Positions 1 through 64,000 of a stretch of 64,000 nt of DNA are shown one piece after another. A program made the position numbers and the translations under genes. Source of the stretch: Asticcacaulis sp. MM231 (lineage in GTDB: Bacteria > Pseudomonadota > Alphaproteobacteria > Caulobacterales > Caulobacteraceae). Numbering within the stretch: position 1 is the first letter of the stretch; each line of letters begins with the position of its first letter. Location of the stretch: contig NZ_OZ075109.1 of assembly GCF_964186625.1 (NCBI RefSeq), forward strand, positions 186,001 through 250,000. Reading direction: 5' to 3'. The notes beneath the pieces were generated by a model that was not told the DNA's origin, did no database searches, and saw nothing but the letters and a program-made list of their open reading frames with translations.

Positions 1-1172
1 TCGCCGCGGCGCAGGACTTCCAGCTTGCGCTCCGGCGTCGCCCGCCGCCCGCGCGGGCACAGCAGCAGTTCGCGCAGATTCTTCTGTCGCAAGCCCAGGT
101 GCAGACCGAGCCGCAGCATCAGCAGCGAGCGGATAGCTTCGGCAGCCTCAATCGGATGCGCTTTGGCATCTGGGAGACGGCATTCGATCTCTTCGCAGAT
201 TTTGCGGTATTCCCCGATGGGGCTGTCCGCTTCGAGAACGGGAAGGATGGGCTCGAACGGATCGCGGTGCACGCGGGCAACGCGCCGGATATCCAGAGCA
301 CGACCGCGCGCGTAAACCAGCAACCGGTCGCAGGCCGACGCCCAGTCACCTCTTGCTTCGGCGATCTGGTCGCGCTTGAGCAGGCCTTTGACGACGCGTA
401 GACGCTGCGCCAGATGGGGTGACTGCCTCAGCCAACCGGTGCCGGGCCGAGCTAGTGCCTGGGCCAGGCGCAGGAAATCGGCTTCGCCAGCAATATAGAA
501 GCCGCGCCGTTCCTCCCGCCAGCGCAACCACAGATCCCAGACCTGCGGCAGTACCAACAGGCCGAGCGACAGGGCATGCGGCTTGATGCCCATCTCGCTC
601 AAGGCGCCGAACATCTGGCCGAACTGGAGGCGTTTCTGCGCGGCGGTCTCGGCATTCCATACGCCGTTGCGCTGCCAGCCGATTGGCACGAAGGCCGTGG
701 TTTTGAACGCGAGCAGAGCCTCGATCTCTTCGAGTAGCTGTGGCGGTGTCACCTCGTCGCCGGCGCGTAAGGACAGGGCATAAGGTGCCTGGAGGCGATC
801 CTGCAGGTAGCGGCGATAATCGGTGCTGCCGGAGCCAAAAGTCCGCTCGACCCAGTCGAGGATTTCCGCCTGTGCTTCCGGCAGCCGATTGCCGAAGTCG
901 GCCGGCAGGTGCCAGGCCAGATCGTCGCGCAAGGCTTTCGGCACGGAGGCCTGCACTTTACTGGGCACAGGCGGCAAGACCGACAGCCGCTCGATCAGGG
1001 TATTCTCCGCCAGACCATAACGGACGGCAATCGCACGAAAGTGGGACCAATGTTTTTGGCCGCGCGGCCGGGTCCGGCCGTCGGCCCAGGCCTTGATCGT
1101 GCCACCAGATATGGTCAGGCCCAGATCACGCAAGGCCCAGGCGACGCGATCGGTGGAGAGAACATTGGCCAT
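1..1172 (-). CDS. Large tyrosine site-specific recombinase (partial, runs off left edge)
   Basis: Reading the minus strand from an ATG at 1172, with a GAGGAG ribosome site about 8 bases upstream, gives 390 codons with no stop before the window edge, so the C-terminal catalytic part is missing. Near the visible end a helix of the type LRLGLHLGLRQKNLREL resembles the segment around the first catalytic arginine of phage-integrase-family recombinases (GLR-x-x-x-LREL). The N-terminal 350 residues would be the arm/core-binding region. It would cut and rejoin DNA at attachment sites, and it is the likely driver of a mobile element. His-x-x-Arg and the nucleophilic Tyr lie outside the window, so activity cannot be judged. 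A non-mobile XerC/D role is unlikely given the long N-terminus. Confidence 0.7.
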   Translation of the reverse strand, partial: MANVLSTDRVAWALRDLGLTISGGTIKAWADGRTRPRGQKHWSHFRAIAVRYGLAENTLIERLSVLPPVPSKVQASVPKALRDDLAWHLPADFGNRLPEAQAEILDWVERTFGSGSTDYRRYLQDRLQAPYALSLRAGDEVTPPQLLEEIEALLAFKTTAFVPIGWQRNGVWNAETAAQKRLQFGQMFGALSEMGIKPHALSLGLLVLPQVWDLWLRWREERRGFYIAGEADFLRLAQALARPGTGWLRQSPHLAQRLRVVKGLLKRDQIAEARGDWASACDRLLVYARGRALDIRRVARVHRDPFEPILPVLEADSPIGEYRKICEEIECRLPDAKAHPIEAAEAIRSLLMLRLGLHLGLRQKNLRELLLCPRGRRATPERKLEVLRRG

Positions 1173-1255
1173 GGCGGGCTCCTCAAAAAGGGAAGGCCAG
1201 GTTCGCTGTTATGACAAACGCGCACAAGAAGGTGGCGCATGCGCAAATAAGTGTT

Positions 1256-1400
1256 TTAGTGAATTCAGTAGGTTACGAGGGGCTTGCGCGAAAATCCGTG
1301 TCTTAACGCGAAAAGTGCGCGTTTTTCCGCGTCTTAACGCACATGCGCCGGTCGGCGCGAACGAGCGGATTTTGGCAATGTTAGAAAATTCAGTATGTTA
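1256..1400. repeat. Pair of 20-bp direct repeats upstream of the recombinase
   Basis: TTAGTGAATTCAGTAGGTTA at 1256-1275 recurs as TTAGAAAATTCAGTATGTTA at 1381-1400, with 17 of 20 positions identical and a 125-bp offset. Both lie just upstream of the recombinase start at 1172, so they may be recombinase or regulator binding sites. The function is inferred from position only. Confidence 0.6.
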
Positions 1401-1474
1401 GAAAACGCGGCTTAACTGGCCCGCACAATATCTGTGTGCATTTGCATTAAGACGCGGAAAAATCTGCGTTAAGG
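1296..1474. repeat. Cluster of direct and inverted copies of a CCGCGTCTTAACGC element
   Basis: CCGTGTCTTAACGCG (1296-1310) and CCGCGTCTTAACGCA (1327-1341) are direct copies 31 bp apart. The 19-mer at 1322-1340 recurs inverted at 1444-1462 with 18 of 19 matches, and a partial inverted copy (GCGTTAAG) follows at 1466-1473. Repeated short sites in both orientations beside a recombinase gene resemble integrase arm-type sites or a regulator-binding array. Confidence 0.6.
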
Positions 1475-1995
1475 AACGGATTTTTCGCCACTAGAGGTGG
1501 ATTGCGCGATAACTCACCACCCTAGATATTTAAATTAGGTAGCCCCTCACACCATAAACGCGCAACAAGCGCGCACATCAAGTATATTCCAACCCGTTTT
1601 TTCAGGGGGTTGATTTGTTGTCTTGAAACATTTCAAGATGTGAAATCGACAGTGACCTATTTTCCTGTGTGATCTAATTGCCATCGATTAGCGCTGATGT
1701 TTTCTTGCCTGCAATTGCATAGGACAGGCTTGCGCCCATTCCGGAAGTGACTCGAATTCTGCCCCCTCAACGAAAGCGGACGTCCAATTGACGAGGACAT
1801 CCGGCACATCTCCTTTTGAATGTGCAGTATTGGTCCTTTCGCCGCGACGTTGCCCCTAGATGTTATCCAATCTTGAGTTCGCTCGGGCAGTTGGTGACCT
1901 GCTCCCTATTTCTTGGCCACCCGAAACTAGAATTTCCGGGGGTTAAGGCTCAGGGTGCGGCTGGCGCCGCTGAGCCGGAAACTTTTGTTGCAATT
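1475..1995. other. Gene-poor stretch with one perfect palindrome
   Basis: No convincing gene is present. The only short open frame lacks family resemblance and a ribosome site. A perfect inverted repeat TCTTGAAA-CA-TTTCAAGA lies at 1621-1638 and could be a repressor operator. Base composition is more AT-rich than in the core part of the window. Confidence 0.5.
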
Positions 1996-2262
1996 TCATA
2001 AATCTTTGTTGAGCACGTTTTCGAGATAGTCTGAAATCCAGCCTCCGCCTGCGGTGGAGATGACCGCGCCGATATAGCCATCTGGGCGTATGAGGATTAG
2101 GTCGCCTTCTGTCGTGTCGTAAATCTTCTCCAGTGCGCCAGTCTGGTCTTGGTAGGCGCAATCAGAGCCGATACGGATAATGCGCAGCCCAGGCAAGACG
2201 CCGTTAGGAATGGGGCAGGTTGCACCGCGTGCGATCAGCGTCCAGTGTGTACCTTTACAGGT
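1996..2262 (-). pseudogene. C-terminal fragment of a FAD-dependent aromatic monooxygenase
   Basis: The minus frame ending at the stop at 1996-1998 encodes about 88 residues. Its second half carries the motif LILIRPDGYIGAV, like the LVRPDGYVAWR-type end of PheA/TfdB/MhpA-family flavin monooxygenases. The preceding stretch (THWTLIARG) fits the thioredoxin-like C-terminal domain of the same family. The FAD-binding GxGxxG and GD domains are absent. The frame stays open to 2475, but beyond about 2262 it is antisense to a resolvase-like segment, so this is a truncated remnant rather than a small gene. Confidence 0.6.
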
Positions 2263-2266
2263 GGCA

Positions 2267-2446
2267 AAAGACCGGGGCACGAGGCTCGGTGCCAAGCCTA
2301 AGATGAATGCGGTGCAGTTTGCCGAAGCGCGAAGCCTGATGCGGGGTGGCTTAAAGACCGAAGCGGTCGCGGCCGGATACAGCGTAGGCCGAGCGACGTT
2401 GTTTCGGAATATACGGGGTAAGTCCAAAAGCGGGATGGCGGCGTAG
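2267..2446 (+). pseudogene. C-terminal helix-turn-helix remnant of a serine resolvase/invertase
   Basis: Positions 2267-2446 encode about 59 residues ending at a TAG. They contain the pattern QFAEARSLMRGGLKTEAVA, then GYSVGRATLFRNI, which matches the C-terminal DNA-binding hook of Tn3/Hin-type resolvases (A-R-x-L-x-x-G, then VSRATLYR). The catalytic domain with its active-site Ser is missing: upstream DNA instead encodes, on the other strand, the monooxygenase tail. This is a transposon scar fused to an unrelated gene end. Confidence 0.55.
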
Positions 2447-2474
2447 GTATTTGGTGCAACTGATGATGAAATCA

Positions 2475-2554
2475 ATTTTCATAAAAAATAGACAATAAAT
2501 ACGATTTTCATGGATTGGAAACGATTTTCATGAGAAAATGATTTTCATGAAAAT
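2475..2554. promoter_or_regulatory. Array of four ATTTTCAT sites with palindromes over the fic start
   Basis: ATTTTCAT occurs at 2475-2482, 2504-2511, 2524-2531 and 2541-2548. The last is part of a perfect 14-bp palindrome ATTTTCATGAAAAT (2541-2554), and the third of a near-palindrome ATTTTCATGAGAAAAT. The array spans the start codons at 2538 and 2547, as expected of an autoregulatory operator. The binding protein is unknown. Confidence 0.6.
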
Positions 2555-4214
2555 AGAAAATAAAATTAAAAATTCACAAGTTGAAAATGTTTTTCACGGG
2601 CGCGGCCTCCCGGAAGCCACTATGACGCTTGCTGGCTATGCCGCCCTCATCCAGCATTATAACCTGAAAGTACATCTGCCGGACAGGCTTTCAGCATTAA
2701 GCCAGAAACATCGGCGCTACGATGCAGAAGAATGGATGGTCTTCACGCCCCGCCACGCGCCGGAAGAAACATTGCAAGGCCATGTGATGTTTGCCCTTAG
2801 ACACGAGGCGCTGGACTTGGCCGTGTTGAGAGCGCTTTTTATGGCTGTCGGCCCGAAAGACATAGAAAAAATCATCGTTTCAGAGCCGACAGGCAAGCAT
2901 AGCCGCCGTTTGTGGTTCATATACGAATGGCTGATGCAAGCGCGTCTGGATATTCCAGACTCTCAAGTGACAAATTTTGTCGATCTTCTGGATTCCGATA
3001 TTCAGTATCCCGGCGCGGCTGAACCGTCAAAGCGTCACCGCGTCCGCAATAATCTTCCGGGCGTGCCCGAGTTCTGTCCCTTGATCCGGCGCACGCAAAA
3101 GCTCGATGCGCTGATGAGTTCTAACCTCAAGGAGAAGGCAGCGCAGGCGTTAGGGCAAGTCCATCCAGACGTGCTTGCACGCGCAGCGGCTTTCCTTTTG
3201 TTGAAAAACTCCAAGGCCTCCTATGCAATCGAAGGGGAGCGGCCTCCACATAACCGCGCCGAACGCTGGGGGCGCGCCATTGGACAGGCGGGGCAGCAAA
3301 AGCTGTCACCTCGGGAGTTTGTCCATTTGCAGGATATCGTCATCGAGGATCAGCGTTTCGTCAAAATGGGTTGGCGAAAGGAGGGCGGCTTTATTGGTGT
3401 CCATGACCGGATATCAAATATCCCGATTCCTGATCATATCTCGGCACGCTGGCAGGATGTTCCCAAACTCATTGACGCGCTTATTGCGGTCAACGACAAA
3501 CTGACCGCCGGTGATTACGATCCGGTACTGGCGGCGTCGCTCATCGCCTTCGGCTTCGTGTTTATCCACCCGTTTGAAGATGGCAATGGTCGCATACACC
3601 GATACCTGATCCATCATGTCCTGATGGAGAAGAGCTTTGCGCCGAAAGGCATCGTTTTCCCCGTATCAGCGGTCATTCTGGAGCGCATTGACGATTATCG
3701 CCGCGTGCTGGAAGCATACTCGCGCCAACGCCTTGATCTTATCGAGTGGAAACCGACCGACAAGGGTAACGTGGAGGTGCTTAACGAGACGCTTGATCTC
3801 TACCGTTATTTTGACGCAACCAGACAAGCCGAGTTTTTATATGAATGCGTCCGCCAAACCGTCGAACATAGCCTGCCAGAAGAAGTCACCTACCTCGCAA
3901 AGCATGACAGAATAAAAAGTGTCGTTGAGGAGAGTTTCGAGATGCCTGATCGTATGATCGAATTGCTGATCAATTTTCTGCATCAAGGGCAGGGCCGGTT
4001 ATCCAAGCGCGCGCGTGAGAAGGAATTCAAGGCGTTGCGCGATGACGAAGTGGCGCTGTTGGAGACCGCGTATGGCGATATTTTCGATGACGAGAAATCG
4101 GAAGCAAAGCGCAGCAGACCTTCTCGACGGGAAGCGCTTCTTGTTTCCGAGTTAAGTGATGAAGACGTGATTGCCATTTTAAACGCCGAGTTGCAGCCTG
4201 AAATTGATATTTAA
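2538..4214 (+). CDS. Fic-domain AMP-transferase (class II, self-inhibited)
   Basis: The 558-residue protein carries the Fic active-site motif HPFEDGNGR at residues 344-352. The His is the general base and the acidic/GNGR loop binds the phosphates of ATP. Upstream, S228-YAI-E232-G233 fits the inhibitory (S/T)xxxE(G/N) helix, which places the Glu across the ATP site and defines class II Fic enzymes. Such proteins transfer AMP to hydroxyl side chains of target proteins. The start is uncertain: ATG 2538, ATG 2547 and ATG 2622 are all possible and none has a good ribosome site. No antitoxin gene adjoins it, consistent with intramolecular inhibition. The gene stands alone between an operator array and a strong terminator. 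Confidence 0.9.
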   Translation: MIFMKIENKIKNSQVENVFHGRGLPEATMTLAGYAALIQHYNLKVHLPDRLSALSQKHRRYDAEEWMVFTPRHAPEETLQGHVMFALRHEALDLAVLRALFMAVGPKDIEKIIVSEPTGKHSRRLWFIYEWLMQARLDIPDSQVTNFVDLLDSDIQYPGAAEPSKRHRVRNNLPGVPEFCPLIRRTQKLDALMSSNLKEKAAQALGQVHPDVLARAAAFLLLKNSKASYAIEGERPPHNRAERWGRAIGQAGQQKLSPREFVHLQDIVIEDQRFVKMGWRKEGGFIGVHDRISNIPIPDHISARWQDVPKLIDALIAVNDKLTAGDYDPVLAASLIAFGFVFIHPFEDGNGRIHRYLIHHVLMEKSFAPKGIVFPVSAVILERIDDYRRVLEAYSRQRLDLIEWKPTDKGNVEVLNETLDLYRYFDATRQAEFLYECVRQTVEHSLPEEVTYLAKHDRIKSVVEESFEMPDRMIELLINFLHQGQGRLSKRAREKEFKALRDDEVALLETAYGDIFDDEKSEAKRSRPSRREALLVSELSDEDVIAILNAELQPEIDI

Positions 4215-4239
4215 TTCTCTATCGAACGAAAGAGCATGG

Positions 4240-4269
4240 AAAAGGCCCGCCTTGTCCGGCGGGCCTTTT
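4240..4269 (+). terminator. Rho-independent terminator after fic
   Basis: AAAAGGCCCGCC, loop TTGTCC, then GGCGGGCCTTTT form a perfect 12-bp stem ending in a T-run, 25 bp after the fic stop codon. Confidence 0.9.
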
Positions 4270-4271
4270 CG

Positions 4272-4376
4272 TTAAAAGGGCAGTTCGTCGTCCAGATGAG
4301 GATATTTACGTTCCTTTGCATCCTCCTCTATTTCAATTTCCGCATAAGCGACGCCGCAATTAGCCGATATCGACCT
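4272..4376 (-). pseudogene. C-terminal gene remnant with an SSB-like acidic tail
   Basis: On the minus strand, 34 codons with no start codon run to a TAA at 4272-4274 and end in the acidic peptide KYPHLDDELPF. DDxxPF tails are characteristic of single-stranded DNA-binding proteins, and an acidic run (EIEIEED) precedes it. A TGA at the upstream edge cuts it off from any start. It may be the tail of a plasmid or phage gene lost during rearrangement; the identification rests on a few residues. Confidence 0.3.
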
Positions 4377-4615
4377 TCATGGCGAAGTCCCAGGTCCCAG
4401 CACCGTTTTTGGCCAGACCGATCATCATCAAACCGAGCGCCTCAAGCGTCTGGGCCATTTGCAAACCGCCAACGTCGAATGGACGCAGCCCAAGTGATCC
4501 CGGCTCTCATCGACGAAAAATGGCCGCCGCGGAGCGTCTGACTTTCTGCAAAGACTGGAAGGGGGCAAGGTAAACCGCGACAAAGCGCCATCAATCAGCG
4601 CCTTCCTGCGGCAGA
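4377..4615. other. Apparently degraded, non-coding stretch
   Basis: Short open frames overlap here without start signals or recognisable families. A phrase such as LQRLEGGKVNRDKAPS is followed by a frame change, suggesting decayed coding DNA, but no family could be named. Confidence 0.35.
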
Positions 4616-4798
4616 TCACGGCATGGGGACGATTTGCATCTCGGCAATGGCCTGGATCAGATTTGGCGGCGTTGAATGGAGAGCCTCAGCAAGGCTTTCC
4701 ATTCTGTCAAAATCCTTAAAGAGAGGGTCAAGGAGCGCTTTCTGATACTCACGACTGTGCTGGCTGATGTAAAACGCGACCAAGTGTGACAAAATCAT
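4616..4798 (-). CDS. Possible small protein, unknown function
   Basis: A 60-residue frame starts at ATG 4798 (minus) and ends at 4616. It is mixed hydrophobic/acidic with no recognised motif, and no clear ribosome site precedes it. It lies divergent to the luxR-type gene at 4921. It could equally be a fragment of a longer lost gene. Confidence 0.25.
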   Translation of the reverse strand: MILSHLVAFYISQHSREYQKALLDPLFKDFDRMESLAEALHSTPPNLIQAIAEMQIVPMP

Positions 4799-4920
4799 GA
4801 CAGGGCGTTGTCAATTAGGAGTGTAAGCGTCTTGAAATATATTCTCCGGTTGAGTGTGGTGTAAATATACCTTCCATGTGTAGAGTCGCATGAGGATAAA
4901 ACGCCAATTCGGAGGAAATT

Positions 4921-5647
4921 ATGCCTGCATTTCTCGACTTTATTACAGCGACCAGGCGCGTAAAGTCAGTGGACGCGCTCTTTGAAACCCTTGTAGACGC
5001 AATGCGAGCGTTCGGGTTCGATTACATTAACTTCTCAGTCATCGCAGCCTACGACATCTCAAGTGTACATTGGGGTTTCGGCCGAATCAACACCTACCCA
5101 GGCGCCTGGCGGAAGTATTATGACCTGAATGACTGCCGACGCATCGACCCGGTGGCGCGTTGCGCGACAAGCACTTTCAGACCTTTCTACTGGAGTGAGC
5201 TGGATCGGATCTTGCCGCTTACGGCGCGACAGCGGCGATTTCTTCGTGACGCCCAGAAGGCCGGTCTGCACAACGGCGTGGGGGTTCCGTTTAAGGGGCC
5301 TATGTCGCAGGTGGCGGGGATTGCTCTGGCGACATCCGAGCCTGTCGTCAAGGAGTTGCCACCGCTTGATCTAATAGTCGCCTATTGCAATCACTTCTTT
5401 GAAGTTTTCCGCGCAATGGTCGCACCCGAGCGCACCTTACCAAAATCTGCCATTCTATCCGACAGGGAGTGCCAAGTGCTGGAGGGGATCGTAAAAAGTC
5501 TCACGGATGCGCAGATTGCTCAAATGATGGGCATTAAACCCAGCACAATAGATTTCGCATCTGCGAAGCATTTTTCGAAAACTGAAGGTCCGAAATCGCA
5601 CCGCAGCCGTCATTTCCGCACAAAAAATGGGGCTGATTGACCTCTAA
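4921..5647 (+). pseudogene. LuxR-family quorum-sensing regulator, frameshifted in the DNA-binding domain
   Basis: It starts at ATG 4921 with CGGAGGAAATT just upstream. Residues 20-165 form an autoinducer-binding domain with the usual W/Y/D/P pattern (AWRKYYDLND, then IDPV). A LuxR HTH begins at LSDRECQVLEG and continues through LTDAQIAQMMGIKPSTIDF. There the frame breaks: an extra G at 5557 sends translation into 27 non-homologous residues. Removing it restores HLRSIFRKL...MGLIDL and a stop at 5645-5647, giving a normal 241-residue protein. As written, the recognition end of the HTH is lost, so DNA binding is unlikely. The adjacent luxI-type gene is intact. This could be a true mutation or a base-call error. 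Confidence 0.8.
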
Positions 5648-5720
5648 ACCACGCGTTTGCTGGATTTTATTTGGTTAATTTCTCTGTTCATCTGGTTCTG
5701 CCACATAAAGGAGTAATCAG

Positions 5721-6356
5721 ATGATTAGAGTGATCAGCTACAAAGACATCTCCACCAACTATGAACTGTTTATCGGCCAGCATCAGCTTAGGCACAGAGA
5801 GTTTATTGATCGACAGAAATACGAGGTAAAATCGATAGATGGTCTGGAGTTTGATGTTTACGACCATATCGCCACCGTCTATCTGGTTTACTCTGATGAT
5901 GGTCAACAGGTACTGGGTTTAAGTCGGCTTACACCCGTTCGCTATGGTTGTATGCTGGCCGATCATTTTTCCGACCTGGTCGATGACACCACTGTTTTCC
6001 GTTCTCACGACAATGTCTGGGAGAGTACACGTTTCTGTATTGATCATCGCCTGCCGGTAGAGAAGCGTCAGGACATCTGCCACGCGCTGGTCGCGGCCAA
6101 TATTGAGTTCGGATTGGCACGGGATATCGACCAAATTATCGGCTTGATGCCGACGATGATCCTGCGGTCGGTGTTCGAGAAATCAGGCGTTAGTCTTGAT
6201 CGCCTGGGGGCGGCTCAACGGGTCGGTGGCCACACCAAAATCCAGGCTGCGTCCATCTCTATATCGAAAGCCCAATGGCAGCGCGTCAAAAGGGTCACCG
6301 GCCTTTCGTCTGTTATTTTAAATCACGCCGTCGCGAGACGTGCAAATGTCGCGTAG
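5721..6356 (+). CDS. LuxI-family acyl-homoserine-lactone synthase
   Basis: This 211-residue protein starts at ATG 5721 after AAAGGAG. It would make an N-acyl-homoserine lactone from S-adenosylmethionine and an acyl donor. The conserved LuxI residues are in place: R24, F28, D45, D48, R69, E101 and R104; the usual Trp34 is Tyr34. It follows the luxR-type gene by about 70 bp on the same strand. No lux-box palindrome could be picked out in the gap. All catalytic residues seen suggest a working synthase even though the partner receptor is broken. Confidence 0.92.
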   Translation: MIRVISYKDISTNYELFIGQHQLRHREFIDRQKYEVKSIDGLEFDVYDHIATVYLVYSDDGQQVLGLSRLTPVRYGCMLADHFSDLVDDTTVFRSHDNVWESTRFCIDHRLPVEKRQDICHALVAANIEFGLARDIDQIIGLMPTMILRSVFEKSGVSLDRLGAAQRVGGHTKIQAASISISKAQWQRVKRVTGLSSVILNHAVARRANVA

Positions 6357-6600
6357 GCGAACCGCTAACGTGCCGGTACCTGCAGGAAATGGCCATAGCC
6401 TCGATGCCAGCCTCTCTCGTACTATTGATGCGATGAGCCTGTTACGTGAGGATCTTCGCCGTGAAGGCATTCAGGATCTGGCCAACGACCTCGACGATAT
6501 CCTTGTCAAATGCCTCATGCTGTATGTCGATCGCGAGAACAGCAAGGCGACCTTGAATGCGCCGGAGCCAACAAAGGGTTCGGTGCCCAAACCTGAGTAA
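6346..6600 (+). CDS. Small hypothetical protein coupled to the luxI-type gene
   Basis: An 84-residue protein starts at ATG 6346, inside the last codons of the luxI-type gene (overlap 11 nt), which implies translational coupling. A GTG at 6340 is an alternative start. The central helix (SRTIDAMSLLREDLRREGIQ) is amphipathic, and the ends look disordered. No family was recognised. Its position makes a role in the quorum-sensing operon plausible, but function is unknown. Confidence 0.6.
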   Translation: MSRRRTANVPVPAGNGHSLDASLSRTIDAMSLLREDLRREGIQDLANDLDDILVKCLMLYVDRENSKATLNAPEPTKGSVPKPE

Positions 6601-6722
6601 ATGTCCGCGTTTACAGCCAAAGCATAGGCGGCGGCGGGCGCCTCAGAGATGCCAATCTTGGCGTCCCTGAAGGACCTGTAGCCTCAGTACGGTGGGCAGA
6701 ACGCCCGCCTGGAGTACCACAC

Positions 6723-7534
6723 ATGGGCCAGAGCATAAGTGGAACAGGAGAAGGCGATGATTGGACCAATGGCGCCAGTTATACGAGATTTTTGCAAAGC
6801 GATCGCCGGACCTGGGCATGGCTTTGGCTCAATCGCAGTCCAGAGTTTCAACGGGCGGCCCGAAATAGGGAATTGACCGAATGGTCTCAACGCAATGGAC
6901 CGATTGTCCTCGTCGAGAACTTGTGCCGCCATTTTTAGGTGGGGTATGGGTTCATGCGGAAACGCGCGGCGATGGCGATCCGACACGACGGCTGTTCTGG
7001 CTACCGGAGTACGATCCGGCGGTAGTGGCAGTACATGCCGAACCGGTACCCCCATCTGATCCAGAAGCGTTCGATATCGCCGAATACGCAGACATGTCCG
7101 ATCTGGTTATGGATAAACAGGGACGTGAGTTTCTGGTCCTGGATGACGGAAGCCACCAAATTGAATTGCAGGTGTGTTCCGGCACGCTGTCGCAAGGGCC
7201 CGTACGCCTGCGATGTGACATCGGGCTCTTCAAGGGCAGCGACGCCAAGGCGCTGACTGTCTTGCGTCTGGGGGCGTTTCGTCGCCTCGGACGGTTTCCG
7301 AACAACCTGTTTCCGCCCGAGCGGCGGGCGCCAAAATGGGCGGTCGCGCTCCAGGCCTACGACGGCATGCTCGCGGGGGCCTCGCACAGGGAGATCGCCT
7401 GCGTCCTGTTTACAGAGCCGTTCGTGCGTGAGGAATGGAACGGTGGCTCGACCTTTCTGAAGGGCCGCATTCAACGCTTGCTCCGGTATGGAAGGAAAAT
7501 GGTCGATGGCGATTATAAGACACTCCTCCAGTAA
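6723..7534 (+). pseudogene. DUF6499-DUF2285 putative DNA-binding protein, frameshifted
   Basis: The first part, from ATG 6723, reads DWTNGASYTRFLQSDRRTW, then AWLWLNRSPEF, the N-terminal domain of a family seen on mobile elements in sphingomonads and Caulobacterales. It stops at 6937-6939. A second frame continues with LGGVWVHAET...FWLPEYDPAVV and then a DUF2285 domain (LRLGAFRRLGRFP; AYDGMLAGASHREIA, HTH-like) to 7534. Adding one T to the T5 run at 6932-6936 joins them into about 270 residues, the expected architecture. A homopolymer indel is a common sequencing error, so the gene may in truth be intact. It lies between the quorum-sensing genes and the ABC exporter. Confidence 0.65.
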
Positions 7535-7581
7535 GGGGCAAACCCTCGTCATAGCCACTCTGGCCACGGCGATGGTGGACC

Positions 7582-9261
7582 GTGCGACTGGTCTTAGGGC
7601 CGACCTCGGCGCGAGTTCTGGTGCTGGAAGTGACCGCCATCGGATTGGCAACCGGCGGGCCGCTTGCGCTCAAAGTCCTGGTGGATGGCATGGGGCAGGG
7701 GCATGCGTCCACAGCGTGGGCCTTGGGCCTGGTGGTCGCGTTTATCCTCAGTTGGTTCGGCGGGGGCGTTCTTCAGGCCTGGCGCCAAGGTTTCTCCCAG
7801 AATATGCTCAACAGGCTGAATGCCGTCATTGTGGACGAGGCCTTGACCTCGGTCATGCCACAACTGGTAGGCAACAGAGATGGCGACAGTGGGCGCCTCC
7901 TCGGTGTGATGGAGCGTTTGCCCTACAGTCTTCAGGTCATTGTGGAAGGCCTGATCTGGCAGATTGCGCCGACACTCGTGCAGGTGCTGATCAGCCTGGC
8001 CATTATCCTGAGTATCCTAAAGCCGCTCTATGTCGTCATTCTGGCCCTGACGCTTCTAGGTTTTGCCATCTCTGCCTGGTTTGGCGCGGTCAGGCAAAAT
8101 ACCGTCAGCTTAGAGGCCGGGGCCGCCGCCGGACACGTGTCGGAAACATTAGGGGATGTCCTGCGCAACGCCCGCCGCGTCGTGCTCAACGGCGCGCTTT
8201 CCGCCGAGCGCCAGCTCATGGCCGAACGGTTCGAAGCGAAACGGCAAGCCTTCCGGCGCATGCTCACCTCACAGGTGCTCATGGCGCTTTTGCAATATGG
8301 CACCGCCGGATTAGGCTTGGCTTGTCTGTTGACGCTGGGGGCATACGATGTGTTGGCTGGCCGAATGACGATAGGTGAGTTTGTTTTGTTGCAGGCCTAT
8401 GGCTTCCGTCTGGTGCTGCCGCTCAGCGGCTTCGGCTTTGTGATCAGCCAAGCCGCGATCGCGCTCCTGACCGTCCGGGAGGTTCTGGACCTGGGAAGGG
8501 ATGAGCAGGCGGCTCGGATCATCAGTACTCCGCCAGACGGCGCGGCGGAACTGGTACTGCGAAATGTCGCGTTCAGCTATGGTCCGGGTTTGTCCGGTCT
8601 TCATGATGTCAACGTGACACTGGCGCCAGGCTCATTCAATGTCATCGTTGGCCCAAATGGCTCGGGCAAATCCACCCTGGCGCAGGTCATGGCAGGCTTG
8701 CTTGAGCCCACATCGGGCGATGTCGTCATAAGTGGTGTCCCGTTGCGAACGGTGCCCTGGGATCAGCGCTATCGTTTCATGCTCTATGTGCCTCAGACCG
8801 TAACCCTGCTGAATCGAAGCCTGCTGGCGAATGCCCTTTATCCACCCTCGGGGCAGAGCGAAGCTGACATTGCGCAGCTTCTCGCCGAGTGGCGGTTCTT
8901 CGATCCTGCGCGTGAGATCGATTTCAGCCTAGGCGTCGGCGAACAGGGAGAGCGCCTGTCCGGCGGCCAGATCCAAAAGCTGGAACTGGCGCGCATTGCT
9001 GGGGTCAAGGTTCCGGCCATCATCCTGGATGAAAGCACCTCTGCGCTTGATCCCGCGAGTGAAGCGGATGTGATCCGCACCTTGCGCAAAGGCATTCGCG
9101 CGAACACGACGCTGATCATGATCACGCATCGGAAGTCGGTCGCGGAAAATGCGGATCAGGTCCTGTTTATGAAGAATGGGACCTTGCTGCGTGCGGGGCG
9201 ACACGAGGTGCTCATGCAGGACTCCGCTGCCTATGCCAGATTGTGGGAGACCCTGCGCTGA
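7582..9261 (+). CDS. ABC exporter, fused permease and ATPase
   Basis: The 559-residue half-transporter has a six-helix membrane domain (about residues 10-300), then an ATPase with Walker A GPNGSGKST near residue 357, signature LSGGQIQKLELAR near 459, Walker B AIILDEST and H-loop ITHRK. It would dimerise and export a lipid, peptide or small molecule; the substrate cannot be read from sequence. The start is GTG 7582, since a stop at 7552-7554 blocks extension much further. It follows the DUF2285 gene by 47 bp on the same strand and may share its transcript. Confidence 0.88.
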   Translation: MRLVLGPTSARVLVLEVTAIGLATGGPLALKVLVDGMGQGHASTAWALGLVVAFILSWFGGGVLQAWRQGFSQNMLNRLNAVIVDEALTSVMPQLVGNRDGDSGRLLGVMERLPYSLQVIVEGLIWQIAPTLVQVLISLAIILSILKPLYVVILALTLLGFAISAWFGAVRQNTVSLEAGAAAGHVSETLGDVLRNARRVVLNGALSAERQLMAERFEAKRQAFRRMLTSQVLMALLQYGTAGLGLACLLTLGAYDVLAGRMTIGEFVLLQAYGFRLVLPLSGFGFVISQAAIALLTVREVLDLGRDEQAARIISTPPDGAAELVLRNVAFSYGPGLSGLHDVNVTLAPGSFNVIVGPNGSGKSTLAQVMAGLLEPTSGDVVISGVPLRTVPWDQRYRFMLYVPQTVTLLNRSLLANALYPPSGQSEADIAQLLAEWRFFDPAREIDFSLGVGEQGERLSGGQIQKLELARIAGVKVPAIILDESTSALDPASEADVIRTLRKGIRANTTLIMITHRKSVAENADQVLFMKNGTLLRAGRHEVLMQDSAAYARLWETLR

Positions 9262-9469
9262 TGCGCCACGCAGCGGCCGAAACACATCATAAGGTGATCG
9301 CGCCGAACCGAGCGAATAGAAGCGTAGAGCGACACGTGGCCTCATGGTCTGGGCACCGCAGGAACAGCAACAACAAATTGTTAGTCACTGTATGATAGGT
9401 TGAATGACTGATGTGCCATAGACCCCTGGGCGACGATAGTGAGGAGGTCGATATAGGTGGGGAGTGACA

Positions 9470-10819
9470 ATGAACGCCTGTGGTCTCTCTGAGGCAGGGT
9501 TTCCCGCAAGGCCGGGGGCAAGCCAGCAACCGCTCATGTCGGCCTTGGCAAAGGGCAGTATCGAGAACCTTTTAAACGCTGTACGAATTCACCTCGGCAT
9601 GGATGTTGGGTTCATTTCCGAGTTCTCGGGCGATCAACGCTATTTTCGATATGTCGATGCCAAACCCGGGCAAGCCCCTGTAAAGGTAGGTGACGTCATG
9701 TCACTTAATGACGGTTATTGTAAGAAGGTTGTCGACGGCGACCTGCCTGAACTTATCGTCGATACGGCGAAGGTTCTTGCAGCCTTGTCTATTCCGGCAA
9801 CCCACGCGCTGCCTATTGGCTCTCACGTTAGCGTTCCCCTGTTGCTTTCGGACGGTCGCCTCTTCGGCACCTTTTGCTGCTTTAGCCATCTTGCCGATAC
9901 AACCCTAAATGCCCGGGACCTTGATGTTATGCGTACTTTCGCAGCAATCGTGGCCCACCAAATTGAAACAGAGCTCTACCTTAATGAGGGGCATCAAGAA
10001 GCGCGCCGCCGCGTGGAAGCCGTTCTGGCTTCAAGTCTTCCCGATATTGTCTACCAACCCATCTATGATCTTGAGAACCTTCATATCCTTGGTGCCGAAG
10101 CCTTGTCGCGCTTTTCATCCGAGCCGGTACGAGCGCCCGATCTTTGGTTTGCCGACGCGGAAGCAGTCGGGTTGAAAGCGGAGCTTGAGCTCAAGGCGAT
10201 TACAAAGGCCTTACGGGGTTATAAAGATGTTTGGAAGCAAGGCGATATTTACCTAGGTGTAAACTGTTCGCCACAAACTATCGTGGACGCGGATTGGCAG
10301 AGCTTACTCAAAGGTGTACCTGCAAGACGGCTCGTGCTTGAGATCACGGAACACGATCATGTCGAAGACTATGATCGCCTCAACCTTGCCCTGAAACCCC
10401 TAAGGGCTCGTGGGGTAAAAATCTCCGTAGACGATGCCGGGTCCGGCTACGCCAGCATGAGGCATATCCTGAATCTCAACCCTGATGTTATTAAGCTCGA
10501 TATCAGCCTCACACGGGGTATTGATGCTGACCGGACGCGACAGGCACTTGCTCGCGCCCTGATCTCGTTCGCCGACCAAATAGGGAGTAAGGTCGTCGCC
10601 GAAGGCATAGAAACCGCGGCGGAGCTGTGTAAACTTACTGAACTTGGCACCCATGCAGCACAAGGATATTATCTCGGTCGCCCCCTTCGTGGCGAAAGTT
10701 TTTGTGAATTGGCATCAAAGACAAATGAAGGTGTTGCGGCCGTCAATGATGAGTTGTCACTTTCGTCTTCGGTCTGGCGCAGCTCCCGCCATTCTGCTCG
10801 GTCGAAGAAGTCAGTATGA
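9470..10819 (+). CDS. GAF-EAL cyclic-di-GMP phosphodiesterase
   Basis: The start is ATG 9470, with GGGGAG 6 bases upstream (a GTG at 9464 is less well placed). Residues 20-170 form a GAF-type sensor domain. Residues 185-425 are an EAL domain with its metal and catalytic residues: EAL (GAEALSRF), NCSP, EITE, DDAGSGYAS, IKLD, AEGIE and QGYYLG. It should hydrolyse c-di-GMP to pGpG, lowering adhesion and promoting motility. There is no membrane segment, so it is cytoplasmic. It is monocistronic. No GGDEF domain is present. Confidence 0.92.
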   Translation: MNACGLSEAGFPARPGASQQPLMSALAKGSIENLLNAVRIHLGMDVGFISEFSGDQRYFRYVDAKPGQAPVKVGDVMSLNDGYCKKVVDGDLPELIVDTAKVLAALSIPATHALPIGSHVSVPLLLSDGRLFGTFCCFSHLADTTLNARDLDVMRTFAAIVAHQIETELYLNEGHQEARRRVEAVLASSLPDIVYQPIYDLENLHILGAEALSRFSSEPVRAPDLWFADAEAVGLKAELELKAITKALRGYKDVWKQGDIYLGVNCSPQTIVDADWQSLLKGVPARRLVLEITEHDHVEDYDRLNLALKPLRARGVKISVDDAGSGYASMRHILNLNPDVIKLDISLTRGIDADRTRQALARALISFADQIGSKVVAEGIETAAELCKLTELGTHAAQGYYLGRPLRGESFCELASKTNEGVAAVNDELSLSSSVWRSSRHSARSKKSV

Positions 10820-11180
10820 CGCCCTGCAGACAATCTGTCGTCCACGTCATAGTGATGTTGTGTGACCTCTAGCATTTTGAAGCCTGCCGGCAAAAAGGCC
10901 TCACAACCTCGGCATAAAATCAAGTTGCAGACGAATAGGGGGAGAACGACGGAAGCCGGAACCATCCGAAGACAGGCTTGAGCGCGTGACAGGTCCTTCT
11001 CGCCCTACGCGCAAGAGTTTCTTACATTGCCCTGTTAGGAACCTAACGAAACTTATGCTCATTAATCACCGGCCGAGTAACAATATGCCACGCATATATC
11101 GGCGATTGATGCGGCCGCCGGATAAAGTTTCACAAGGTATGGTGCGGAATAATTCGCGCTGAGCCGCCCTGTAGCAGGTC
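10820..11180. other. Intergenic region without a recognised gene
   Basis: It lies between the phosphodiesterase stop and the HU terminator. Open frames here are antisense or lack start signals and family resemblance. No tRNA or riboswitch fold was noticed. Confidence 0.5.
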
Positions 11181-11210
11181 AAAAAAGAAGGGGGACGAGA
11201 TAACATCCCC
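11181..11210 (-). terminator. Terminator of the HU gene
   Basis: On the minus strand a GGGGA/TCCCC stem with a 10-base loop is followed by TTCTTTTTT, 6 bp beyond the HU stop codon. Confidence 0.75.
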
Positions 11211-11216
11211 TGTCCA

Positions 11217-11492
11217 CTAACCGTTGAGCTTATCCTTCAAAGCCTTGGCCGGCTGGAAGGTTACCTTCTTGCCGGCAGCGACCTGAATAGTCGCGCCTGT
11301 CGACGGATTGCGGGCTTCACGGGCTGGCGTTTCCTTGGTCTTGAATTTGCCAAAGCCCGGGAAATTGACTTCCTCGCCGGCAACAGCGGCGTCTGTAATG
11401 GCCTTCAGTACGCCGTCAACAATAGCTTTGGCGGCGGTTTTGGTCAGGCCGTGTGCTGCGGCGAGCGTCTCGGTCAGGTCGGTCGTGTTCAT
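11217..11492 (-). CDS. HU-family nucleoid protein
   Basis: This is a 91-residue DNA-bending protein. The start at 11492 is chosen because AAAGGA lies 7 bases upstream and HU proteins begin here (MNTTDLTETLA); a longer frame to 11531 adds an implausible leader. It shows the HU helix pair, the GFGKF motif and the DNA-binding arm (RNPSTGATIQVAAGKKVTF). It would dimerise and compact or bend DNA non-specifically. It has its own terminator. Its place between two accessory blocks does not tell whether it is the main or an accessory HU. Confidence 0.95.
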   Translation of the reverse strand: MNTTDLTETLAAAHGLTKTAAKAIVDGVLKAITDAAVAGEEVNFPGFGKFKTKETPAREARNPSTGATIQVAAGKKVTFQPAKALKDKLNG

Positions 11493-11708
11493 GTTGAAAT
11501 CCTTTGTTATCTTTGTCAAACCTGTACCCATTCGCCCATTGGGTCAATTACTGCCTGCACAAAACGCTGCTGTGGTTGTGGAAAGGCTGCCGGTAAAAGC
11601 ACAATATCCGGCAGGCGATAGGACCAAAGCAGGTGACAGAACGATCGGCGGCAAAACAACTTATGACCTTCAGGAACGCCCCCATGAACCGCAATCTGCA
11701 TTGCAGGC

Positions 11709-12899
11709 TTATTGTTCCGGGAAGAGGCCTGGCATCCAACGGCCTGCAAGTGTTGCAGGGAAGGCAAGGCGCAGGCATCCCCTTGGGGTCGGCGATGAAA
11801 GAACGCCGGCGTCGGTCAGGCCGGAGATGATACGCCGCCCCTGGCGGTCGCCTACGCCGGTTATGTTCGCAATTTCACCACGGTTCACTTCGCCTCTGTA
11901 AAGTAAGGCGTCGAGTACAAGTTCAGAATTAGCCGGAAGGGCGCCGATGTCGATTTCTTCTTTTGCCCATAGTTTGAGGCGCGCTCTCAACCGGTCTGGC
12001 TGGACAAGACTTTCCATGAATTCGACCTGATCCAGAGCCGTTTTAAGAAAGAAGCGTGTAAAGTCGACGAGAGCGCTTTCGCTCAGATTGCCGCGTCCAT
12101 CCCGGTCGCCGTGGCGGATTTCGTCGCAACTGGCCAAATGGCGTTTGTACGCCTCAACCTGGCGAGCCAGCCCGCGTGAAATCGACCAAAGGGCACCCGT
12201 ATCGAGTTGTTCCAGGAACATGGCATGAGAGACAAGGCGCGCTAGGCGCCCGTTTCCGTCGAGAAAGGGGTGAACCCAAAGAAGGCGGTGATGGGCGGCG
12301 GCTGTACCCAGAATCCGGTCAGCCTTACCCAAATGCCGGAATGCGTCTTCAAGCCTTGTCAGAAAGCGCGGCACGGCACCTGCGCTGATGCTAATGTGCC
12401 TGCCGAGCTGAACGTCGTGGGCACGTAATTCCCCGCCTGTGACCCGGATGCGCTCACCGGTATCGGGATTTTCTACCCATTGAAGGCTTTCAGGCAGGTG
12501 TTCGTAGAATTTGCGATGAATATCGCAAATGGCATTCAGGTTGAGTACGCCCTCCGTCAGTCCGCCTCCATCAATCCAGGCCTGAACTGAGATATGGGCC
12601 GTAGCTTCAAGTTGGAGATCACGCTTGGCTGTGTCGGTGCTGTAATCTTGGCGCAGCGCCTTTTCGATATCGACAGGATGGGTATTATGGCCTTCGATGA
12701 GGTTACTGTAATAGCAATTCATCGAACGGACGAGGTCACTTAGAGACGCGGCAATTTCTGCTGGAAGGCTTCGGCGAAATCCGGCTGACTTCTGGGCAAG
12801 ATCCAATGCGAGATCAATCAATTCGCTGCGGCCACGTGCCTCGCTTCCGGGAACCACAGGCTCCATCAAACCAACATGTTCGCCTCTATCATCAGCCAT
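11709..12899 (-). CDS. Fic-family AMP-transferase with C-terminal winged helix (class II)
   Basis: The 396-residue protein has the Fic motif HPFLDGNGR at 210-218 and an N-terminal inhibitory helix S65-NLI-E69-G70, again class II. The C-terminal 80 residues (LLYRGEVNRGEIANITGV, RQGRRIISGLTDAGVL) look like a winged HTH, so it may bind its own promoter. It should AMPylate or otherwise modify a protein target, with self-inhibition. Upstream lie two copies of a hexamer-pair repeat (12905-13014), likely its operator. It is not closely similar to the Fic protein at 2538. It is monocistronic, with 216 bp of non-coding DNA between it and HU. Confidence 0.9.
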   Translation of the reverse strand: MADDRGEHVGLMEPVVPGSEARGRSELIDLALDLAQKSAGFRRSLPAEIAASLSDLVRSMNCYYSNLIEGHNTHPVDIEKALRQDYSTDTAKRDLQLEATAHISVQAWIDGGGLTEGVLNLNAICDIHRKFYEHLPESLQWVENPDTGERIRVTGGELRAHDVQLGRHISISAGAVPRFLTRLEDAFRHLGKADRILGTAAAHHRLLWVHPFLDGNGRLARLVSHAMFLEQLDTGALWSISRGLARQVEAYKRHLASCDEIRHGDRDGRGNLSESALVDFTRFFLKTALDQVEFMESLVQPDRLRARLKLWAKEEIDIGALPANSELVLDALLYRGEVNRGEIANITGVGDRQGRRIISGLTDAGVLSSPTPRGCLRLAFPATLAGRWMPGLFPEQ

Positions 12900-12904
12900 C
12901 TCTA

Positions 12905-13014
12905 TGTCCGCTATAAAGTCCGTTACGTTGTTGGCTAAAGATCATATACATTAAGGCATTTGGAAAAGAAATCGTTAAAAATAGCCGAAAAAATGTCCGC
13001 TACAATGTCCGTTA
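12905..13014. promoter_or_regulatory. Two hexamer-pair repeats upstream of the second fic gene
   Basis: TGTCCG-N6-AGTCCG-TTA at 12905-12925 and TGTCCG-N6-TGTCCG-TTA at 12994-13014 agree at 18 of 21 positions, 89 bp apart. Each contains two tandem (T/A)GTCCG units 12 bp apart, about one helical turn. The first begins 5 bp upstream of the fic start codon, which fits autorepression. Confidence 0.6.
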
Positions 13015-13206
13015 ATGGTTGTCGTTCAGTGGTCCAGCTTTGAAGCCTTAAAATGCATAGGCTAAGGCACACGCCCAATAGGGTATCTAGCGCCTAACGA
13101 CCAGGTACGTCGTGCGGATGTGCTTCCGGCATCGCGGGACGCGCCTTGAAGGCCACAAAAGATGCGGCTAAAGACAAGCCAAGGTCGGCCCTGCCGAGCA
13201 AGAAGG

Positions 13207-13305
13207 CTACCTGGAGCGCTTGCCCCGTTTCGCGTGCCAGGGTGCCAGCAGCGCGGCGATGACCAGGATAATCACCCAACCGCCAAGAATGACCGCAATC
13301 ATCAT
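13207..13305 (-). CDS. 32-residue single-pass membrane protein coupled to the SRAP gene
   Basis: On the minus strand, ATG 13305 to TAG 13207 encodes 32 residues: a hydrophobic helix (MMIAVILGGWVIILVIAALL) and a basic tail (HAKRGKRSR). Its ATG overlaps the SRAP stop in an ATGA arrangement, the hallmark of translational coupling. The topology is probably N-out with a cytoplasmic basic end. The function is unknown; small inner-membrane proteins in SOS operons can act on division or membrane enzymes, but nothing here proves that. Confidence 0.6.
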   Translation of the reverse strand: MMIAVILGGWVIILVIAALLAPWHAKRGKRSR

Positions 13306-13973
13306 GCCGGCACCACGTCACTGGGCGCGCCAAAGGGTGTGGACTTTAACAGACCATCGGGCAGCGCACGCTGAAGCTTTTTAGCCGTCGACCAATCGGC
13401 TGTCAGCCAGGTTTCCCAGTCTTCGGGCTCAGTCAAGATGACAGGCATGGCCTTGGCGTGGATCGGTTTAACCTCCGCATTGGGCTCCGTCGTCAGAAAG
13501 GCATAGAACTGCCCCGCTGTAGGCGCTTCGTCTTTCGCCCGTATCTGGCGACTGTGCGTATCGAAAATCCCAGCCAACAGACCAACCGGGCGCCCATCGG
13601 CAAATTCGAAGTAATGGTTCCTGTGCTTTTCGTCGGGCTCGGAAAACATCGTAAAGGGCACCAGACAGCGATGTTCGACACCGAGCCAGCGCCGCCAATG
13701 ATCAACATAGGTTTTGCGGATATTGGTGATGCCGCGGTCATAGCTCATTGGCTTGCCCGTCTTCGTAACTAGATGCTCTACAGGCGTAGGCATGCCCCAG
13801 ACCGCATCGTCAAGCACGAGGTCCCCCTCCTCAAGCCGGAGGATGGGCGCCCGGTAGTTTGGGAAGATGCCCGGCAAAATGTCCTGATTGCTCTTGCGGC
13901 GCGCCTGTCGCCACCCTTTGACCAGGGCTATTACGGCATCGGCATTTGTCGTGACATTATAGGCGTTGCACAT
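13302..13973 (-). CDS. SRAP-family (YedK/HMCES-like) abasic-site DNA-protein crosslinking protein
   Basis: The start is set at ATG 13973 so that Cys2 (MCNAYN) becomes N-terminal after Met removal, as needed for thiazolidine bond formation with abasic sites; an upstream start at 13979 would bury it. The rest fits the family: PNYRAPIL, an Asn in NIRKT, an acidic residue in MFSEPD where most members have FYEW, and the His of PIHAKAMPVIL. The product is 223 residues. It would shield abasic sites in single-stranded DNA. It lies beside the SOS mutasome genes, though no clear LexA box is seen. A coupled small membrane protein follows. Confidence 0.88.
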   Translation of the reverse strand: MCNAYNVTTNADAVIALVKGWRQARRKSNQDILPGIFPNYRAPILRLEEGDLVLDDAVWGMPTPVEHLVTKTGKPMSYDRGITNIRKTYVDHWRRWLGVEHRCLVPFTMFSEPDEKHRNHYFEFADGRPVGLLAGIFDTHSRQIRAKDEAPTAGQFYAFLTTEPNAEVKPIHAKAMPVILTEPEDWETWLTADWSTAKKLQRALPDGLLKSTPFGAPSDVVPA

Positions 13974-14013
13974 GACCAAGCCTTGGGCAAAATGAAGCCC
14001 CTAAGCTACAGCC

Positions 14014-14030
14014 TTGACGTCTTACGTCAA
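14014..14030. promoter_or_regulatory. Perfect inverted repeat upstream of the SRAP gene
   Basis: TTGACGT-CTT-ACGTCAA lies about 41 bp upstream of the SRAP start and 19 bp past the end of the next gene. It has no T-run, so an operator is more likely than a terminator. Confidence 0.45.
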
Positions 14031-14048
14031 TGAAAAGAGATTATGCCT

Positions 14049-14294
14049 TTAAATGTGAATGTCTTTCGGCGCCGCATACTGGGTTGACAGGCCAAGGTCG
14101 CGTGCTGCTTGCATGTTGAGGATGCGCACAATGTCCGGCGCGGCTTCGGCAACAAAGAAAGGCTTGCCGTCGATGTCGTAGTGATAGCCGCCGACTTGGA
14201 ACATGGCCGGATTGGCGCGGTTCTTGGAGACCTGCTGAGGCTGGTCGCTGTCTCTGAACAAGACCCAGGCGCTGTCATACAATCGAATGCTCAT
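14049..14294 (-). CDS. Conserved-looking small hypothetical protein
   Basis: An 81-residue soluble protein (MSIRLYDSAWVLFRDSDQPQ...) with a regular codon pattern. It is co-directional with the SRAP gene, which starts 76 bp downstream. It has no membrane segment and no metal motif. A beta-rich core followed by a helix is suggested (HYDIDGKPFFVAEAAPDIVR). No family was recognised, so the function is unknown. Confidence 0.55.
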   Translation of the reverse strand: MSIRLYDSAWVLFRDSDQPQQVSKNRANPAMFQVGGYHYDIDGKPFFVAEAAPDIVRILNMQAARDLGLSTQYAAPKDIHI

Positions 14295-14499
14295 GGAGGT
14301 GTCTATATCGTGTGAAGAGGCATGCGGTCTAGCCTGAGGAGCGTCCGCACGTCAAATTTGATGAGGTCTACGATAAGTGCCACGCGAGCGAGCGCCTGAA
14401 CTCCATGCGGAAGCCGTAGACGACGACCTGATCGCGAAGCGCTTTCCCCGCAAGCCGTCAGGTTCCGCATTCCGGGGTAGAGTATCCGATAGGTGGGGC

Positions 14500-15825
14500 C
14501 TATCGCACCGCGCCGCGATAGGTCTTGGCGTCGGATTCAAATTTCGCATGTCCGTAGCGTTCGAGCAGGCCTTCCAGCTTAGCGACCAGAACGCGATCGG
14601 CAAGCTCCCTGACCACCGGTATATCCGCCAGGACCCCGAAGACACGCAATTGCGAAAAGATTCGAGCTGCCGCGATCAGGGCCAGCTTTCGATCCTTTAA
14701 CGTGTAGTGGACGCCCATCTGGCGGGCGCGTTGCGCGTCACCTTGCAGGAAGTGCTTGATGAAAAAGGCCTTCGAGAAGCTGCGCTCCAGCTCCCGATCG
14801 AGTTTGCCGCTTAAGGACGCGTCTTGAGACAGTTCCGTGTTCATCGTGCCGCGCACCAGCGCGCCACAGGTCGCCTCATCGAACGCGGGGCGCAAGGTCG
14901 CCTGGCGCGCCAGCATAAGACGTGCGACCGATCTGGGTGTATCGCCAAGCAGAGCCTCGGGCAGCCCCAACAGAAAACAGCGATAGCGTCCGATTTCGAT
15001 CCGTGCGCGTTCCGCAGGCGTAAACGTTTCACGACCTTCCTTCAGCGCCTGAAAGGCGATCAGAAATGATCCGATCTGCCCCGCCGGCATCTGGTCAACC
15101 TGCGGAATGGGTACGCCGTAAACCTGCGGGTCCCAAAGGCCGTCGCGTTGCATGACATTGAACCGCACCATGGCATGCATGAGGCGGACCATGGCCGCCG
15201 CTTTAAACGCAGCACCGTTGCGCTCCAACGCGCCGGGCATCACCGTCAGAGTAAAAAATGTCGCCGTTTCATGCACGCGCTTGGCCGCGAGCTGGTCGGA
15301 CAACTGACCGGTGAGGGCCATCGGCAGGGCCGAATACTTGTTCATGAACGTGGCGAGGAAGGCGCCACGAATGGCGAAGGGCACGAGGTGCGCATAATGA
15401 TTGCGCTCGATCCGGGCGCCTTCACGCACCAGATTCATGTCCAGCCATGCGGGCCTGACCTCCATGGCGTTCAGGAAGGCTGCCAACTCAGGCGGTGCCT
15501 CCGGTGTAGCCTCTAGACCTTTGTCGCACGCCGTATGCAGCCACTGAACGATTTGCCGAAAACCAAATTCAGGGATGCGGGCCGCATAGGCGTCAGCCAC
15601 GGCGTCGCCGGTCAGGGTGTAGGCGGCCATCAGTTCTATCAGAGGCTTGTCAGCCATGATGTCCGGGATCAGGTGCGCAAACTCTTGCAGACCCTCGCTG
15701 GAGGGCATGAAGGTAAATCGCTCCGGGAGTTGGCTGAAATCGACTTTTGCGTAAATAGACGGAAGGTCTGTCGCCTGTCGCTCAACCTGTCGCCACAGAT
15801 CTGGGTGAAACTGCCGCTCTTGCAT
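14500..15825 (-). CDS. MpaB/DUF2236-family oxygenase-like protein
   Basis: The 441-residue start at 15825 is preferred because AAAGGA lies 7 bases upstream; a GTG at 15843 overlaps its own purine run. The protein has the family's helical core with RNHYAHLVPFAIRG and RLMHAMVRFNV, the Arg/His pattern associated with haem binding in latex-clearing-protein relatives and fungal MpaB. The reaction is unknown; relatives cleave C=C bonds oxidatively. There is no signal peptide, so it is cytoplasmic. It appears to be transcribed alone. Confidence 0.7.
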   Translation of the reverse strand: MQERQFHPDLWRQVERQATDLPSIYAKVDFSQLPERFTFMPSSEGLQEFAHLIPDIMADKPLIELMAAYTLTGDAVADAYAARIPEFGFRQIVQWLHTACDKGLEATPEAPPELAAFLNAMEVRPAWLDMNLVREGARIERNHYAHLVPFAIRGAFLATFMNKYSALPMALTGQLSDQLAAKRVHETATFFTLTVMPGALERNGAAFKAAAMVRLMHAMVRFNVMQRDGLWDPQVYGVPIPQVDQMPAGQIGSFLIAFQALKEGRETFTPAERARIEIGRYRCFLLGLPEALLGDTPRSVARLMLARQATLRPAFDEATCGALVRGTMNTELSQDASLSGKLDRELERSFSKAFFIKHFLQGDAQRARQMGVHYTLKDRKLALIAAARIFSQLRVFGVLADIPVVRELADRVLVAKLEGLLERYGHAKFESDAKTYRGAVR

Positions 15826-15910
15826 CGTCTGTCCTTTTGCCACCCCTCCCAGTATATTGGCCTAATGCAGAGCGAAAACAACCGGTTTGCCAGACAGGCA
15901 ACAGGATGAC

Positions 15911-16315
15911 CTAGGCGTCGTCTGACAGGGCGCGGACCAGGTCGAGAATTTTGCGGCGATGGGTCGCGGATCTGACGCGAGGATAAACTTCCGCCAGTTC
16001 GATGCCTTCGGTCGTCATCAGGAACTCGTGGACGAATCTCTCAGAGTCGGATTCGCTAAATCCTTCAGGTGTCTCGCCCTCCGCATAGCCTTCAAAGAAA
16101 TAGGCGACTGGCGCTCTCAAAAACTTCGCTATTTCGTAAAGCTTGGACGCGCTGATCCGGTTGGAGCCGCGCTCGTATTTCTGAATCTGCTGGAAGGTAA
16201 GGCCAATCGCATCGGCCAGATCGGTTTGTGACAAACCTAAAAACTTTCGACGCATGCGGACCCTGGCGCCGACATGCAGATCGACCGGATTAATGCTGTT
16301 GTCGTCAAAGGCCAT
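15911..16315 (-). CDS. XRE-family transcriptional regulator
   Basis: A 134-residue protein with an N-terminal cro/C1-type HTH (VRMRRKFLGLSQTDLADAIG, TFQQIQKYERGSNRISA) and a C-terminal helical tail. This is a family common in alphaproteobacteria, often with several copies. It would bind DNA as a dimer; target genes are unknown. It lies 85 bp upstream of the MpaB-like gene start, on the same strand, so the two may share control. Confidence 0.85.
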   Translation of the reverse strand: MAFDDNSINPVDLHVGARVRMRRKFLGLSQTDLADAIGLTFQQIQKYERGSNRISASKLYEIAKFLRAPVAYFFEGYAEGETPEGFSESDSERFVHEFLMTTEGIELAEVYPRVRSATHRRKILDLVRALSDDA

Positions 16316-16660
16316 CTTCGTCCTCGTTGAGAAGGTGTTGAACGCCGAGCATAGTCGGCTTCATCGCTCTGGCGATGTCGCCTACAGGTATTGCGCGTAG
16401 GTGTGGCCGCCTTATGGCTCAGGTTGAGCCAGATATATACTGTTTGAAATGAATAGAAGAATATTCTGCCATATTTCGCGTAGCCGGTGTGCAGTGCAGC
16501 ATCATGGCGCGACCTAAATGGTTCGGCAATAAAAATATGACGCATGACATTTCAAATCTAAGCCTTTGGACAGCCGCAGATTTTTATCCCCTTTCAAGGT
16601 GCTATGACGCCGCTCTCTTGTCTGCATACGCTGTCTACGTATTGACTCCGTTTTCAAAAA
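16316..16660. other. Divergent intergenic region before the SOS cassette
   Basis: It is AT-richer than its flanks and holds the promoters of the XRE gene (minus) and imuA (plus). No gene or RNA was recognised. Confidence 0.5.
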
Positions 16661-16675
16661 GAACAAATGTAGAAC
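16661..16675. promoter_or_regulatory. LexA (SOS) box of imuA-imuB
   Basis: GAAC-AAATGTA-GAAC is an exact alphaproteobacterial SOS box (GAAC-N7-GAAC, the reverse of GTTC-N7-GTTC), ending 39 bp before the imuA start. Confidence 0.88.
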
Positions 16676-16714
16676 GAATGTGTTAATTTAGCTCCAGAAG
16701 GGACGTTTGATGTC

Positions 16715-17473
16715 ATGTCAGTCGCCAGTACGGCCACCCTCACAGACCTCCGCCAGCAGATCGCCGGCCTTGAGCGGGTCTACACACGGCTTCGAACGGT
16801 CCTACCATTCGCTGTCCCCGCCATCGATGCACAGCTACCAGGGGGCGGACTCGCCTTGGGAGCCCTTCATGAAATTGCCGGCGGCGCCCAGGACGCAGTA
16901 GACGGCGCGGCGTCCGCTGCCTTTGCAGCAGGGATCGCCGCGCGAACGGGCGGTTCGGTCCTGTGGTGCTACAACCGCACCGACTTGTATGAACCGGCGC
17001 TGGCGAGGTTCGGACTGACGGCCGATCGGGTAATCTTCTTTGAGGGCGCCGATGAGAGCGAGGTCCTGGGCGCTTTTGAATACGCGCTTCGCCATGGCGG
17101 CCCGACCGCGGTCGTCGGCGAACTGTCTGGCTTGTCCCAGGTCGCGTCCCAGCGCCTGCAACTGGCGGCGGAGACGTCCGGCACCATGGCCATCGCCTTG
17201 AGGCGTTGGCGGCGCAATGTCGATGCGCGGGACTTCGGCAATCAGACGACGTCCTTTACGCGGTGGCGAGTGACAGAAATCAGCTCCGAGCGCTTACCGG
17301 TGCGGGGCGTCGGACGCGCGCGCTGGCAACTGGAACTCATGCGCTGTCGCGGCGGAAGATGTGCGGATTTTGAAGTAGAGGCGTGTGATGCCAAGGGTAA
17401 TATCGTTGTTCCTGCCTTACTGGCCGATCGATCGGCTGAGGCGGGCAATGGGAACCTCCGGGCCATCTCGTGA
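16715..17473 (+). CDS. imuA: ImuA, SOS mutagenesis accessory protein
   Basis: The 252-residue protein is a RecA-fold relative with the ImuA signature near its start (LPGGGLALGALHEIAGG) and a degenerate nucleotide-binding region. It works with ImuB and DnaE2 in error-prone translesion synthesis after DNA damage. A LexA box lies 40 bp upstream. It overlaps imuB by 86 nt in a different frame. The start at 16715 follows a GAAGGGA run. Confidence 0.93.
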   Translation: MSVASTATLTDLRQQIAGLERVYTRLRTVLPFAVPAIDAQLPGGGLALGALHEIAGGAQDAVDGAASAAFAAGIAARTGGSVLWCYNRTDLYEPALARFGLTADRVIFFEGADESEVLGAFEYALRHGGPTAVVGELSGLSQVASQRLQLAAETSGTMAIALRRWRRNVDARDFGNQTTSFTRWRVTEISSERLPVRGVGRARWQLELMRCRGGRCADFEVEACDAKGNIVVPALLADRSAEAGNGNLRAIS

Positions 17474-18911
17474 GGTCCCGCTGATCTTAAAAGGATCTGA
17501 TGGGCGGCGGCGCATCGTTACCGCAGCCGATGACCTGGCGCTGCAAATGGGCGTTTACGTTGGCATGCCGGTCGCCAAGGCCGAAGCCCTGTTCTCCGAT
17601 CTCGTCATCCTGGAGGCTGACCCGAAAGCCGATGCGGCCGCGTTGCAAAAACTGGCGGTCTGGGGGTTGCGACATTATTCACCGAATGTGGCTGCTGACC
17701 CGCCGGACGGGCTGGTTCTCGACATCCAGGGCGCTGCCCATCTCTTTGGGGGAGAGGCAGGCCTGATTGACGATATGCGCTGTCGGCTGTCTGACCTGGG
17801 GATCACAGGCATAGTAGCCGTCGCCGAGACCTGGGGCTCGGCTCATGCTCTGGCGCGCTTCGGCGGGCAACCCGTCCAGATCGTTGAGACGGGGAAGGCC
17901 GGACAGGCGCTGCGTCGACTGCCGGTCGAAGCTTTGCGCCTGCCGCCAGAGATGTTACCCGATCTGCATCTGCTGGGTCTTGATACCATCGGCGAACTGG
18001 CCGCTAAGCCACGTCCGCCCTTGGCCAAGGCGTTTGGCAACAAGCTGTTTCGCCGTATCGACCAGGCTTTTGGAAGACTGGCCGAGCCAATCGAGCCGGT
18101 GGACGCTCCGGAGCTCATCAAGATCGAGCGCATCTTCGCCGAGCCCATTGGCGCGCCAGAGACCATCGAGAAATACACCCGGCGTCTTGTCGGTCAGATG
18201 TGTGAGCGTCTGGAGGAGCATGGACTTGGCGTGCGCCGGCTCGACCTGCATTACACGCGTACTGACAACAAGGTGGAGACGATCTTCGTCGCCACGGCCA
18301 AGCCGGTACGCGAGCCCAAGCGTTTGTCAAAACTCCTGTGCGATAAGATCGAAACCGTCGATCCCGGTTGGGGCATCGACAAGATGGTCATGACGGCCGC
18401 GTTCACAGAGCCGCTCATTATAAAGCAAGTCCTGGCGCCATTCGAGGCGCCGGCGCGCCCGGACATGGACGAGCTGTGCGACGGTCTGACCAACCGCTAT
18501 GGCGAAGCGAGCGTCTATAGAGCCATACCGGTGGCGACCGATATTCCGGAGCGCTCCGTCAAACGCGTCTCCCCGGCATCAACGCTGACGGGCTCCGATC
18601 GCAATGCGCTCTACCGGCGACCACAGCGCATCTATCACAAGCCCGAACCCATCATGGCCATGGCCGTCATGCCCGATTATCCACCGCGCGCCTTTACCTG
18701 GCGTGGGCAGAGATACGCCGTCGCCTGCGCCGATGGCCCTGAGCGCGTCCAGGGCGAGTGGTGGGTAAACCCCCGGGAAAAGGGCAAGGTGCGGGATTAC
18801 TTCATTCTTGAAGTCGATAGCGGTGAGCGCTTATGGGTGTTCCGCACCGGTGACGGCGTGCATGGTAACACGGGCTCGCTCGCCTGGTATATACACGGAA
18901 AGTTTGAGTAG
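17388..18911 (+). CDS. imuB: ImuB, catalytically inactive Y-family polymerase-like protein
   Basis: The 507-residue Y-family fold begins RVISLFLPYWPIDRL and contains the palm, finger and little-finger regions. The acidic triad of active Y-polymerases is not evident, as is typical of ImuB. In Caulobacter and Mycobacterium ImuB bridges the sliding clamp, ImuA and DnaE2. ATG 17388 is preferred to GTG 17385, and either start lies 86-89 nt inside imuA. It is controlled by the same LexA box as imuA. A clamp-binding peptide was not picked out with confidence. Confidence 0.93.
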   Translation: MPRVISLFLPYWPIDRLRRAMGTSGPSREVPLILKGSDGRRRIVTAADDLALQMGVYVGMPVAKAEALFSDLVILEADPKADAAALQKLAVWGLRHYSPNVAADPPDGLVLDIQGAAHLFGGEAGLIDDMRCRLSDLGITGIVAVAETWGSAHALARFGGQPVQIVETGKAGQALRRLPVEALRLPPEMLPDLHLLGLDTIGELAAKPRPPLAKAFGNKLFRRIDQAFGRLAEPIEPVDAPELIKIERIFAEPIGAPETIEKYTRRLVGQMCERLEEHGLGVRRLDLHYTRTDNKVETIFVATAKPVREPKRLSKLLCDKIETVDPGWGIDKMVMTAAFTEPLIIKQVLAPFEAPARPDMDELCDGLTNRYGEASVYRAIPVATDIPERSVKRVSPASTLTGSDRNALYRRPQRIYHKPEPIMAMAVMPDYPPRAFTWRGQRYAVACADGPERVQGEWWVNPREKGKVRDYFILEVDSGERLWVFRTGDGVHGNTGSLAWYIHGKFE

Positions 18912-18913
18912 CG

Positions 18914-20035
18914 TCAGCGGATTTTAAAATTGACGCTCAGGTCCAGAATCTTATTGGCAGTGTCAACACCCGCAGCGTCGACCTTGGCAATGGTCACCTG
19001 GCCACTAAAGAAGGCCTGTACCGATGCGCCAATCCCATAACCTATCGGAAATTCGTGGCGAACGACGCAAACATCCAGCACATGGTCAGAACCGATATAG
19101 CAATTGACCCGTGTCGTGCCTTCAACGAGCCCCCCGCGCGCGTCCGCCGGAAAGTTTTCCGACAGAAGTTTATGGAACATCCGCAAATTGATCGCTTCGC
19201 TATGTGTGCCCTTGGTGTCTGACCAGGTATGGGTGATCTCTGTCGGATGGGCGGTCTTTGAGAAGGCGCAGATGGACGGCGGGTCCTTCGCTTCAGGCCA
19301 GGCCTTCATGCGCTCAATGGCGTGGGCACTGCCGCGTTCCGCCGCACTGATATAAAGCCACTGGGCCTCCTGGTCATCCTTGGCGCCACCTTGTCCCGCC
19401 TCAACCATGACGGCGAGATGGTCTATGGCACTGGCCGAACCTAGGTAGGCGCCAAGTTTAAACCACTTTCGGGCGGCTTCCAACTTACCTAGCGAGAGGG
19501 CCTTCATGCCGAGTGCATTGGCCGCATCCCCACTACCGGCCTGGAAGGCTTGGACGTAAACGGTCATGGCCATATCTTCGTCTTTGGGCCCGCTTAGCCC
19601 ATTTTGATAGTCGTATGCGACAGCGAAAAGACCCACCCGGTCTTTAAGCCCCAGCGCATTGCAATAGGGCATGGCGACCACGGCCGATTGAGGCCGACCT
19701 TCACCGAGCAGATTGGCAAGGCAGGTTTTCTGGCGACCGATCCGGTCACCCTTGTCGGCGGCCTTCTGATAGAGATCGAGGGCGGCGGCACGATCGACGG
19801 GATTTACCCCATCTGATTGCTCCAACGACGTGGCCAGATCGACGATCCCATTGACGTCACCACTCTTGGCTCGTTTCGTCAGGTCAGCACGGCGCTTGAT
19901 CAGTTTGGCCCGTGCTTCTGGTGTCATTTCCTTCGGCCGAGAGGGATCCTCGTTCTGTTGGCTGATGTCGTCCGCCAACAAAACCGTCGGTATTACCAGC
20001 GCGGCAAGGCAAAATGCCAATATCGTCTTCTTCAT
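18914..20035 (-). CDS. Periplasmic Sel1-repeat protein with TonB_C-like C-terminus
   Basis: The start at 20035 gives a signal peptide (MKKTILAFCLAALVIPTVLL then ADD) behind a G-rich ribosome site; the longer frame to 20083 hides it. The middle part has Sel1-type helical repeats (DLYQKAADKGD; AANALGMKALSLGKLEAARKW; AQWLYISAAERGSAHA). The last 80 residues resemble a TonB C-terminal/energy-transducer fold (VNCYIGSDHVLDVCVVRHE and a beta strand at the end). It may be a periplasmic scaffold. It is convergent with imuB, with stops 2 bp apart, and divergent from dnaE2. Confidence 0.7.
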   Translation of the reverse strand: MKKTILAFCLAALVIPTVLLADDISQQNEDPSRPKEMTPEARAKLIKRRADLTKRAKSGDVNGIVDLATSLEQSDGVNPVDRAAALDLYQKAADKGDRIGRQKTCLANLLGEGRPQSAVVAMPYCNALGLKDRVGLFAVAYDYQNGLSGPKDEDMAMTVYVQAFQAGSGDAANALGMKALSLGKLEAARKWFKLGAYLGSASAIDHLAVMVEAGQGGAKDDQEAQWLYISAAERGSAHAIERMKAWPEAKDPPSICAFSKTAHPTEITHTWSDTKGTHSEAINLRMFHKLLSENFPADARGGLVEGTTRVNCYIGSDHVLDVCVVRHEFPIGYGIGASVQAFFSGQVTIAKVDAAGVDTANKILDLSVNFKIR

Positions 20036-20181
20036 GATTTTCCCCCCGGAAGACCTGATCGGTCTCGAAATGCGAGTGCACAAGATATTATGATTTGCGG
20101 GTGTTGGATACCGCTTTTGGAGAAATTCCCATAGCCATCACAGAATGTCCTGCGGTTGGATCATTGACTCTCCCACAAAAA

Positions 20182-20196
20182 GAACAAATAAAGAAC
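20182..20196. promoter_or_regulatory. LexA (SOS) box of dnaE2
   Basis: GAAC-AAATAAA-GAAC is an exact GAAC-N7-GAAC box ending 22 bp before the dnaE2 start. A third GTTC follows shortly after on the + strand (20202-20205). Confidence 0.88.
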
Positions 20197-20218
20197 GTTT
20201 GGTTCTGGTGGTTGTGGA

Positions 20219-23200
20219 ATGTCTTCTTCTTCGAGCTACATTGAGCTCCAGTGCGCGTCGTACTTCTCGTTCCTGCAGGCGGTATCCTCTCCCGATGATC
20301 TCTTTGCGCGTGCAAAAGAACTCGGCATGGCCGCCCTGGCCATCGCCGATCGCAATACCCTGGCCGGCATGGTCCGCGCCCATGTGGCCGCACAAGAAAG
20401 TGGAGTCCGCCTGATCATCGGCTGTCGGCTCGATCTGAGGGATGGCATGTCCCTGCTGGTTTACCCCATGCATCGCGGCGGATACCGTAATCTCTGCCGG
20501 CTTCTGTCCTTGGGTAAAAGTCGGGGCGGGAAGGGCAGGTGCGATATCGACTGGGCGGATGTCGAGGACTTCCATGAAGGTCTGCTCGCCATCTTCATCC
20601 CTGACGAGGCCGATGCCCTGTGCGCCGTCCGATTGCGCAAGTTCAAAGCCCTGTTCGCAGAGCACGCCTATATGGCGCTCAGTTTGCGGCACCGGCAGAA
20701 CGATCATATGCGACTGCACGAGCTGTCGAACCTGGCCGTCAAGCAGAGGGTGCCGACCGTCGTCACCAACGACATCCTCTATGCCGTTCAGGAACGGGCT
20801 TTCCTGCACGACGTCATCACCTGCATCCGTCACACCTGCAAGATCGATGATATGGGGGACTTAAGGACGAGGTACGCCGACCGTTTTCTCAAATCACCCG
20901 AAGAGATGCACCGCCTCTTCCCCGATTACCGCGAGGCCATGCGACGCACGCTTGAGATCGCGAACAAGTGCCGCTTCTCCCTGTCCGAACTGGAATACCA
21001 GTACCCCGAAGAAAAGCTGATGCCCGGCATGTCGGCGATTGAGGCCCTGAAACGTCTGTCCTGGGCCGGCGCCAAGTGGCGCTACCCGGAAGGCGTGCCA
21101 CAGTCCGTCATCGATCTGCTGAAGCACGAACTGACCCTGATCGAGCGACTGGATTACGCGCCCTACTTCCTGACGGTGAACGCGATCGTCCAGTTCGCCC
21201 GGTCTCGCGATATTCTTTGCCAGGGACGCGGCTCGGCCGCCAATTCCTGTGTCTGTTATGTCCTGGGCATCACCAGCGTCGATCCCTCGCGTAACGACCT
21301 GCTGTTCGAGCGCTTCATCTCGGAAGAACGGCGTGAGCCGCCCGATATCGATGTCGATTTCGAGCACCAGCGCCGCGAAGAGGTCATGCAATGGGTGTTC
21401 AACACCTATGGCCGCAACCATTCGGCCCTGACCGCCGTGGTCAATCGCTTCCGCACACGCGGGGCCATGCGCGATACGCTGAAGGTGCTGGGCTTCCCAG
21501 AAGACACCATCAAGGTTCTGGCCAAGAACATCCGTTATTGGCACTCGGAAGGCTGCACCCCGGAAATGGCGGCGGAGCTGAACCTCAATATGAACGACCC
21601 GCGCCTGAAGTTGGCCTTCGAGATACATCTCCTACTGCTTGACGTGCCACGCCAGTTGTCCCAGCACCCCGGCGGCTTTGTCCTCACCCATGACCGCCTG
21701 GACGAACTGGTGCCGATCGAACCGGCGCGCATGAAGGACCGCCAGGTCATCGAGTGGGATAAGGACGATATCGATGCGTTGAAGTTCATGAAGGTCGATT
21801 GCCTGGCGCTCGGCATGATGTCGTGCATGAAACGCTGCTTTGACCTCTTGGCCGAAGCCAAGGGGATCCACATGGATATGTCGTGCATCCCACCGGAGGA
21901 CCCGAAGACCTATGCGATGATAAGGCGCGCCGACACCATCGGCACCTTCCAGATCGAGTCCAGAGCCCAGATGTCGATGTTGCCGCGCACCAAACCGCGC
22001 ACCTTCTATGATCTCGTCATCCAGGTCGCCATTGTCCGGCCAGGGCCGATCCAGGGCGATATGGTCCACCCGTACTTAAGACGACTGGAAGGTCTGGAAG
22101 AGGTCACCTTCCCGACGCCCGAACTGGCCAATATCCTGGGCAAGACCTTAGGCGTGCCGCTCTTCCAGGAGCAGGCCATGAAGGTCGTCATCACCTGTGC
22201 GGGCTTCTCACCCGGCCAGGCGGACCTGGTCAGGCGGGCGCAGGCGACTTTCAAGAAGACGGGGGGCATCGGTGCCCTGTCTCAGGACATCATCAACGGC
22301 ATGCTGAAAAACGGCTACACCGAAGACTTCGCTATGTCTCTGGTCAAGCAGCTTGAAGGATTTGGCTCCTACGGCTTTCCGGAAAGTCACGCCTTTAGTT
22401 TCGCCATCATCTCAGAAGCTTCATCCTGGATGAAATGCCATCACCCGGAGGTTTTCCTAGCTGCGATCCTAAATAGCCAGCCAATGGGCTTCTATGCTCC
22501 GGCACAACTGATACGCGACGCCAAGATGCACGGCGTCGAGGTTCGGTGGTTCTGCGTCAACAACAGCCGCTGGGATTGCACCCTTGAGCCGACTGATCGG
22601 TCGGGTCGGTTCGCGGTGCGCTTAGGCTATCGCCTGATCAATGGCATACGTAGTGCGGACGTGGCCAACCTGATCTTTCATCGCGGCGACCTGCCTTACA
22701 AATCGATCCCGGATCTATGGCGCCGCGCCAAGACGCCGGAGCCGACCCTTCGTAAGCTGGCCAAGGCTAATGCTTTTGAGGGCGCCTTCCGGATCACCCG
22801 GCGCGACGCGACCTTTGCCATCAAGTCGCTTGGCGACGATGTCTTGCCTTTGTTTGACTGTATTCTGGATGAACACGGCCGCAGCCTCTCTGAAACCGGT
22901 CAGCCGGACATGAATTTCCGCCTTATGACAGACGGCGCCAATGTGGTGGAGGACTACAACCAGGTCGGTTTCAGCCAGACCGTTCACCCCGTTCATTTCC
23001 TGAGGAGCGATCTCACGCACCGTGGCTGCGTGTCGTGCCAAGAGGCCATGACGTCGAAGGACAAGCGTTATGTGTCCGTCGCCGGCATGGTCAATGTCCG
23101 TCAGCGCCCAGGCTCGGCTAACGGCGTGATCTTTATGACCATCGAGGACGAAAGTGGCGATGCCAATGTCATCGTCTGGGAGAAGGTGGGGGAGGCATAT

Positions 23201-23449
23201 AAGCAGGCCGTGTTTGGAGCCACCATGGTCCTGGTCACCGGTTTTATCCAGAAGGAGGGCGACGTCGTCCACCTCATCGCCCGTTCCGTGGTCGACCTGT
23301 CATATATGTTGGCCAGCATTGGGGACCGTAATGCGCCGCTGAACGCACCGCACCAGCCGGGGGATGAGTTCCGCAATGGCGGGCCCGGCGTCGATCCGCG
23401 TGTGGCGAAGCAGGCGGAAATACAGCACAAGAGCCGGGATTTCAAATGA
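20219..23449 (+). CDS. dnaE2: DnaE2, error-prone DNA polymerase III alpha subunit
   Basis: The 1076-residue C-family polymerase starts with a PHP domain (YFSFLQAVSSPDDLFARAKE; ALAIADRNTLAGMVRAH). The polymerase aspartates lie in PDIDVDF at residues 375-381, with the third nearby in KVDCLALG. The C-terminal OB fold (VSVAGMVNVRQRPGSANGV) is present. It lacks the C-terminal tail of replicative DnaE1, consistent with DnaE2. It extends past lesions with ImuA/ImuB. It has its own LexA box, so the mutasome is split into two SOS transcripts with the Sel1 gene between them. Confidence 0.95.
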   Translation: MSSSSSYIELQCASYFSFLQAVSSPDDLFARAKELGMAALAIADRNTLAGMVRAHVAAQESGVRLIIGCRLDLRDGMSLLVYPMHRGGYRNLCRLLSLGKSRGGKGRCDIDWADVEDFHEGLLAIFIPDEADALCAVRLRKFKALFAEHAYMALSLRHRQNDHMRLHELSNLAVKQRVPTVVTNDILYAVQERAFLHDVITCIRHTCKIDDMGDLRTRYADRFLKSPEEMHRLFPDYREAMRRTLEIANKCRFSLSELEYQYPEEKLMPGMSAIEALKRLSWAGAKWRYPEGVPQSVIDLLKHELTLIERLDYAPYFLTVNAIVQFARSRDILCQGRGSAANSCVCYVLGITSVDPSRNDLLFERFISEERREPPDIDVDFEHQRREEVMQWVFNTYGRNHSALTAVVNRFRTRGAMRDTLKVLGFPEDTIKVLAKNIRYWHSEGCTPEMAAELNLNMNDPRLKLAFEIHLLLLDVPRQLSQHPGGFVLTHDRLDELVPIEPARMKDRQVIEWDKDDIDALKFMKVDCLALGMMSCMKRCFDLLAEAKGIHMDMSCIPPEDPKTYAMIRRADTIGTFQIESRAQMSMLPRTKPRTFYDLVIQVAIVRPGPIQGDMVHPYLRRLEGLEEVTFPTPELANILGKTLGVPLFQEQAMKVVITCAGFSPGQADLVRRAQATFKKTGGIGALSQDIINGMLKNGYTEDFAMSLVKQLEGFGSYGFPESHAFSFAIISEASSWMKCHHPEVFLAAILNSQPMGFYAPAQLIRDAKMHGVEVRWFCVNNSRWDCTLEPTDRSGRFAVRLGYRLINGIRSADVANLIFHRGDLPYKSIPDLWRRAKTPEPTLRKLAKANAFEGAFRITRRDATFAIKSLGDDVLPLFDCILDEHGRSLSETGQPDMNFRLMTDGANVVEDYNQVGFSQTVHPVHFLRSDLTHRGCVSCQEAMTSKDKRYVSVAGMVNVRQRPGSANGVIFMTIEDESGDANVIVWEKVGEAYKQAVFGATMVLVTGFIQKEGDVVHLIARSVVDLSYMLASIGDRNAPLNAPHQPGDEFRNGGPGVDPRVAKQAEIQHKSRDFK

Positions 23450-23908
23450 GATTGTTCGCCGAAAAGGCTGGCGCCGTACTTGTCGTCGGAGATAGAGCTG
23501 TGACGGTCTCACCCTGCGGGCTCGATCCCAAACGGCTAATGTTACCGGTTTTGGCCCTTAGCGGCCTACCAGCTCGTTTTGAATCTTAGAAAAGCGGAAG
23601 TCACTTAACCTTCGCGAGAGGCCCGGTAAGGCCGTTCTCACCATGCCAAGATAATATTGCCCTGATGGAATTTAAGATGGGGCCGATTAATGCTAACACG
23701 ACCCTTGACCTAAATAATCCCTCTGGCCTAATTCAGGCACCAGGGCACTGCGAGTGGCAAATCTACGCCTCCGGCTCGGCCAAATGCGGATGTGGATAGA
23801 AATGTAGGTGCTTGCACGTTCTAAAAAGATAGGAAGTAGCGCTCACACCCCTGTATGAGAGTGCGGCTTGGCAGTGTGTGGTTGCAAGTAAATTTGGGGG
23901 CTTGAAAT
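23450..23908. other. Intergenic region without a recognised gene
   Basis: About 460 bp of mixed composition. No tRNA, riboswitch or conserved frame was recognised. Confidence 0.45.
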
Positions 23909-24340
23909 ATGAATAAAACACATAACCCCAAGATCCCACAAATTTGGCCAGGTACACTCTGGATTGCCATTTTCGGCGCTGGGGTGGCCGTAGCCGTTGT
24001 GATCCGCACCTTTTTTCATCTCTCAAAGGCCGCACCGGCAGAACAAATCGGCTTAATATCGATCAACTTGCTGGTTTTAGCTGCCACGATTTGGGGCGTG
24101 CTTTCGTTACGCGAAAGCTGCAGTGTTTATTTGACTGAAGAAGGTATTGGGGCTGGACGCGGGAATAGGCACAAATTTATCAAATGGTCTGACGCAAGCT
24201 TTCAGTGGCGTTCAGACAATACGTTTATCGTGAAGAAGGGCGATGATACCATCGAAGTCAACGTCCTCCTCATGTCTAGTATGAAAGCCTTCTGGGAGTT
24301 CATCAAAACGAAAGTTCCAGACCAATCTCATTCCGATTAA
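23909..24340 (+). CDS. Small two-helix membrane protein with PH-like domain
   Basis: This 143-residue protein has two transmembrane helices (TLWIAIFGAGVAVAVVI; GLISINLLVLAATIWGVL), then a soluble beta-rich domain with SVYLTEEGIGAG and a WSDASFQW segment, like bacterial PH/YcxB-type domains. The fold assignment is tentative. It has no operon partner and lower G+C than its neighbours. Function is unknown. Confidence 0.6.
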   Translation: MNKTHNPKIPQIWPGTLWIAIFGAGVAVAVVIRTFFHLSKAAPAEQIGLISINLLVLAATIWGVLSLRESCSVYLTEEGIGAGRGNRHKFIKWSDASFQWRSDNTFIVKKGDDTIEVNVLLMSSMKAFWEFIKTKVPDQSHSD

Positions 24341-24716
24341 CGGGAGTAAATGGGAATAAATGATTTCCTTTTGTTTTGCTCGGCAGAACAACCTGATGAC
24401 TCACGCAGATGTGCGCCTAAGAAGCCAGAAGGGTCTTAGAAACTACTGGGCTGGTCATGCGCCGTATCGACTGGCAGCAAGGCTGAGAGCGGGCGGATCA
24501 TTGGCGCGTGAGATTAGCTGCCAATAGGTATGGCCAGCAGAGAGATTTAAAGTGATCCGAAACCTCCGGCCTTCTAAGTGAACGTCCGCTTCTCGGAGCT
24601 ACTACAGGTCCTATGTAACACTTCCACATTGGCCATTAGGAGACCTCATTGCTAAGAATAGCGGAAGTGCTAAGCGACCAAGATCGAGGCGCAGGACCTT
24701 CAGGACGATCGGGCTT
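24341..24716. other. Intergenic region without a recognised gene
   Basis: About 375 bp between two convergent genes. Nothing recognisable was seen. Confidence 0.45.
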
Positions 24717-25289
24717 TCAACCCAAGGCCGGACTCGCATGTTCCAAGCGAAAGAAGACACCCAGTTCGCCGTTGTTGATCTTGGCAAACCGGCCTTCCAT
24801 CGTCATGGGGCGGTCATTCCAGGCGATGGGCTGGTTGGACAGCACTTCCATAACCTCGTTGGGTTCTCCAGGCGGATGATAGAAGCAGACAGGGGTGTTG
24901 ATACCGAGCAGGAAATGCTTTGTATGGTCGGACCCGTCCAGGGGAAGCACGAAACCGCGGGCCCGCACGGTCGTCCCGTCCAAAGCCGCGATTTCGGGTG
25001 TCGGGGTAAGGGTATAGTTGCCGGTTTTGGCATCGTAACCGACATGGCATCTGTGCATCATGTCCCAGAGCGGATCACAGGCGCGGGGGAGACCGGCTTG
25101 TGCTCGGCGCTCGGCGCGCAGTTCTGGATCGAGTTGGGCAGCCTGTGGATTGGCGGCCGAGCAACCTGCGGACAAATCTTGTTTTGTCAGGCTGAGGGCC
25201 TGGCGCGGGGAAATAAACAGGCTTGCAAGGGCCGCAGCCGTACCGCCGGCTCCCAGGAGCGTTAAAACCAAGCCTCGCCGATCGATCAT
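24717..25289 (-). CDS. DUF3299 exported protein, first copy
   Basis: The 190-residue protein has a twin-arginine-like N-terminus (MIDRRGLVLTLLGAGG), then the DUF3299 core: ARGFVLPLDGSDHTKHFLLG, then NTPVCFYHPPGEPNE, and a strand-rich end (MEGRFAKINNGELGVFF). The Cys-x-x-His-Pro-Pro motif could bind metal. Family members often sit in zinc-responsive operons. It is paralogous to the copy at 34223. It is downstream of the DUF885 gene on the same strand, separated by 295 bp holding an inverted repeat CGATA-TAAAG-TATCG (25385-25399). Confidence 0.75.
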   Translation of the reverse strand: MIDRRGLVLTLLGAGGTAAALASLFISPRQALSLTKQDLSAGCSAANPQAAQLDPELRAERRAQAGLPRACDPLWDMMHRCHVGYDAKTGNYTLTPTPEIAALDGTTVRARGFVLPLDGSDHTKHFLLGINTPVCFYHPPGEPNEVMEVLSNQPIAWNDRPMTMEGRFAKINNGELGVFFRLEHASPALG

Positions 25290-25584
25290 GACGGTCTCCT
25301 ACGATGTCTCCAAAACCTGCGGCCGACCACCTTGGGTGAAGAAGGTCTACTATGTGGAGCCCCTTGCGAAGGGGTCGGGTGTTGCGATATAAAGTATCGT
25401 TATGCGGCAATGTTAAGGCAAAGTTTCTGCTAGGTCGCTATGGCGGAAAAAGGCTGGGACGTAACGATCCGGCGGGGACGACATCACAGTTAAGCCCATC
25501 CGCCAGGCGCTGCTGGAGGCTAGGCGACCTCAAACGGCCGCGCCTCGTCTGCGTATCTCTGCGTGCGTTATCGAACTTGAGCCC

Positions 25585-27390
25585 TTAGCTGTCATTGGCA
25601 TAGGGGCCCTGGCCACCGCTGGCAATATACTTATCAACGCGCGCCTGGAGCACGGGGAGGGGCACGGAGCCGAGGTCAAGCAGGGTGTCGTGAAAGGCGC
25701 GGATGTCGAACTTTGTTCCAAGCGCTTTTTCCGCTTTGCGTCTGGCGTCCCAGATAACCTGTTCACCCAGATAATAACTCAGGGCCTGAGCGGGCCAGGC
25801 AATGTAACGATCCACTTCCGTTGTCACCTCATGGGTAGACAGGGCCGTATGATCGAGAAGAAACTGCCGGGCTTGTTCGCGGCTCCAGCCCTGTGAATGA
25901 ATCCCCGTATCAACCACGAGACGCGCGGCCCGCCACATCTGGTAACTCAGCATGCCGTAGCGTTCGTAGGGCGTGTGGAACATGCCCATCTCGTCACCAA
26001 GGCGTTCGCAGTAGACGGCCCAGCCTTCGCCATAGGCCGAGATGAAGGTATTCTGCCGGAAGGGCGGGAGGGACTTGTTCTCCGCCGCCAAGGGCATCTG
26101 CATCGCATGCCCCGGCGCCAACTCGTGGAGGGTCAGGGCGGGTAGCGCGTACAAGGGGCGGGAAGGCAGATCGTAGGTGTTGACCAGGTAGATGCCGGGG
26201 CCGCCACGGCCACTGGTATAAAAGGGGGCCACGTCATCAGGCACCGGCACGATGGCAAAGCGGGATCGTGGCAGACGCCCGAAGTATTGCGCTGCCTTGC
26301 CGTCGAATTCCTTAGCGATCCATGCCGCCCTGTCGAGAAGGGCTTGCGGCGTCTTGGCGTAAAACTGCGGATCTGTACGCAGGAAGTCGTTGAAAGCCTT
26401 CAGGTCGCCGGCGAATGCGACCTCCGCCTTGATCGCCATCATGTCCGCTTTGATTTTCGTTACTTCGTCAAGACCGATTTGATGGATTTTTGCGGCTGTC
26501 CAATCGAGCGTGGTGTATTCGCGGATCTGCGATTGATAAAAGGCTGGGCCGTCCGGCAGATCGATCGCGGCGATGGATGCCACAGCGCCTGGGGTGTATT
26601 CGTTGCGCAGGAAATCCAGGACCTGTTTGTGGGCGGGTACGACCTTCCCCTGAATAACGCTGGCGGCTTCTATGCGCAGCTTGGCCTGCTGATCGGCCGG
26701 AATAGTATCCGGCATTTTTTTGAATGGCGCGTAATAGGGATTTGCTTCAGAGGTGTCCGTTATGGCGCTTACGACACTCGCATCGCGTCCTTCCAGAACC
26801 ACTTTCGGAAGGGTGAAACCGCGCTTGAGACCCGCGCGCATGTTGGCGATATTTTCCTCAAAGTAGACCGGGAAGTCGCCGAGCTGTGACAGATAGTTTC
26901 GGTAATCCTCAAGGGTATGGAAGGATCCGCTTGTGAGATAAGTCAGGTCGCTCCAGAACGAGGTGTCGCCGCTGAGCGGCCGTTGGTAGAGCCTGAACTT
27001 TTGATCCGCGATGAGGGTCTCAATCTGAAATTTGTAGACGGCGTAGTCCTCAGCATGTTGCGGAGTCAGCCTGGACGGATCGATGGTTTGCAACTCGGTC
27101 TGGACGCTGTTCCAGCGGTCGAGTTTTGATTTCTGGGTTGCCTCGTCAACGCGCGGAAGGTGCGCAGCCTGCGCGGCTCCGGAGGTGTTTTCGTCGGACG
27201 CGGTTTGGCTGCTTCGCCATGTAAATTCATCCGTGCTGAGCTTAACGAAGTGGGCGTCGAAATCTAGCGAGATGTGCGCAGTCGGCCTACGACCTCGGGT
27301 AGCACCGGCCAGAGCCAGGCTCGGAGCTGCCGTCGCGCTCAGGATGGCGAGGCCGGAGAAAAGCGTGGAGCGGCGTGTAAAACGGGGCAT
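25585..27390 (-). CDS. DUF885-family zinc metallopeptidase-like protein, exported
   Basis: This 601-residue protein begins with an export signal (MPRFTRRSTLFSGLAILSAT, Ala-rich to about residue 28). The DUF885 hallmark LHELAPGHAMQ, an HExxxGH zinc site, lies near residue 420, with a downstream GEGWAVYCERLG giving the likely third ligand. It probably cleaves small peptides in the periplasm. The substrate is unknown. A Zur-like box lies 62 bp upstream of its start (27452-27467), placing a zinc-using hydrolase under apparent zinc control. Confidence 0.85.
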   Translation of the reverse strand: MPRFTRRSTLFSGLAILSATAAPSLALAGATRGRRPTAHISLDFDAHFVKLSTDEFTWRSSQTASDENTSGAAQAAHLPRVDEATQKSKLDRWNSVQTELQTIDPSRLTPQHAEDYAVYKFQIETLIADQKFRLYQRPLSGDTSFWSDLTYLTSGSFHTLEDYRNYLSQLGDFPVYFEENIANMRAGLKRGFTLPKVVLEGRDASVVSAITDTSEANPYYAPFKKMPDTIPADQQAKLRIEAASVIQGKVVPAHKQVLDFLRNEYTPGAVASIAAIDLPDGPAFYQSQIREYTTLDWTAAKIHQIGLDEVTKIKADMMAIKAEVAFAGDLKAFNDFLRTDPQFYAKTPQALLDRAAWIAKEFDGKAAQYFGRLPRSRFAIVPVPDDVAPFYTSGRGGPGIYLVNTYDLPSRPLYALPALTLHELAPGHAMQMPLAAENKSLPPFRQNTFISAYGEGWAVYCERLGDEMGMFHTPYERYGMLSYQMWRAARLVVDTGIHSQGWSREQARQFLLDHTALSTHEVTTEVDRYIAWPAQALSYYLGEQVIWDARRKAEKALGTKFDIRAFHDTLLDLGSVPLPVLQARVDKYIASGGQGPYANDS

Positions 27391-27451
27391 GGAACAACTT
27401 TGTAAAGGGAGATTGTTCCGGAACCGTATAATTTATTCAGATTGTTGTAAA

Positions 27452-27467
27452 TGGTATGTTATAACAT
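27452..27467. promoter_or_regulatory. Zur-like box upstream of the DUF885 gene
   Basis: TGGTATGTTATAACAT, preceded by AA, fits the shared pattern AATGNTATRYYRTAAC found four times in this island. Confidence 0.65.
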
Positions 27468-27499
27468 TTATTTATCGACACACTACGTGGACGCTATGA

Positions 27500-28777
27500 T
27501 TACGAAGGTGCGCCGTGTGGTTCATCATCATTAGCGTGGTCTACCGCGCTATGGGGGGCACTGGCCTCAGCGGTTCTGGCCTTCAAAAGGGTAATGAATT
27601 TAGGCAGAGGGCACATCTGGTTGGGGCCTTCCTTGCAAGCCTTCATGGCCAACGGCTTCCAGGTGGCATGAGCGCGCATGGCGCGGATGTCATCGGCGGT
27701 CTGACTGCGGTAGTAGACCCTGACAAAGGCCCGGCCATGGGCATCTCGGATCAGGGCAAGCACAAGCGCACCGCCTGGCGAGGGATCATTTAGCGCAAAA
27801 CCGGGGGCTTCTACCGCGACACCCAATAAGGCGGCCAGGGCCGCGACATTCGTGTCGTGGCCGATCAGCATGTCGAAAGCCGGGGCGTCCGGACGGCTGA
27901 AGTCATCGATGATTCTCCGTGCGGTCGGTTCGGTTTGAAATGCCATCATGTAGGGCGGGCGTGAGAAGACGTCGAACAGGGCGGCATGGACTTCACCAAC
28001 CGCTTTCAGCGTCGCTGGATTGGCACGGCCCCAGCCAACCTCTTTCAGCGGGAAGCCTTCGAGATATTCCAGCATCAGTACCTGAGCTGTACCTGACGCA
28101 TCGCGAACCGGCCCTTCGAACACCAGGCCGCGATTATCAGCCGTTGCGGCAAGGCGAGGCGCCCGCTGCGGGCTGCACGGGCGAGTGTCACAGGCCAGTA
28201 CATGTTCGAGCCGTCCGAGCGCGGCGGCATGGCGCTGAACCAAGACAGACATGCCGCCGGTATAGGCATTGATGCTGGCGACAGCCCTCTGGGCATCGAA
28301 CCAGGGTGGCGGCGCGCGGGTCGGCTCGAACAAAGGATCAATTTGATCGTCAGGCAGATGGCCCGCCTTAAGCGCGCATCCAGGAGCCAAGCCCTGTAGA
28401 TAGGCTTGTCCGGTGGCGATGGTGCGTGGAGCCGTATTGGTCCAGACAACCATCGTGGCGGGATCGGGACAGGCCTTTGTGGGCAGAATGCCAATTGCCG
28501 AAAGCCAAGTGCGATCGGTTGTTCCGAGCGCCTTCAGGACATCGGCGCCATGGTTTGTGATGGTCTCCGGCGGGACGCTCCAAGCCGGCCATGGGGCGCC
28601 GGTTTTGGTGTCCAAAGGAACCTCATCGGCAATGGGAGATCGCACGCCATGGCGCATCAGCATGACGACGCGTTCGATCTTTTCATCGGAAGATACAGGC
28701 TGCGCAGAGACCTGGACTGCCAGCAGATAAGCTCCGGCAAAAGTGAGGGCGAAACGAAGCCAGTGATGAATGGTCAT
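27500..28777 (-). CDS. Histidine acid phosphatase, periplasmic
   Basis: The start at 28777 exposes a signal peptide (MTIHHWLRFALTFAGAYLLA, cleavage after VSAQ); a longer frame to 28831 adds an unlikely leader. The family's RHGVRSP catalytic motif is near residue 43 and the proton-donor motif HDTN is near residue 310. It should hydrolyse phosphomonoesters such as glucose-1-phosphate or phytate via a phosphohistidine. It is unlinked to the zinc genes by function but lies among them. The Zur-like box at 27452 is downstream of it, so it is probably not controlled by that site. Confidence 0.9.
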   Translation of the reverse strand: MTIHHWLRFALTFAGAYLLAVQVSAQPVSSDEKIERVVMLMRHGVRSPIADEVPLDTKTGAPWPAWSVPPETITNHGADVLKALGTTDRTWLSAIGILPTKACPDPATMVVWTNTAPRTIATGQAYLQGLAPGCALKAGHLPDDQIDPLFEPTRAPPPWFDAQRAVASINAYTGGMSVLVQRHAAALGRLEHVLACDTRPCSPQRAPRLAATADNRGLVFEGPVRDASGTAQVLMLEYLEGFPLKEVGWGRANPATLKAVGEVHAALFDVFSRPPYMMAFQTEPTARRIIDDFSRPDAPAFDMLIGHDTNVAALAALLGVAVEAPGFALNDPSPGGALVLALIRDAHGRAFVRVYYRSQTADDIRAMRAHATWKPLAMKACKEGPNQMCPLPKFITLLKARTAEASAPHSAVDHANDDEPHGAPS

Positions 28778-28831
28778 GGAAACTCTATTATGGCTGCTAT
28801 GTGGCTTCAGCGGAAGGAGGACGCCTGCCAA

Positions 28832-29157
28832 TTCGGTCGAAACTGGGGCAGTCGCGGCACGTATTTCGGGATAAGCATGGTGAGGAGACGCAATTGGAAG
28901 GCAAGGTGGTCACGAACGAACGTGTAGAGTCGCGATGTTCCCTCAAACAATCGTCATAACGCGCCCCTTTGAAGGTTTCGTGACCTTGGCCCGACATTTG
29001 AGGAGCTGTACGGCGGACGCTAAACGCGCGAAACAACTCACCAAAATAGCTAGACTGCGCCGTGATTGCTTACATGAAAACACCGCACCATGCTTCGCCA
29101 TTGCTTCGAAGACTAGCCAGAAAATACGGTTGAGGAAGGCTGACAAAAACTTAAATT
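28832..29157. other. Intergenic region without a recognised gene
   Basis: Non-coding as far as can be seen. Short frames on both strands lack starts with ribosome sites or known motifs. Confidence 0.45.
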
Positions 29158-29973
29158 TCATATGGACGGTCCATCCTTCACTTTCTTTCGCTTTATGAGC
29201 GAGACCGCGGCAACCGAGATAACCGTCACTGCCATCAGGACACCTACAGCGAGGAAAGTCCGGTCTGACAAGGCGGCATTCCATTGAAGTAACTGCAGAA
29301 GGGCGTACGCCGCCATTACATAGGAGAGGCCAACGATCAGCCAGCCGACACCGCGACGATACGTCCGCGCCTGGGCTAGATTTGCCTTGTCGGTTACCAG
29401 GCGTGTGATCACCAGGCTATCTAGGCCGTCGGTGAGGATCATGCCGGCGGCGAAGCTCAGGCCGATGACAACGGCACCGGCAATGCCGCTAACCTGTGAC
29501 GCGGCGACGCCCCAGGCGGCGATTTGCGCCGCCGTGTCGATGACCAGCCCAAACACCAGTCCGATCGACATTGTCACGAGAGGGTGGGTCGATACGCGCA
29601 AAAGACCGGGCAACACACTGTGGCGCCAACCCTTGGGCACGTAGATCTCTTTCGCCAACAGGGCTCTGAGATTGAGCGTACCGATCACGATAAACAGGCC
29701 GATGATGAAGATGGCCATCGCTGTTTCGAATTCCGGTGGCAGGGTGATCATTTGCCCGAGAAAGCCAAACAGGGCCGCAATCATCAAAACGGATATCGTG
29801 TGCCCCGTCGAAAACAGAAATCCAGTCCAGGCAGCGGCTTTGGGCCGCTCGTCGAGGGCGCGGAAGGTGATATTGTCGATGACGGCGATGTGGTCCGGAT
29901 CGAGCCCGTGGCGCATGCCTAGCAAAAAAAGCAGGCCCAAGGTCTCTGGGGCAATAGAGGTCATCGAAATCAT
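29158..29973 (-). CDS. NiCoT/HoxN-family transition-metal permease
   Basis: The start at 29973 (AGGACGG 8 bases upstream) is preferred to a GTG at 29994. The 271-residue protein has about eight membrane helices and the family signature RHGLDPDHIAVIDN (HX4DH) in the first helices, plus FSTGHTISV. NiCoT proteins import Ni2+ or Co2+; some relatives handle other metals. The Zur-like box at 30019-30034, 45 bp upstream, suggests zinc-responsive expression, so zinc or cobalt import during zinc starvation is a fair inference. Confidence 0.85.
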   Translation of the reverse strand: MISMTSIAPETLGLLFLLGMRHGLDPDHIAVIDNITFRALDERPKAAAWTGFLFSTGHTISVLMIAALFGFLGQMITLPPEFETAMAIFIIGLFIVIGTLNLRALLAKEIYVPKGWRHSVLPGLLRVSTHPLVTMSIGLVFGLVIDTAAQIAAWGVAASQVSGIAGAVVIGLSFAAGMILTDGLDSLVITRLVTDKANLAQARTYRRGVGWLIVGLSYVMAAYALLQLLQWNAALSDRTFLAVGVLMAVTVISVAAVSLIKRKKVKDGPSI

Positions 29974-30018
29974 TTTGTAGTCCGTCCTGTCCACGCCAAA
30001 TCGCCACTCGACGAAATG

Positions 30019-30034
30019 TGTTATATTGTAACAG
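30019..30034. promoter_or_regulatory. Zur-like box upstream of the NiCoT gene
   Basis: TGTTATATTGTAACAG preceded by AA lies 45 bp from the NiCoT start, in the divergent gap shared with the S46 peptidase. Confidence 0.65.
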
Positions 30035-30127
30035 TAAGAAAATCCAGCCTGATTTCGATAAATCCTCGACGCCCGGTCTCGCCGCTTAAATGCCGGCGGC
30101 GAAAAGTCTCTTGCGCTACGCTAGTAA

Positions 30128-30143
30128 TGATATATCATAACAT
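30128..30143. promoter_or_regulatory. Zur-like box upstream of the S46 peptidase gene
   Basis: TGATATATCATAACAT preceded by AA lies 53 bp before the start of the S46 gene. It shares the AATGNTATRYYRTAAC pattern. Confidence 0.65.
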
Positions 30144-30196
30144 TTTTGAGCGACCCCGGATAGGTAAAAGTGCCCGCGTGATCAAGTAGGAACCTC

Positions 30197-32269
30197 ATGC
30201 TCATGATGAAGAGATTATTGGTGTCTGGGACTGCGCTTGGGCTGGCATTCAGCGTGACAATGTTCCAGCCGGCATCGGCTGACGAAGGGATGTGGACCTT
30301 CGATAATCTTCCGCTGGCGAAGATCAAGGAGGCTTATGGTGTAAGCCTCGATCAGGCCTGGATTGATAATGTCCAGGCGTCTGCGGTTCGCCTGAGTGTC
30401 GGCTGTTCGGCCTCGGTCGTCTCACCGGACGGTCTCGTTCTGACCAACCATCACTGCGTTCTGGAATGCGCTCAGAACCTGTCCTCATCGAACGAAGACC
30501 ATGTCACGAACGGTTTTATAATCGCCGGCAAGCCGGAAGAAAAATCATGTCCTGGCCTCGACGCGGAAATTCTGACGGATATCGTTGATGAGACGCAGGC
30601 CCTCAATGCCGCAACCAGTGGACTGACCGGGCAGGCCTTCATCAAGGCTTATGGCGCAAAGGCCGCTGAACTGGAAACGTCGGTCTGCGGCGATGACAAG
30701 GCGTTGCGTTGCCAGGTGATCAACTTTTACCAGGGCGGGCAATACAAGCTTTACAAGTACCATAAGTACACGGATGTTCGCCTCGTGTTCGTCCCTGAAT
30801 TTCAGGCGGCCTTCTTCGGCGGCGATCCGGATAATTTCAACTTTCCCCGCTATGCGCTCGATGTGGGGTTCCTCCGCCTTTATGAAAATGGCAAGCCGAT
30901 CAAGGCGCAGCACTATCTGAAATGGAATCCGCAGGCGCCAAAAGACGGCGAGCTGACGTTTGTTGCCGGTAATCCCGGAACGACCGAACGCCTGCTGACG
31001 GCCTCTCAACTGGAGAGCCGCCGCGATGTGTCTTTGCCAGCCGCCCTGATCACACTGTCCGAACTGCGTGGCCGGCTGATCGCCTTCTCCGAGACCAGCC
31101 CGGAAAACAAACGTATCACCAAGGACGAGCTGTTCGGGGTCGAAAATTCTTTCAAGGCCTATAGCGGCGAGGAACTGGCGCTGGTCGGTTCCGACATCGT
31201 AGCCGGCAAGAAGAGGGAAGAAGCCTATCTGAAATCAACGCTTACCGGGGATTTTGCGAAGGACATCGGCGATCCCTGGGCCAATATGGCTGCCGTTCAG
31301 ACGGATTATAAGCGGTTGCGCCTGCCTTACAGCTATCTGGACAAGACGCCTGGTGACCTGCTGAGCATGGCGCGTACAATCGTTCGGGGCGTCAAGGAGC
31401 GGGAGAAGCCGTCGGCTGAACGACTGCCGGAATTTTCCGACTCACGTTTATCGGGCGTCGAGACGCGCCTGTTTTCGGAAGCCCCCATTGAAAAGCCGTT
31501 GGAACAGGTCGAACTTGAATTCGGTCTGTCGAAGGCGCGTGAAAATTTGACCGTCGATAGCCCGGTGACCCAACTGTTGCTCGGCAAGGAATCACCGGAA
31601 AGCCTGTCGAAGCGACTGGTTGCCGGCACGCACCTGACTGATCTGGCGGTGCGCAAAAAGCTCTGGAACGAGAGCTGGGCAGACCTTCAGGCCTCCGACG
31701 ATCCGATGATCCAGTATGCCATCCGCATAGATGACCAAGCACGTGCCATCCGCAGCGAATATTAAGCCAAGGTGTCGGGGCCTGCGCAGATTGCGGCGGA
31801 GAAAATTGCCAGGGTTCGCTTCAAGGCGTATGGCACCTCGACCTATCCAGACGCCACCTTCTCGCTGCGCCTGTCATACGGGAAGGTCGCGGGCTGGACC
31901 TATAATGGCACAACCGTACCCGCCTACACCTATATGGGCGGTCTGTTCGATCGGGCAACCGGACAGGAACCCTTCAACGCGCCGGCGATGTTCCTCGCGG
32001 CGAAAGACCGGATCGATCCGAACAAGGTCTACGACTTTGTCACCACGAACGACATCGTCGGCGGCAATTCAGGCTCTCCGGTCTTCAACGTCAGGGGCGA
32101 GGTGATTGGCGCAGCGTTCGACGGCAATAGTCTCTCGCTCGGTGGCGCGTTCGCCTATGACGGATCGGTCAATCGCTGCGTCGTGGTGTCAACGGGCGCT
32201 ATTACCGAGGCCCTCGACAAGGTCTATGGTCGCAAGGCTCTGGTCGCTGAATTGTTGACGGGTAAATAG
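30197..32269 (+). pseudogene. S46-family dipeptidyl-peptidase (DPP7/DPP11 type) with in-frame stop
   Basis: It begins with a signal peptide (cleavage near ASADEG) and carries the catalytic His in TNHHC (residues 83-87) and an Asp in the DPDNFNFPRY region. Translation stops at TAA 31763-31765, after IRSEY. The same frame reopens immediately (AKVSGPAQIAAEKIARVRF) and continues to 32269, including the catalytic Ser in GGNSGSPVF near residue 625. One change of GAA (Glu) to TAA explains the break. Without it the enzyme would be 690 residues, the family norm. The FDGN motif after the Ser suggests DPP7-like (Gly) substrate specificity. The truncated product lacks the nucleophile and should be inactive. 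Confidence 0.85.
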
Positions 32270-32276
32270 GAGGTGT

Positions 32277-32306
32277 CCGGCGGTCATAGCCCGCCGGGCC
32301 ATTTTC
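32277..32306 (+). terminator. Probable terminator after the S46 gene
   Basis: CCGGCGG, loop TCATAGC, then CCGCCGG, with ATTTTC a few bases after the stem. The stem is strong and the T-run modest. Confidence 0.5.
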
Positions 32307-32323
32307 ATTGTTGCGAATTGCAA

Positions 32324-32339
32324 TGTTATACTATAACCA
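32324..32339. promoter_or_regulatory. Zur-like box upstream of the ABC/DUF3299 operon
   Basis: TGTTATACTATAACCA preceded by AA lies 28 bp before the ATPase start, a position able to block transcription. Confidence 0.7.
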
Positions 32340-32367
32340 TCAGCCAGTGTTTCTTTGAGGACGCGCG

Positions 32368-33009
32368 ATGGCCTTGGTAGCCCGTGATCTTGTCGTTCGG
32401 CGTCGTGACCGCGAGATTGTTTGTCCTGATCTCACCCTTTCCGAAGGCGACACCCTGGCGCTGGCGGGACCATCCGGGTCAGGCAAAACCTCTATATTAT
32501 TGGCGCTGGCTGGCATCTTACAGCCTGCGTCCGGACGCGTCGACGTCGCCGGAACGTCTCTATGGACGCTATCCGAAGAGAAACGGGCCATATTTCGCGG
32601 ACGCACGATTGGCTATGTATTTGCCGCCTTTCACCTTGTGGACGCGCTAAAGGTCGAAGAAAACCTGCAGTTGGCGCGAACCTGTGCCGGGTTGCCACAT
32701 GACAAGAGCCGGGCGCGGTCTCTGCTGGAAGACCTGGGTCTTCGTGACCTTGAGCGGCATCGGGCCGATCAATTAAGCCAGGGGCAGATGCAAAGGGTCG
32801 CCATTGCTCGGGCGCTGATGAACCATCCCAGGCTCCTTCTGTGTGACGAACCCACAGCAGCGCTCGATCCTGTCTCTGCAGCCAGGCTGATTGACCTGCT
32901 GCGACGCTGCGCGAGCGCGGAAGGTGCCGCCTTAGTCGTTGCAACGCACGATCAACGCGTCATGGATGCGTGCGGTACGGTCATTTATATCGAAGGAGAG
33001 GGCGCATGA
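32368..33009 (+). CDS. ABC transporter ATPase (LolD/MacB-like), zinc-linked
   Basis: The 213-residue ATPase has Walker A GPSGSGKTS from residue 34, signature LSQGQMQRVAIARAL, Walker B LLLCDEPTAALD and an H-loop in VATHDQR. It powers the permease encoded next, whose ATG overlaps its stop (ATGA). The operon, with a DUF3299 protein as third member and a Zur-like box in front, resembles the Zrg-type zinc uptake locus described in Vibrio cholerae, here without an evident DUF2796 binding protein. That parallel is from memory of the family. Confidence 0.88.
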   Translation: MALVARDLVVRRRDREIVCPDLTLSEGDTLALAGPSGSGKTSILLALAGILQPASGRVDVAGTSLWTLSEEKRAIFRGRTIGYVFAAFHLVDALKVEENLQLARTCAGLPHDKSRARSLLEDLGLRDLERHRADQLSQGQMQRVAIARALMNHPRLLLCDEPTAALDPVSAARLIDLLRRCASAEGAALVVATHDQRVMDACGTVIYIEGEGA

Positions 33010-34226
33010 GCCTCTGGTCACTGTCCTTCAAATACTTGCTGCGCCGTTGGGGTGGCGCGCTCTTGACTGTCATCGTCGGGGCCCTGGGGATAGCGCTCAT
33101 CGGTACGGTCATGAATTTGGCGGAGGACGTGCCTTCTGCGGTCAAGAAAGCGCTTGGCGGCGCGGATATGGTGGTCGGCCCCAAGGGATCGGAACTTGAT
33201 CTCGTCATGTGCTGCGCCTTGCATATTACGCCGACACGCGGACTTGTGTCTTATAGAGCCGCCGCCGAGGCCGTCAAAAATCCTTACGTGAAGGCCAGCG
33301 CGCCCGTCGCTCTGGGTGACAGCTATAATGGCACGCGTATCTTGTGGACGACGCCGGCCATTGTCGGGATTTATGATGCGAAGCTTGCGCAAGGCCGCAT
33401 GTGGTCTGGCGGCATGGAGGCCGTCGTGGGCGCCGGGGCCGCGCGGTCACAGCACCTGACGATCGGCTCGAAAATGATCAGCACGCACGGTCTGGACATA
33501 GGTGGCGAACTGCACCGCAACGCCGCCTATACGGTCGTCGGGATTTTGAAGCCGAACGGATCGGTCATCGATCGTCTCATCCTGGCCGACCTGAAAAGCA
33601 TCAGGGTCGTGCACGTCGATATAGACGATCCGGACGAGCAGGGACCGACGCAGGTGGCGGGTCAGGGCTATGACAAAGACGGCATGCCGATCGCCATCAG
33701 CGCGATGGTCGCCAAGTTCTCGTCGCCCATCGCGGCCGCCATTACGCCGCGCCAGATTAGCACAACGACGGATTTGACGGCGGCCAATCCGGAACTCGAA
33801 ATGGCCCGCCTCAGTGCGCTTGTGCGTCCCGTATTCAATATCATGGTGCTGTTCGGCGTGCTGTTCGGCATCGTTGCCGCCTGCATGGCTGCGATCAGCC
33901 TTGTCAGCGGATTAAACCAGAGGGCACGTGACCTCGCACTTTTGCGCATCCTTGGCGCCTCCCGCTTCAAGGTCGCGCGCATGGCTTTTCAGGAGTCTCT
34001 AATCCTGGTGCACGGCGCGTTCCTGCTCGGAATCGCTGTAATGGCGGGGCTTGGCTCGCTTGTCGCCGACCGTATGCTGAGCTATGGCCTGTTGATTTCC
34101 AACTGGCCAAGCCTGCGCGAATTGCTACTTATCTATGTGGGTACGCTTGTCCTGGCCTTGCTGGCCAGCATCATTCCCGTGGTAAGGGTTGCGGCCTCAT
34201 CCGTGGAGGAGGGCCTGAAAGCATGA
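33006..34226 (+). CDS. FtsX/MacB-type ABC permease, zinc-linked
   Basis: The ATG at 33006 overlaps the ATPase stop, so the longer frame from 32970 is rejected. The 406-residue protein has one N-terminal helix (about 15-36), a periplasmic domain (about 37-265) with a Cys-Cys pair in LVMCCALHITPT, and three C-terminal helices with the FtsX motif RARDLALLRILGA. This type usually moves substrates mechanically from the periplasmic side rather than across the membrane. It is the partner of the preceding ATPase. Its stop overlaps the DUF3299 start. Confidence 0.88.
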   Translation: MSLWSLSFKYLLRRWGGALLTVIVGALGIALIGTVMNLAEDVPSAVKKALGGADMVVGPKGSELDLVMCCALHITPTRGLVSYRAAAEAVKNPYVKASAPVALGDSYNGTRILWTTPAIVGIYDAKLAQGRMWSGGMEAVVGAGAARSQHLTIGSKMISTHGLDIGGELHRNAAYTVVGILKPNGSVIDRLILADLKSIRVVHVDIDDPDEQGPTQVAGQGYDKDGMPIAISAMVAKFSSPIAAAITPRQISTTTDLTAANPELEMARLSALVRPVFNIMVLFGVLFGIVAACMAAISLVSGLNQRARDLALLRILGASRFKVARMAFQESLILVHGAFLLGIAVMAGLGSLVADRMLSYGLLISNWPSLRELLLIYVGTLVLALLASIIPVVRVAASSVEEGLKA

Positions 34227-34750
34227 TGGAACGACGTGGGCTCTTGACAGCGGGACTGGCGATGCTGTCCTTGCCGCTCATCTGCGGGGCGGCACCGAAG
34301 AAAAGCGCGAAGCCGGCCGCGACATCCAATTGCGTGGATGTCGAACTGTGCGCTGAAAGGCAAAGCCAGGCGGGCCTGCCACGCTCACCCGATCCCTTGT
34401 GGTCGCTCCTACGTCAGTGCAAGGTATCTGAAAACCAGAAGACCGGTATGTATGCGATAGTTGCCACGCCGGAGGTCAAGGCCCTGGCCGGAAAGATCGT
34501 CAGAGCTAAAGGGTTCACGCTCCCGTTAGATGGCAACGACCGGACCAATCACTTTCTGATTGGTGTGAACACACCCGTCTGCTTCTACCATCCTCCGGGG
34601 CAGCCGAATGAAGTAATCGAGGTCATCTCAAAAAGTCCGGTCGTCTGGGACGAGAAAATGACGACGATCGAAGGGACATTCAGCCTGATCAACAATGGTG
34701 AAATGGGCGTTTTCTTCAAGCTGACAAATGCACGTCAGGTCAGGGGGTAG
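34223..34750 (+). CDS. DUF3299 exported protein, second copy
   Basis: This 175-residue protein begins at ATG 34223, overlapping the permease stop. The N-terminal signal (MMERRGLLTAGLAMLSLPLI) is followed by the same core as the copy at 24717: AKGFTLPLDGNDRTNHFLIG, then NTPVCFYHPPGQPNE. The shared Cys-x-x-His-Pro-Pro and the strict conservation of FYHPPG suggest metal binding or a structural role. As the third gene of a Zur-boxed operon it is probably a periplasmic zinc-handling partner of the ABC pair. Confidence 0.8.
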   Translation: MMERRGLLTAGLAMLSLPLICGAAPKKSAKPAATSNCVDVELCAERQSQAGLPRSPDPLWSLLRQCKVSENQKTGMYAIVATPEVKALAGKIVRAKGFTLPLDGNDRTNHFLIGVNTPVCFYHPPGQPNEVIEVISKSPVVWDEKMTTIEGTFSLINNGEMGVFFKLTNARQVRG

Positions 34751-35039
34751 TGCGGCAGATACTCCATGGGGGAATGTGGCAGGGGAATAGATCTCCAGAC
34801 ATGACAGCGTCTCTGTCAGCCCTTCCACCGCAACTCGCTTCTGCATAACCTCAGTATAACACAGACGTTGGTTATGTCGGGTTTCAGGCGTGGGTCGGAA
34901 ATCATGGCCAAACTTCCGCCTTTGGTGCACAGGAGTAGAGGTTGTAATCAGGAAGGCCTGAAGATTATTTACAACGACCTGTAAGTTTCGCGGATAAGCT
35001 TGAGTCTAATCTCCTGACACCCTTAAGAAGGAGACCGAT

Positions 35040-35210
35040 ATGTTGGCATTTTTTATTGAACCAAAGCACCGCCTTGTGGCGTTTTTCATCGCGATAGCGC
35101 TGGCGATATCGGGCCTTGTATATGGATTCAGCACCGGCGCGTTCCAACGTAACAACCGCGAAGCGCTGAGGGCCGAGCGTGAAGCCGCCAAGGTGACAGA
35201 CGCACGCTAA
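35040..35210 (+). CDS. 56-residue membrane protein preceding an ECF sigma gene
   Basis: ATG 35040 follows AAGGAG by 7 bases, a strong ribosome site. The product has one transmembrane helix (LVAFFIAIALAISGLVYGF) and a charged helical tail (REALRAEREAAKVTDAR). It ends 9 bp before the sigma factor start and is clearly in its operon. Its size and topology suit a periplasmic-tail sensor or anti-sigma accessory, but no family was recognised. Confidence 0.7.
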   Translation: MLAFFIEPKHRLVAFFIAIALAISGLVYGFSTGAFQRNNREALRAEREAAKVTDAR

Positions 35211-35219
35211 GGGAAGCCT

Positions 35220-35726
35220 ATGCCAGAGGCGGACGACGATTTTACCGGATGGATCACGCCGCACCTCAGCCGGTTGGCGCGGATCAGCCGTGCCTTCGCC
35301 GCCCCGGCAGATCAGCACGACCTCATGCAGGAACTGCTGATTTCGGTGTGGAAGGCGCGTCCGGCCTTTCGGGGCGAAGCGTCACCGGCGACCTTTATTT
35401 ACCGCGTGGCCCATAACCGTGCCCTGACCTGGAAACGGCGCGATGCCCTCATGGGCCTGCGTTTTTTGAATGCGCGGCATGAATTGGCGGATATGGCCGC
35501 CGATACTTGCCGTGAGCCTGATCAACAAAGGCTGGATGGGCTTTATACCGCTATCCGTCAGCTTGCGCCGGTTGACCGGTCGTTGATGCTGCTGTCGCTG
35601 GACGGTGTGGCCTATGCCGACATGTCTGCGCTACATGGCCTGAGCGAAAATACAATTGGCGTCCGCCTGAGCCGTGCCCGTGCGCGGCTGGTGGCCATTG
35701 TCGGGGAGATGTCTGATGGATTTTGA
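35220..35726 (+). CDS. ECF-type RNA polymerase sigma factor
   Basis: A 168-residue protein with sigma region 2 (DQHDLMQELLISVWKARPAF, then ATFIYRVAHNRALTWKR) and region 4 (DRSLMLLSLDGVAYADMSAL, SENTIGVRLSRARARL). It would direct RNA polymerase to a small regulon in response to an envelope signal. The following gene overlaps it by 11 nt and encodes a membrane protein that probably holds it inactive. Confidence 0.92.
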   Translation: MPEADDDFTGWITPHLSRLARISRAFAAPADQHDLMQELLISVWKARPAFRGEASPATFIYRVAHNRALTWKRRDALMGLRFLNARHELADMAADTCREPDQQRLDGLYTAIRQLAPVDRSLMLLSLDGVAYADMSALHGLSENTIGVRLSRARARLVAIVGEMSDGF

Positions 35727-36324
35727 TACCCTTGAGCGCCTGTGGCGGAGTGAGGCCAATCATCAGGCCAGCGTGGCTGAGACCTATGTCGTCAAATCAA
35801 CCCTGAAGACACTGAAAAACCGGCGGCGCAAGGTCGCAACCGGTATGGGGCTGGTTGGACTCGCCCTGACGACATGGACATTTATGATTCTCTATGCCTT
35901 AGCCGTGGGCAAGATCGCTAGTCTTGCTCGTGAATGGGGGATAGTCGCGCTGCTCATCGTCTCATGGGTAGCTTTCTTTGCAGCGATTGTACAACAATGG
36001 CGGCATATGAATGCGCACCCGCACACGACCGACACAATGCCGGAAGTTCTCCGGGCACTGATTGATGAGAACCGCACTGCGCAAGCCAGAACCCGCATGA
36101 TGGCGATGGCGCTGATCGCCTTTATAGCGGTTTTGGGCCTATGTCTGTGGCAGCTTTATTCGGTCGGTAAGATGGAGCTACAGCATGTGGTGCAAGGCTC
36201 GATCCTTTTCGGTGCCGCCCTGGGGCTATCGAGCCTTATGCACACCATCCGATACGTACGCCTATTACGACCAGAAGGTAAGCGGTTGCAACGCCTGCTC
36301 GACCAATACGAAGTCGAGAATTGA
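35716..36324 (+). CDS. Four-helix membrane protein, probable anti-sigma partner
   Basis: The start at 35716 lies inside the sigma gene. The 202-residue protein has a 45-residue cytoplasmic N-terminus (LERLWRSEANHQASVAE) that could bind sigma, then two helical hairpins (MGLVGLALTTWTFMILYAL; GIVALLIVSWVAFFAAIV; MMAMALIAFIAVLGLCLW; VQGSILFGAALGLSSL). Gene order and overlap support an anti-sigma or sensor role; the sequence itself has no zinc-anti-sigma HxxxCxxC motif. Confidence 0.65.
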   Translation: MDFDTLERLWRSEANHQASVAETYVVKSTLKTLKNRRRKVATGMGLVGLALTTWTFMILYALAVGKIASLAREWGIVALLIVSWVAFFAAIVQQWRHMNAHPHTTDTMPEVLRALIDENRTAQARTRMMAMALIAFIAVLGLCLWQLYSVGKMELQHVVQGSILFGAALGLSSLMHTIRYVRLLRPEGKRLQRLLDQYEVEN

Positions 36325-36493
36325 CATGCGTACTGTTCAACCGGATGCACCATGTTAGGATTCTCAGACCCCAAACCGTTTGCTGTCTACTTTCGGGAAG
36401 GTTTTAATCAAGCAGATATTCTCTCAGTTCCACTTCCGCCTTGGGCGCAAACAGGTCGGATGGCCCTGTCATCTCTGCAGATTTGAACGCCAA

Positions 36494-36805
36494 TTACGCC
36501 TTGACGGCCAGTGATTCAGCAACAGCGATAAGTGTATCGAGGTGGTCGTCACCAAGATTTGCGCACGTATTTACAAGACGCTTAATACGAGGATTGGACT
36601 CTGCGTTGGGCACGCCGAGCAAAGCATTCGGCGTTGTCAGCAGTGCCTTTGAAATACCAATGAGCGTGCCGAAGTCAGGGTCACGGTCGCCTGTCGCGTA
36701 ATGACTATAACGACGTGGATCAAGCCCGGCGCGCTCTGCAACCGCCGTATCAGTGAGCTTGAGCTCTTTCGCGCGCAATTTTAGATTTTCACCGAGGACT
36801 TTCAT
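36494..36805 (-). CDS. XRE-family regulator
   Basis: The 103-residue start at 36805 (MKVLGENLKLRAKEL) is preferred; a longer frame to 36847 runs through palindromic operator DNA. A cro/C1 HTH spans residues 3-60 (LTDTAVAERAG, YSHYATGDRDP), followed by a helical tail. Two palindromes at 36805-36844 overlap its start, so it probably represses itself and perhaps the divergent HTH-sigma gene 133 bp away. Confidence 0.8.
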   Translation of the reverse strand: MKVLGENLKLRAKELKLTDTAVAERAGLDPRRYSHYATGDRDPDFGTLIGISKALLTTPNALLGVPNAESNPRIKRLVNTCANLGDDHLDTLIAVAESLAVKA

Positions 36806-36844
36806 TAGAACAAAGTGTTCTAAAACTGCGTGCAATTGTACGCA
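36805..36844. promoter_or_regulatory. Two palindromes at the XRE gene start
   Basis: TTAGAACA-AAG-TGTTCTAA (36805-36823) is a perfect inverted repeat including part of the start codon. TGCGTGCAATTGTACGCA (36827-36844) is near-perfect. Both are typical phage-repressor-like operators. Confidence 0.6.
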
Positions 36845-36937
36845 CAATATGGTCTATTTATAGACCAAATTGGGCTAAATCTTTACAGTCAATCGCCTTT
36901 CTAAACAACCAAACATCATTCCGAACAGAGTGGCACA

Positions 36938-37804
36938 ATGGATATCGATCAAGTTGAAAAGTTCTATATAAATGCCCGCGCTGTTGGCGCGCTGGATCGC
37001 CACATCGGTGCGCGATTGCTGTCCCGGCGGATTTTGCTCCAGATGTCTGAGCAGTGGCTGGCAGATGCCATGGGGTTGAGGCTTGATGAGCTGGAGGCCA
37101 TGGAAACAGGCACCATGCGTATTGGGCCGCGGCGTCTGGCGTTTATTGGTGCTGCTCTGGACGTGGCCGACCGGTATTTCTTTCTGGATTTTCTGGAGAC
37201 GCCTGACGGGGCGTCGCGAAGGCCGGGCTGGTTGCGCGAGGTCGATTGCTGGTTCCGCGACCGGGTGGCGCCCTATGAAAATCTGCTCCTGAGCGTGGCG
37301 AAAGACCTGATCGGCTCTAAGGGGGCTGCGCGCGATCTGGTCCACGATGTGTATGCTCAGGTTCTCGTGGGCGACCGGTGGCGTACGATTGAGAACCCGA
37401 AAGCCTATCTTCGCAAATCGGTTGTACATGCGGCCTATGCTTTTTTGGCCAAGAGCCGCATCGTGCCCTTAGCGCACGGCGACGATGTCAAAGACGATGT
37501 GAAGGATGAACTGCCAGGTCCGGACGTGGAGGCCGAACAAAGGGATCATCTGCGCCGCGTGTTGGTGGCGATGAATAAGCTACCCCCCAAAAGTCGGCGT
37601 GTCATGATCCTGAGGAAGGTCCAGGGTTTGTCGGGACAAGAAATCGCCAAGCGGCTGGGTATCAGTTTGAAGGGTGTAGAGATCCACCTGACGCGCGGCA
37701 TGGTCGCCCTCAACAAACATTTAGAGGCAGACGCTGTGGGGTTGGGGTTGAACGCGACCCTCTATACGCAAGACAGCACCGCCGACACTTCCATCTCAGA
37801 TTGA
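36938..37804 (+). CDS. HTH-sigma fusion: XRE-like domain joined to an ECF sigma factor
   Basis: Residues 22-80 read as a cro/C1-like HTH (LLSRRILLQMSEQWLADAMG, RLDELEAMETGTMRIGP). From about 105 the protein is a FecI-type sigma factor, with region 2 (KDLIGSKGAARDLVHDVYAQ, NPKAYLRKSVVHAAY) and region 4 (LPPKSRRVMILRKVQG, SGQEIAKRLGISLKGVEIHL). The 288 residues exceed the usual 170-200 of this class. A FecR-type anti-sigma gene follows after 49 bp. Most FecI/FecR pairs sit with a TonB receptor, which is not adjacent here. Confidence 0.85.
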   Translation: MDIDQVEKFYINARAVGALDRHIGARLLSRRILLQMSEQWLADAMGLRLDELEAMETGTMRIGPRRLAFIGAALDVADRYFFLDFLETPDGASRRPGWLREVDCWFRDRVAPYENLLLSVAKDLIGSKGAARDLVHDVYAQVLVGDRWRTIENPKAYLRKSVVHAAYAFLAKSRIVPLAHGDDVKDDVKDELPGPDVEAEQRDHLRRVLVAMNKLPPKSRRVMILRKVQGLSGQEIAKRLGISLKGVEIHLTRGMVALNKHLEADAVGLGLNATLYTQDSTADTSISD

Positions 37805-37853
37805 ACTGCCTTAAGCTGGGACGGTATCGGGATGCACCGGACCGTGGCTGGAA

Positions 37854-38846
37854 GTGTTTGACGTGACTGAACCTCTCGACAAAGAAGTGGATGACCTCCT
37901 TGAAGCCGCAGCGTCATGGCATGCGCGGCTTGACCTAGGCACGGCCAAGCTTAAGGACTTTGAGCGCTGGCGCGATGCCGACCCGCGCCATGCCGCGGCC
38001 TTCGCTCGCATCGTGGGCACGGATGAATTGATCGAGGATGTGAAGTTCCGGCTTATTGACGAAGTCGATGAATTCGAGGTGCCGCCTGGGACGATGAGCC
38101 GTCGGCAATGGTTAGGTGGCGCCATTGCCGGCGCGGCGGCTGTGGTACTTGGGGGAGGGGGGCTATTTGCGCTTCTCAATCGCCACGCCCGTGCGGAAAC
38201 CCAAATTGGTGAGCGGAAAAGCCTGACCTTGACCGATGGCGCGCGCCTGGAGGTGAACACGGACACCCGGCTGTCGTGGACGTGGGGTGAGCGTAAAAAA
38301 GAGGTCTGGCTGAAGCAGGGCGAAATCGCTGTTTCCGTGCCGGCGTCGTCGCAAGACGTTTCGATCCATGCGTTGGGCTACGAAATTAAGCCCTCTGAGG
38401 GCGAGGTCAATGTGCGTATCCGAAACGGTGCGCTGGAGGTCACATGTCTGAAGGGCATGGTTCAGATTTTTGAGCCACCGGTGAGGCGGGCCCCAAATGT
38501 CGTTGTTGAGGAAGCCGCGCCGCCTATGCTCAAACCGGGCCAGGCCTATTCTTCAGCGTCGTCGAACCTGGGCATAAAGACCTTAACCGAGACGGACATC
38601 CAAACCGTTCAGGCATGGCAATCTGACGAACTGTTTTTCACGGGCCAGACCCTCGCGGCCGTCGTTGCGGAATTCAATCGCTATCTCACCCGCAAGATCG
38701 TGATCCGCGACCGGTCTATCGAAGGCCTTAGGCTTGGCGGGCGGTTCAATGTTCATGACGCCCAGGCCTTCCTGCAGTCACTAAAGGGTAGTTTTGGTAT
38801 CCAGGCATCAGACGAAGGCGATGTGATTGCATTGACGCGGTCATAG
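37854..38846 (+). CDS. FecR-family transmembrane anti-sigma regulator
   Basis: The start is GTG 37854 or 37863. Residues 1-85 are cytoplasmic with the FecR N-terminal pattern (AASWHARLDLGTAKLKDFER). A membrane helix lies near 88-110 (WLGGAIAGAAAVVLGGGGLF). Then comes the periplasmic FecR domain (ETQIGERKSLTLTDGARLEV) and a C-terminal STN-like segment (FTGQTLAAVVAEFNRYLTRK). It would pass a signal from an outer-membrane receptor to the preceding sigma factor. Confidence 0.9.
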   Translation: MFDVTEPLDKEVDDLLEAAASWHARLDLGTAKLKDFERWRDADPRHAAAFARIVGTDELIEDVKFRLIDEVDEFEVPPGTMSRRQWLGGAIAGAAAVVLGGGGLFALLNRHARAETQIGERKSLTLTDGARLEVNTDTRLSWTWGERKKEVWLKQGEIAVSVPASSQDVSIHALGYEIKPSEGEVNVRIRNGALEVTCLKGMVQIFEPPVRRAPNVVVEEAAPPMLKPGQAYSSASSNLGIKTLTETDIQTVQAWQSDELFFTGQTLAAVVAEFNRYLTRKIVIRDRSIEGLRLGGRFNVHDAQAFLQSLKGSFGIQASDEGDVIALTRS

Positions 38847-38974
38847 TCGAACTTAGGGGCTTGAGGTCAAAAGGTGCGAGCTAGACGCGTTCGGCTGGAA
38901 ACCTACCTATCAAATTTGGCGACCGTCACGCTTTCCTCGGTTATTCTCAACACCAGCCTTGAAATGACCGCCAT

Positions 38975-38997
38975 CATGTAACATATAAAGTTACATG
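38975..38997. promoter_or_regulatory. Operator palindrome over the Rrf2 start codon
   Basis: CATGTAAC-ATATAAA-GTTACATG is a perfect 8+7+8 inverted repeat whose last three bases are the Rrf2 ATG. This indicates strong autorepression. Confidence 0.75.
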
Positions 38998-39456
38998 AAA
39001 CAGGACAGCAAACTTTCGGGCATTCTCCACGTGATTCTCCACATGGCCAGCCTCGACACACCCGCCACGTCCGAAAAACTGGCGGCCATGATGGGCACCA
39101 ACCCGGTGGTCGTCCGCCGCATCATGGCGGGCCTGCGAGAACGCGGCCTCGTTCATTCGGAAAAAGGCCACGGCGGCGGCTGGACGATCGCCCGTGATCT
39201 CGCAGCCGTCACGATGGCCGATATCTATGCCGCCGTTGGTGCGCCGGAGATCTTCGCGCTCGGCCACCGCACCGAACGGCCATCATGCCTGGTCGAGCAG
39301 GCGGTCAATGCCGCCTTAGACGATGCCTTCGCCGAGGCCGAAGCCCTGCTGATGGCGCGGTTCGCGGACGTCACTCTTGGCGCCCTGGCCGCAGACTTCC
39401 GCCAGCGCATGCGGGCGCGCCGCCAGACCCTTGAGGAGCAAAACCATGATCTTTGA
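38995..39456 (+). CDS. Rrf2-family (YwnA-like) repressor
   Basis: The 153-residue protein has an N-terminal winged HTH (SEKLAAMMGTNPVVVRRIMA, RERGLVHSEKGHGGGW) typical of Rrf2 proteins of the YwnA/NsrR type. It carries one Cys (PSCLVEQ) rather than the three that ligate an Fe-S cluster, so it may sense redox by a single thiol. It is translationally coupled to the flavoprotein downstream (11-nt overlap), its likely target. Its operator covers its own start. Confidence 0.85.
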   Translation: MKQDSKLSGILHVILHMASLDTPATSEKLAAMMGTNPVVVRRIMAGLRERGLVHSEKGHGGGWTIARDLAAVTMADIYAAVGAPEIFALGHRTERPSCLVEQAVNAALDDAFAEAEALLMARFADVTLGALAADFRQRMRARRQTLEEQNHDL

Positions 39457-40357
39457 CGCCATTATCATCGGCGGCAGCTTCGCCGGCCTTTCCGCCGCCA
39501 TACAACTGGCGCGAGGCCGCCGCTCGGTGTGCGTGATCGACGCCGGCCAACCGCGAAACCGTTTCGCCTCCCATTCTCACGGTTTTTTCGCCCATGACGG
39601 CGACGCGCCACGCGTCTTGATCGGCGCCGGACGCGAGAAGGTGGCGGCCTATCCCAACGTCACCTTCATTGACGCGCAAGCAACCGGAACACGTGGCCAG
39701 AATGAGGACTTTACCGTCACAGCCGGCGGTCAGGATATTCAGGGACGAAAATTGATCCTCGCGTTCGGTATCCGCGACAACCTGCCAGATATGCGAGGCC
39801 TGAAAGAACGCTGGGGCCATTCTGTGCTGCATTGCCCTTATTGCCACGGCTATGAGTTCCAGGGACAGCCGCTCGGCGTGCTGAGCCTCACCCCCATGTC
39901 GGCGCATCAGGCGCTGATGATCCCGGAATGGGGGCCAACCACGTTCTTCCTCAATGGCGGTGAGATGCCCGACAGCCAGACACGGGCGCGATTGCAGCAA
40001 CGGCACGTGATTATCGAACCCGCCCGCATATCCGGATTTGTCGGCGCGGCGCCTGATATGGCGGGCGTCATGCTGGAAGACGGCCGGACTGTCCCGATTA
40101 CGGCCCTTTACCTGGGTTCGCGCACCGAACTGAACAGCCCGATCGCCGGCGTGCTGGGCTGTGCCTTACAGGACGGCATGTTCGGGCCGGTCATTCAGAT
40201 CGATGGCATGGGCCAGACCAGTGTGCCTGGCGTCTATGCCGCAGGCGATATCGCTCGTTCGGCCCATAATGCGACCTGGGCAACGTCTGATGGGGTGATG
40301 GCCGGTTCGGCCGCGCATCGCTCGCTGATCTTCGATCCCCTCGGCATGACATTTTAA
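39446..40357 (+). CDS. Thioredoxin-reductase-like NAD(P)/FAD oxidoreductase
   Basis: ATG 39446 lies inside the Rrf2 gene; the longer frame from 39377 is an artefact. The 303-residue protein has an FAD Rossmann start (FDAIIIGGSFAGLSAAIQLA), the redox CPYCHG motif near residue 130, and a C-terminal FAD motif (VPGVYAAGDIARSAHNATWA). It resembles two-domain thioredoxin reductases that act on small disulfides or quinones rather than thioredoxin. With Rrf2 it forms a self-regulated redox unit. Confidence 0.88.
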   Translation: MIFDAIIIGGSFAGLSAAIQLARGRRSVCVIDAGQPRNRFASHSHGFFAHDGDAPRVLIGAGREKVAAYPNVTFIDAQATGTRGQNEDFTVTAGGQDIQGRKLILAFGIRDNLPDMRGLKERWGHSVLHCPYCHGYEFQGQPLGVLSLTPMSAHQALMIPEWGPTTFFLNGGEMPDSQTRARLQQRHVIIEPARISGFVGAAPDMAGVMLEDGRTVPITALYLGSRTELNSPIAGVLGCALQDGMFGPVIQIDGMGQTSVPGVYAAGDIARSAHNATWATSDGVMAGSAAHRSLIFDPLGMTF

Positions 40358-40700
40358 CCGCCGGTTTGGTGGTTGGCCGTGACGATCACCCTGTCGCTTG
40401 TCGTCCATCACGCCCGCAGATTGTGTAGGAAAAATGGGTGGTGAAGGAAAGCCGGATGCTCACCCTTACCCGTGCCGGCGTGAGTAACGAGGCCAATTTT
40501 CAGGTCAGACTGATCCGGTTGATGGCGACGCGGAGCGCGGGTGCGTGGCGTGTTGCTGTCGACTGTAAGCGGGTGGGCCGAGGCCGCTCACAGCAAGAGC
40601 GACAGCCCGGACCAAACGGGTCCACGGCGAGACGGTCCGACAGTGTCGAGCCCTTGCCGGTCAAAGGTTGCAGAAAAGCCCACCTTAAAGGCAGATGCCT
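40358..40700. other. Intergenic region without a recognised gene
   Basis: The longest frame here (40438-40977) runs antisense through the PaiB-like gene and has no family resemblance. Confidence 0.45.
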
Positions 40701-41321
40701 TCAGCCAGCCGGCGGTCGACGCCACTGTGCAGACATCAGATCGGAAATGGTTGGATCGGAACGCTCTTTCAAGCCTGCAATGATGCGTTCGCGGTCGCCT
40801 TCAGGGTGTGTCTGGCTTAATTTGGTCGTACCTTCGAGGCTGTCGACATGGACGCGGAAGGAGCGGATCTTAGGGAGTAAGAACGCCACGCGACCTTCGG
40901 GCGCCATATCGATCGTCCAGGGTGCACTGAACGCGTTCTCAGCTATGTCAATGGTACGGCGCAACACGTCTGTTTGACCCGCCTCATCGTCGATGACCTC
41001 CAGCGTGCCGCGTACATGGGCAGCGACATAGTTCCAGGTCGGCACTTCTGGCTTTTCCACATACCAGCGCGGCGAGATATAGGCGTGCGGCCCTGCGAAG
41101 ATCGCCAGCGCCCTGTCGCCGGTGCGCATCGTCTTCGCTTGCGGGTTTCGTGCCGCCATATGCCCGATAAGAGTTGTCTGACTGTCATCCGTCTCGAAAA
41201 CGATGGCAGTGGTCGTGGCCGACATATCGGCCAGGATCAGGGTTGCGAAGGGATAGTCACGCACAATGGCAGCCGGATCAGAGGCGATATAAGGCTCGGC
41301 ACGGAAGAGGGTAGGGCTCAT
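40701..41321 (-). CDS. PaiB-like FMN-binding split-barrel protein, first copy
   Basis: The start at 41321 is chosen for AGGAA 6 bases upstream. The 206-residue protein has the family pattern LIGHMAARNPQAKTM, then GPHAYISPRWYVEKPEVPTW followed by NYVAAHV. PaiB-type proteins bind flavin and were first named as negative regulators of protease and sporulation genes; in proteobacteria their job is uncertain. A paralogue lies at 56329. It is divergent from the NylC-like gene. Confidence 0.85.
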   Translation of the reverse strand: MSPTLFRAEPYIASDPAAIVRDYPFATLILADMSATTTAIVFETDDSQTTLIGHMAARNPQAKTMRTGDRALAIFAGPHAYISPRWYVEKPEVPTWNYVAAHVRGTLEVIDDEAGQTDVLRRTIDIAENAFSAPWTIDMAPEGRVAFLLPKIRSFRVHVDSLEGTTKLSQTHPEGDRERIIAGLKERSDPTISDLMSAQWRRPPAG

Positions 41322-41661
41322 CGGAATTCCTGAAAGTGTGTCGGTCATGCCTGTGTTCTGAAAACACATCATAAGACCTGCCTACATAACCCTCATAATG
41401 CTGCAAGACACCGACAAAATGCGGATCGGGTGGTGAGCCTGTGTCACCGTCACCTCCGGCCTTTGCATCCTGACAGTTACAAAGCCTTGTTCTAGCTTGG
41501 ATTCATCCACCACAGGGCTGGACGCATAAGGTGTGTAGCCGCAAGTAGAGTCAGTTCCTTCACCTTGTGGTGACTTTTGCGCACCACGCACGACATTTTT
41601 TGCAATGCGGCATAATCTGATGCTGGCCCACTATTGCTTCACTTCACGAGGATACAACCCC
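41322..41661. other. Divergent promoter region before the NylC-like gene
   Basis: It should contain promoters for the PaiB-like gene (minus) and the NylC-like gene (plus). No clear operator palindrome was picked out. Confidence 0.4.
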
Positions 41662-43062
41662 ATGCCCAGGTCCTTCCTGTCTCTTGCCCTTACTCTGTTT
41701 TTGGCGCCGGCGCTTTACGCAAGCCCGGGGTTCGCTCAAGTGCCGGCGCCGACTCCACCCGATAGTCAGGCTGATCTCAAGCCTGTCATCAATTTTGGTG
41801 GCAAGGAGCTGAAGTTTGACTGGCCGATGCTGAAGATAGGCACGGGTGAGTACAGCGAAGGGCCGACCGGCGTGACGGTCTTCAGTTTCGATAAAAAGGT
41901 CATGGCAGCGGTGGATGTACGCGGTGGCGCGCCTGCCACCGTCAATACCGACCTGGCGCGACTGGGCTATCCGACCTCGGATTTTGACGCCGTGGTTTTT
42001 GCTGGTGGTTCGGCCTATGGACTGGAAACCACGACGGCTGTGGCCAGCGCGCTAAAGGATGATGGCAAAAATACCGGCAACTGGGATTCCATCGCGGTCG
42101 CCCTGGGCGCTATCATTTTCGACTATGGCGACCGCCGCCTCAATGAAATTTATCCCGACAAGCGGTTGGCTCAGGCCGCCTATCGCGCCGCTCAGCCGGG
42201 TGTCTTCCGAAACGGCGCCGCCGGGGCCGGACGCATGACCATGTCAGGATACTTCTTCGGCTGCAAGGCGCATTCCGGGCAGGGCGGTGCCTTCCGCCAA
42301 ATCGGCGACCTGAAGATCGCGGTCTTCACCGTGGCCAACCCCTACGGTGTGGTCGTCAACCGCGATGGCAAACTGGCCGCCTGTTACAATGATGCCGGCT
42401 GGCCGGCCAATATTACCGTCAATGACCTGATGCACAACCTGCCGGAAAGCCGCAAGGCCGGATGGGCCACGCCCAGCGGGCCGATGCATAACACCACGAT
42501 CAGCCTTGTGGTCGTCAACCAGAAGATGGACGCCGCGGAACTTCAGCGCCTGGCGATCCAGGTTCATACCTCCATGGCGCGTGGTATCCAGCCTTTCTCG
42601 ACAATGAATGACGGCGATGCGCTTTACGCCGTATCCACGGGCGAGATTGAGGCTGAGAAGGGTATCGTCGACAGCACCGAAATCGGCGCCATCGCGTCCG
42701 ACCTGATGTGGGACGCCATCCTCAATTCGGTGCCCGCGCAGGACCCGCTGCCCGTCATCACAGCGCAGCCGGCCATCCCAGTCAAAGCTCTGGCGGGCTA
42801 TGCGGGCGAGTACCGGTTTTCGAACTTCGTCACCGTCACGGTCAGTGAAAAGGACGGCAAGCTCTATGGCCGTGCGACCGGTGCGCGCAAAGCTTTCAAC
42901 GTGCCGCTTGATCAGACGGTCGAGCTGTTACCGGTCGGGCCTGGCCTCTTCGCGGTGCCGGGACGCTACCCCACGGTGCTTGATTTCAACCAGTCAGGTA
43001 CGCTTGTCATGAACCCTGGCCTTTGGAAGCAGACCGGTCTCTGGCAGAAGGCGAAAAAATAA
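41662..43062 (+). CDS. Secreted NylC-like S58/P1 N-terminal-nucleophile amidase
   Basis: ATG 41662 is used because it begins a signal peptide (MPRSFLSLALTLFLAPALYA, cleavage near GFAQ). The 466-residue precursor matches the DmpA/BapA/NylC family. The autocleavage site is N277/T278 in MHNTTISLVVV, and the stretch IQVHTSMARGIQPF then GDALYAVSTGEI follows, closely recalling NylC, the 6-aminohexanoate-oligomer endohydrolase that cleaves at Asn-Thr. AAGAG, QGGAFRQIGD and NPYGVVVNRDG also fit. The C-terminal 90 residues (AGYAGEYRFSNFVTVTVSEK...) add a DUF3471-like beta domain absent from NylC. It probably hydrolyses amide bonds of omega- or beta-amino-acid oligomers in the periplasm. A general beta-aminopeptidase is the main alternative. 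Confidence 0.85.
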   Translation: MPRSFLSLALTLFLAPALYASPGFAQVPAPTPPDSQADLKPVINFGGKELKFDWPMLKIGTGEYSEGPTGVTVFSFDKKVMAAVDVRGGAPATVNTDLARLGYPTSDFDAVVFAGGSAYGLETTTAVASALKDDGKNTGNWDSIAVALGAIIFDYGDRRLNEIYPDKRLAQAAYRAAQPGVFRNGAAGAGRMTMSGYFFGCKAHSGQGGAFRQIGDLKIAVFTVANPYGVVVNRDGKLAACYNDAGWPANITVNDLMHNLPESRKAGWATPSGPMHNTTISLVVVNQKMDAAELQRLAIQVHTSMARGIQPFSTMNDGDALYAVSTGEIEAEKGIVDSTEIGAIASDLMWDAILNSVPAQDPLPVITAQPAIPVKALAGYAGEYRFSNFVTVTVSEKDGKLYGRATGARKAFNVPLDQTVELLPVGPGLFAVPGRYPTVLDFNQSGTLVMNPGLWKQTGLWQKAKK

Positions 43063-43068
43063 CCGCTT

Positions 43069-43089
43069 GCGGTGCGTTGTGCGCACCGC
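43069..43089. other. Hairpin after the NylC-like gene
   Basis: GCGGTGCG, loop TTGTG, CGCACCGC, 6 bp past the stop. There is no T-run, so it may stabilise mRNA or give partial termination. Confidence 0.45.
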
Positions 43090-43177
43090 TCCGAACCGGC
43101 TACGCGCCTAGTCACAGGACCGTCACAAAAACAATCTGATGCCGTGGATACCCACACACACGAAGGGGATAACAACA

Positions 43178-45340
43178 ATGACATCGAGATTTTTCAAAGC
43201 AACGAAAGGGAGCGTATCGGTACACGCGCTTCTGTCCGTCATGGTGGCGGGGGGGCTGCTCAGCAGCGTCGCCGTCACGGCCCATGCCCAGACCGAGGAA
43301 GCCGCTGCTCACGTGGCGGACAAGACGAACGACGTCATCGAGGTGGTGGTGACGTCACAGAAGCGCCGCCAGCGTCAGATCGACGTGCCGGTCGCGGTCA
43401 ATGTGCTCAGCGCCGAGACCCTGGAAAAGCGCAATATCCAGACGGTTCAGGATCTGTCCTTCTCGGTGCCAGGTTTGATCCTGCGGTATGACGGTCCCGG
43501 TTCTTCGCAGATCTTCCTGCGCGGCGCCACCAACATCCGCGGGTCTGACGCCCTGGTCTCATCCTATATGGACGATACGCCGGTGACGCTGACCGGTGGC
43601 TTCCGTCAGGTCGACCTGCGTGCCCTTGATCTGGACCGTGTTGAGGTGCTGAAAGGACCACAGGGCACGCTTTATGGCCAGGGTGCCATGGCGGGTACGG
43701 TGCGCTTTATTACACGCAATCCCAGTCTCTATACTGTGGACGGCTTCATCAGGGCCGATATCTCGTCGATCGACGAGGGTGATACCAATTCCAAGGTGTC
43801 CGGCGCGGTCAGCCTGCCCCTCATCAAGGGCACACTGGGCCTGCGCCTGGCGGGCGCCTATGAATCCGGCGGGGGGTGGATCGACCAGCCCGGACTCGGT
43901 ATCAAGGACGGTAACAACCAGGACATCTACAATCTGCGAGCCAAGCTGTTGTGGAAGCCGACAGATGATTTCGACATGACGTTTACGGCCACCACCTATT
44001 CGATGAAGAGCCGGTTCGGCCTCGACTACGAAAACCCGGACCGCACCCGCCCCGTTCCGGTAAGTCCGGATTACGACCTTTTGCCGTCGCGCCATGACCG
44101 CTCGCAAATCCTCAACGTCACGGCCAACTACAAGACCGGCATAGGCCGCCTGACCAGTTCAACCAGCTTTGTCGAACTCGACCGCAACTATGCCACAACC
44201 TACATCGCCGGACCCAAGACGACATCCGCCGGTATTCAGAACGAAGGCTTCGACGGCATCAGCGATCGCGCCCAGCAGTTTACGCAGGAAATCCGACTGA
44301 CCTCTGAGGGCAGCGGTCCGTGGCAATATACGATCGGGGCCTTTTACAAGGATGCCCAGGGCAATCTCGATGATAAGGGCGTTTCCTACTATGCCGGCGG
44401 CACCTATCCCTTCACCTATCGCAAGTACGATACGTCCAGGTCGATCTCGGCCTTTGCCGATATTGGCTACAAGATCACCGACAAGCTCCTGATCGGCGCC
44501 GGTATTCGGTCCTTCAAGGATGATCAGACCGCCACGGACCTGGCCGGCACAGAGCAGAAAGCGACGTTCGACTCGATCGATCCGCGCGTCTATGTAACCT
44601 ACGCCCTGACACCGAAATGGAATCTCTACGGCAATATCTCCAAAGGCTTCCGCTCGGGCGGTTTCAACAGCGCAGGCCTGCCAGCCTATGATCCAGAAAA
44701 GCTCATGAATTACGAACTGGGCACCAAGGGGATTGTGGCTGACGGCAAGGTACGCTTCGATATCGCAGCCTATTACAGCAAGTACGACGATGCCTTGCGC
44801 ACCGGGCAGTTCTTCAACTTTCCGGCCGGTTATGTCAGCTATACCCGTAACATCGGTGAGATGGAAATTAAGGGACTGGAAGGCACAATCGACTGGCGCG
44901 TGACTCCGGCCCTGACCCTGTCGGCCAATGCCGCCTATATCGACGGTGAAGTCACCAAGCTCAATCTCGGCGCTGGAGAGACGACCAACTTCCAGGTCGG
45001 TGATGGTCTTGACTATGCACCGAAGTTCTCCTCCACCATCGCGGCGGATTACAGCTTCAACTGGGCCACCAACGTGCCGGGCTTCGTCCATGTCGATTAC
45101 GTCTATCGCGACAAGACCTACGCCACCGACAACTCGATCCTTATCCCCCGTACCCAGTCGTCCGACCGCATCAACCTGCTCAATGCCCGCGTAGGCGTCA
45201 CTTGGTCGGAGATCACGGCGGAACTCTACGTCACCAACCTGACGAACGAGAACCTTTTGGTCGATCCTTATGACGCCTGGCAACAGTCGTCGCGGACCAA
45301 GCCACGCACCGTGGGTGTCAGCCTGTCGCGTAATTTCTGA
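43178..45340 (+). CDS. TonB-dependent outer-membrane receptor (omega-amide cluster)
   Basis: The start is ATG 43178 (AAGGGGAT upstream). The 720-residue precursor has a signal peptide ending near AHAQ, a plug domain (VIEVVVTSQKRRQRQIDVPV; VLKGPQGTLYGQGAMAGTVR) and a 22-strand barrel ending in an aromatic residue (SLSRNF). It would import a large substrate using TonB energy. Lying between the NylC-like amidase and a peptide permease, it is a good candidate importer of oligo-amides. No carboxylate-sigma (STN) domain is present. Confidence 0.92.
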   Translation: MTSRFFKATKGSVSVHALLSVMVAGGLLSSVAVTAHAQTEEAAAHVADKTNDVIEVVVTSQKRRQRQIDVPVAVNVLSAETLEKRNIQTVQDLSFSVPGLILRYDGPGSSQIFLRGATNIRGSDALVSSYMDDTPVTLTGGFRQVDLRALDLDRVEVLKGPQGTLYGQGAMAGTVRFITRNPSLYTVDGFIRADISSIDEGDTNSKVSGAVSLPLIKGTLGLRLAGAYESGGGWIDQPGLGIKDGNNQDIYNLRAKLLWKPTDDFDMTFTATTYSMKSRFGLDYENPDRTRPVPVSPDYDLLPSRHDRSQILNVTANYKTGIGRLTSSTSFVELDRNYATTYIAGPKTTSAGIQNEGFDGISDRAQQFTQEIRLTSEGSGPWQYTIGAFYKDAQGNLDDKGVSYYAGGTYPFTYRKYDTSRSISAFADIGYKITDKLLIGAGIRSFKDDQTATDLAGTEQKATFDSIDPRVYVTYALTPKWNLYGNISKGFRSGGFNSAGLPAYDPEKLMNYELGTKGIVADGKVRFDIAAYYSKYDDALRTGQFFNFPAGYVSYTRNIGEMEIKGLEGTIDWRVTPALTLSANAAYIDGEVTKLNLGAGETTNFQVGDGLDYAPKFSSTIAADYSFNWATNVPGFVHVDYVYRDKTYATDNSILIPRTQSSDRINLLNARVGVTWSEITAELYVTNLTNENLLVDPYDAWQQSSRTKPRTVGVSLSRNF

Positions 45341-45350
45341 TAGACATGCC

Positions 45351-45379
45351 GGCCCGCTGCCAGATGATGGCAGCGGGCC
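45351..45379 (+). terminator. Terminator after the TonB receptor gene
   Basis: GGCCCGCTGCCA, loop GATGA, TGGCAGCGGGCC form a perfect 12-bp stem, followed by ATGTTATTTT. It may attenuate transcription between the receptor and the permease. Confidence 0.75.
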
Positions 45380-45402
45380 ATGTTATTTTCCTGGAGTACC
45401 GG

Positions 45403-46740
45403 ATGAGCAAAGACGATTTTATGGGCCACCCCAAAGGCCTGGCCTATATCGCCTTTACGGAAGCGTGGGAGCGGTTTTCCTTCTACGGGATGCAGGCGTT
45501 GTTGATGCTCTACATGACCGGTCGTCTGCTGAAGCCAGGCGTGGTGGATCAGGTCTGGGGCTTCGCACAGTTTCGCAACCTTGTTGAAAGCGTCACCGGT
45601 CCTCTGTCCGTTCAGGCTCTGGCGGCGCAGATATTCGGCATCTACGTCGCACTCGTCTATTTAGGCCCAGTTATCGGCGGTCTTGTCGGAGACCGCTGGC
45701 TTGGCCGGACGCGCGCCGTACTCACCGGCGCCGCGTTACTGGCGACCGGACACTTCCTGATGGTGTTCGAGACAGCCTTTTTGCCGGCGCTGGGGTGCAT
45801 TATATGCGGGGCAGGGTTGCTGAAAGGCAATCTGGCAGCACAGGTGGCGGCGCTCTATGCGCCTGACGATCGCCGGATCGATGACGGGTACACGCTCTAC
45901 GTCACCTCCGTCGTCGTGGGCGCTTTTCTGTCGCCGCTGGTCTGCGGCACCTTGGGGGAACTGTATGGCTGGCACTATGGCTTTGGTGCCGCCGGCCTTG
46001 GCATGCTGGTGGGTATTGCCGTATATCTGCGCGGCTTGAAGCACTTCAAGGAACCCCTGAAAGCAACCAAAGCGCAAAAGGTGTGCCTCACAGGGGCAGA
46101 GTGGGGTCGTATTGGCGTCCTGTGCGGCCTGATCCTGATCACCTCATTGTTCTGGACGGTGCAGTCGCAGATCTGGAACACCTATCCGGTGTGGCTGCGT
46201 GACGACGTTAGTCTCGGCATCGGTCTTGGCCTCAGCATTCCTGTCACGTGGTTTCAGTCGTTAGACGCCTTCGCGGTGCTGGCCCTGACGCCGGTCGTTA
46301 TGGGAATGTGGAAGGGCATGGCCAAACGGGGCATGGAGCCTTCAGACATCGTCAAGCTCGCTATGGGCTGCGCCCTGTTTGGCAGCGGCTGCGTCTTGTT
46401 GACCGTTGGCCAATGGCTGGCGGGTGCGGGCAAGGTCGCTGTGATCTGGCCTTTGCTCTTCCACTTCGTCATTGGTGCCGGGTATCTCCTGTGTTCTCCC
46501 GTGGCCCTGGCGCTTGTCGCCCGCAGCGCACCGGTACAGGTCAAATCCATGATGGTTGGCGGCTACTATATCGGCCTGTTCATCGCTGGCATCTTTTCCG
46601 GCTGGCTTGGGCGATTCTATGAACCCTTGCATCCCCCGCTGTTCTGGCTGTTACATGCCGGGATCGGGCTTGCCGGCGCCCTCATTCTGCTGGTGCTTTA
46701 CGCGCCTCTGCGTCGGATATTACTGGCGAAGCCTCAATAA
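45403..46740 (+). CDS. POT/PTR-family proton-coupled oligopeptide permease
   Basis: ATG 45403 begins a 445-residue inner-membrane protein with the PTR2 signature AWERFSFYGMQALLMLYMTG and about twelve membrane helices. The second signature region (GRTRAVLTGAALLATGHF) is also present. It should bring di- and tripeptides, or short amide oligomers, into the cytoplasm with protons. It is the inner-membrane step after the TonB receptor. It is followed 11 bp later by a LysR gene on the same strand. Confidence 0.92.
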   Translation: MSKDDFMGHPKGLAYIAFTEAWERFSFYGMQALLMLYMTGRLLKPGVVDQVWGFAQFRNLVESVTGPLSVQALAAQIFGIYVALVYLGPVIGGLVGDRWLGRTRAVLTGAALLATGHFLMVFETAFLPALGCIICGAGLLKGNLAAQVAALYAPDDRRIDDGYTLYVTSVVVGAFLSPLVCGTLGELYGWHYGFGAAGLGMLVGIAVYLRGLKHFKEPLKATKAQKVCLTGAEWGRIGVLCGLILITSLFWTVQSQIWNTYPVWLRDDVSLGIGLGLSIPVTWFQSLDAFAVLALTPVVMGMWKGMAKRGMEPSDIVKLAMGCALFGSGCVLLTVGQWLAGAGKVAVIWPLLFHFVIGAGYLLCSPVALALVARSAPVQVKSMMVGGYYIGLFIAGIFSGWLGRFYEPLHPPLFWLLHAGIGLAGALILLVLYAPLRRILLAKPQ

Positions 46741-46751
46741 AGGAGTACCCG

Positions 46752-47741
46752 ATGGATACGCATGAAGAGGATCGCGCCGCCGCCTATAATCCGCCGTCGC
46801 GCAAGACCATTCCGCCGTTCGAGGCCTTGCGCGCTTTCGACGCTGTCGCGCGCCTGGGGGGGGTGCGCCAGGCGGCCCGAAGCCTCGGCCGCGACCATGC
46901 GGTGATTAGCCGCCACCTCAAGACCCTGGAGCAGTGGACCGGCGCGAAACTGGTCGAGCGTACGGCGCGCGGCGTCGTTCTTACCGAAGACGCCCGACGC
47001 TACCACAAGGACATCGCCAGCGCTATGGACGCCATAGCGGCGTCAACGATCGACCTGATGCGGCGCGGCTATCACAACCATCTCAACATTGCCTGCTCAC
47101 CGGGCTTTGCGCTGCACTGGATGTCGCGTCGTGTCGGCATGTTCGAAAAGCTGCATCCCGATGTCGATATTGAACTGCGCTCCATGGATCGCAATGCCAT
47201 GACGGGGCTGAACGAGGCCGATATCGAGATCCGCTTTGTTCCGGCCTATCGCGTGGCCCTCAAGCTGCCGGCGGAGATGAAAGCGCAGGAGGTGGCCAGT
47301 GTGGCTGTCATGGCTGTGGCATCACCGGACTATCTTGCCCAGGCCGGGCCGATCGAGACACCGCGCGACCTGATCCATCAACGCATGCTACACGAAATGG
47401 ATTTCGACAGCTGGGCGCACTGGCTGGCGGCGCATGGCGTCTATGATGAGCTTGACCTGACCGGGCCACGCCTGTGGCAGGGCCACCTGACGCTCGATGC
47501 CGCTTTGCACGGGCGCGGCGTGGCATTGGTCAATGCGCTGGTCGGGCAAGCCTTCTTTAAATCGGGCCAACTGGTCGAGATCGGTCGCGGCAATCCGGCC
47601 TTCCGGCCCTATACAGAAGGCAAGTATCTGATCATCGGCCGCGCCGACCGGTGGGAAACGCCTATGATCCGCCGCTACCGCCGCTGGCTTATGGACGAAC
47701 TGAACAAGGAACTGGCGACCTTCCGCCGGCCAGCGGCGTAA
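46752..47741 (+). CDS. LysR-family regulator (GcvA-like)
   Basis: AAAGGAG lies 6 bases before ATG 46752. The 329-residue protein has the LysR HTH (LRAFDAVARLGGVRQAARSL, DHAVISRHLKTLEQWTGAKL) and an effector-binding domain of the GcvA type. It sits inside the catabolic cluster between the permease and the serine hydrolase, so it probably activates these genes in response to an oligomer or amino-acid inducer. No T-N11-A operator was pinned down. Confidence 0.9.
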   Translation: MDTHEEDRAAAYNPPSRKTIPPFEALRAFDAVARLGGVRQAARSLGRDHAVISRHLKTLEQWTGAKLVERTARGVVLTEDARRYHKDIASAMDAIAASTIDLMRRGYHNHLNIACSPGFALHWMSRRVGMFEKLHPDVDIELRSMDRNAMTGLNEADIEIRFVPAYRVALKLPAEMKAQEVASVAVMAVASPDYLAQAGPIETPRDLIHQRMLHEMDFDSWAHWLAAHGVYDELDLTGPRLWQGHLTLDAALHGRGVALVNALVGQAFFKSGQLVEIGRGNPAFRPYTEGKYLIIGRADRWETPMIRRYRRWLMDELNKELATFRRPAA

Positions 47742-47896
47742 AGGTTCCTGTTCTGCTTTAAGCTATTGCATTCTAAGTCGTATTTTCCGTCGTGGTGTTG
47801 TGGGCGCACCGCCTTCTCAACGGTTCGCACCTTCGCCCGCAGGGGGTAAAAGAGTAGGTCTTAAGCGTCAATCTTGCTGTATTAAGGGGAACGCTT

Positions 47897-49088
47897 TTGT
47901 CAAGTTTACAAGCGCCGGGAATGCCGGCGATGGTCTCCCCGATTGAAGAGGGCTTTGCCGACGTCGAAGTCGGCGACATGACCGAGCTCTATGCCGGCCA
48001 GCTCATGCCTGATTTCCAGGCGCACACCCTGAAAAATACCCATCGCGCTTTCGCCACGCGGATCATCCGTCGCGGTGGACCGGTGGCTCCGCTGGCCTAC
48101 GCCAGCACAACGCTCGATGATTTTCCGATTCACGCTGACGGCCAGATTTACGATCTCTACGACTATGTCTCGCGCAATCGTGTGGCAGGTCTGCTGATCA
48201 TGAAGAACGGCGAGATTGTGCACGAGCGCTATGAGCTGGGCAATGCACCCTCCGAGCACTGGGTGTCGATGTCGATGGCCAAGTCGGTCGCTACCACGCT
48301 TGTTGGGTGCGCTATCCGTGATGGTTATATCAAAAGCGTCGAAGAGCCGCTCACGGCATACCTGCCCCAGTTGATTGGGTCGGGGTATGACGGCGTCTCC
48401 ATCCGTCAGTTGATGCAAATGACGTCCGGCATCAAATGGGACGACACGCAGGTCAATCCAGCCTCCGAACGGCGCCGGATGTTGGCGCTTCAGGTGGCGC
48501 AAAAGCCCGGTGAGATCATGCGCTTCATGGCTTCTCTGCCACGCATCGCCGAACCGGGCACTGTCTGGAACTATTCGACCGGCGAGACTCTATGTGGTCG
48601 GCGCGCTCGTCAAGGCGGCAACGGGCAAGTGGCTGTCGGATTATCTGTCCGCGCGTATCTGGTCACGACTGGGCATGGAGGCGGACGCCTACTGGTGGCT
48701 TGAAGCGCCGGGTGGTCTTGAAGTCGCCGGCTCCGGGTTGTGCGCGCCGTTGCGAGACTATGCGCGGTTCGGCCGCTTTATTATGAAGGGCGGCGTCATC
48801 GACGGCGAGTTGGTCCTGCCGGGCAACTGGATGGCGGAGGCCGGCGTATCACGCACGGTCGGCGGCGCGAGGCTCGATTACGGTTACATGTGGTGGACCG
48901 TGCCGGATCGGAGTGGTTCGCTGGCTGACGGCGCTTATGCCGCGCGCGGTATCTTCGGCCAATACATGTATCTCAATCCGGCGCAGGACGTGCTGATCGC
49001 CGTCCTTAGTTCCCGTGCCAAGCCGCGCGGCGCCGAGGCCATTCTCGATAATGATTTCTTCAATTCCACGGTGGAGGCGCTGCGCTAA
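47897..49088 (+). pseudogene. NylB-like serine hydrolase (beta-lactamase fold), frameshifted
   Basis: A TTG start at 47897 follows AAGGGGA by 6 bases (ATG 47921 is an alternative). The catalytic Ser-x-x-Lys lies in S126-MAK-129 and the second motif is in WNYSTGET. An extra C at 48590 then shifts the frame. The other frame resumes YVVGALVKAATGKWLSDYLS and runs to TAA 49086-49088. Removing that base gives 396 residues, close to the 392 of NylB (6-aminohexanoate-dimer hydrolase), whose family this resembles; a D-aminopeptidase or esterase is possible. No signal peptide is seen. As written it loses the C-terminal third and should be inactive. Confidence 0.8.
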
Positions 49089-50476
49089 TGGATACCTGGC
49101 CCCAAAATGACCCGGTGCGCAGCACCGCCGCCTGGCAGGCCGCTGATCAAGCGCATCACCTGCACTCCTTCACCGATCCAGCGGTCATCCGCGACAAAGG
49201 CTCACGCATCATCACGGCCGGTGAGGGGTGCCACGTCATCGACAGCGATGGCCGCCATATCCTCGATGGCATGGCGGGCCTGTGGTGCGTCAATATCGGC
49301 TATGGCCGCGTCGAACTGGCCGATGCCGCCCACGCTCAGATGACGGCCTTGCCCTATTATAACAACCATTTCCAAAGCGCCACGCCGGCCATGATCGAAC
49401 TGGCCGAGACGCTTGCCGAACTGACGCCTCACGGGATCAACCACTTCACGTTCGCCAATTCCGGATCGGAGGCCAACGAGGTCATCATCCGCCTGGCGCG
49501 CTATTACTGGCAATTAAAGGGCCAGGCGCAGAAACGAAAGATCATCAGCCGCACCCTGGCCTATCATGGATCTACCGTGGCGACCTCAAGTCTCGGTGGT
49601 ATGCCGGCCATGCACGCCAATGATGGCGGTGTGATGCCAGAGATCACCCATATCGAGCACCCGCACTGGTATGTAAATGGCGCAGACCTGACCCCGGCGC
49701 AATATGGCCTTAAAGCCGCCCAGGCACTGGAGGCCCGCATTCTTGAACTGGGGTCTGACACCGTGGCCGCCTTTATCGGCGAACCCGTACAAGGCGCGGG
49801 CGGCGTGATCGTTCCGCCCGACACCTACTGGCCGGAAATTCAGCGCATCTGCAAAAAGTACGACGTACTGTTAATCGCCGACGAGGTTATTTGCGGATTT
49901 GGACGTACCGGTTCGTGGTTCGGATCAAATACCTTCGACATCGCGCCGGATCTTATGCCGATGGCCAAGGGACTGTCGTCGGGTTACATCCCCGTTGCGG
50001 CGGTCGGTGTCCATGATCGCATCTTCGATGTTATCGAGCGTGGCGGGCTATGGCCGCACGGCTATACCTATTCCGGGCATCCGGTTGCCTGTGCCGTCGC
50101 CCTGGCCAACATCGCTGTCATCAAACGCGAAGGTTTGGTCGAGCGTGTCCGTGATGATATCGGACCCTATTTCCAGTCCAGACTGGAAGACCTGGCGCAA
50201 CGTCATCCGCTGGTCGGTGAACGGCGCGGCGTCGGTCTGATGGCCGCCCTGCAACTGGTGCGCAACAAAGACACCCGCGAGATCTGCACGCCGCAGGACA
50301 ACGCTGCCATCTTCTGCCGCGAGGTTTGCTACGAAAACCGGTTGATCGCCCGCGCTGTCGGGCAATCCATGGTGATGAGTCCGCCGCTGACAATCAGCCA
50401 TGCCGAAGTCGATGAAATGGTCGCCATTCTCGCCCGCGCTCTGGATGCGACGGCGCGAAAACTTGGATATATCTGA
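49088..50476 (+). CDS. Class III omega-aminotransferase (NylD/beta-alanine-pyruvate type)
   Basis: This 462-residue PLP enzyme starts within the previous stop (TAATG). It has the PLP-lysine K294 in MAKGLSSGYIP, the ring-nitrogen Asp265 in LLIADEV, GSEANE for phosphate contacts and AYHGST. It fits omega-amino-acid:pyruvate transaminases, which turn GABA, beta-alanine or 6-aminohexanoate into the semialdehyde. Its position next to a NylB-like hydrolase and a semialdehyde dehydrogenase matches the nylon-monomer pathway order (NylD). Putrescine or taurine is an alternative substrate. Confidence 0.9.
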   Translation: MDTWPQNDPVRSTAAWQAADQAHHLHSFTDPAVIRDKGSRIITAGEGCHVIDSDGRHILDGMAGLWCVNIGYGRVELADAAHAQMTALPYYNNHFQSATPAMIELAETLAELTPHGINHFTFANSGSEANEVIIRLARYYWQLKGQAQKRKIISRTLAYHGSTVATSSLGGMPAMHANDGGVMPEITHIEHPHWYVNGADLTPAQYGLKAAQALEARILELGSDTVAAFIGEPVQGAGGVIVPPDTYWPEIQRICKKYDVLLIADEVICGFGRTGSWFGSNTFDIAPDLMPMAKGLSSGYIPVAAVGVHDRIFDVIERGGLWPHGYTYSGHPVACAVALANIAVIKREGLVERVRDDIGPYFQSRLEDLAQRHPLVGERRGVGLMAALQLVRNKDTREICTPQDNAAIFCREVCYENRLIARAVGQSMVMSPPLTISHAEVDEMVAILARALDATARKLGYI

Positions 50477-50477
50477 T

Positions 50478-51953
50478 ATGCCTGATGTTCATAATCTCTC
50501 CTCTGCCGGCGTCAAACTGCTGTTCGAGACGAAAGCATTCGCCGAAGATTTAGGCCTCCGTAACCGCTCGTCGGGCACCTTCGCGGTGACCAATCCGGCC
50601 GATGGACGTCATATCGCCGACGTACCCGATATGGGCGCGGCGGAAACAGAAGCGGCGGTGGGCGCAGCAAAGGCGGCCTTTGTCGACTGGTCTGCACTGC
50701 CGGCGCGAACTCGCGCCGACACCCTGCGTCGTTGGTACGAGCTCATTCTGCAAAATAAGGATGCCCTGGCCGAACTTCTTACCCTGGAACAGGGAAAGCC
50801 GCTGGCAGAGGCTCTGGGTGAGATCGTCTTCGGTGCGCAGTTCATCGAATGGTTCGCCGAGGAGGGTAAACGCCTGTATGGCGACATCATACCCAGCCAC
50901 GCCGCCGACAAGCGCTGCCTTGTGCTCAAACAGCCGATCGGCGTGGTGGGCGCCATCACGCCGTGGAATTTCCCCAGCTCGATGATTACCCGCAAGGTAT
51001 CGCCAGCCCTGGCGGCCGGCTGCACCATCATTATCAAGCCAGCTGAGGATACGCCGTTGTCAGCCCTGGCCTTGCAGATGCTGGCCGACGCCGCGGGTTT
51101 TCCGCGGGGCGTCATGACGGTCATTACCGCCAGGCGTGCCGAAGCCGTGGCGGGTGTGCTGACCACACATCCAGATGTGCGCAAGATATCCTTCACCGGC
51201 TCGACCCGTGTCGGCAAGCTCCTGATGCAGCAATGCGCGGGCACGGTAAAGAAGCTGTCGCTCGAACTAGGCGGTAACTCACCCTTCATCGTGTTTGATG
51301 ATGCCGATCTTGATGCGGCTGTGGCCGGCGCCATCATCACGAAGTTTCGCAATGCCGGTCAGGCCTGCGTCGCCACCAACCGCATCTACGTCCAGTCGGG
51401 TGTCATGGCGGAGTTTGCGGCGCGCCTGAAAGCTGCCATTGCCGGGCTTCAGGTCGGACCGGGGCTGCAGGCCGGAACGCGCATTGGGCCTCTGATCAAC
51501 CCGGCGGCCGTCGAAAAGGTCGAAGGGCTGGTGAAGGACGCGGTCGAGAAGGGCGCCTATCTGGCCCTTGGCGGGGGCTTGCACGAACGCGGCGGCCAGT
51601 ATTTCACCCCGACCCTGCTGACCGGCGCCACCCATGACATGGACATCGCCCACACTGAAATCTTCGGGCCGGTGGCGGCGCTCTTTCCCTTTGAGACCGA
51701 AGCCGAAGTCATCGCCCTAGCCAATGATACGCCTTATGGCCTGGCGGCCTACTACTGGACCCGTGACATCGGTCGCGTTTTCCGCGTCGGCGAGGCGCTG
51801 GACTATGGTCTGCTCGGCGCCAATGAAGTCCTGACGTCCAACCCGGCCACGCCCTTCGGTGGCATGAAGGAATTGGGCCTGGGGCGCGAGGGTTCCAAGT
51901 ACGGCCTCGAAGATTTTGTCGAGATCAAATACCTGGCGCTCGGCGGCATTTAA
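50478..51953 (+). CDS. Succinate/adipate-semialdehyde dehydrogenase (GabD/NylE type)
   Basis: ATG 50478 follows the transaminase stop by one base; the frame from 50400 is too long. The 491-residue ALDH has the NAD-binding PWNFP motif, the general base in LELGGNSPF and the catalytic Cys in GQACVATNR (usually GQTCVCANR; the second Cys is Ala here). It oxidises the semialdehyde from the transaminase to a dicarboxylate. Length and ends fit GabD. The exact chain length of the substrate cannot be read. Confidence 0.9.
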   Translation: MPDVHNLSSAGVKLLFETKAFAEDLGLRNRSSGTFAVTNPADGRHIADVPDMGAAETEAAVGAAKAAFVDWSALPARTRADTLRRWYELILQNKDALAELLTLEQGKPLAEALGEIVFGAQFIEWFAEEGKRLYGDIIPSHAADKRCLVLKQPIGVVGAITPWNFPSSMITRKVSPALAAGCTIIIKPAEDTPLSALALQMLADAAGFPRGVMTVITARRAEAVAGVLTTHPDVRKISFTGSTRVGKLLMQQCAGTVKKLSLELGGNSPFIVFDDADLDAAVAGAIITKFRNAGQACVATNRIYVQSGVMAEFAARLKAAIAGLQVGPGLQAGTRIGPLINPAAVEKVEGLVKDAVEKGAYLALGGGLHERGGQYFTPTLLTGATHDMDIAHTEIFGPVAALFPFETEAEVIALANDTPYGLAAYYWTRDIGRVFRVGEALDYGLLGANEVLTSNPATPFGGMKELGLGREGSKYGLEDFVEIKYLALGGI

Positions 51954-51978
51954 TTCTCTTACCCACGGACACTTGAAA

Positions 51979-52350
51979 ATGAAAAAAACTCCGATCAATC
52001 CCAGCGGGACGGGGTGGGCTCAGGCCTGCGCCGTCGATCAGGCGGAACGCCTCGTGTTTATCGCCGGACAGGTGCCACAAGACAAGGATGGCGTCATCCC
52101 GGCCGACATCAGCGATCAGTGCCGGCTGGCGTGGGGCAATGTCGTCCATCAACTGGAGACCGCCGGACTCCAGCTGGAGAACCTGGTCAGTGTGCGCGTC
52201 TATCTGACAGACCGACAGTACATTCCCGAAATGGTGGCCGTGCGCAACGAGGTGCTGGGCCTGCGTGCCGAACCCGCCTTCACCGTCGTGCTGGCGGGTC
52301 TTTACGACGCGCGCTGGTGCATCGAAATCGAATCCGTCGCAGCCGCTTAA
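51979..52350 (+). CDS. RidA/YjgF-family enamine/imine deaminase
   Basis: ATG 51979 begins a 123-residue trimeric-type protein with FIAGQVPQDKDG, LVSVRVYLTD and EPAFTVVLAGL, all RidA landmarks. The usual Arg is preserved in SVRVYL. It clears reactive 2-aminoacrylate-type enamines formed by PLP enzymes, which suits a cluster with two transaminases. It is co-directional, 25 bp after the dehydrogenase. Confidence 0.9.
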   Translation: MKKTPINPSGTGWAQACAVDQAERLVFIAGQVPQDKDGVIPADISDQCRLAWGNVVHQLETAGLQLENLVSVRVYLTDRQYIPEMVAVRNEVLGLRAEPAFTVVLAGLYDARWCIEIESVAAA

Positions 52351-52365
52351 GAAAAGGAAGTTTTC

Positions 52366-53619
52366 ATGTCCACCAATGCCGAACTTTATGCCCGCCGGGT
52401 CGCCGCCATTCCAAAAGGCGTGGTCAACGGTTTGCAGGTTTTCGCCGCGCGCGCTGAAAATGCCGAAATATGGGATATCGAAGGCCGCCGTTATATCGAC
52501 TTCGCTGCCGGTATTGCCGTTTGCAACACGGGCCATCGCCATCCGAAGGTGGTCGCGGCCGTCGAAGCGCAGTTGAAGACCTTCAGTCACACGGCTTTCC
52601 AGGTCATGCCCTATGAAGGCTATATCACCCTGGCCGAACGCCTGAATGCCCTCGCGCCCATCAGTTCTTCCGCCAAGACCATCTTTTTCAATACAGGTGC
52701 CGAAGCCGTCGAAAACGCAGTGAAAATCGCGCGCGCCGCGACGGGGCGTACGGGCATCATCGCCTTCTCAGGCGCTTTTCACGGCCGCACCCTCATGACC
52801 ACCGCCTTGACCGGTAAGGTGGCGCCTTACAAAAAACTGTTCGGCACGCTGCCGGGCGAGATTTGGCGTGTGCCGTTCCCGGTTGAGTCCTATGGCGTAA
52901 GCGTCGAGGACAGCCTCAAGATGCTTGACAGTATACTGCGTACCGATGCCGATCCGGACCAGGTGGCGGCGATCATTATCGAGCCGGTGCAAGGCGAGGG
53001 CGGTTTTCATATCGCACCAGCGGCGTTGCTGCAGGCCTTGCGTAAAGTCTGCGATACCCACGGCATCCTGCTGATCGCCGACGAGGTTCAGACCGGGTTT
53101 GGGCGTACCGGTAAGATGTTTGCCATTCAGCACAGCGGTGTCGAGCCTGATTTAGTGACAATGGCAAAGGCGCTCGGCGGCGGCTTCCCGATTTCGGGGG
53201 TGGTCGGCCGGGCGGAGATCATGGATGTAATCGATGGCGGCGGTCTGGGTTCGACGTTCGGTGGGGCGCCTTTGAGTTGTGCCGCGGCTCTGGCGGTGCT
53301 CGATGTCATCGAAGACGAAAATCTTGTGGCTCGCGCGCAGGCCATTGGGGAACGTATGCGCTATCGTTTCGTTCAGTGGTCGCAACGCAACGATCTGCTG
53401 CCGGTGACGAATGTCCGCGGTCTGGGCGCCATGAATGCCTTCAGCCTGCCAGATGCGGATGCTGTAAAAGCCGTTATCGGAAAGGCGTTCGCGGGCGGTC
53501 TGATCCAGATCTCTTGCGGCGTTTTCGGAGAAGCCCTGCGCTTTTTGCCCGCGCTCACCATATCGGACACCCTGATTGACGAGGGGCTGGACATACTCGA
53601 AGGCGCGCTGGCCAAATGA
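52366..53619 (+). CDS. gabT: 4-aminobutyrate aminotransferase (GabT type)
   Basis: A 417-residue class III PLP enzyme with K268 (VTMAKALGGGFP), D239 (LLIADEVQTGFG) and the GabT-specific FNTGAEAVENAVKIAR. It transaminates GABA, and often 5-aminovalerate, to the semialdehyde with 2-oxoglutarate. It is a second omega-transaminase in the same operon and overlaps the next gene by 4 nt (ATGA). The gene symbol follows family resemblance; specificity may differ. Confidence 0.88.
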   Translation: MSTNAELYARRVAAIPKGVVNGLQVFAARAENAEIWDIEGRRYIDFAAGIAVCNTGHRHPKVVAAVEAQLKTFSHTAFQVMPYEGYITLAERLNALAPISSSAKTIFFNTGAEAVENAVKIARAATGRTGIIAFSGAFHGRTLMTTALTGKVAPYKKLFGTLPGEIWRVPFPVESYGVSVEDSLKMLDSILRTDADPDQVAAIIIEPVQGEGGFHIAPAALLQALRKVCDTHGILLIADEVQTGFGRTGKMFAIQHSGVEPDLVTMAKALGGGFPISGVVGRAEIMDVIDGGGLGSTFGGAPLSCAAALAVLDVIEDENLVARAQAIGERMRYRFVQWSQRNDLLPVTNVRGLGAMNAFSLPDADAVKAVIGKAFAGGLIQISCGVFGEALRFLPALTISDTLIDEGLDILEGALAK

Positions 53620-54524
53620 AAGAACGGATCGCCATTATCGGCTGCGGCTTGATTGGTGATAGCTGGGCCGCCCTGATGACTGCCTTTGGCCATGACGTGA
53701 CCGCATGGGACCCGTCTCCACGCATGACGGCCGATTTCGAGACGCGTGTAGACAAGGCGAGAAAGCAGGTCTGGCAGGTGATGCCGGGCGCGCGCCCCGC
53801 CACCGGCAACCTGACACTTGCGGCCACTCTGGAAGAGGCGTTGGCCAACGTAACATGGGTCCAGGAGAATGCGCCCGAACAGCTGGGACTCAAGCAGGAG
53901 CTCTATGCACAGATCGAGACTTACGTGAGCGATAGGGTTATTGTCGCCAGCAGCACGTCGTCGCTGACCTGGTCGGAATTGTCCATCGGCATGCGCCATC
54001 CCCATCGCCTGATCACGGCCCATCCGTTTAATCCGCCGCACCTGATGCGTCTGGTCGAAATCTATGCTGCGCAAGATGATATGCGTGCCCGCAGTGTTGC
54101 TTTTTACGCGGGGCTAGATCGCAGACCAGTCGTGTTACACCGTGACGCTGTCGGCCACATCGCCAATCGGCTGGCCTCTGCTTTGTGGCGAGAGGCGGTC
54201 AACATCGTTGCCGAGGACATTGCAGACGTCAGCGCGGTGGATGCCGCTTTAGTACATGGACCAGGCTTGCGCTGGTCGGTGATGGGCGCTCATATGGCCT
54301 ATCATCTCGGCGGCGGGGAAGGTGGCATGGCAGCCTACCTGAAGCATCTCGGTCCGAGCCAGGAGCGCCGGTGGCAGACGCTGGGTTCACCAAAATTGAC
54401 GCCGGAGGTCTGCGAAAAACTCATTGACGGTGTCGCCGTCGAGGCCGCAGGACGGTCCATAGCAAGCCTGGCCCTTGAACGTGATGACGCTCTGATCCGC
54501 GCGCTGCGGGCCAAAACGCAATGA
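53616..54524 (+). CDS. 3-hydroxyacyl-CoA / L-carnitine dehydrogenase-type oxidoreductase
   Basis: This 302-residue enzyme has an N-terminal NAD fold (ERIAIIGCGLIGDSWAALMT) and the carnitine-dehydrogenase-like HPFNPPHLMRLVEI and GPGLRWSVMGAHMAYHLGGG motifs. The catalytic His is in HPFNPP. It would oxidise a 3-hydroxy acid or 3-hydroxyacyl-CoA. In this context it may act on a hydroxylated omega-amino acid or in beta-oxidation of the dicarboxylate; the motif set leans to carnitine dehydrogenase. It is translationally coupled to gabT. Confidence 0.8.
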   Translation: MKERIAIIGCGLIGDSWAALMTAFGHDVTAWDPSPRMTADFETRVDKARKQVWQVMPGARPATGNLTLAATLEEALANVTWVQENAPEQLGLKQELYAQIETYVSDRVIVASSTSSLTWSELSIGMRHPHRLITAHPFNPPHLMRLVEIYAAQDDMRARSVAFYAGLDRRPVVLHRDAVGHIANRLASALWREAVNIVAEDIADVSAVDAALVHGPGLRWSVMGAHMAYHLGGGEGGMAAYLKHLGPSQERRWQTLGSPKLTPEVCEKLIDGVAVEAAGRSIASLALERDDALIRALRAKTQ

Positions 54525-55198
54525 CAGAACCAGTTCGTATTGCCTTGATTCACGCACTTGAAGAGTTTGTCATGCCAATCCGCGAGGCTTTCTCGAAACT
54601 TTGGCCGGAAGCTTATGCCTTCGATGTGCTTGATACATCTCTGGCTACGGACCTGGCAAACAGCGGAAGCCTGGATGACGCCATGATGGCACGCTTCCAG
54701 ACCTTGGCCGAATATGCCTTGGCCAGCGAAGGAAAGGGCGGTCGCACCCAGGGCATTCTGTTTACCTGCTCTGCCTTTGGGCAGGCCATCGAGGCGGTCA
54801 AGGCGCGTCATCCGGTTCCGATATTGCGGCCAAATGAAGCGGCTTTTGAAACAGCCCTGGGGGTGGCCAGTCGCATAGGCCTCGTCGTGACTTTTGAACC
54901 GTCTCTGAGCGCTTTGAAGCAGGAGTTGAGCGTCATGGCCGCTGCCCGCGGCAAGGCAATCGAAATCCAGGCCGTACTTGCCGAAGGTGCGCTTGCGGCG
55001 CTCAAACGTGGCGATGGTGATCGTCATGATCAACTGGTTGCTGATCGCGCGGCGAAGCTGGGCGATGTTGAGGTCATCGTGCTGGGGCAATTTTCACTCG
55101 CGCGTGCACGTCAGGCTGTCGAACGTGCTACGGGACGCCACGTCATCACCACACCTGAAAGCGCTGCGTTGGCGATGAAGGGTAAGATCGACGTCTAA
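54521..55198 (+). CDS. Asp/Glu racemase-superfamily protein lacking the second cysteine
   Basis: A 225-residue protein coupled to the previous gene (4-nt overlap). The first catalytic Cys is in ILFTCSAFGQAI, but the position of the second, normally in a VLAC-type strand, reads IVLGQFSLARA. With one Cys a two-base racemase mechanism is unlikely; a decarboxylase or isomerase-like reaction, or a binding role, is possible. It is the last gene of the operon. Confidence 0.7.
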   Translation: MTEPVRIALIHALEEFVMPIREAFSKLWPEAYAFDVLDTSLATDLANSGSLDDAMMARFQTLAEYALASEGKGGRTQGILFTCSAFGQAIEAVKARHPVPILRPNEAAFETALGVASRIGLVVTFEPSLSALKQELSVMAAARGKAIEIQAVLAEGALAALKRGDGDRHDQLVADRAAKLGDVEVIVLGQFSLARARQAVERATGRHVITTPESAALAMKGKIDV

Positions 55199-55521
55199 AG
55201 GGGATTAGGCGGCAGTTGGGTTGATCAATACCCCGACGCAAAACGTCACGCCCTGCGCACTGAAATTTACTCCCCGGAGATCTTGTTGTGCGTCATGTTG
55301 GTGACGCCGTTCTTGGGAGGGTCGAGAATGTCGAAATGCACATCAAGCGCCAGTGTTAACAGCTTGGCGCCCAGTTCTGCCCAAAATCGAATAGCGAGCT
55401 TTCGAAAACCGGGTCATTCGCTTTCGGGGGACGGCGAATTATGGCGGTCGTACGCGCATAACTTCGAAACTGTGTCTGTCACGCTATAGGGGATTTTGCG
55501 CCAATCCTCTATTGTGGGCCA
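55199..55521. other. Intergenic region without a recognised gene
   Basis: It separates the catabolic operon from the AraC gene. No terminator with a clear T-run was picked out. Confidence 0.4.
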
Positions 55522-56328
55522 ATGGACATTCGTAGCACCCGAGGAACGGACTACCAGCGCGTCAATCGACCGATTGGTGTGCTAGTGGATGAATACCCGG
55601 CAGGGTTCATTGATCCACCCCATAGGCACGAGCGGGCGCAACTCGTCTACGCAACATCTGGCGTCATGTCGGTCATCACGGATCAGGCGAGCTTCACCAT
55701 TCCACCTCAGCGCGGAGTATGGATTCCGGCCGGTATACGTCACGAAGCGCAGTGCCGGGGCAGTGTGTCTTTGAAGACGCTCTACGTCGAGCCGGAAGCC
55801 GATACACGCATGCCAAAGCACTGCATGAGTGTCAAAATATCGGGCCTCCTAAGAGAGCTGATTATCGAGGCGGGCAGCTTGCCAGTGGAGTATAATCTCG
55901 ACGGTCGCGAAGCAAGAATCATGGCGCTCATTCTCGATGAGATCGCGGAGGCTGTTAGCCATCGGGAAACACCGCTTAACCTTCCAATGCCGGCGGATCC
56001 ACGGCTGATCCGGATTTGCCGCGCGATCATGACCGATCCCGCCAGTGAAGATGATCTCGACCATTGGTCCGAGGTGGCGTGTATGGGGCGCCGAACCCTG
56101 ACCCGAGCCTTTCGGCGCGAAACGGGCATCACCTTCGCGGAGTGGCGCCAGCAGGCGCGTCTGGCAGAGGCCGTTTCGATGCTCGCCATGGGCAAGCCGG
56201 TGACGACCGTGGCCTACGAGGTGGGCTATAATAGTCCCAGCGCTTTCGGTACCATGTTTCAACGCGCGTTCGGAACGTCGCCCAGCCAGTACTTTGAACA
56301 GGCGGGTAAAGCGAGGACCGCAGAGTAA
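55522..56328 (+). CDS. AraC-family regulator with cupin sensor
   Basis: The 268-residue protein has an N-terminal cupin (DPPHRHERAQLVYATSGVMS, PPQRGVWIPAGIRHE) and a C-terminal double HTH (TRAFRRETGITFAEWRQQAR, VTTVAYEVGYNSPSAFGTMF). It would activate nearby genes when a small ligand binds the cupin. Candidates are the operon upstream or the APC permease. Its stop abuts the stop of the convergent PaiB-like gene with no gap. Confidence 0.9.
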   Translation: MDIRSTRGTDYQRVNRPIGVLVDEYPAGFIDPPHRHERAQLVYATSGVMSVITDQASFTIPPQRGVWIPAGIRHEAQCRGSVSLKTLYVEPEADTRMPKHCMSVKISGLLRELIIEAGSLPVEYNLDGREARIMALILDEIAEAVSHRETPLNLPMPADPRLIRICRAIMTDPASEDDLDHWSEVACMGRRTLTRAFRRETGITFAEWRQQARLAEAVSMLAMGKPVTTVAYEVGYNSPSAFGTMFQRAFGTSPSQYFEQAGKARTAE

Positions 56329-56946
56329 CTACCGGTTGGGGTTCTGCCAGCGCATATAGGTAGCGAGGTCAGCCGGCCCGTGGGTCTCAAGCGCCGTGAG
56401 AATTTCGCTGAACTCAAGGTCTTGCTCATCCTGGCCCAACTTGAAAGCGATTTGTTGCTCGACGATGTCAGCACGGAAGCCGACAACTCCGCGGGCGAGT
56501 CGTTCTGCGCGCGCGCCCATATCATCAAGCGACCAATGGTTCGGCCGGCCCTCTTCATGGGTGTCGATCAGATCACGGAGGAGGACCCCGATCTCTGCCG
56601 CCGTTTCGAGAAGTGAAATCCGGCAGGCAAAAGTCGCGCTGGCGTAGTTCCAGGTTGGTGCTTGCGTTTTGTCGCTAAGCCATGACGGCGAGATATAGCC
56701 GTGCGGACCAAGGATGAGCAGGTGTGCGAAAGGATCGGTGCGCAGGCGCTCGACTTGCGGGTTGTTGCGTCCAAAATGCCCAAGCATGGCCACCAGGTGG
56801 CCACCTTCGACAATCGGGCGAATGGGCAGGGGCGTCGCATTGAAGGTGCCACCGGTCGAGATGATCCAGGCAAACGGGTAAGCTTTGATCAGATCGAGCA
56901 GATCAGAAGGTGATTTCGGTACGTATTTGGCGGGTTTGGGATCCAT
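56329..56946 (-). CDS. PaiB-like FMN-binding protein, second copy
   Basis: The start at 56946 is chosen for GGGAGG 6 bases upstream. The 205-residue protein keeps the family core (GHFGRNNPQVERL; GPHGYISPSWLSDKTQAPTW then NYASATF). It begins directly after the permease gene (stop and start one base apart), so the two are co-transcribed. This supports a role in amino-acid or amine metabolism. It is a paralogue of the copy at 40701. Confidence 0.85.
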   Translation of the reverse strand: MDPKPAKYVPKSPSDLLDLIKAYPFAWIISTGGTFNATPLPIRPIVEGGHLVAMLGHFGRNNPQVERLRTDPFAHLLILGPHGYISPSWLSDKTQAPTWNYASATFACRISLLETAAEIGVLLRDLIDTHEEGRPNHWSLDDMGARAERLARGVVGFRADIVEQQIAFKLGQDEQDLEFSEILTALETHGPADLATYMRWQNPNR

Positions 56947-56947
56947 A

Positions 56948-58447
56948 TCAGACCTCCCGTTTGGCATGACGATGGCCGTAGAACATGTAAATCAACGCAC
57001 CGAGTATGACATAGGCGATGACGAAGCAGGCGGGCAGGATGTCGCCACGCAGGGCCTGGGCCACGATATCTATGGCGACCGGCACCACCATGCCCAAGCA
57101 CAAGATGATCGCCATCAGAGGGACGTATCCGATCCAAATTTTGCCCGCCCTAAAGCCACCGAGCGGCACCTTGAAGGGGCGAGGCAAGTCCGGATGCGTG
57201 TTACGCAGCCATATGAGACTGAAGCCGACGACAGAGAAGGCAAGCGCCGTCCCGAAGCTGACCATGTCGCCCAGCACGGATATGGGCAGGAAGGCGGCAA
57301 TGACGGCTGAGATCAGGCACACGATGATTGTGGCATTGGCTGGTGTTTTGAAAGTCGAGTGCAGCTTGGAAAAAATGGGGGGAATCAGGCCGTCACGGGC
57401 CATGGTGTAGCAGATCCGGGAATGGCCATAGCCATTGACCAAAAGTACGGAAGCTAAACCGGTAATGGCGCCTATTTTTATCAGCATGGCGAACTGGGGT
57501 GTGTTCATACGGTCTACGGCAACAGCTATAGGGTCAGCGACGTTCAGGTCCTTGTAGGACACAAGCCCAGTCAGTGTGGCGGCAACGGCAATGTAGAGCA
57601 GGGTGCAGATCACCAGCGAACCAAGAATGCCCTTGGGCATATCCTTCTGCGGATTGCGGGTTTCAAGCGCAGCTGTTGAGACGGTCTCAAAGCCAAGATA
57701 GGCGAAAAACAGCACTGATGATGCGCGGAAGATTCCAGGCCAGCCGAAGGCAAATCCGCCTTCATTGGCGGGGATGAACGGTTGCCAGTTCTGAGTGTCG
57801 ATCTTTCCCCATCCGACGGCCACGAAAGCGACAAGGATAAAGACCTTGATGATGACGAGAAGCGAGGTGACAAAGGTTGATTTGGAGACGCCCAGACTGA
57901 GGACCAGGGCCGCCAAAAGTAAAGCAGTGGCGGCCACCAGGTTCACGCCCCCGGTTAGGGCAAACTGAGTGTAGCCATCTACCAGGGTCGATGTGATCAT
58001 TGGCGTCGAGAACGCCTGTGGTATAATAATATTGAAATCTCCCAGGACATTAACCAGGTAACTCGATAGGCCCACGGCTAGGGCAGATCCAGCCAATCCG
58101 TATTCCAGCATGAGGAGCCAACCTGTGCCCCAGGCAACGACTTCGCCCAAAGAGGCATAGGCATAGGTGTAACTGGATCCTGACACTGGCATGGTCGAGG
58201 ACAGTTCCGCGTAGCAGAGGCCGGTAAAGGCGCAGGCCGCCGCGGCCAGTAGGAAGGAGATGATGACGGCGGGACCGGCGTAGTGCGCGGCTGCCGTGCC
58301 TGTCATGACATAGACGCCGGCGCCGACAATGCAGCCGATGCCAAGTAAGATGAGGTGTGGCCAACTAAGGGCACGGTGCAGCCCGTGCGTTTCAGCCTTT
58401 AGCCCTTCAATGGATTTACGTGAAAATGCCTTGCCCGTCACACTCAT
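56948..58447 (-). CDS. APC-family amino-acid permease
   Basis: The 499-residue protein has twelve membrane helices and the APC consensus near its start (LILLGIGCIVGAGVYVMTGT, then AGPAVIISFLLA), resembling cationic amino-acid transporters of the YfnA/CAT type. It imports amino acids by proton symport. It is first in a two-gene operon with the PaiB-like gene and divergent from the TonB receptor at 58833. GABA or another omega-amino acid is a plausible substrate from context only. Confidence 0.9.
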   Translation of the reverse strand: MSVTGKAFSRKSIEGLKAETHGLHRALSWPHLILLGIGCIVGAGVYVMTGTAAAHYAGPAVIISFLLAAAACAFTGLCYAELSSTMPVSGSSYTYAYASLGEVVAWGTGWLLMLEYGLAGSALAVGLSSYLVNVLGDFNIIIPQAFSTPMITSTLVDGYTQFALTGGVNLVAATALLLAALVLSLGVSKSTFVTSLLVIIKVFILVAFVAVGWGKIDTQNWQPFIPANEGGFAFGWPGIFRASSVLFFAYLGFETVSTAALETRNPQKDMPKGILGSLVICTLLYIAVAATLTGLVSYKDLNVADPIAVAVDRMNTPQFAMLIKIGAITGLASVLLVNGYGHSRICYTMARDGLIPPIFSKLHSTFKTPANATIIVCLISAVIAAFLPISVLGDMVSFGTALAFSVVGFSLIWLRNTHPDLPRPFKVPLGGFRAGKIWIGYVPLMAIILCLGMVVPVAIDIVAQALRGDILPACFVIAYVILGALIYMFYGHRHAKREV

Positions 58448-58832
58448 GGTCCCCGTTGGCTAAACCATCACCAAACCACAGTTTCCGGCAGGCCACTCTA
58501 TCGGACAGACCAAAAAGGCTCTGTTTCAGGCCAATGACGCGGCGAAGCGCAACGAGGCGTGCATCCCAGCTTGTGAGTGTATAAGCGGTCGTGGATCAGC
58601 TAGGGCGCACGTGTCTATGGGTCTTGCTCTATATCATGATGCTTCGGCGTCAGTGTTGCGCGTAGGTGACGCTGTCAATCCATCGGTCGTTTGGCCCATT
58701 TGCTTGAGTTAATGTCCTCCACTCAACTGGCCATGTCGCATTTCCGTCATAAGTTGGCTGACAGTCAATCGCAGAATTGACAGGTCTTCCGGGAGCGAAG
58801 CCATGAGCCGTTTTTCAAGGGGATAAAGACAC
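58448..58832. promoter_or_regulatory. Divergent control region with two inverted repeats
   Basis: It holds the promoters of the permease (minus) and the TonB receptor (plus). TTGAGT-N11-ACTCAA lies at 58704-58726 and GTCAAT-N6-ATTGAC at 58764-58781, spaced like regulator sites. Confidence 0.45.
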
Positions 58833-61074
58833 ATGACCAATTTCAAAACTGCCTTACTGCGTAAAACCTGCCTTTTGGCCATCGTTATGTCTGCGATGGC
58901 TTTACCGGCATTCGCACAAGACGCCGCGCCCGCCGCCTCCAGTGAAGACGTCGTCGTTACGGTCACCAAGCGTTCTGAAAAGGTGCGCAGCGTCTCTGGT
59001 TCGGTCTCAGCTATGACCGGCAAGGCGCTGGAAGATCTCGGTGCTGATTCCTATGCCGACTATATCCAGCGGGTGCCGGGCGCCGTGTTCAACAATTACA
59101 TGCCGGGCGTCTCGCATGTGACCCTGCGCGGTATCGCCACATCATCGGGCAATGCGCAAGGGCAGGGCACGACCGGTTACTATCTCAATGATGTGCCGCT
59201 GACCGAGCCGGGCTGGACCATTGTCGTGCCGGATATTGACACCTTTGACGTCAACCGTGTCGAAGTGCTGCGCGGCCCGCAAGGCACCCTGTTTGGTGCG
59301 GCCTCAATGGGCGGCGCGATCAATTACGTCTCGAACGTCGCCGACACAAGCCGTTTTGAGTACAAGCTTCAGGCCGATGTCTCGTCAACGAAGAACGCCG
59401 ACACCTCGACAGGCTTGAAAGCCATGTTCAACGTGCCGCTGATCGAGGATAAGCTGGCCGTGCGCGTTGTCGGTTATGCCAGCCAGGAGGCTGGTTATCT
59501 TGACAATATCGGCGTGGGCGTCGATGGCGCCAACGAGGTTAAGACCTCGGGCGGCCGCTTGTCCTTCGTCTATACACCCACGGCCGACACCAGGCTGACC
59601 TGGCTCAGTATGTACCAGCAGACCGACGTCGCTGATTCCAGCTACCAGATTCCTTCCCTCGGCGACCTGAAACGCTCGACCTCGCAGCTTGAGCCGGTCA
59701 AAACCGAGGTCGAACTGCACTCTCTGCGCGTCGATCATGATTTCGGCTGGGCCAATTTCACCGGCATTGCCTCCTATGGCAAGAAGTCGCAGGCCTGGAC
59801 CATCGATTACACGCCGATCGAAATCTATTACAATGCCGATCTCGACCTCAACCTGACTGCGCCACTCTATATCAATTCCGGTGGCAACAGTGAGAACACC
59901 ACCTTTGAAGCCCGTTTGGCCTCGCCCAAGGGGGACAAGTTCGAGTGGGTGGCCGGGGCCATGTACTACAAGTCGGACAAGTATCTTTACGAAGTGATCG
60001 GCGCCGAAGGTGCTGCCGCGGAGTTCAACACCTCTGCCTGGGCCAATGATCCGAACGCCGGCGCGGTCATCGCACCGGATGGCGAGGTGTTCAACGGCTA
60101 CTACACCAAGGTCAAGGGCACAGAGCAGGCTGTCTTCGGTGAACTATCCTACAACTTCACGCCGCAATGGAAGGTAACCGTCGGCGGGCGTCTGTTCGAG
60201 ACTGAGGTTTATTCCGGCACCCTGCAGGATGGCTTCTCGACCTATAATACGACGACGCACATCAATACGCCGCTGTTTTCCAGTTCCAAGAGCAAGGACT
60301 TCGGGATTCTCGCCGAAGGTGGCCCTGACCTACAAGGCGTCGCCGGATCTGATGGTATACGGCCTGGTTTCCAAGGGCTTTCGTTTCGGTACGCCGAACG
60401 TGCCGGGTCTCAGCACCTATGACATCCCTTCCGGATCGACGAGCGATGAACTGATCAACTACGAAGCCGGTGTGCGCTCGAACCTGTTCGGCAACAGCGT
60501 GCTGCTTGACGCCACCCTGTTCTATGTCGACTGGAGCGATATCCAGCTTCGTTTGCAAACACCGGACTTCTTCAACTACGCGGCCAATGGCGGCAAGGCG
60601 AAGAGCCAGGGCGTGGAAGTGGCCGCCACCTGGCACGCCACCGACAAGCTCGACCTGTCGACCAGCATCACCTACACGGATGCGCAACTGACCGAGGATA
60701 TGTTCATCCTCTACTACGGCACCGCCAAATCGGGCACGCAACTACCGGGTTCGTCCAAGTGGTCGGCCTCCAGCAGCCTGACCTACCGTTTCAGCGCGCC
60801 GTACAGCCCTGTCTTCAGTCTGACCCATAGCTACCTGTCGCGCGGGATCAGCGATCTCAGCTCGGCCGCTCTGGGCGCGCCGAACTATCAGGGCGACTAC
60901 AACCTGATCAATGCCCGCCTGAAGCTTGATATGGGTGAAACAACCGTCAGCGTCTATGCCGACAATATTGCCGACGAGCGCGGGGTCACCCGTCAGGTCG
61001 GTGAGGTTAACGGCACGGGGCAGGGCATTATCCGTCCACGCACCTATGGTGTCCGCCTGAGCTGGGGTATGTAA
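58833..61074 (+). pseudogene. TonB-dependent receptor, frameshifted in the barrel
   Basis: It begins with a signal peptide (LLAIVMSAMALPAFAQ), followed by the plug (DVVVTVTKRSEKVRSVSGSV; VLRGPQGTLFGAASMGGAIN). At about 60303-60306 (GGGA) one extra base shifts the frame after SKSKDFG. The correct frame resumes FSPKVALTYKASPDLMVYG and runs to 61074, ending VRLSWGM. Restored, it is 746 residues. As written, the last third of the barrel is missing and insertion would fail. It precedes the oligopeptidase gene by 26 bp, a frequent pairing for peptide scavenging. Confidence 0.85.
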
Positions 61075-61100
61075 AAGCGGATATGAGCAGGAGCGCGGGC

Positions 61101-63251
61101 ATGAACAGAAGAGGTTTTCTTGTAACGGCGGCAGCCACCGCCTTCATGCCCGCGTTTGGCTCAAACCCTGTTCTTGCCAAAACCGTTCTACGTCCGCCCG
61201 AAACCGCGATGATCCCGAAACGGATCGAGCAGTTGGGGCGGACGCGGATCGACAACTATGCCTGGCTACGTGATTCGAACTGGGCCGAGGTGTTTATCGA
61301 TACGTCCAAGATGCAGCCCGATATCCGTCAGCATCTCGACGATGAAAACCGCTACGCCGACGCCATTCTCGCGCCGACCAAAGATCGTCAGGCGCAGTAT
61401 GTCGCCTCCATGAACGCCATGGTCGGGAATGATAGCGAGACACCGCCGTCTCCCGACGGCGACTGGAACTACTACACCTACATCCGACCCGGCGAGGACC
61501 ACACCATCCACGCGCGCAAGCCACGCGGAGGTGGTGACGAGCAGATCCTTCTTGATGAACAGGCACGCGCCAAGGGGCGCGACTATTACCGCGTAGAAGA
61601 CGCGCAGCATTCGCCCGATCACAACCTGTTTGTGTGGGCCGAGGACCTCGGCGGCGGTGACCGTTTCGATATAGGCGTCCATGATCTCAAAACCGGCAAG
61701 GTATCGGTGACCACAACCACCGACACCTATGGCTGGCTGGGCGTGATCGTTTCGCCGTGTTCTAAGTGGGTTTTCCGTATCCAGCGTGATCAGTATGGCC
61801 GCCCGGCCAAGGTCATGCGTATGCCGGCGCACGGTGGCCCAGAGGCGCTTGTTTATGAAGAACACGACGGCGCCTTGTTTGTCTCGCTTGGCCGCACTGC
61901 GTCCAACAGCCATGTGACGATCCGTATTTCCGGTCCCGATCTCGACGAATGGCATCTCATCCCGGCGGCTGCGCCAGAAAGCAAGCCGGTCCTGATCGAG
62001 CCACGCACCGTAGGGCTGCACTACCAGGTCGAGACATGGAACAACCAGCTTATCATCCTGACCGATGCTGACAGCGCCGTTGATGGGCGTCTGGTCCGTG
62101 CGGATGTCTCCAGACCCGGCAAAACCGACTGGCAGGATTGGGTGCCGTATGCTGAAGGGTGCAACCTGCTCGAAATGCATCCTTTCAGGGACCACTTTGT
62201 CTTGCTTCAGCGTGCCGGGGGCAAGTTAGAGGTCGTCGTCACGCAAGCCGATGGGAGGACGAAGACGATCGCCTTCGATGAAGCGGCCTATGATGTGCGT
62301 GTCGCCGATAATCAGGAGTTCGCCTCCCAAACCCTGCGCCTGAGCTATCAGTCGCCGCGGACGCCGGAGCGCTGGATAGCCTACGACATGGCGACCTCGC
62401 AGCAGACCGTCATCATGAGCTCCAGCGTCCCCGGTCACGATCCTCAGGCCTACGAGGTGCGGGCCTTGTTTGCCGCAGCGCCTGACGGCCAGCAGGTGCC
62501 TTTGACCGTGCTGATGAAGAAGGGGACAAAGCTTGACGGCACAGCGCCACTGCTGCTCTATGGCTATGGCGCTTACGGCGTGCCTTCGGAAGCCGACTTT
62601 TCCATAGCCAATATTGCTTTGGTCAACGCCGGCTGGATCTACGCCATCGCCCATGTGCGCGGCGGTTCGGAAAAAGGGCGGAGTTGGTTCCTCGATGGGC
62701 GCAAATTCAAAAAACGCAACAGCTTTACCGATTTCAACGCCTGCGCCGAGTACCTGATCGCCCAAGGTTATACCGCAAAGAAGCGCCTTGTTGCTTACGG
62801 GCTTTCGGCCGGCGGTCTTCTGGTCGGGGCTTCGCTGAATCTGCGACCTGATCTTTATGCCGGCGTCATCGCGCAGGTACCGTTCGTCGACATGCTCAAC
62901 ACCATGTCGGATGCCACGCACCCGTTAGTGCCGGCCTTCCGGCCTGACTGGGGTGATCCGCTCGCGGACGGACAGGCCTATGATTATATCGCCTCGATCT
63001 CGCCGTATGAGAATGTCCACAAGGCGGCTTACCCGATGGTGCTGGCAACGGCGGGGGTGCGCGATAATCGGGTGAGTTATTGGGAACCGGGCAAGTGGGT
63101 GGCGGCCCTGCGTGCCCACACCACGTCCGGCAAGCCGATCCTGTTCCGCATTAATATGTCCGGCGGCCACCAGAGCAATTCGGGCCTTTCCGACGCGTTC
63201 GCACAGGCGGCGCTGTTCTGGTCGTTCGCTGAACTCAGCCTGAAATCTTAA
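61101..63251 (+). CDS. Exported S9A oligopeptidase B-like serine peptidase
   Basis: ATG 61101 has AGGAG 9 bases upstream and begins a twin-arginine-type signal (MNRRGFLVTAAATAFMPAFG); ATG 61083 is possible. The 716-residue mature-type enzyme has a seven-blade propeller followed by an alpha/beta-hydrolase: Ser in YGLSAGGLLVG, Asp in GVRDNRVSYWEPGKW and His in MSGGHQSNSG. It should cleave peptides shorter than about 30 residues. A lasso-peptide isopeptidase was considered, but there are no lasso biosynthesis genes. Confidence 0.88.
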   Translation: MNRRGFLVTAAATAFMPAFGSNPVLAKTVLRPPETAMIPKRIEQLGRTRIDNYAWLRDSNWAEVFIDTSKMQPDIRQHLDDENRYADAILAPTKDRQAQYVASMNAMVGNDSETPPSPDGDWNYYTYIRPGEDHTIHARKPRGGGDEQILLDEQARAKGRDYYRVEDAQHSPDHNLFVWAEDLGGGDRFDIGVHDLKTGKVSVTTTTDTYGWLGVIVSPCSKWVFRIQRDQYGRPAKVMRMPAHGGPEALVYEEHDGALFVSLGRTASNSHVTIRISGPDLDEWHLIPAAAPESKPVLIEPRTVGLHYQVETWNNQLIILTDADSAVDGRLVRADVSRPGKTDWQDWVPYAEGCNLLEMHPFRDHFVLLQRAGGKLEVVVTQADGRTKTIAFDEAAYDVRVADNQEFASQTLRLSYQSPRTPERWIAYDMATSQQTVIMSSSVPGHDPQAYEVRALFAAAPDGQQVPLTVLMKKGTKLDGTAPLLLYGYGAYGVPSEADFSIANIALVNAGWIYAIAHVRGGSEKGRSWFLDGRKFKKRNSFTDFNACAEYLIAQGYTAKKRLVAYGLSAGGLLVGASLNLRPDLYAGVIAQVPFVDMLNTMSDATHPLVPAFRPDWGDPLADGQAYDYIASISPYENVHKAAYPMVLATAGVRDNRVSYWEPGKWVAALRAHTTSGKPILFRINMSGGHQSNSGLSDAFAQAALFWSFAELSLKS

Positions 63252-63272
63252 CTGACGAAAGTTCCATAGCTT

Positions 63273-64000
63273 ATGATGCCACCTGTCAGCGCCTTCGGCG
63301 CCGATCTCGACCCGGATATTCGCCGTTTCATTCAGGAAACTGGCGCGGCCTACGGCGATCATCCGCCCTTCGACACGCTTTCGCCGGATGCGATGAGGGC
63401 CGTCTGCGAAGCCGTACGCACACCGTGGCGTCAGGGCGGACCGGTAATGGTGCGCACAGAAGCGTTTGAGGTCGCCACGCCGCATGGCCGCGTGAACGTG
63501 CGCCTGCTCGACCCGACACCTGCCAGCGATGCACCTAAGCCGTGCCTGGTCTATGTCCATGGCGGCGGCTGGATGCTGTTTTCGATGCAGACCCATGATC
63601 GCGTGATGCGCGAATATGCGGCGAGGGCTAGTGTCGTCGTCATCGCCATGGATTACGCTTATGCGCCGGCGGCAAAGTTTCCCGTGGCGCTGGAGCAGGT
63701 GGTGGCCACGTTGCGCTGGACGCACGACCATGCCGCCGAACTGGGCATCGATCCTGATCGTATCGCCATTGGCGGCGATAGTGTCGGTGGCAATATGTCG
63801 GTAGCGACGGCCCTGATGCTGCGCGATGTCGGCGAGGGCGATCTGCTGAAAGGCCTGATGTTGCATTACGGCGCATTTGACGATGATTCAAGCCCCGAGG
63901 ATCACATCCGCTATGGTGGCGAGGGCTATATGCTCTCCAGCGCTGAGATGGTGATGTTCTGGGACAACTATCTCAACAATGACGCCGATCATCACAACCC
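63273..64000 (+). CDS. HSL-family alpha/beta-hydrolase esterase (partial, runs off right edge)
   Basis: ATG 63273 opens a frame still running at the window end after 242 codons. The oxyanion-hole motif HGGGW and the nucleophile motif GGDSVGGN identify the hormone-sensitive-lipase-like esterase family. The Asp and His of the triad are beyond the edge. No signal peptide is seen. It follows the oligopeptidase by 21 bp and probably shares its transcript. Confidence 0.85.
   Translation, partial: MMPPVSAFGADLDPDIRRFIQETGAAYGDHPPFDTLSPDAMRAVCEAVRTPWRQGGPVMVRTEAFEVATPHGRVNVRLLDPTPASDAPKPCLVYVHGGGWMLFSMQTHDRVMREYAARASVVVIAMDYAYAPAAKFPVALEQVVATLRWTHDHAAELGIDPDRIAIGGDSVGGNMSVATALMLRDVGEGDLLKGLMLHYGAFDDDSSPEDHIRYGGEGYMLSSAEMVMFWDNYLNNDADHHN

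What the first reader, a model, noticed from the sequence alone, without database searches (positions are those of the whole stretch)
41662..55198. Nylon-oligomer-like omega-amino-acid degradation island
A NylC-like amidase with the Asn-Thr autocleavage site, a TonB receptor, a POT permease, a LysR regulator, a NylB-like SxxK hydrolase, a class III omega-transaminase (NylD role), a semialdehyde dehydrogenase (NylE role), RidA, GabT, a hydroxyacyl/carnitine dehydrogenase and a racemase-like protein lie nearly end to end on one strand. Classic nyl genes are known from plasmids of nylon-waste bacteria. Here the same enzyme set is combined with dedicated outer- and inner-membrane uptake, as if a natural omega-amide oligomer is the real substrate.
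Basis: partly seen in the sequence, partly recalled or inferred. Interest (0 to 1): 0.9.

Follow-up and report, generated by a model that had tools for sequence, protein, structure and literature searches.

The report
Natural nylon-oligomer-type amide degradation operon
A bacterium of the genus Asticcacaulis carries a conserved set of genes that looks built to import short amide chains made of small amino-acid units and burn them to succinate, using a cousin of the enzyme that breaks nylon fragments.

Summary
In detail: eleven genes lie end to end on the + strand (41662-55198) of an Asticcacaulis contig. The first enzyme groups with NylC (39% identity; a 100/100 branch parts both from ten other Caulobacteraceae S58 enzymes) and keeps Asn-Thr but not NylC's Lys189. 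The NylB-like gene is frameshifted and nearer to PIB-1 than to NylB. GabT and, narrowly, the dehydrogenase pass GABA-pathway cut-offs. The core order recurs in five other Asticcacaulis genomes and, rearranged, in one genome of another class, so this is no chance cluster or recent nylon adaptation. New here: a palindrome GGTG-N9-CACC (it contains T-N11-A, the LysR-box form) sits in three control gaps of all six Asticcacaulis operons, against 1 copy in 400 kb sampled elsewhere in this genome; a hairpin lies between receptor and permease genes in all six. Best reading: a LysR-controlled natural operon for omega-amino amides, probably with C4 units (outer-membrane import, periplasmic NylC-type cleavage, POT uptake, cytosolic cleavage, transamination, oxidation to succinate). 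Substrate and regulator pairing are inferred. Dedicated uptake is not new in itself: classic nyl loci have Opp genes near nylB and nylC.

The parts
40704..41372 (-). PaiB-like protein (PF04299, putative FMN-binding), divergent from the operon; a relative lies near NylC in all six Asticcacaulis loci, and a PF04299-type gene near NylC in G838 and Nonomuraea
41432..41448 (.). operator-like palindrome GGTG-N9-CACC, copy 1, in the divergent control gap
41567..41587 (.). operator-like palindrome GTGGTG-N9-CACCAC, copy 2, about 75 bases before the NylC-like start; equivalent core copy in 6 of 6 Asticcacaulis operons
41662..43062 (+). NylC-like Ntn hydrolase (S58) with N-terminal signal-peptide-like segment (by eye) and a weak C-terminal DUF3471 match; predicted Asn-Thr self-cleavage at 42490-42495
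43071..43087 (.). operator-like palindrome, copy 3, in the NylC/TonB-receptor gap; same gap in 6 of 6 operons
43178..45340 (+). TonB-dependent outer-membrane receptor (start chosen; frame opens at 43139)
45351..45379 (+). strong intercistronic hairpin between receptor and permease genes (window z -7.2; z -4.7 to -5.4 in the five other operons)
45403..46740 (+). POT-family (peptide/H+ symporter) inner-membrane permease; TIGR00924 217 bits, cut-off 130; start placed by comparison with AC466
46752..47741 (+). LysR-type regulator, GcvA-like; 94.5% identical in AC466; likely binder of the palindromes (inference)
47794..47810 (.). operator-like palindrome, copy 4, in the LysR/NylB-like gap; same gap in 6 of 6 operons
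47930..49088 (+). NylB/PIB-1-type serine hydrolase (PF00144, SxxK at 48272-48283), broken by a frameshift at about 48590; one frame in 6 of 6 relatives examined
49088..50476 (+). class III omega-transaminase, PRK07480 (polyamine/amine:pyruvate) type
50478..51953 (+). succinate-semialdehyde-type dehydrogenase (TIGR01780, 648 bits, cut-off 646; start chosen)
51916..52350 (+). RidA-family protein (start uncertain); no counterpart found in AC466 or G006
52366..53619 (+). GabT-type 4-aminobutyrate transaminase (TIGR00700, 536 bits, cut-off 507)
53616..54524 (+). 3-hydroxyacyl-dehydrogenase-family protein (lambda-crystallin/carnitine-dehydrogenase-like); also in AC466, not found behind GabT in G060, G068 and G006 (G075 and G153 not examined there)
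54521..55198 (+). Asp/Glu racemase-superfamily protein, paired with the preceding gene also in AC466 and on a Pseudosulfitobacter plasmid

Best explanation
A natural, LysR-controlled operon for using short omega-amino-acid amides, most likely with C4 (gamma-aminobutyryl or 4-aminobutyl) units. Proposed steps: the TonB receptor imports oligomers across the outer membrane; the secreted NylC-like enzyme self-cleaves at Asn-Thr and cuts oligomers in the periplasm; the POT permease takes up the short pieces; the NylB/PIB-1-type hydrolase finishes them in the cytosol (broken in this strain); the two class III transaminases, helped by RidA, remove amino groups; the SSADH-type dehydrogenase gives succinate. 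The LysR protein, sensing a product, acts at GGTG-N9-CACC sites in the control gaps, and the hairpin after the receptor gene sets different levels of surface and cytosolic parts. Shown by sequence: gene families, NylC kinship, conserved order, palindromes, hairpin, purifying selection. Inferred: locations, substrate, regulator-operator pairing, role of the hairpin, reaction order.
For: NylC 190 bits in the PDB against 58 for ThnT; a profile of relatives gives NylC 257, Nyl12 249, then 125 and less; tree: secreted clade sister to the NylC clade, 100/100 against ten other Caulobacteraceae S58 enzymes. Order NylC-TonBR-POT-LysR-NylB-TA-SSADH-GabT in 6 Asticcacaulis genomes including the window, the same 6 of 25 in the genus that have this NylC; rearranged set with PaiB-like gene, LysR, NylC, TonBR, aldehyde dehydrogenase, AptA-type omega-transaminase, NylB and POT in G838. 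Listed NylC and NylB relatives share 10 identical longest-contig lengths (50 x 49 lengths of 10 kb or more; 0.03 by the offset control), among them entries named Sphingomonas, Flavisphingomonas, Phenylobacterium and Pseudoxanthomonas. GabT and SSADH pass GABA-pathway cut-offs, also in G060. Palindromes in 3 of 3 gaps in 6 of 6 operons, 1 copy in 400 kb of background. dN/dS 0.02-0.10.
Against: No activity, expression or binding data. NylC's presumed catalytic Lys189 is not kept. The NylB-like protein is nearer to PIB-1. The omega-transaminase is nearer to polyamine/amine transaminases. In G838 there is no second transaminase and no RidA match, and the dehydrogenase fails the SSADH cut-off (355 against 646), so the C4 pointer does not hold there. 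G006 lacks receptor and permease next to NylC, and G041, G918, G915, G532 and the Sinorhizobium plasmid have the NylC relative without this cluster. The genome has another GabT above cut-off and an SSADH just under it elsewhere, so GABA catabolism does not depend on this operon. The window's SSADH passes its cut-off by only 2 bits. The motif was chosen after seeing one of its sites.
Confidence: 0.5

Rival explanations
1. A polyamine-amide operon: the NylC-like and NylB-like hydrolases free putrescine from N-acyl-putrescines or related amides, and the amine:pyruvate transaminase, the dehydrogenase and GabT run the putrescine-to-GABA-to-succinate route.
For: Transaminase with putrescine and polyamine:pyruvate enzymes among its best solved relatives; two transaminases plus a dehydrogenase is the make-up of that route (recalled); PaiB-like gene near NylC in several lineages (PaiB's link to polyamines is recalled).
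Against: G838 has an AptA-type omega-aminotransferase instead (599 bits, cut-off 500). A POT peptide permease suggests peptide-like pieces rather than free amines.
Confidence: 0.2
2. A C6 (nylon-6 type) oligomer pathway, natural or recruited for nylon waste: 6-aminohexanoate oligomers to adipate.
For: NylC kinship. In Pseudomonas jessenii a GabD-like enzyme is induced by caprolactam and proposed for 6-oxohexanoate (PMC6061476 passages); the Arthrobacter NylD is of GABA/5-aminovalerate transaminase type (PMC7019077 passage).
Against: Conserved order in six genomes of the genus and purifying selection argue against recent assembly; GabT and SSADH pass GABA cut-offs; no adipate-activating gene among the frames scanned, though an acyl-CoA dehydrogenase gene follows GabT in G060.
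Confidence: 0.12
3. A general scavenging operon for ordinary or beta-peptides: the hydrolases are aminopeptidases and the rest serves amino-acid nitrogen.
For: POT permeases carry peptides (family knowledge); Pfam files the enzyme with S58 peptidases, and a solved 'L-aminopeptidase/D-esterase' matches weakly (66 bits); the AC466 copy of the NylB-like protein is 69% identical to one in Sphingosinicella xenopeptidilytica, a beta-peptide degrader (recalled).
Against: The enzyme falls with NylC; two omega-transaminases and SSADH are not needed for alpha-amino acids.
Confidence: 0.13

Closest known systems
nyl loci of Arthrobacter KI72 and Agromyces (nylB and nylC with opp genes; NylD and NylE elsewhere in KI72)
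   Same: NylC-clade hydrolase, a beta-lactamase-fold hydrolase, a peptide importer nearby, and the transaminase and semialdehyde-dehydrogenase roles
   Different: TonB receptor plus POT instead of Opp; secreted NylC with a C-terminal extension; catabolic genes in the same operon; LysR gene and palindromes; hydrolase nearer to PIB-1 than NylB; no NylA gene seen
PIB-1 (8rlj), class C beta-lactamase-like hydrolase of Pseudomonas aeruginosa
   Same: closest solved relative of both NylB-like pieces (174 and 132 bits)
   Different: here inside an amide-catabolic operon; activity untested
Polyamide-4 degraders (Nyl4Apx of Pseudoxanthomonas, Nyl4Apa of Pseudoalteromonas)
   Same: SxxK hydrolases that make GABA oligomers of 2-4 and 2-3 units (PMC13269358); a Pseudoxanthomonas MAG has NylC and NylB relatives on contigs of the same length (28155)
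   Different: those are large secreted enzymes with binding domains; no NylC-type operon appears in the parts read
DmpA and BapA aminopeptidases
   Same: same Pfam family S58 (recalled for DmpA/BapA)
   Different: no chain named DmpA or BapA matched the profile at E<=10; the one with a similar name (9yys, L-aminopeptidase/D-esterase) scores 85 bits against 257 for NylC
Caprolactam pathway of Pseudomonas jessenii
   Same: omega-transaminase and GabD-type dehydrogenase genes side by side
   Different: caprolactamase as entry step, no NylC (PMC6061476 passages)

Membership tests
NylC (6-aminohexanoate-oligomer endohydrolase) | Asn266/Thr267 self-cleavage site and Asn219 | tested here: met
   Asn-Thr invariant in 19 rows
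NylC (6-aminohexanoate-oligomer endohydrolase) | Lys189 (presumed catalytic, PMC6021441 passage) | tested here: not met
   Tyr in the window, variable in the secreted clade; Lys kept in the two Variovorax and the Nonomuraea sequences
NylC (6-aminohexanoate-oligomer endohydrolase) | groups with NylC rather than other S58 | tested here: met
   (DmpA/BapA themselves were not in the tree)
NylC (6-aminohexanoate-oligomer endohydrolase) | hydrolyses 6-aminohexanoate oligomers | not testable with these tools
   needs purified protein
NylB (6-aminohexanoate-dimer hydrolase) | PF00144 family with SxxK | tested here: met
   invariant in 14 relatives
NylB (6-aminohexanoate-dimer hydrolase) | NylB as nearest characterised relative | tested here: not met
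   PIB-1 174/132 bits; NylB 61/39 bits
DmpA/BapA aminopeptidases | sequence match to DmpA/BapA structures | tested here: inconclusive
   none of that name at E<=10, one 'L-aminopeptidase/D-esterase' at 85 bits; that DmpA and BapA entries are in the library is assumed
GABA catabolism (GabT, SSADH) | curated model cut-offs | tested here: met
   TIGR00700 536>507; TIGR01780 648>646
Carnitine 3-dehydrogenase | curated model cut-offs | tested here: not met
   227<592; 219<414
LysR-box operator | T-N11-A inside a palindrome near the target genes | tested here: met
   GGTG-N9-CACC contains T-N11-A (that this is the LysR-box form is recalled)
LysR-box operator | bound by the operon's LysR protein | not testable with these tools
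   needs a binding assay

The most novel reading that the evidence does not exclude
This is one of the natural systems behind the nylon-oligomer enzymes: a dedicated locus, found in more than one class of Pseudomonadota, for an unrecognised natural oligo-omega-amide, built like a polysaccharide utilisation locus (outer-membrane importer, periplasmic endo-hydrolase, inner permease, cytosolic hydrolase, catabolism) and switched by one palindromic LysR operator; its substrate would tell what NylC-type enzymes were for before nylon.
Probability: 0.4. Interest if true: 0.8.

Novelty: new variant of a known kind. Interest (0 to 1): 0.62.

Why it matters
[quoted passage not shown] A conserved operon with a sister clade of NylC gives a handle on the natural substrate of this enzyme group, many relatives to assay (1476 proteins at E<=1e-20 among 8000 candidates scored, 120 of them listed), and a regulator with candidate operator sites that could report the inducer directly.

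Tried and rejected
Rejected: chance cluster; recent nylon adaptation (same calls); 'carnitine dehydrogenase' by name; Asp306/Asp308 as a NylC-specific mark, because 10 of 11 other Caulobacteraceae S58 rows have both. The eleventh row, L019, was evidently read on the wrong strand and was dropped from the tree.

Led nowhere: the 8 listed plasmid relatives of the TonB receptor are at most 33.8% identical. More distant NylB-like genes (about 35-53% in the tblastn pieces) were not in such clusters in the six loci looked at (G379, G359, G231, Paracoccus, Loktanella, Niveispirillum; Loktanella by its gene table only); two of them, G359 and G231, do have an aldehyde dehydrogenase gene 37% like the window's some 2 kb away, and G379 a LysR gene (30%). 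Rfam gave no match at gathering scores in 38000-60000. Sigma-70 and terminator consensus hits were about as many as in shuffles (4 against 5.5; 14 against 12.3). No covariation is claimed for the hairpin: the two groups of sequences do not align in one register. A 790-residue PF00144 protein elsewhere in the genome was looked at as a possible Nyl4A; no Nyl4A sequence was at hand, so nothing follows. Literature: ten searches of an open-access library; NylC with Asticcacaulis gave 0 papers, and I saw no description of this operon; subscription papers and preprints were not searched.
Full report
WHERE IT LIES. The window is part of a 618,632-base contig (C2) of a 4.65-Mb, three-contig genome. I therefore call the host Asticcacaulis.

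THE GENES. ORF listing and Pfam/NCBIfam scans give, all on the + strand: NylC-like S58 hydrolase 41662-43062; TonB-dependent receptor 43178-45340; POT permease 45403-46740; LysR regulator (GcvA-like) 46752-47741; NylB-like PF00144 hydrolase in two pieces, 47930-48586 and 48603-49088; class III transaminase 49088-50476; SSADH-type dehydrogenase 50478-51953; RidA 51916-52350; GabT 52366-53619; 3-hydroxyacyl-dehydrogenase-family protein 53616-54524; Asp/Glu-racemase-superfamily protein 54521-55198. A PaiB-like (PF04299) gene runs the other way at 40704-41372. Several start codons were chosen by me, some by comparison with relatives.

THE NYLC-LIKE ENZYME. By phmmer its best solved relatives are NylC entries (190 bits) and Nyl12 (180); then come a nylon-6,6 hydrolase (89), an L-aminopeptidase/D-esterase (66) and ThnT (58). 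A profile of 19 relatives gives NylC 257, Nyl12 249, the nylon-6,6 hydrolase 125, ThnT 90 and the L-aminopeptidase/D-esterase 85; no chain named DmpA or BapA appears even at E<=10. In an ML tree of 26 sequences the secreted group (12 rows) and the NylC group (NylC, Nonomuraea, two Variovorax) lie on one side of a 100/100 branch against ten other Caulobacteraceae S58 enzymes; the secreted group is held together at 95/96. DmpA and BapA were not in that tree. Identity to NylC is 39% over 320 columns. NylC's Asn219, Asn266, Thr267, Asp306 and Asp308 are matched; Lys189, named as presumed catalytic in PMC6021441 (passages), is Tyr here and variable in the secreted group. Asp306/308 are shared with the other S58 enzymes and so do not discriminate. 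The protein has an N-terminal hydrophobic segment (read as a signal peptide by eye) and a DUF3471 match below the Pfam cut-off (24.5 against 29.3 bits). A protein search scored 8000 candidates and found 1476 at E<=1e-20; the 120 listed are 431-486 residues long except one of 754, and those with names come from Pseudomonadota such as Asticcacaulis, Sphingomonas, Steroidobacter, Pseudoxanthomonas, Inquilinus, Microbulbifer and Phenylobacterium.

THE NYLB-LIKE ENZYME. The gene is broken by a frameshift near 48590 in the window; in six of six relatives examined it is one frame. Its pieces match PIB-1 (8rlj; 174 and 132 bits) far better than NylB (61 and 39 bits); 8rlj was identified as PIB-1 from the reference list of PMC13269358. 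It is thus a beta-lactamase-fold hydrolase of the NylB/PIB-1 kind and not a member of NylB proper. Both pieces show purifying selection against AC466 (dN/dS 0.07 and 0.04), so the break is recent or a sequencing error; a TonB receptor 10 kb downstream is split too, which keeps the error option open.

THE CATABOLIC GENES. GabT passes the GABA-transaminase cut-off (536 against 507) and the dehydrogenase passes the SSADH cut-off narrowly (648 against 646); in G060 both pass as well (537; 673). The other transaminase is of PRK07480 type, with putrescine and polyamine:pyruvate transaminases among its best solved relatives. The genome has one other GabT above cut-off and one SSADH just under it (635). 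The carnitine label for 53616-54524 fails its cut-offs. This gene and the racemase-like gene also form a pair beside malonyl-CoA decarboxylase and synthase on a Pseudosulfitobacter plasmid, so they look like a module of their own. They are present in the window and AC466 and were not found behind GabT in G060, G068 and G006; for G075 the contig ends there and for G153 that stretch was not fetched. Three racemase relatives share a longest-contig length with a NylC relative. In four Asticcacaulis loci (G075, G060, G068, G153) a further class III transaminase lies before NylC; in G060, the only one examined, an APH-family kinase gene goes with it and an acyl-CoA dehydrogenase gene follows GabT. 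Such additions could serve hydroxylated omega-amino acids, but that is a guess.

CONSERVATION. In 199 genomes of the family, 96 have an S58 match at E<=1e-20, but only 8, the window's included, are at least 57% identical. Of the 7 others, five Asticcacaulis genomes have the core in the same order (AC466=G119, G075, G060, G068, G153; RidA missing in AC466); G006, of another genus, has NylC, part of LysR, NylB, transaminase, SSADH and GabT on a 14-kb contig, without receptor or permease between NylC and LysR; G041 has NylC with none of the others nearby. In the genus, 6 of 25 genomes have the NylC. Outside the family it is rare: 2 of 385 genomes of the class and 5 of 398 of the phylum, own genome (and in the latter G006) included, at E<=1e-100, and 1 of 246 and 1 of 248 in two further families at E<=1e-80, in each case the genome already known. 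Of four distant genomes (G918, G838, G915, G532), one, G838, has a rearranged version: PaiB-like gene, LysR, NylC, receptor, aldehyde dehydrogenase, an AptA-type omega-transaminase (599 bits, cut-off 500), NylB and POT; it has no second transaminase in the cluster, and its dehydrogenase fails the SSADH cut-off (355 against 646). In G532 and on a Sinorhizobium fredii plasmid the NylC relative instead lies near or directly behind an amidase-signature gene (PF01425), the family of NylA (recalled). In Nonomuraea a NylC with 62% identity to the classic enzyme lies in an Opp-type transporter operon with a PF04299 gene, a PF03417 protein and an aldehyde dehydrogenase. Between the best 120 relatives each of NylC and NylB, 10 pairs share exactly the same longest-contig length (50 and 49 lengths of at least 10 kb compared; 0.03 expected from offsets), which points to linkage in Sphingomonas, Flavisphingomonas, Phenylobacterium, Pseudoxanthomonas and others; the contigs themselves were not read.

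REGULATION (new here). An alignment of the regions before NylC showed a palindrome, GTGGTGACTTTTGCGCACCAC at 41567-41587. Its core, GGTG-N9-CACC, contains T-N11-A, the form of a LysR box (recalled). The window has 6 copies in 64 kb (1.3 expected; 1 of 100 shuffles reached 6): four in the operon's three control gaps, one inside the LysR gene, one at 16965. In all six Asticcacaulis operons a copy lies before NylC, in the NylC/receptor gap and in the LysR/NylB gap; four of them have two more copies just before the PaiB-like gene, in G060 within the 64-base gap between kinase and PaiB-like genes. G060 and G068 also have one inside the transaminase gene. G838 has two copies between transaminase and NylB, one before the PaiB-like gene and one inside POT; G006 has one in the NylC/LysR gap and none before NylC. 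In 20 stretches of 20 kb from elsewhere in the window's genome there is 1 copy in 400,000 bases. The site that suggested the motif is not an independent test; the others are. That LysR is the binder is inferred from its place in the operon and the shape of the site. A second element, a G+C-rich hairpin, lies between receptor and permease genes in six of six operons (z -7.2 in the window, -4.7 to -5.4 in the others; 0 of 200 shuffles as stable in each; the LysR/NylB gap as control z -0.6); it may be an attenuator, or a stabiliser of the upstream message.

HOW IT WOULD WORK. Import by the TonB receptor, cleavage in the periplasm by the NylC-like enzyme, entry of short pieces through POT, final cleavage in the cytosol, transamination, RidA clearing imines, oxidation to succinate. 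The end of the route points to C4 units in Asticcacaulis; the polyamine-type transaminase leaves room for 4-aminobutyl amides. The Arthrobacter NylD is described as a 5-aminovalerate/GABA transaminase type and opp genes lie in the region of nylB and nylC (PMC7019077 passages), and P. jessenii is proposed to use a GabD-like enzyme for 6-oxohexanoate (PMC6061476 passages), so C6 cannot be excluded from sequence. Polyamide-4 degraders release GABA oligomers of 2-4 units (PMC13269358), the kind of material such an operon could take up.

PAPERS SEEN. PMC13269358: abstract, parts 1-3 of 5, one reference passage. PMC12585639: whole short text. PMC6021441, PMC10858056, PMC6061476, PMC13343204, PMC13215870, PMC6752018, PMC7019077: passages only (PMC13343204 also the start of its abstract). 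A panel of 95 Ntn hydrolases was tested on nylon (PMC12585639); whether it held members of this clade I could not see.

VERDICT. It is a new, well-supported variant of the nyl kind of pathway with a candidate operator network; the natural substrate remains the open and now directly testable point.

Noticed in passing
41432-41448, 41567-41587, 43071-43087, 47794-47810: GGTG-N9-CACC palindromes, candidate LysR operators, in the control gaps; in six operons the three shared gaps each hold one.
   Followed up: yes
45351-45379: Strong hairpin between receptor and permease genes, also in the five related operons.
   Followed up: partly
58833-61074: A second TonB receptor gene split into two overlapping frames (58833-60422 and 60229-61074); with the NylB-like break this is a second frameshift in the region.
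   Followed up: partly
55522-63251: Next to the operon: AraC regulator, a second PF04299 protein, an amino-acid permease, the split receptor and an S9 prolyl oligopeptidase: perhaps another peptide-use cluster.
   Followed up: partly
L033 14395-17395: Sinorhizobium fredii plasmid: a secreted-type NylC relative (57%) directly after an amidase-signature gene (NylA family), with transposase genes on both sides, some 6-7 kb from panD and a D-Ala-D-Ala-ligase-like gene.
   Followed up: partly
L036 4561-17024: Nonomuraea: NylC-like gene (62% to NylC) inside an Opp-type transporter operon with a PF04299 gene, a PF03417 protein and an aldehyde dehydrogenase.
   Followed up: partly
L026 13874-16248: Kinase (APH) plus class III transaminase gene pair, matching the two halves of PRK06148, placed before NylC in G060.
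   Followed up: partly
L071 6977-8591: The dehydrogenase/racemase-like gene pair also occurs beside malonyl-CoA decarboxylase and synthase genes on a Pseudosulfitobacter plasmid.
   Followed up: partly
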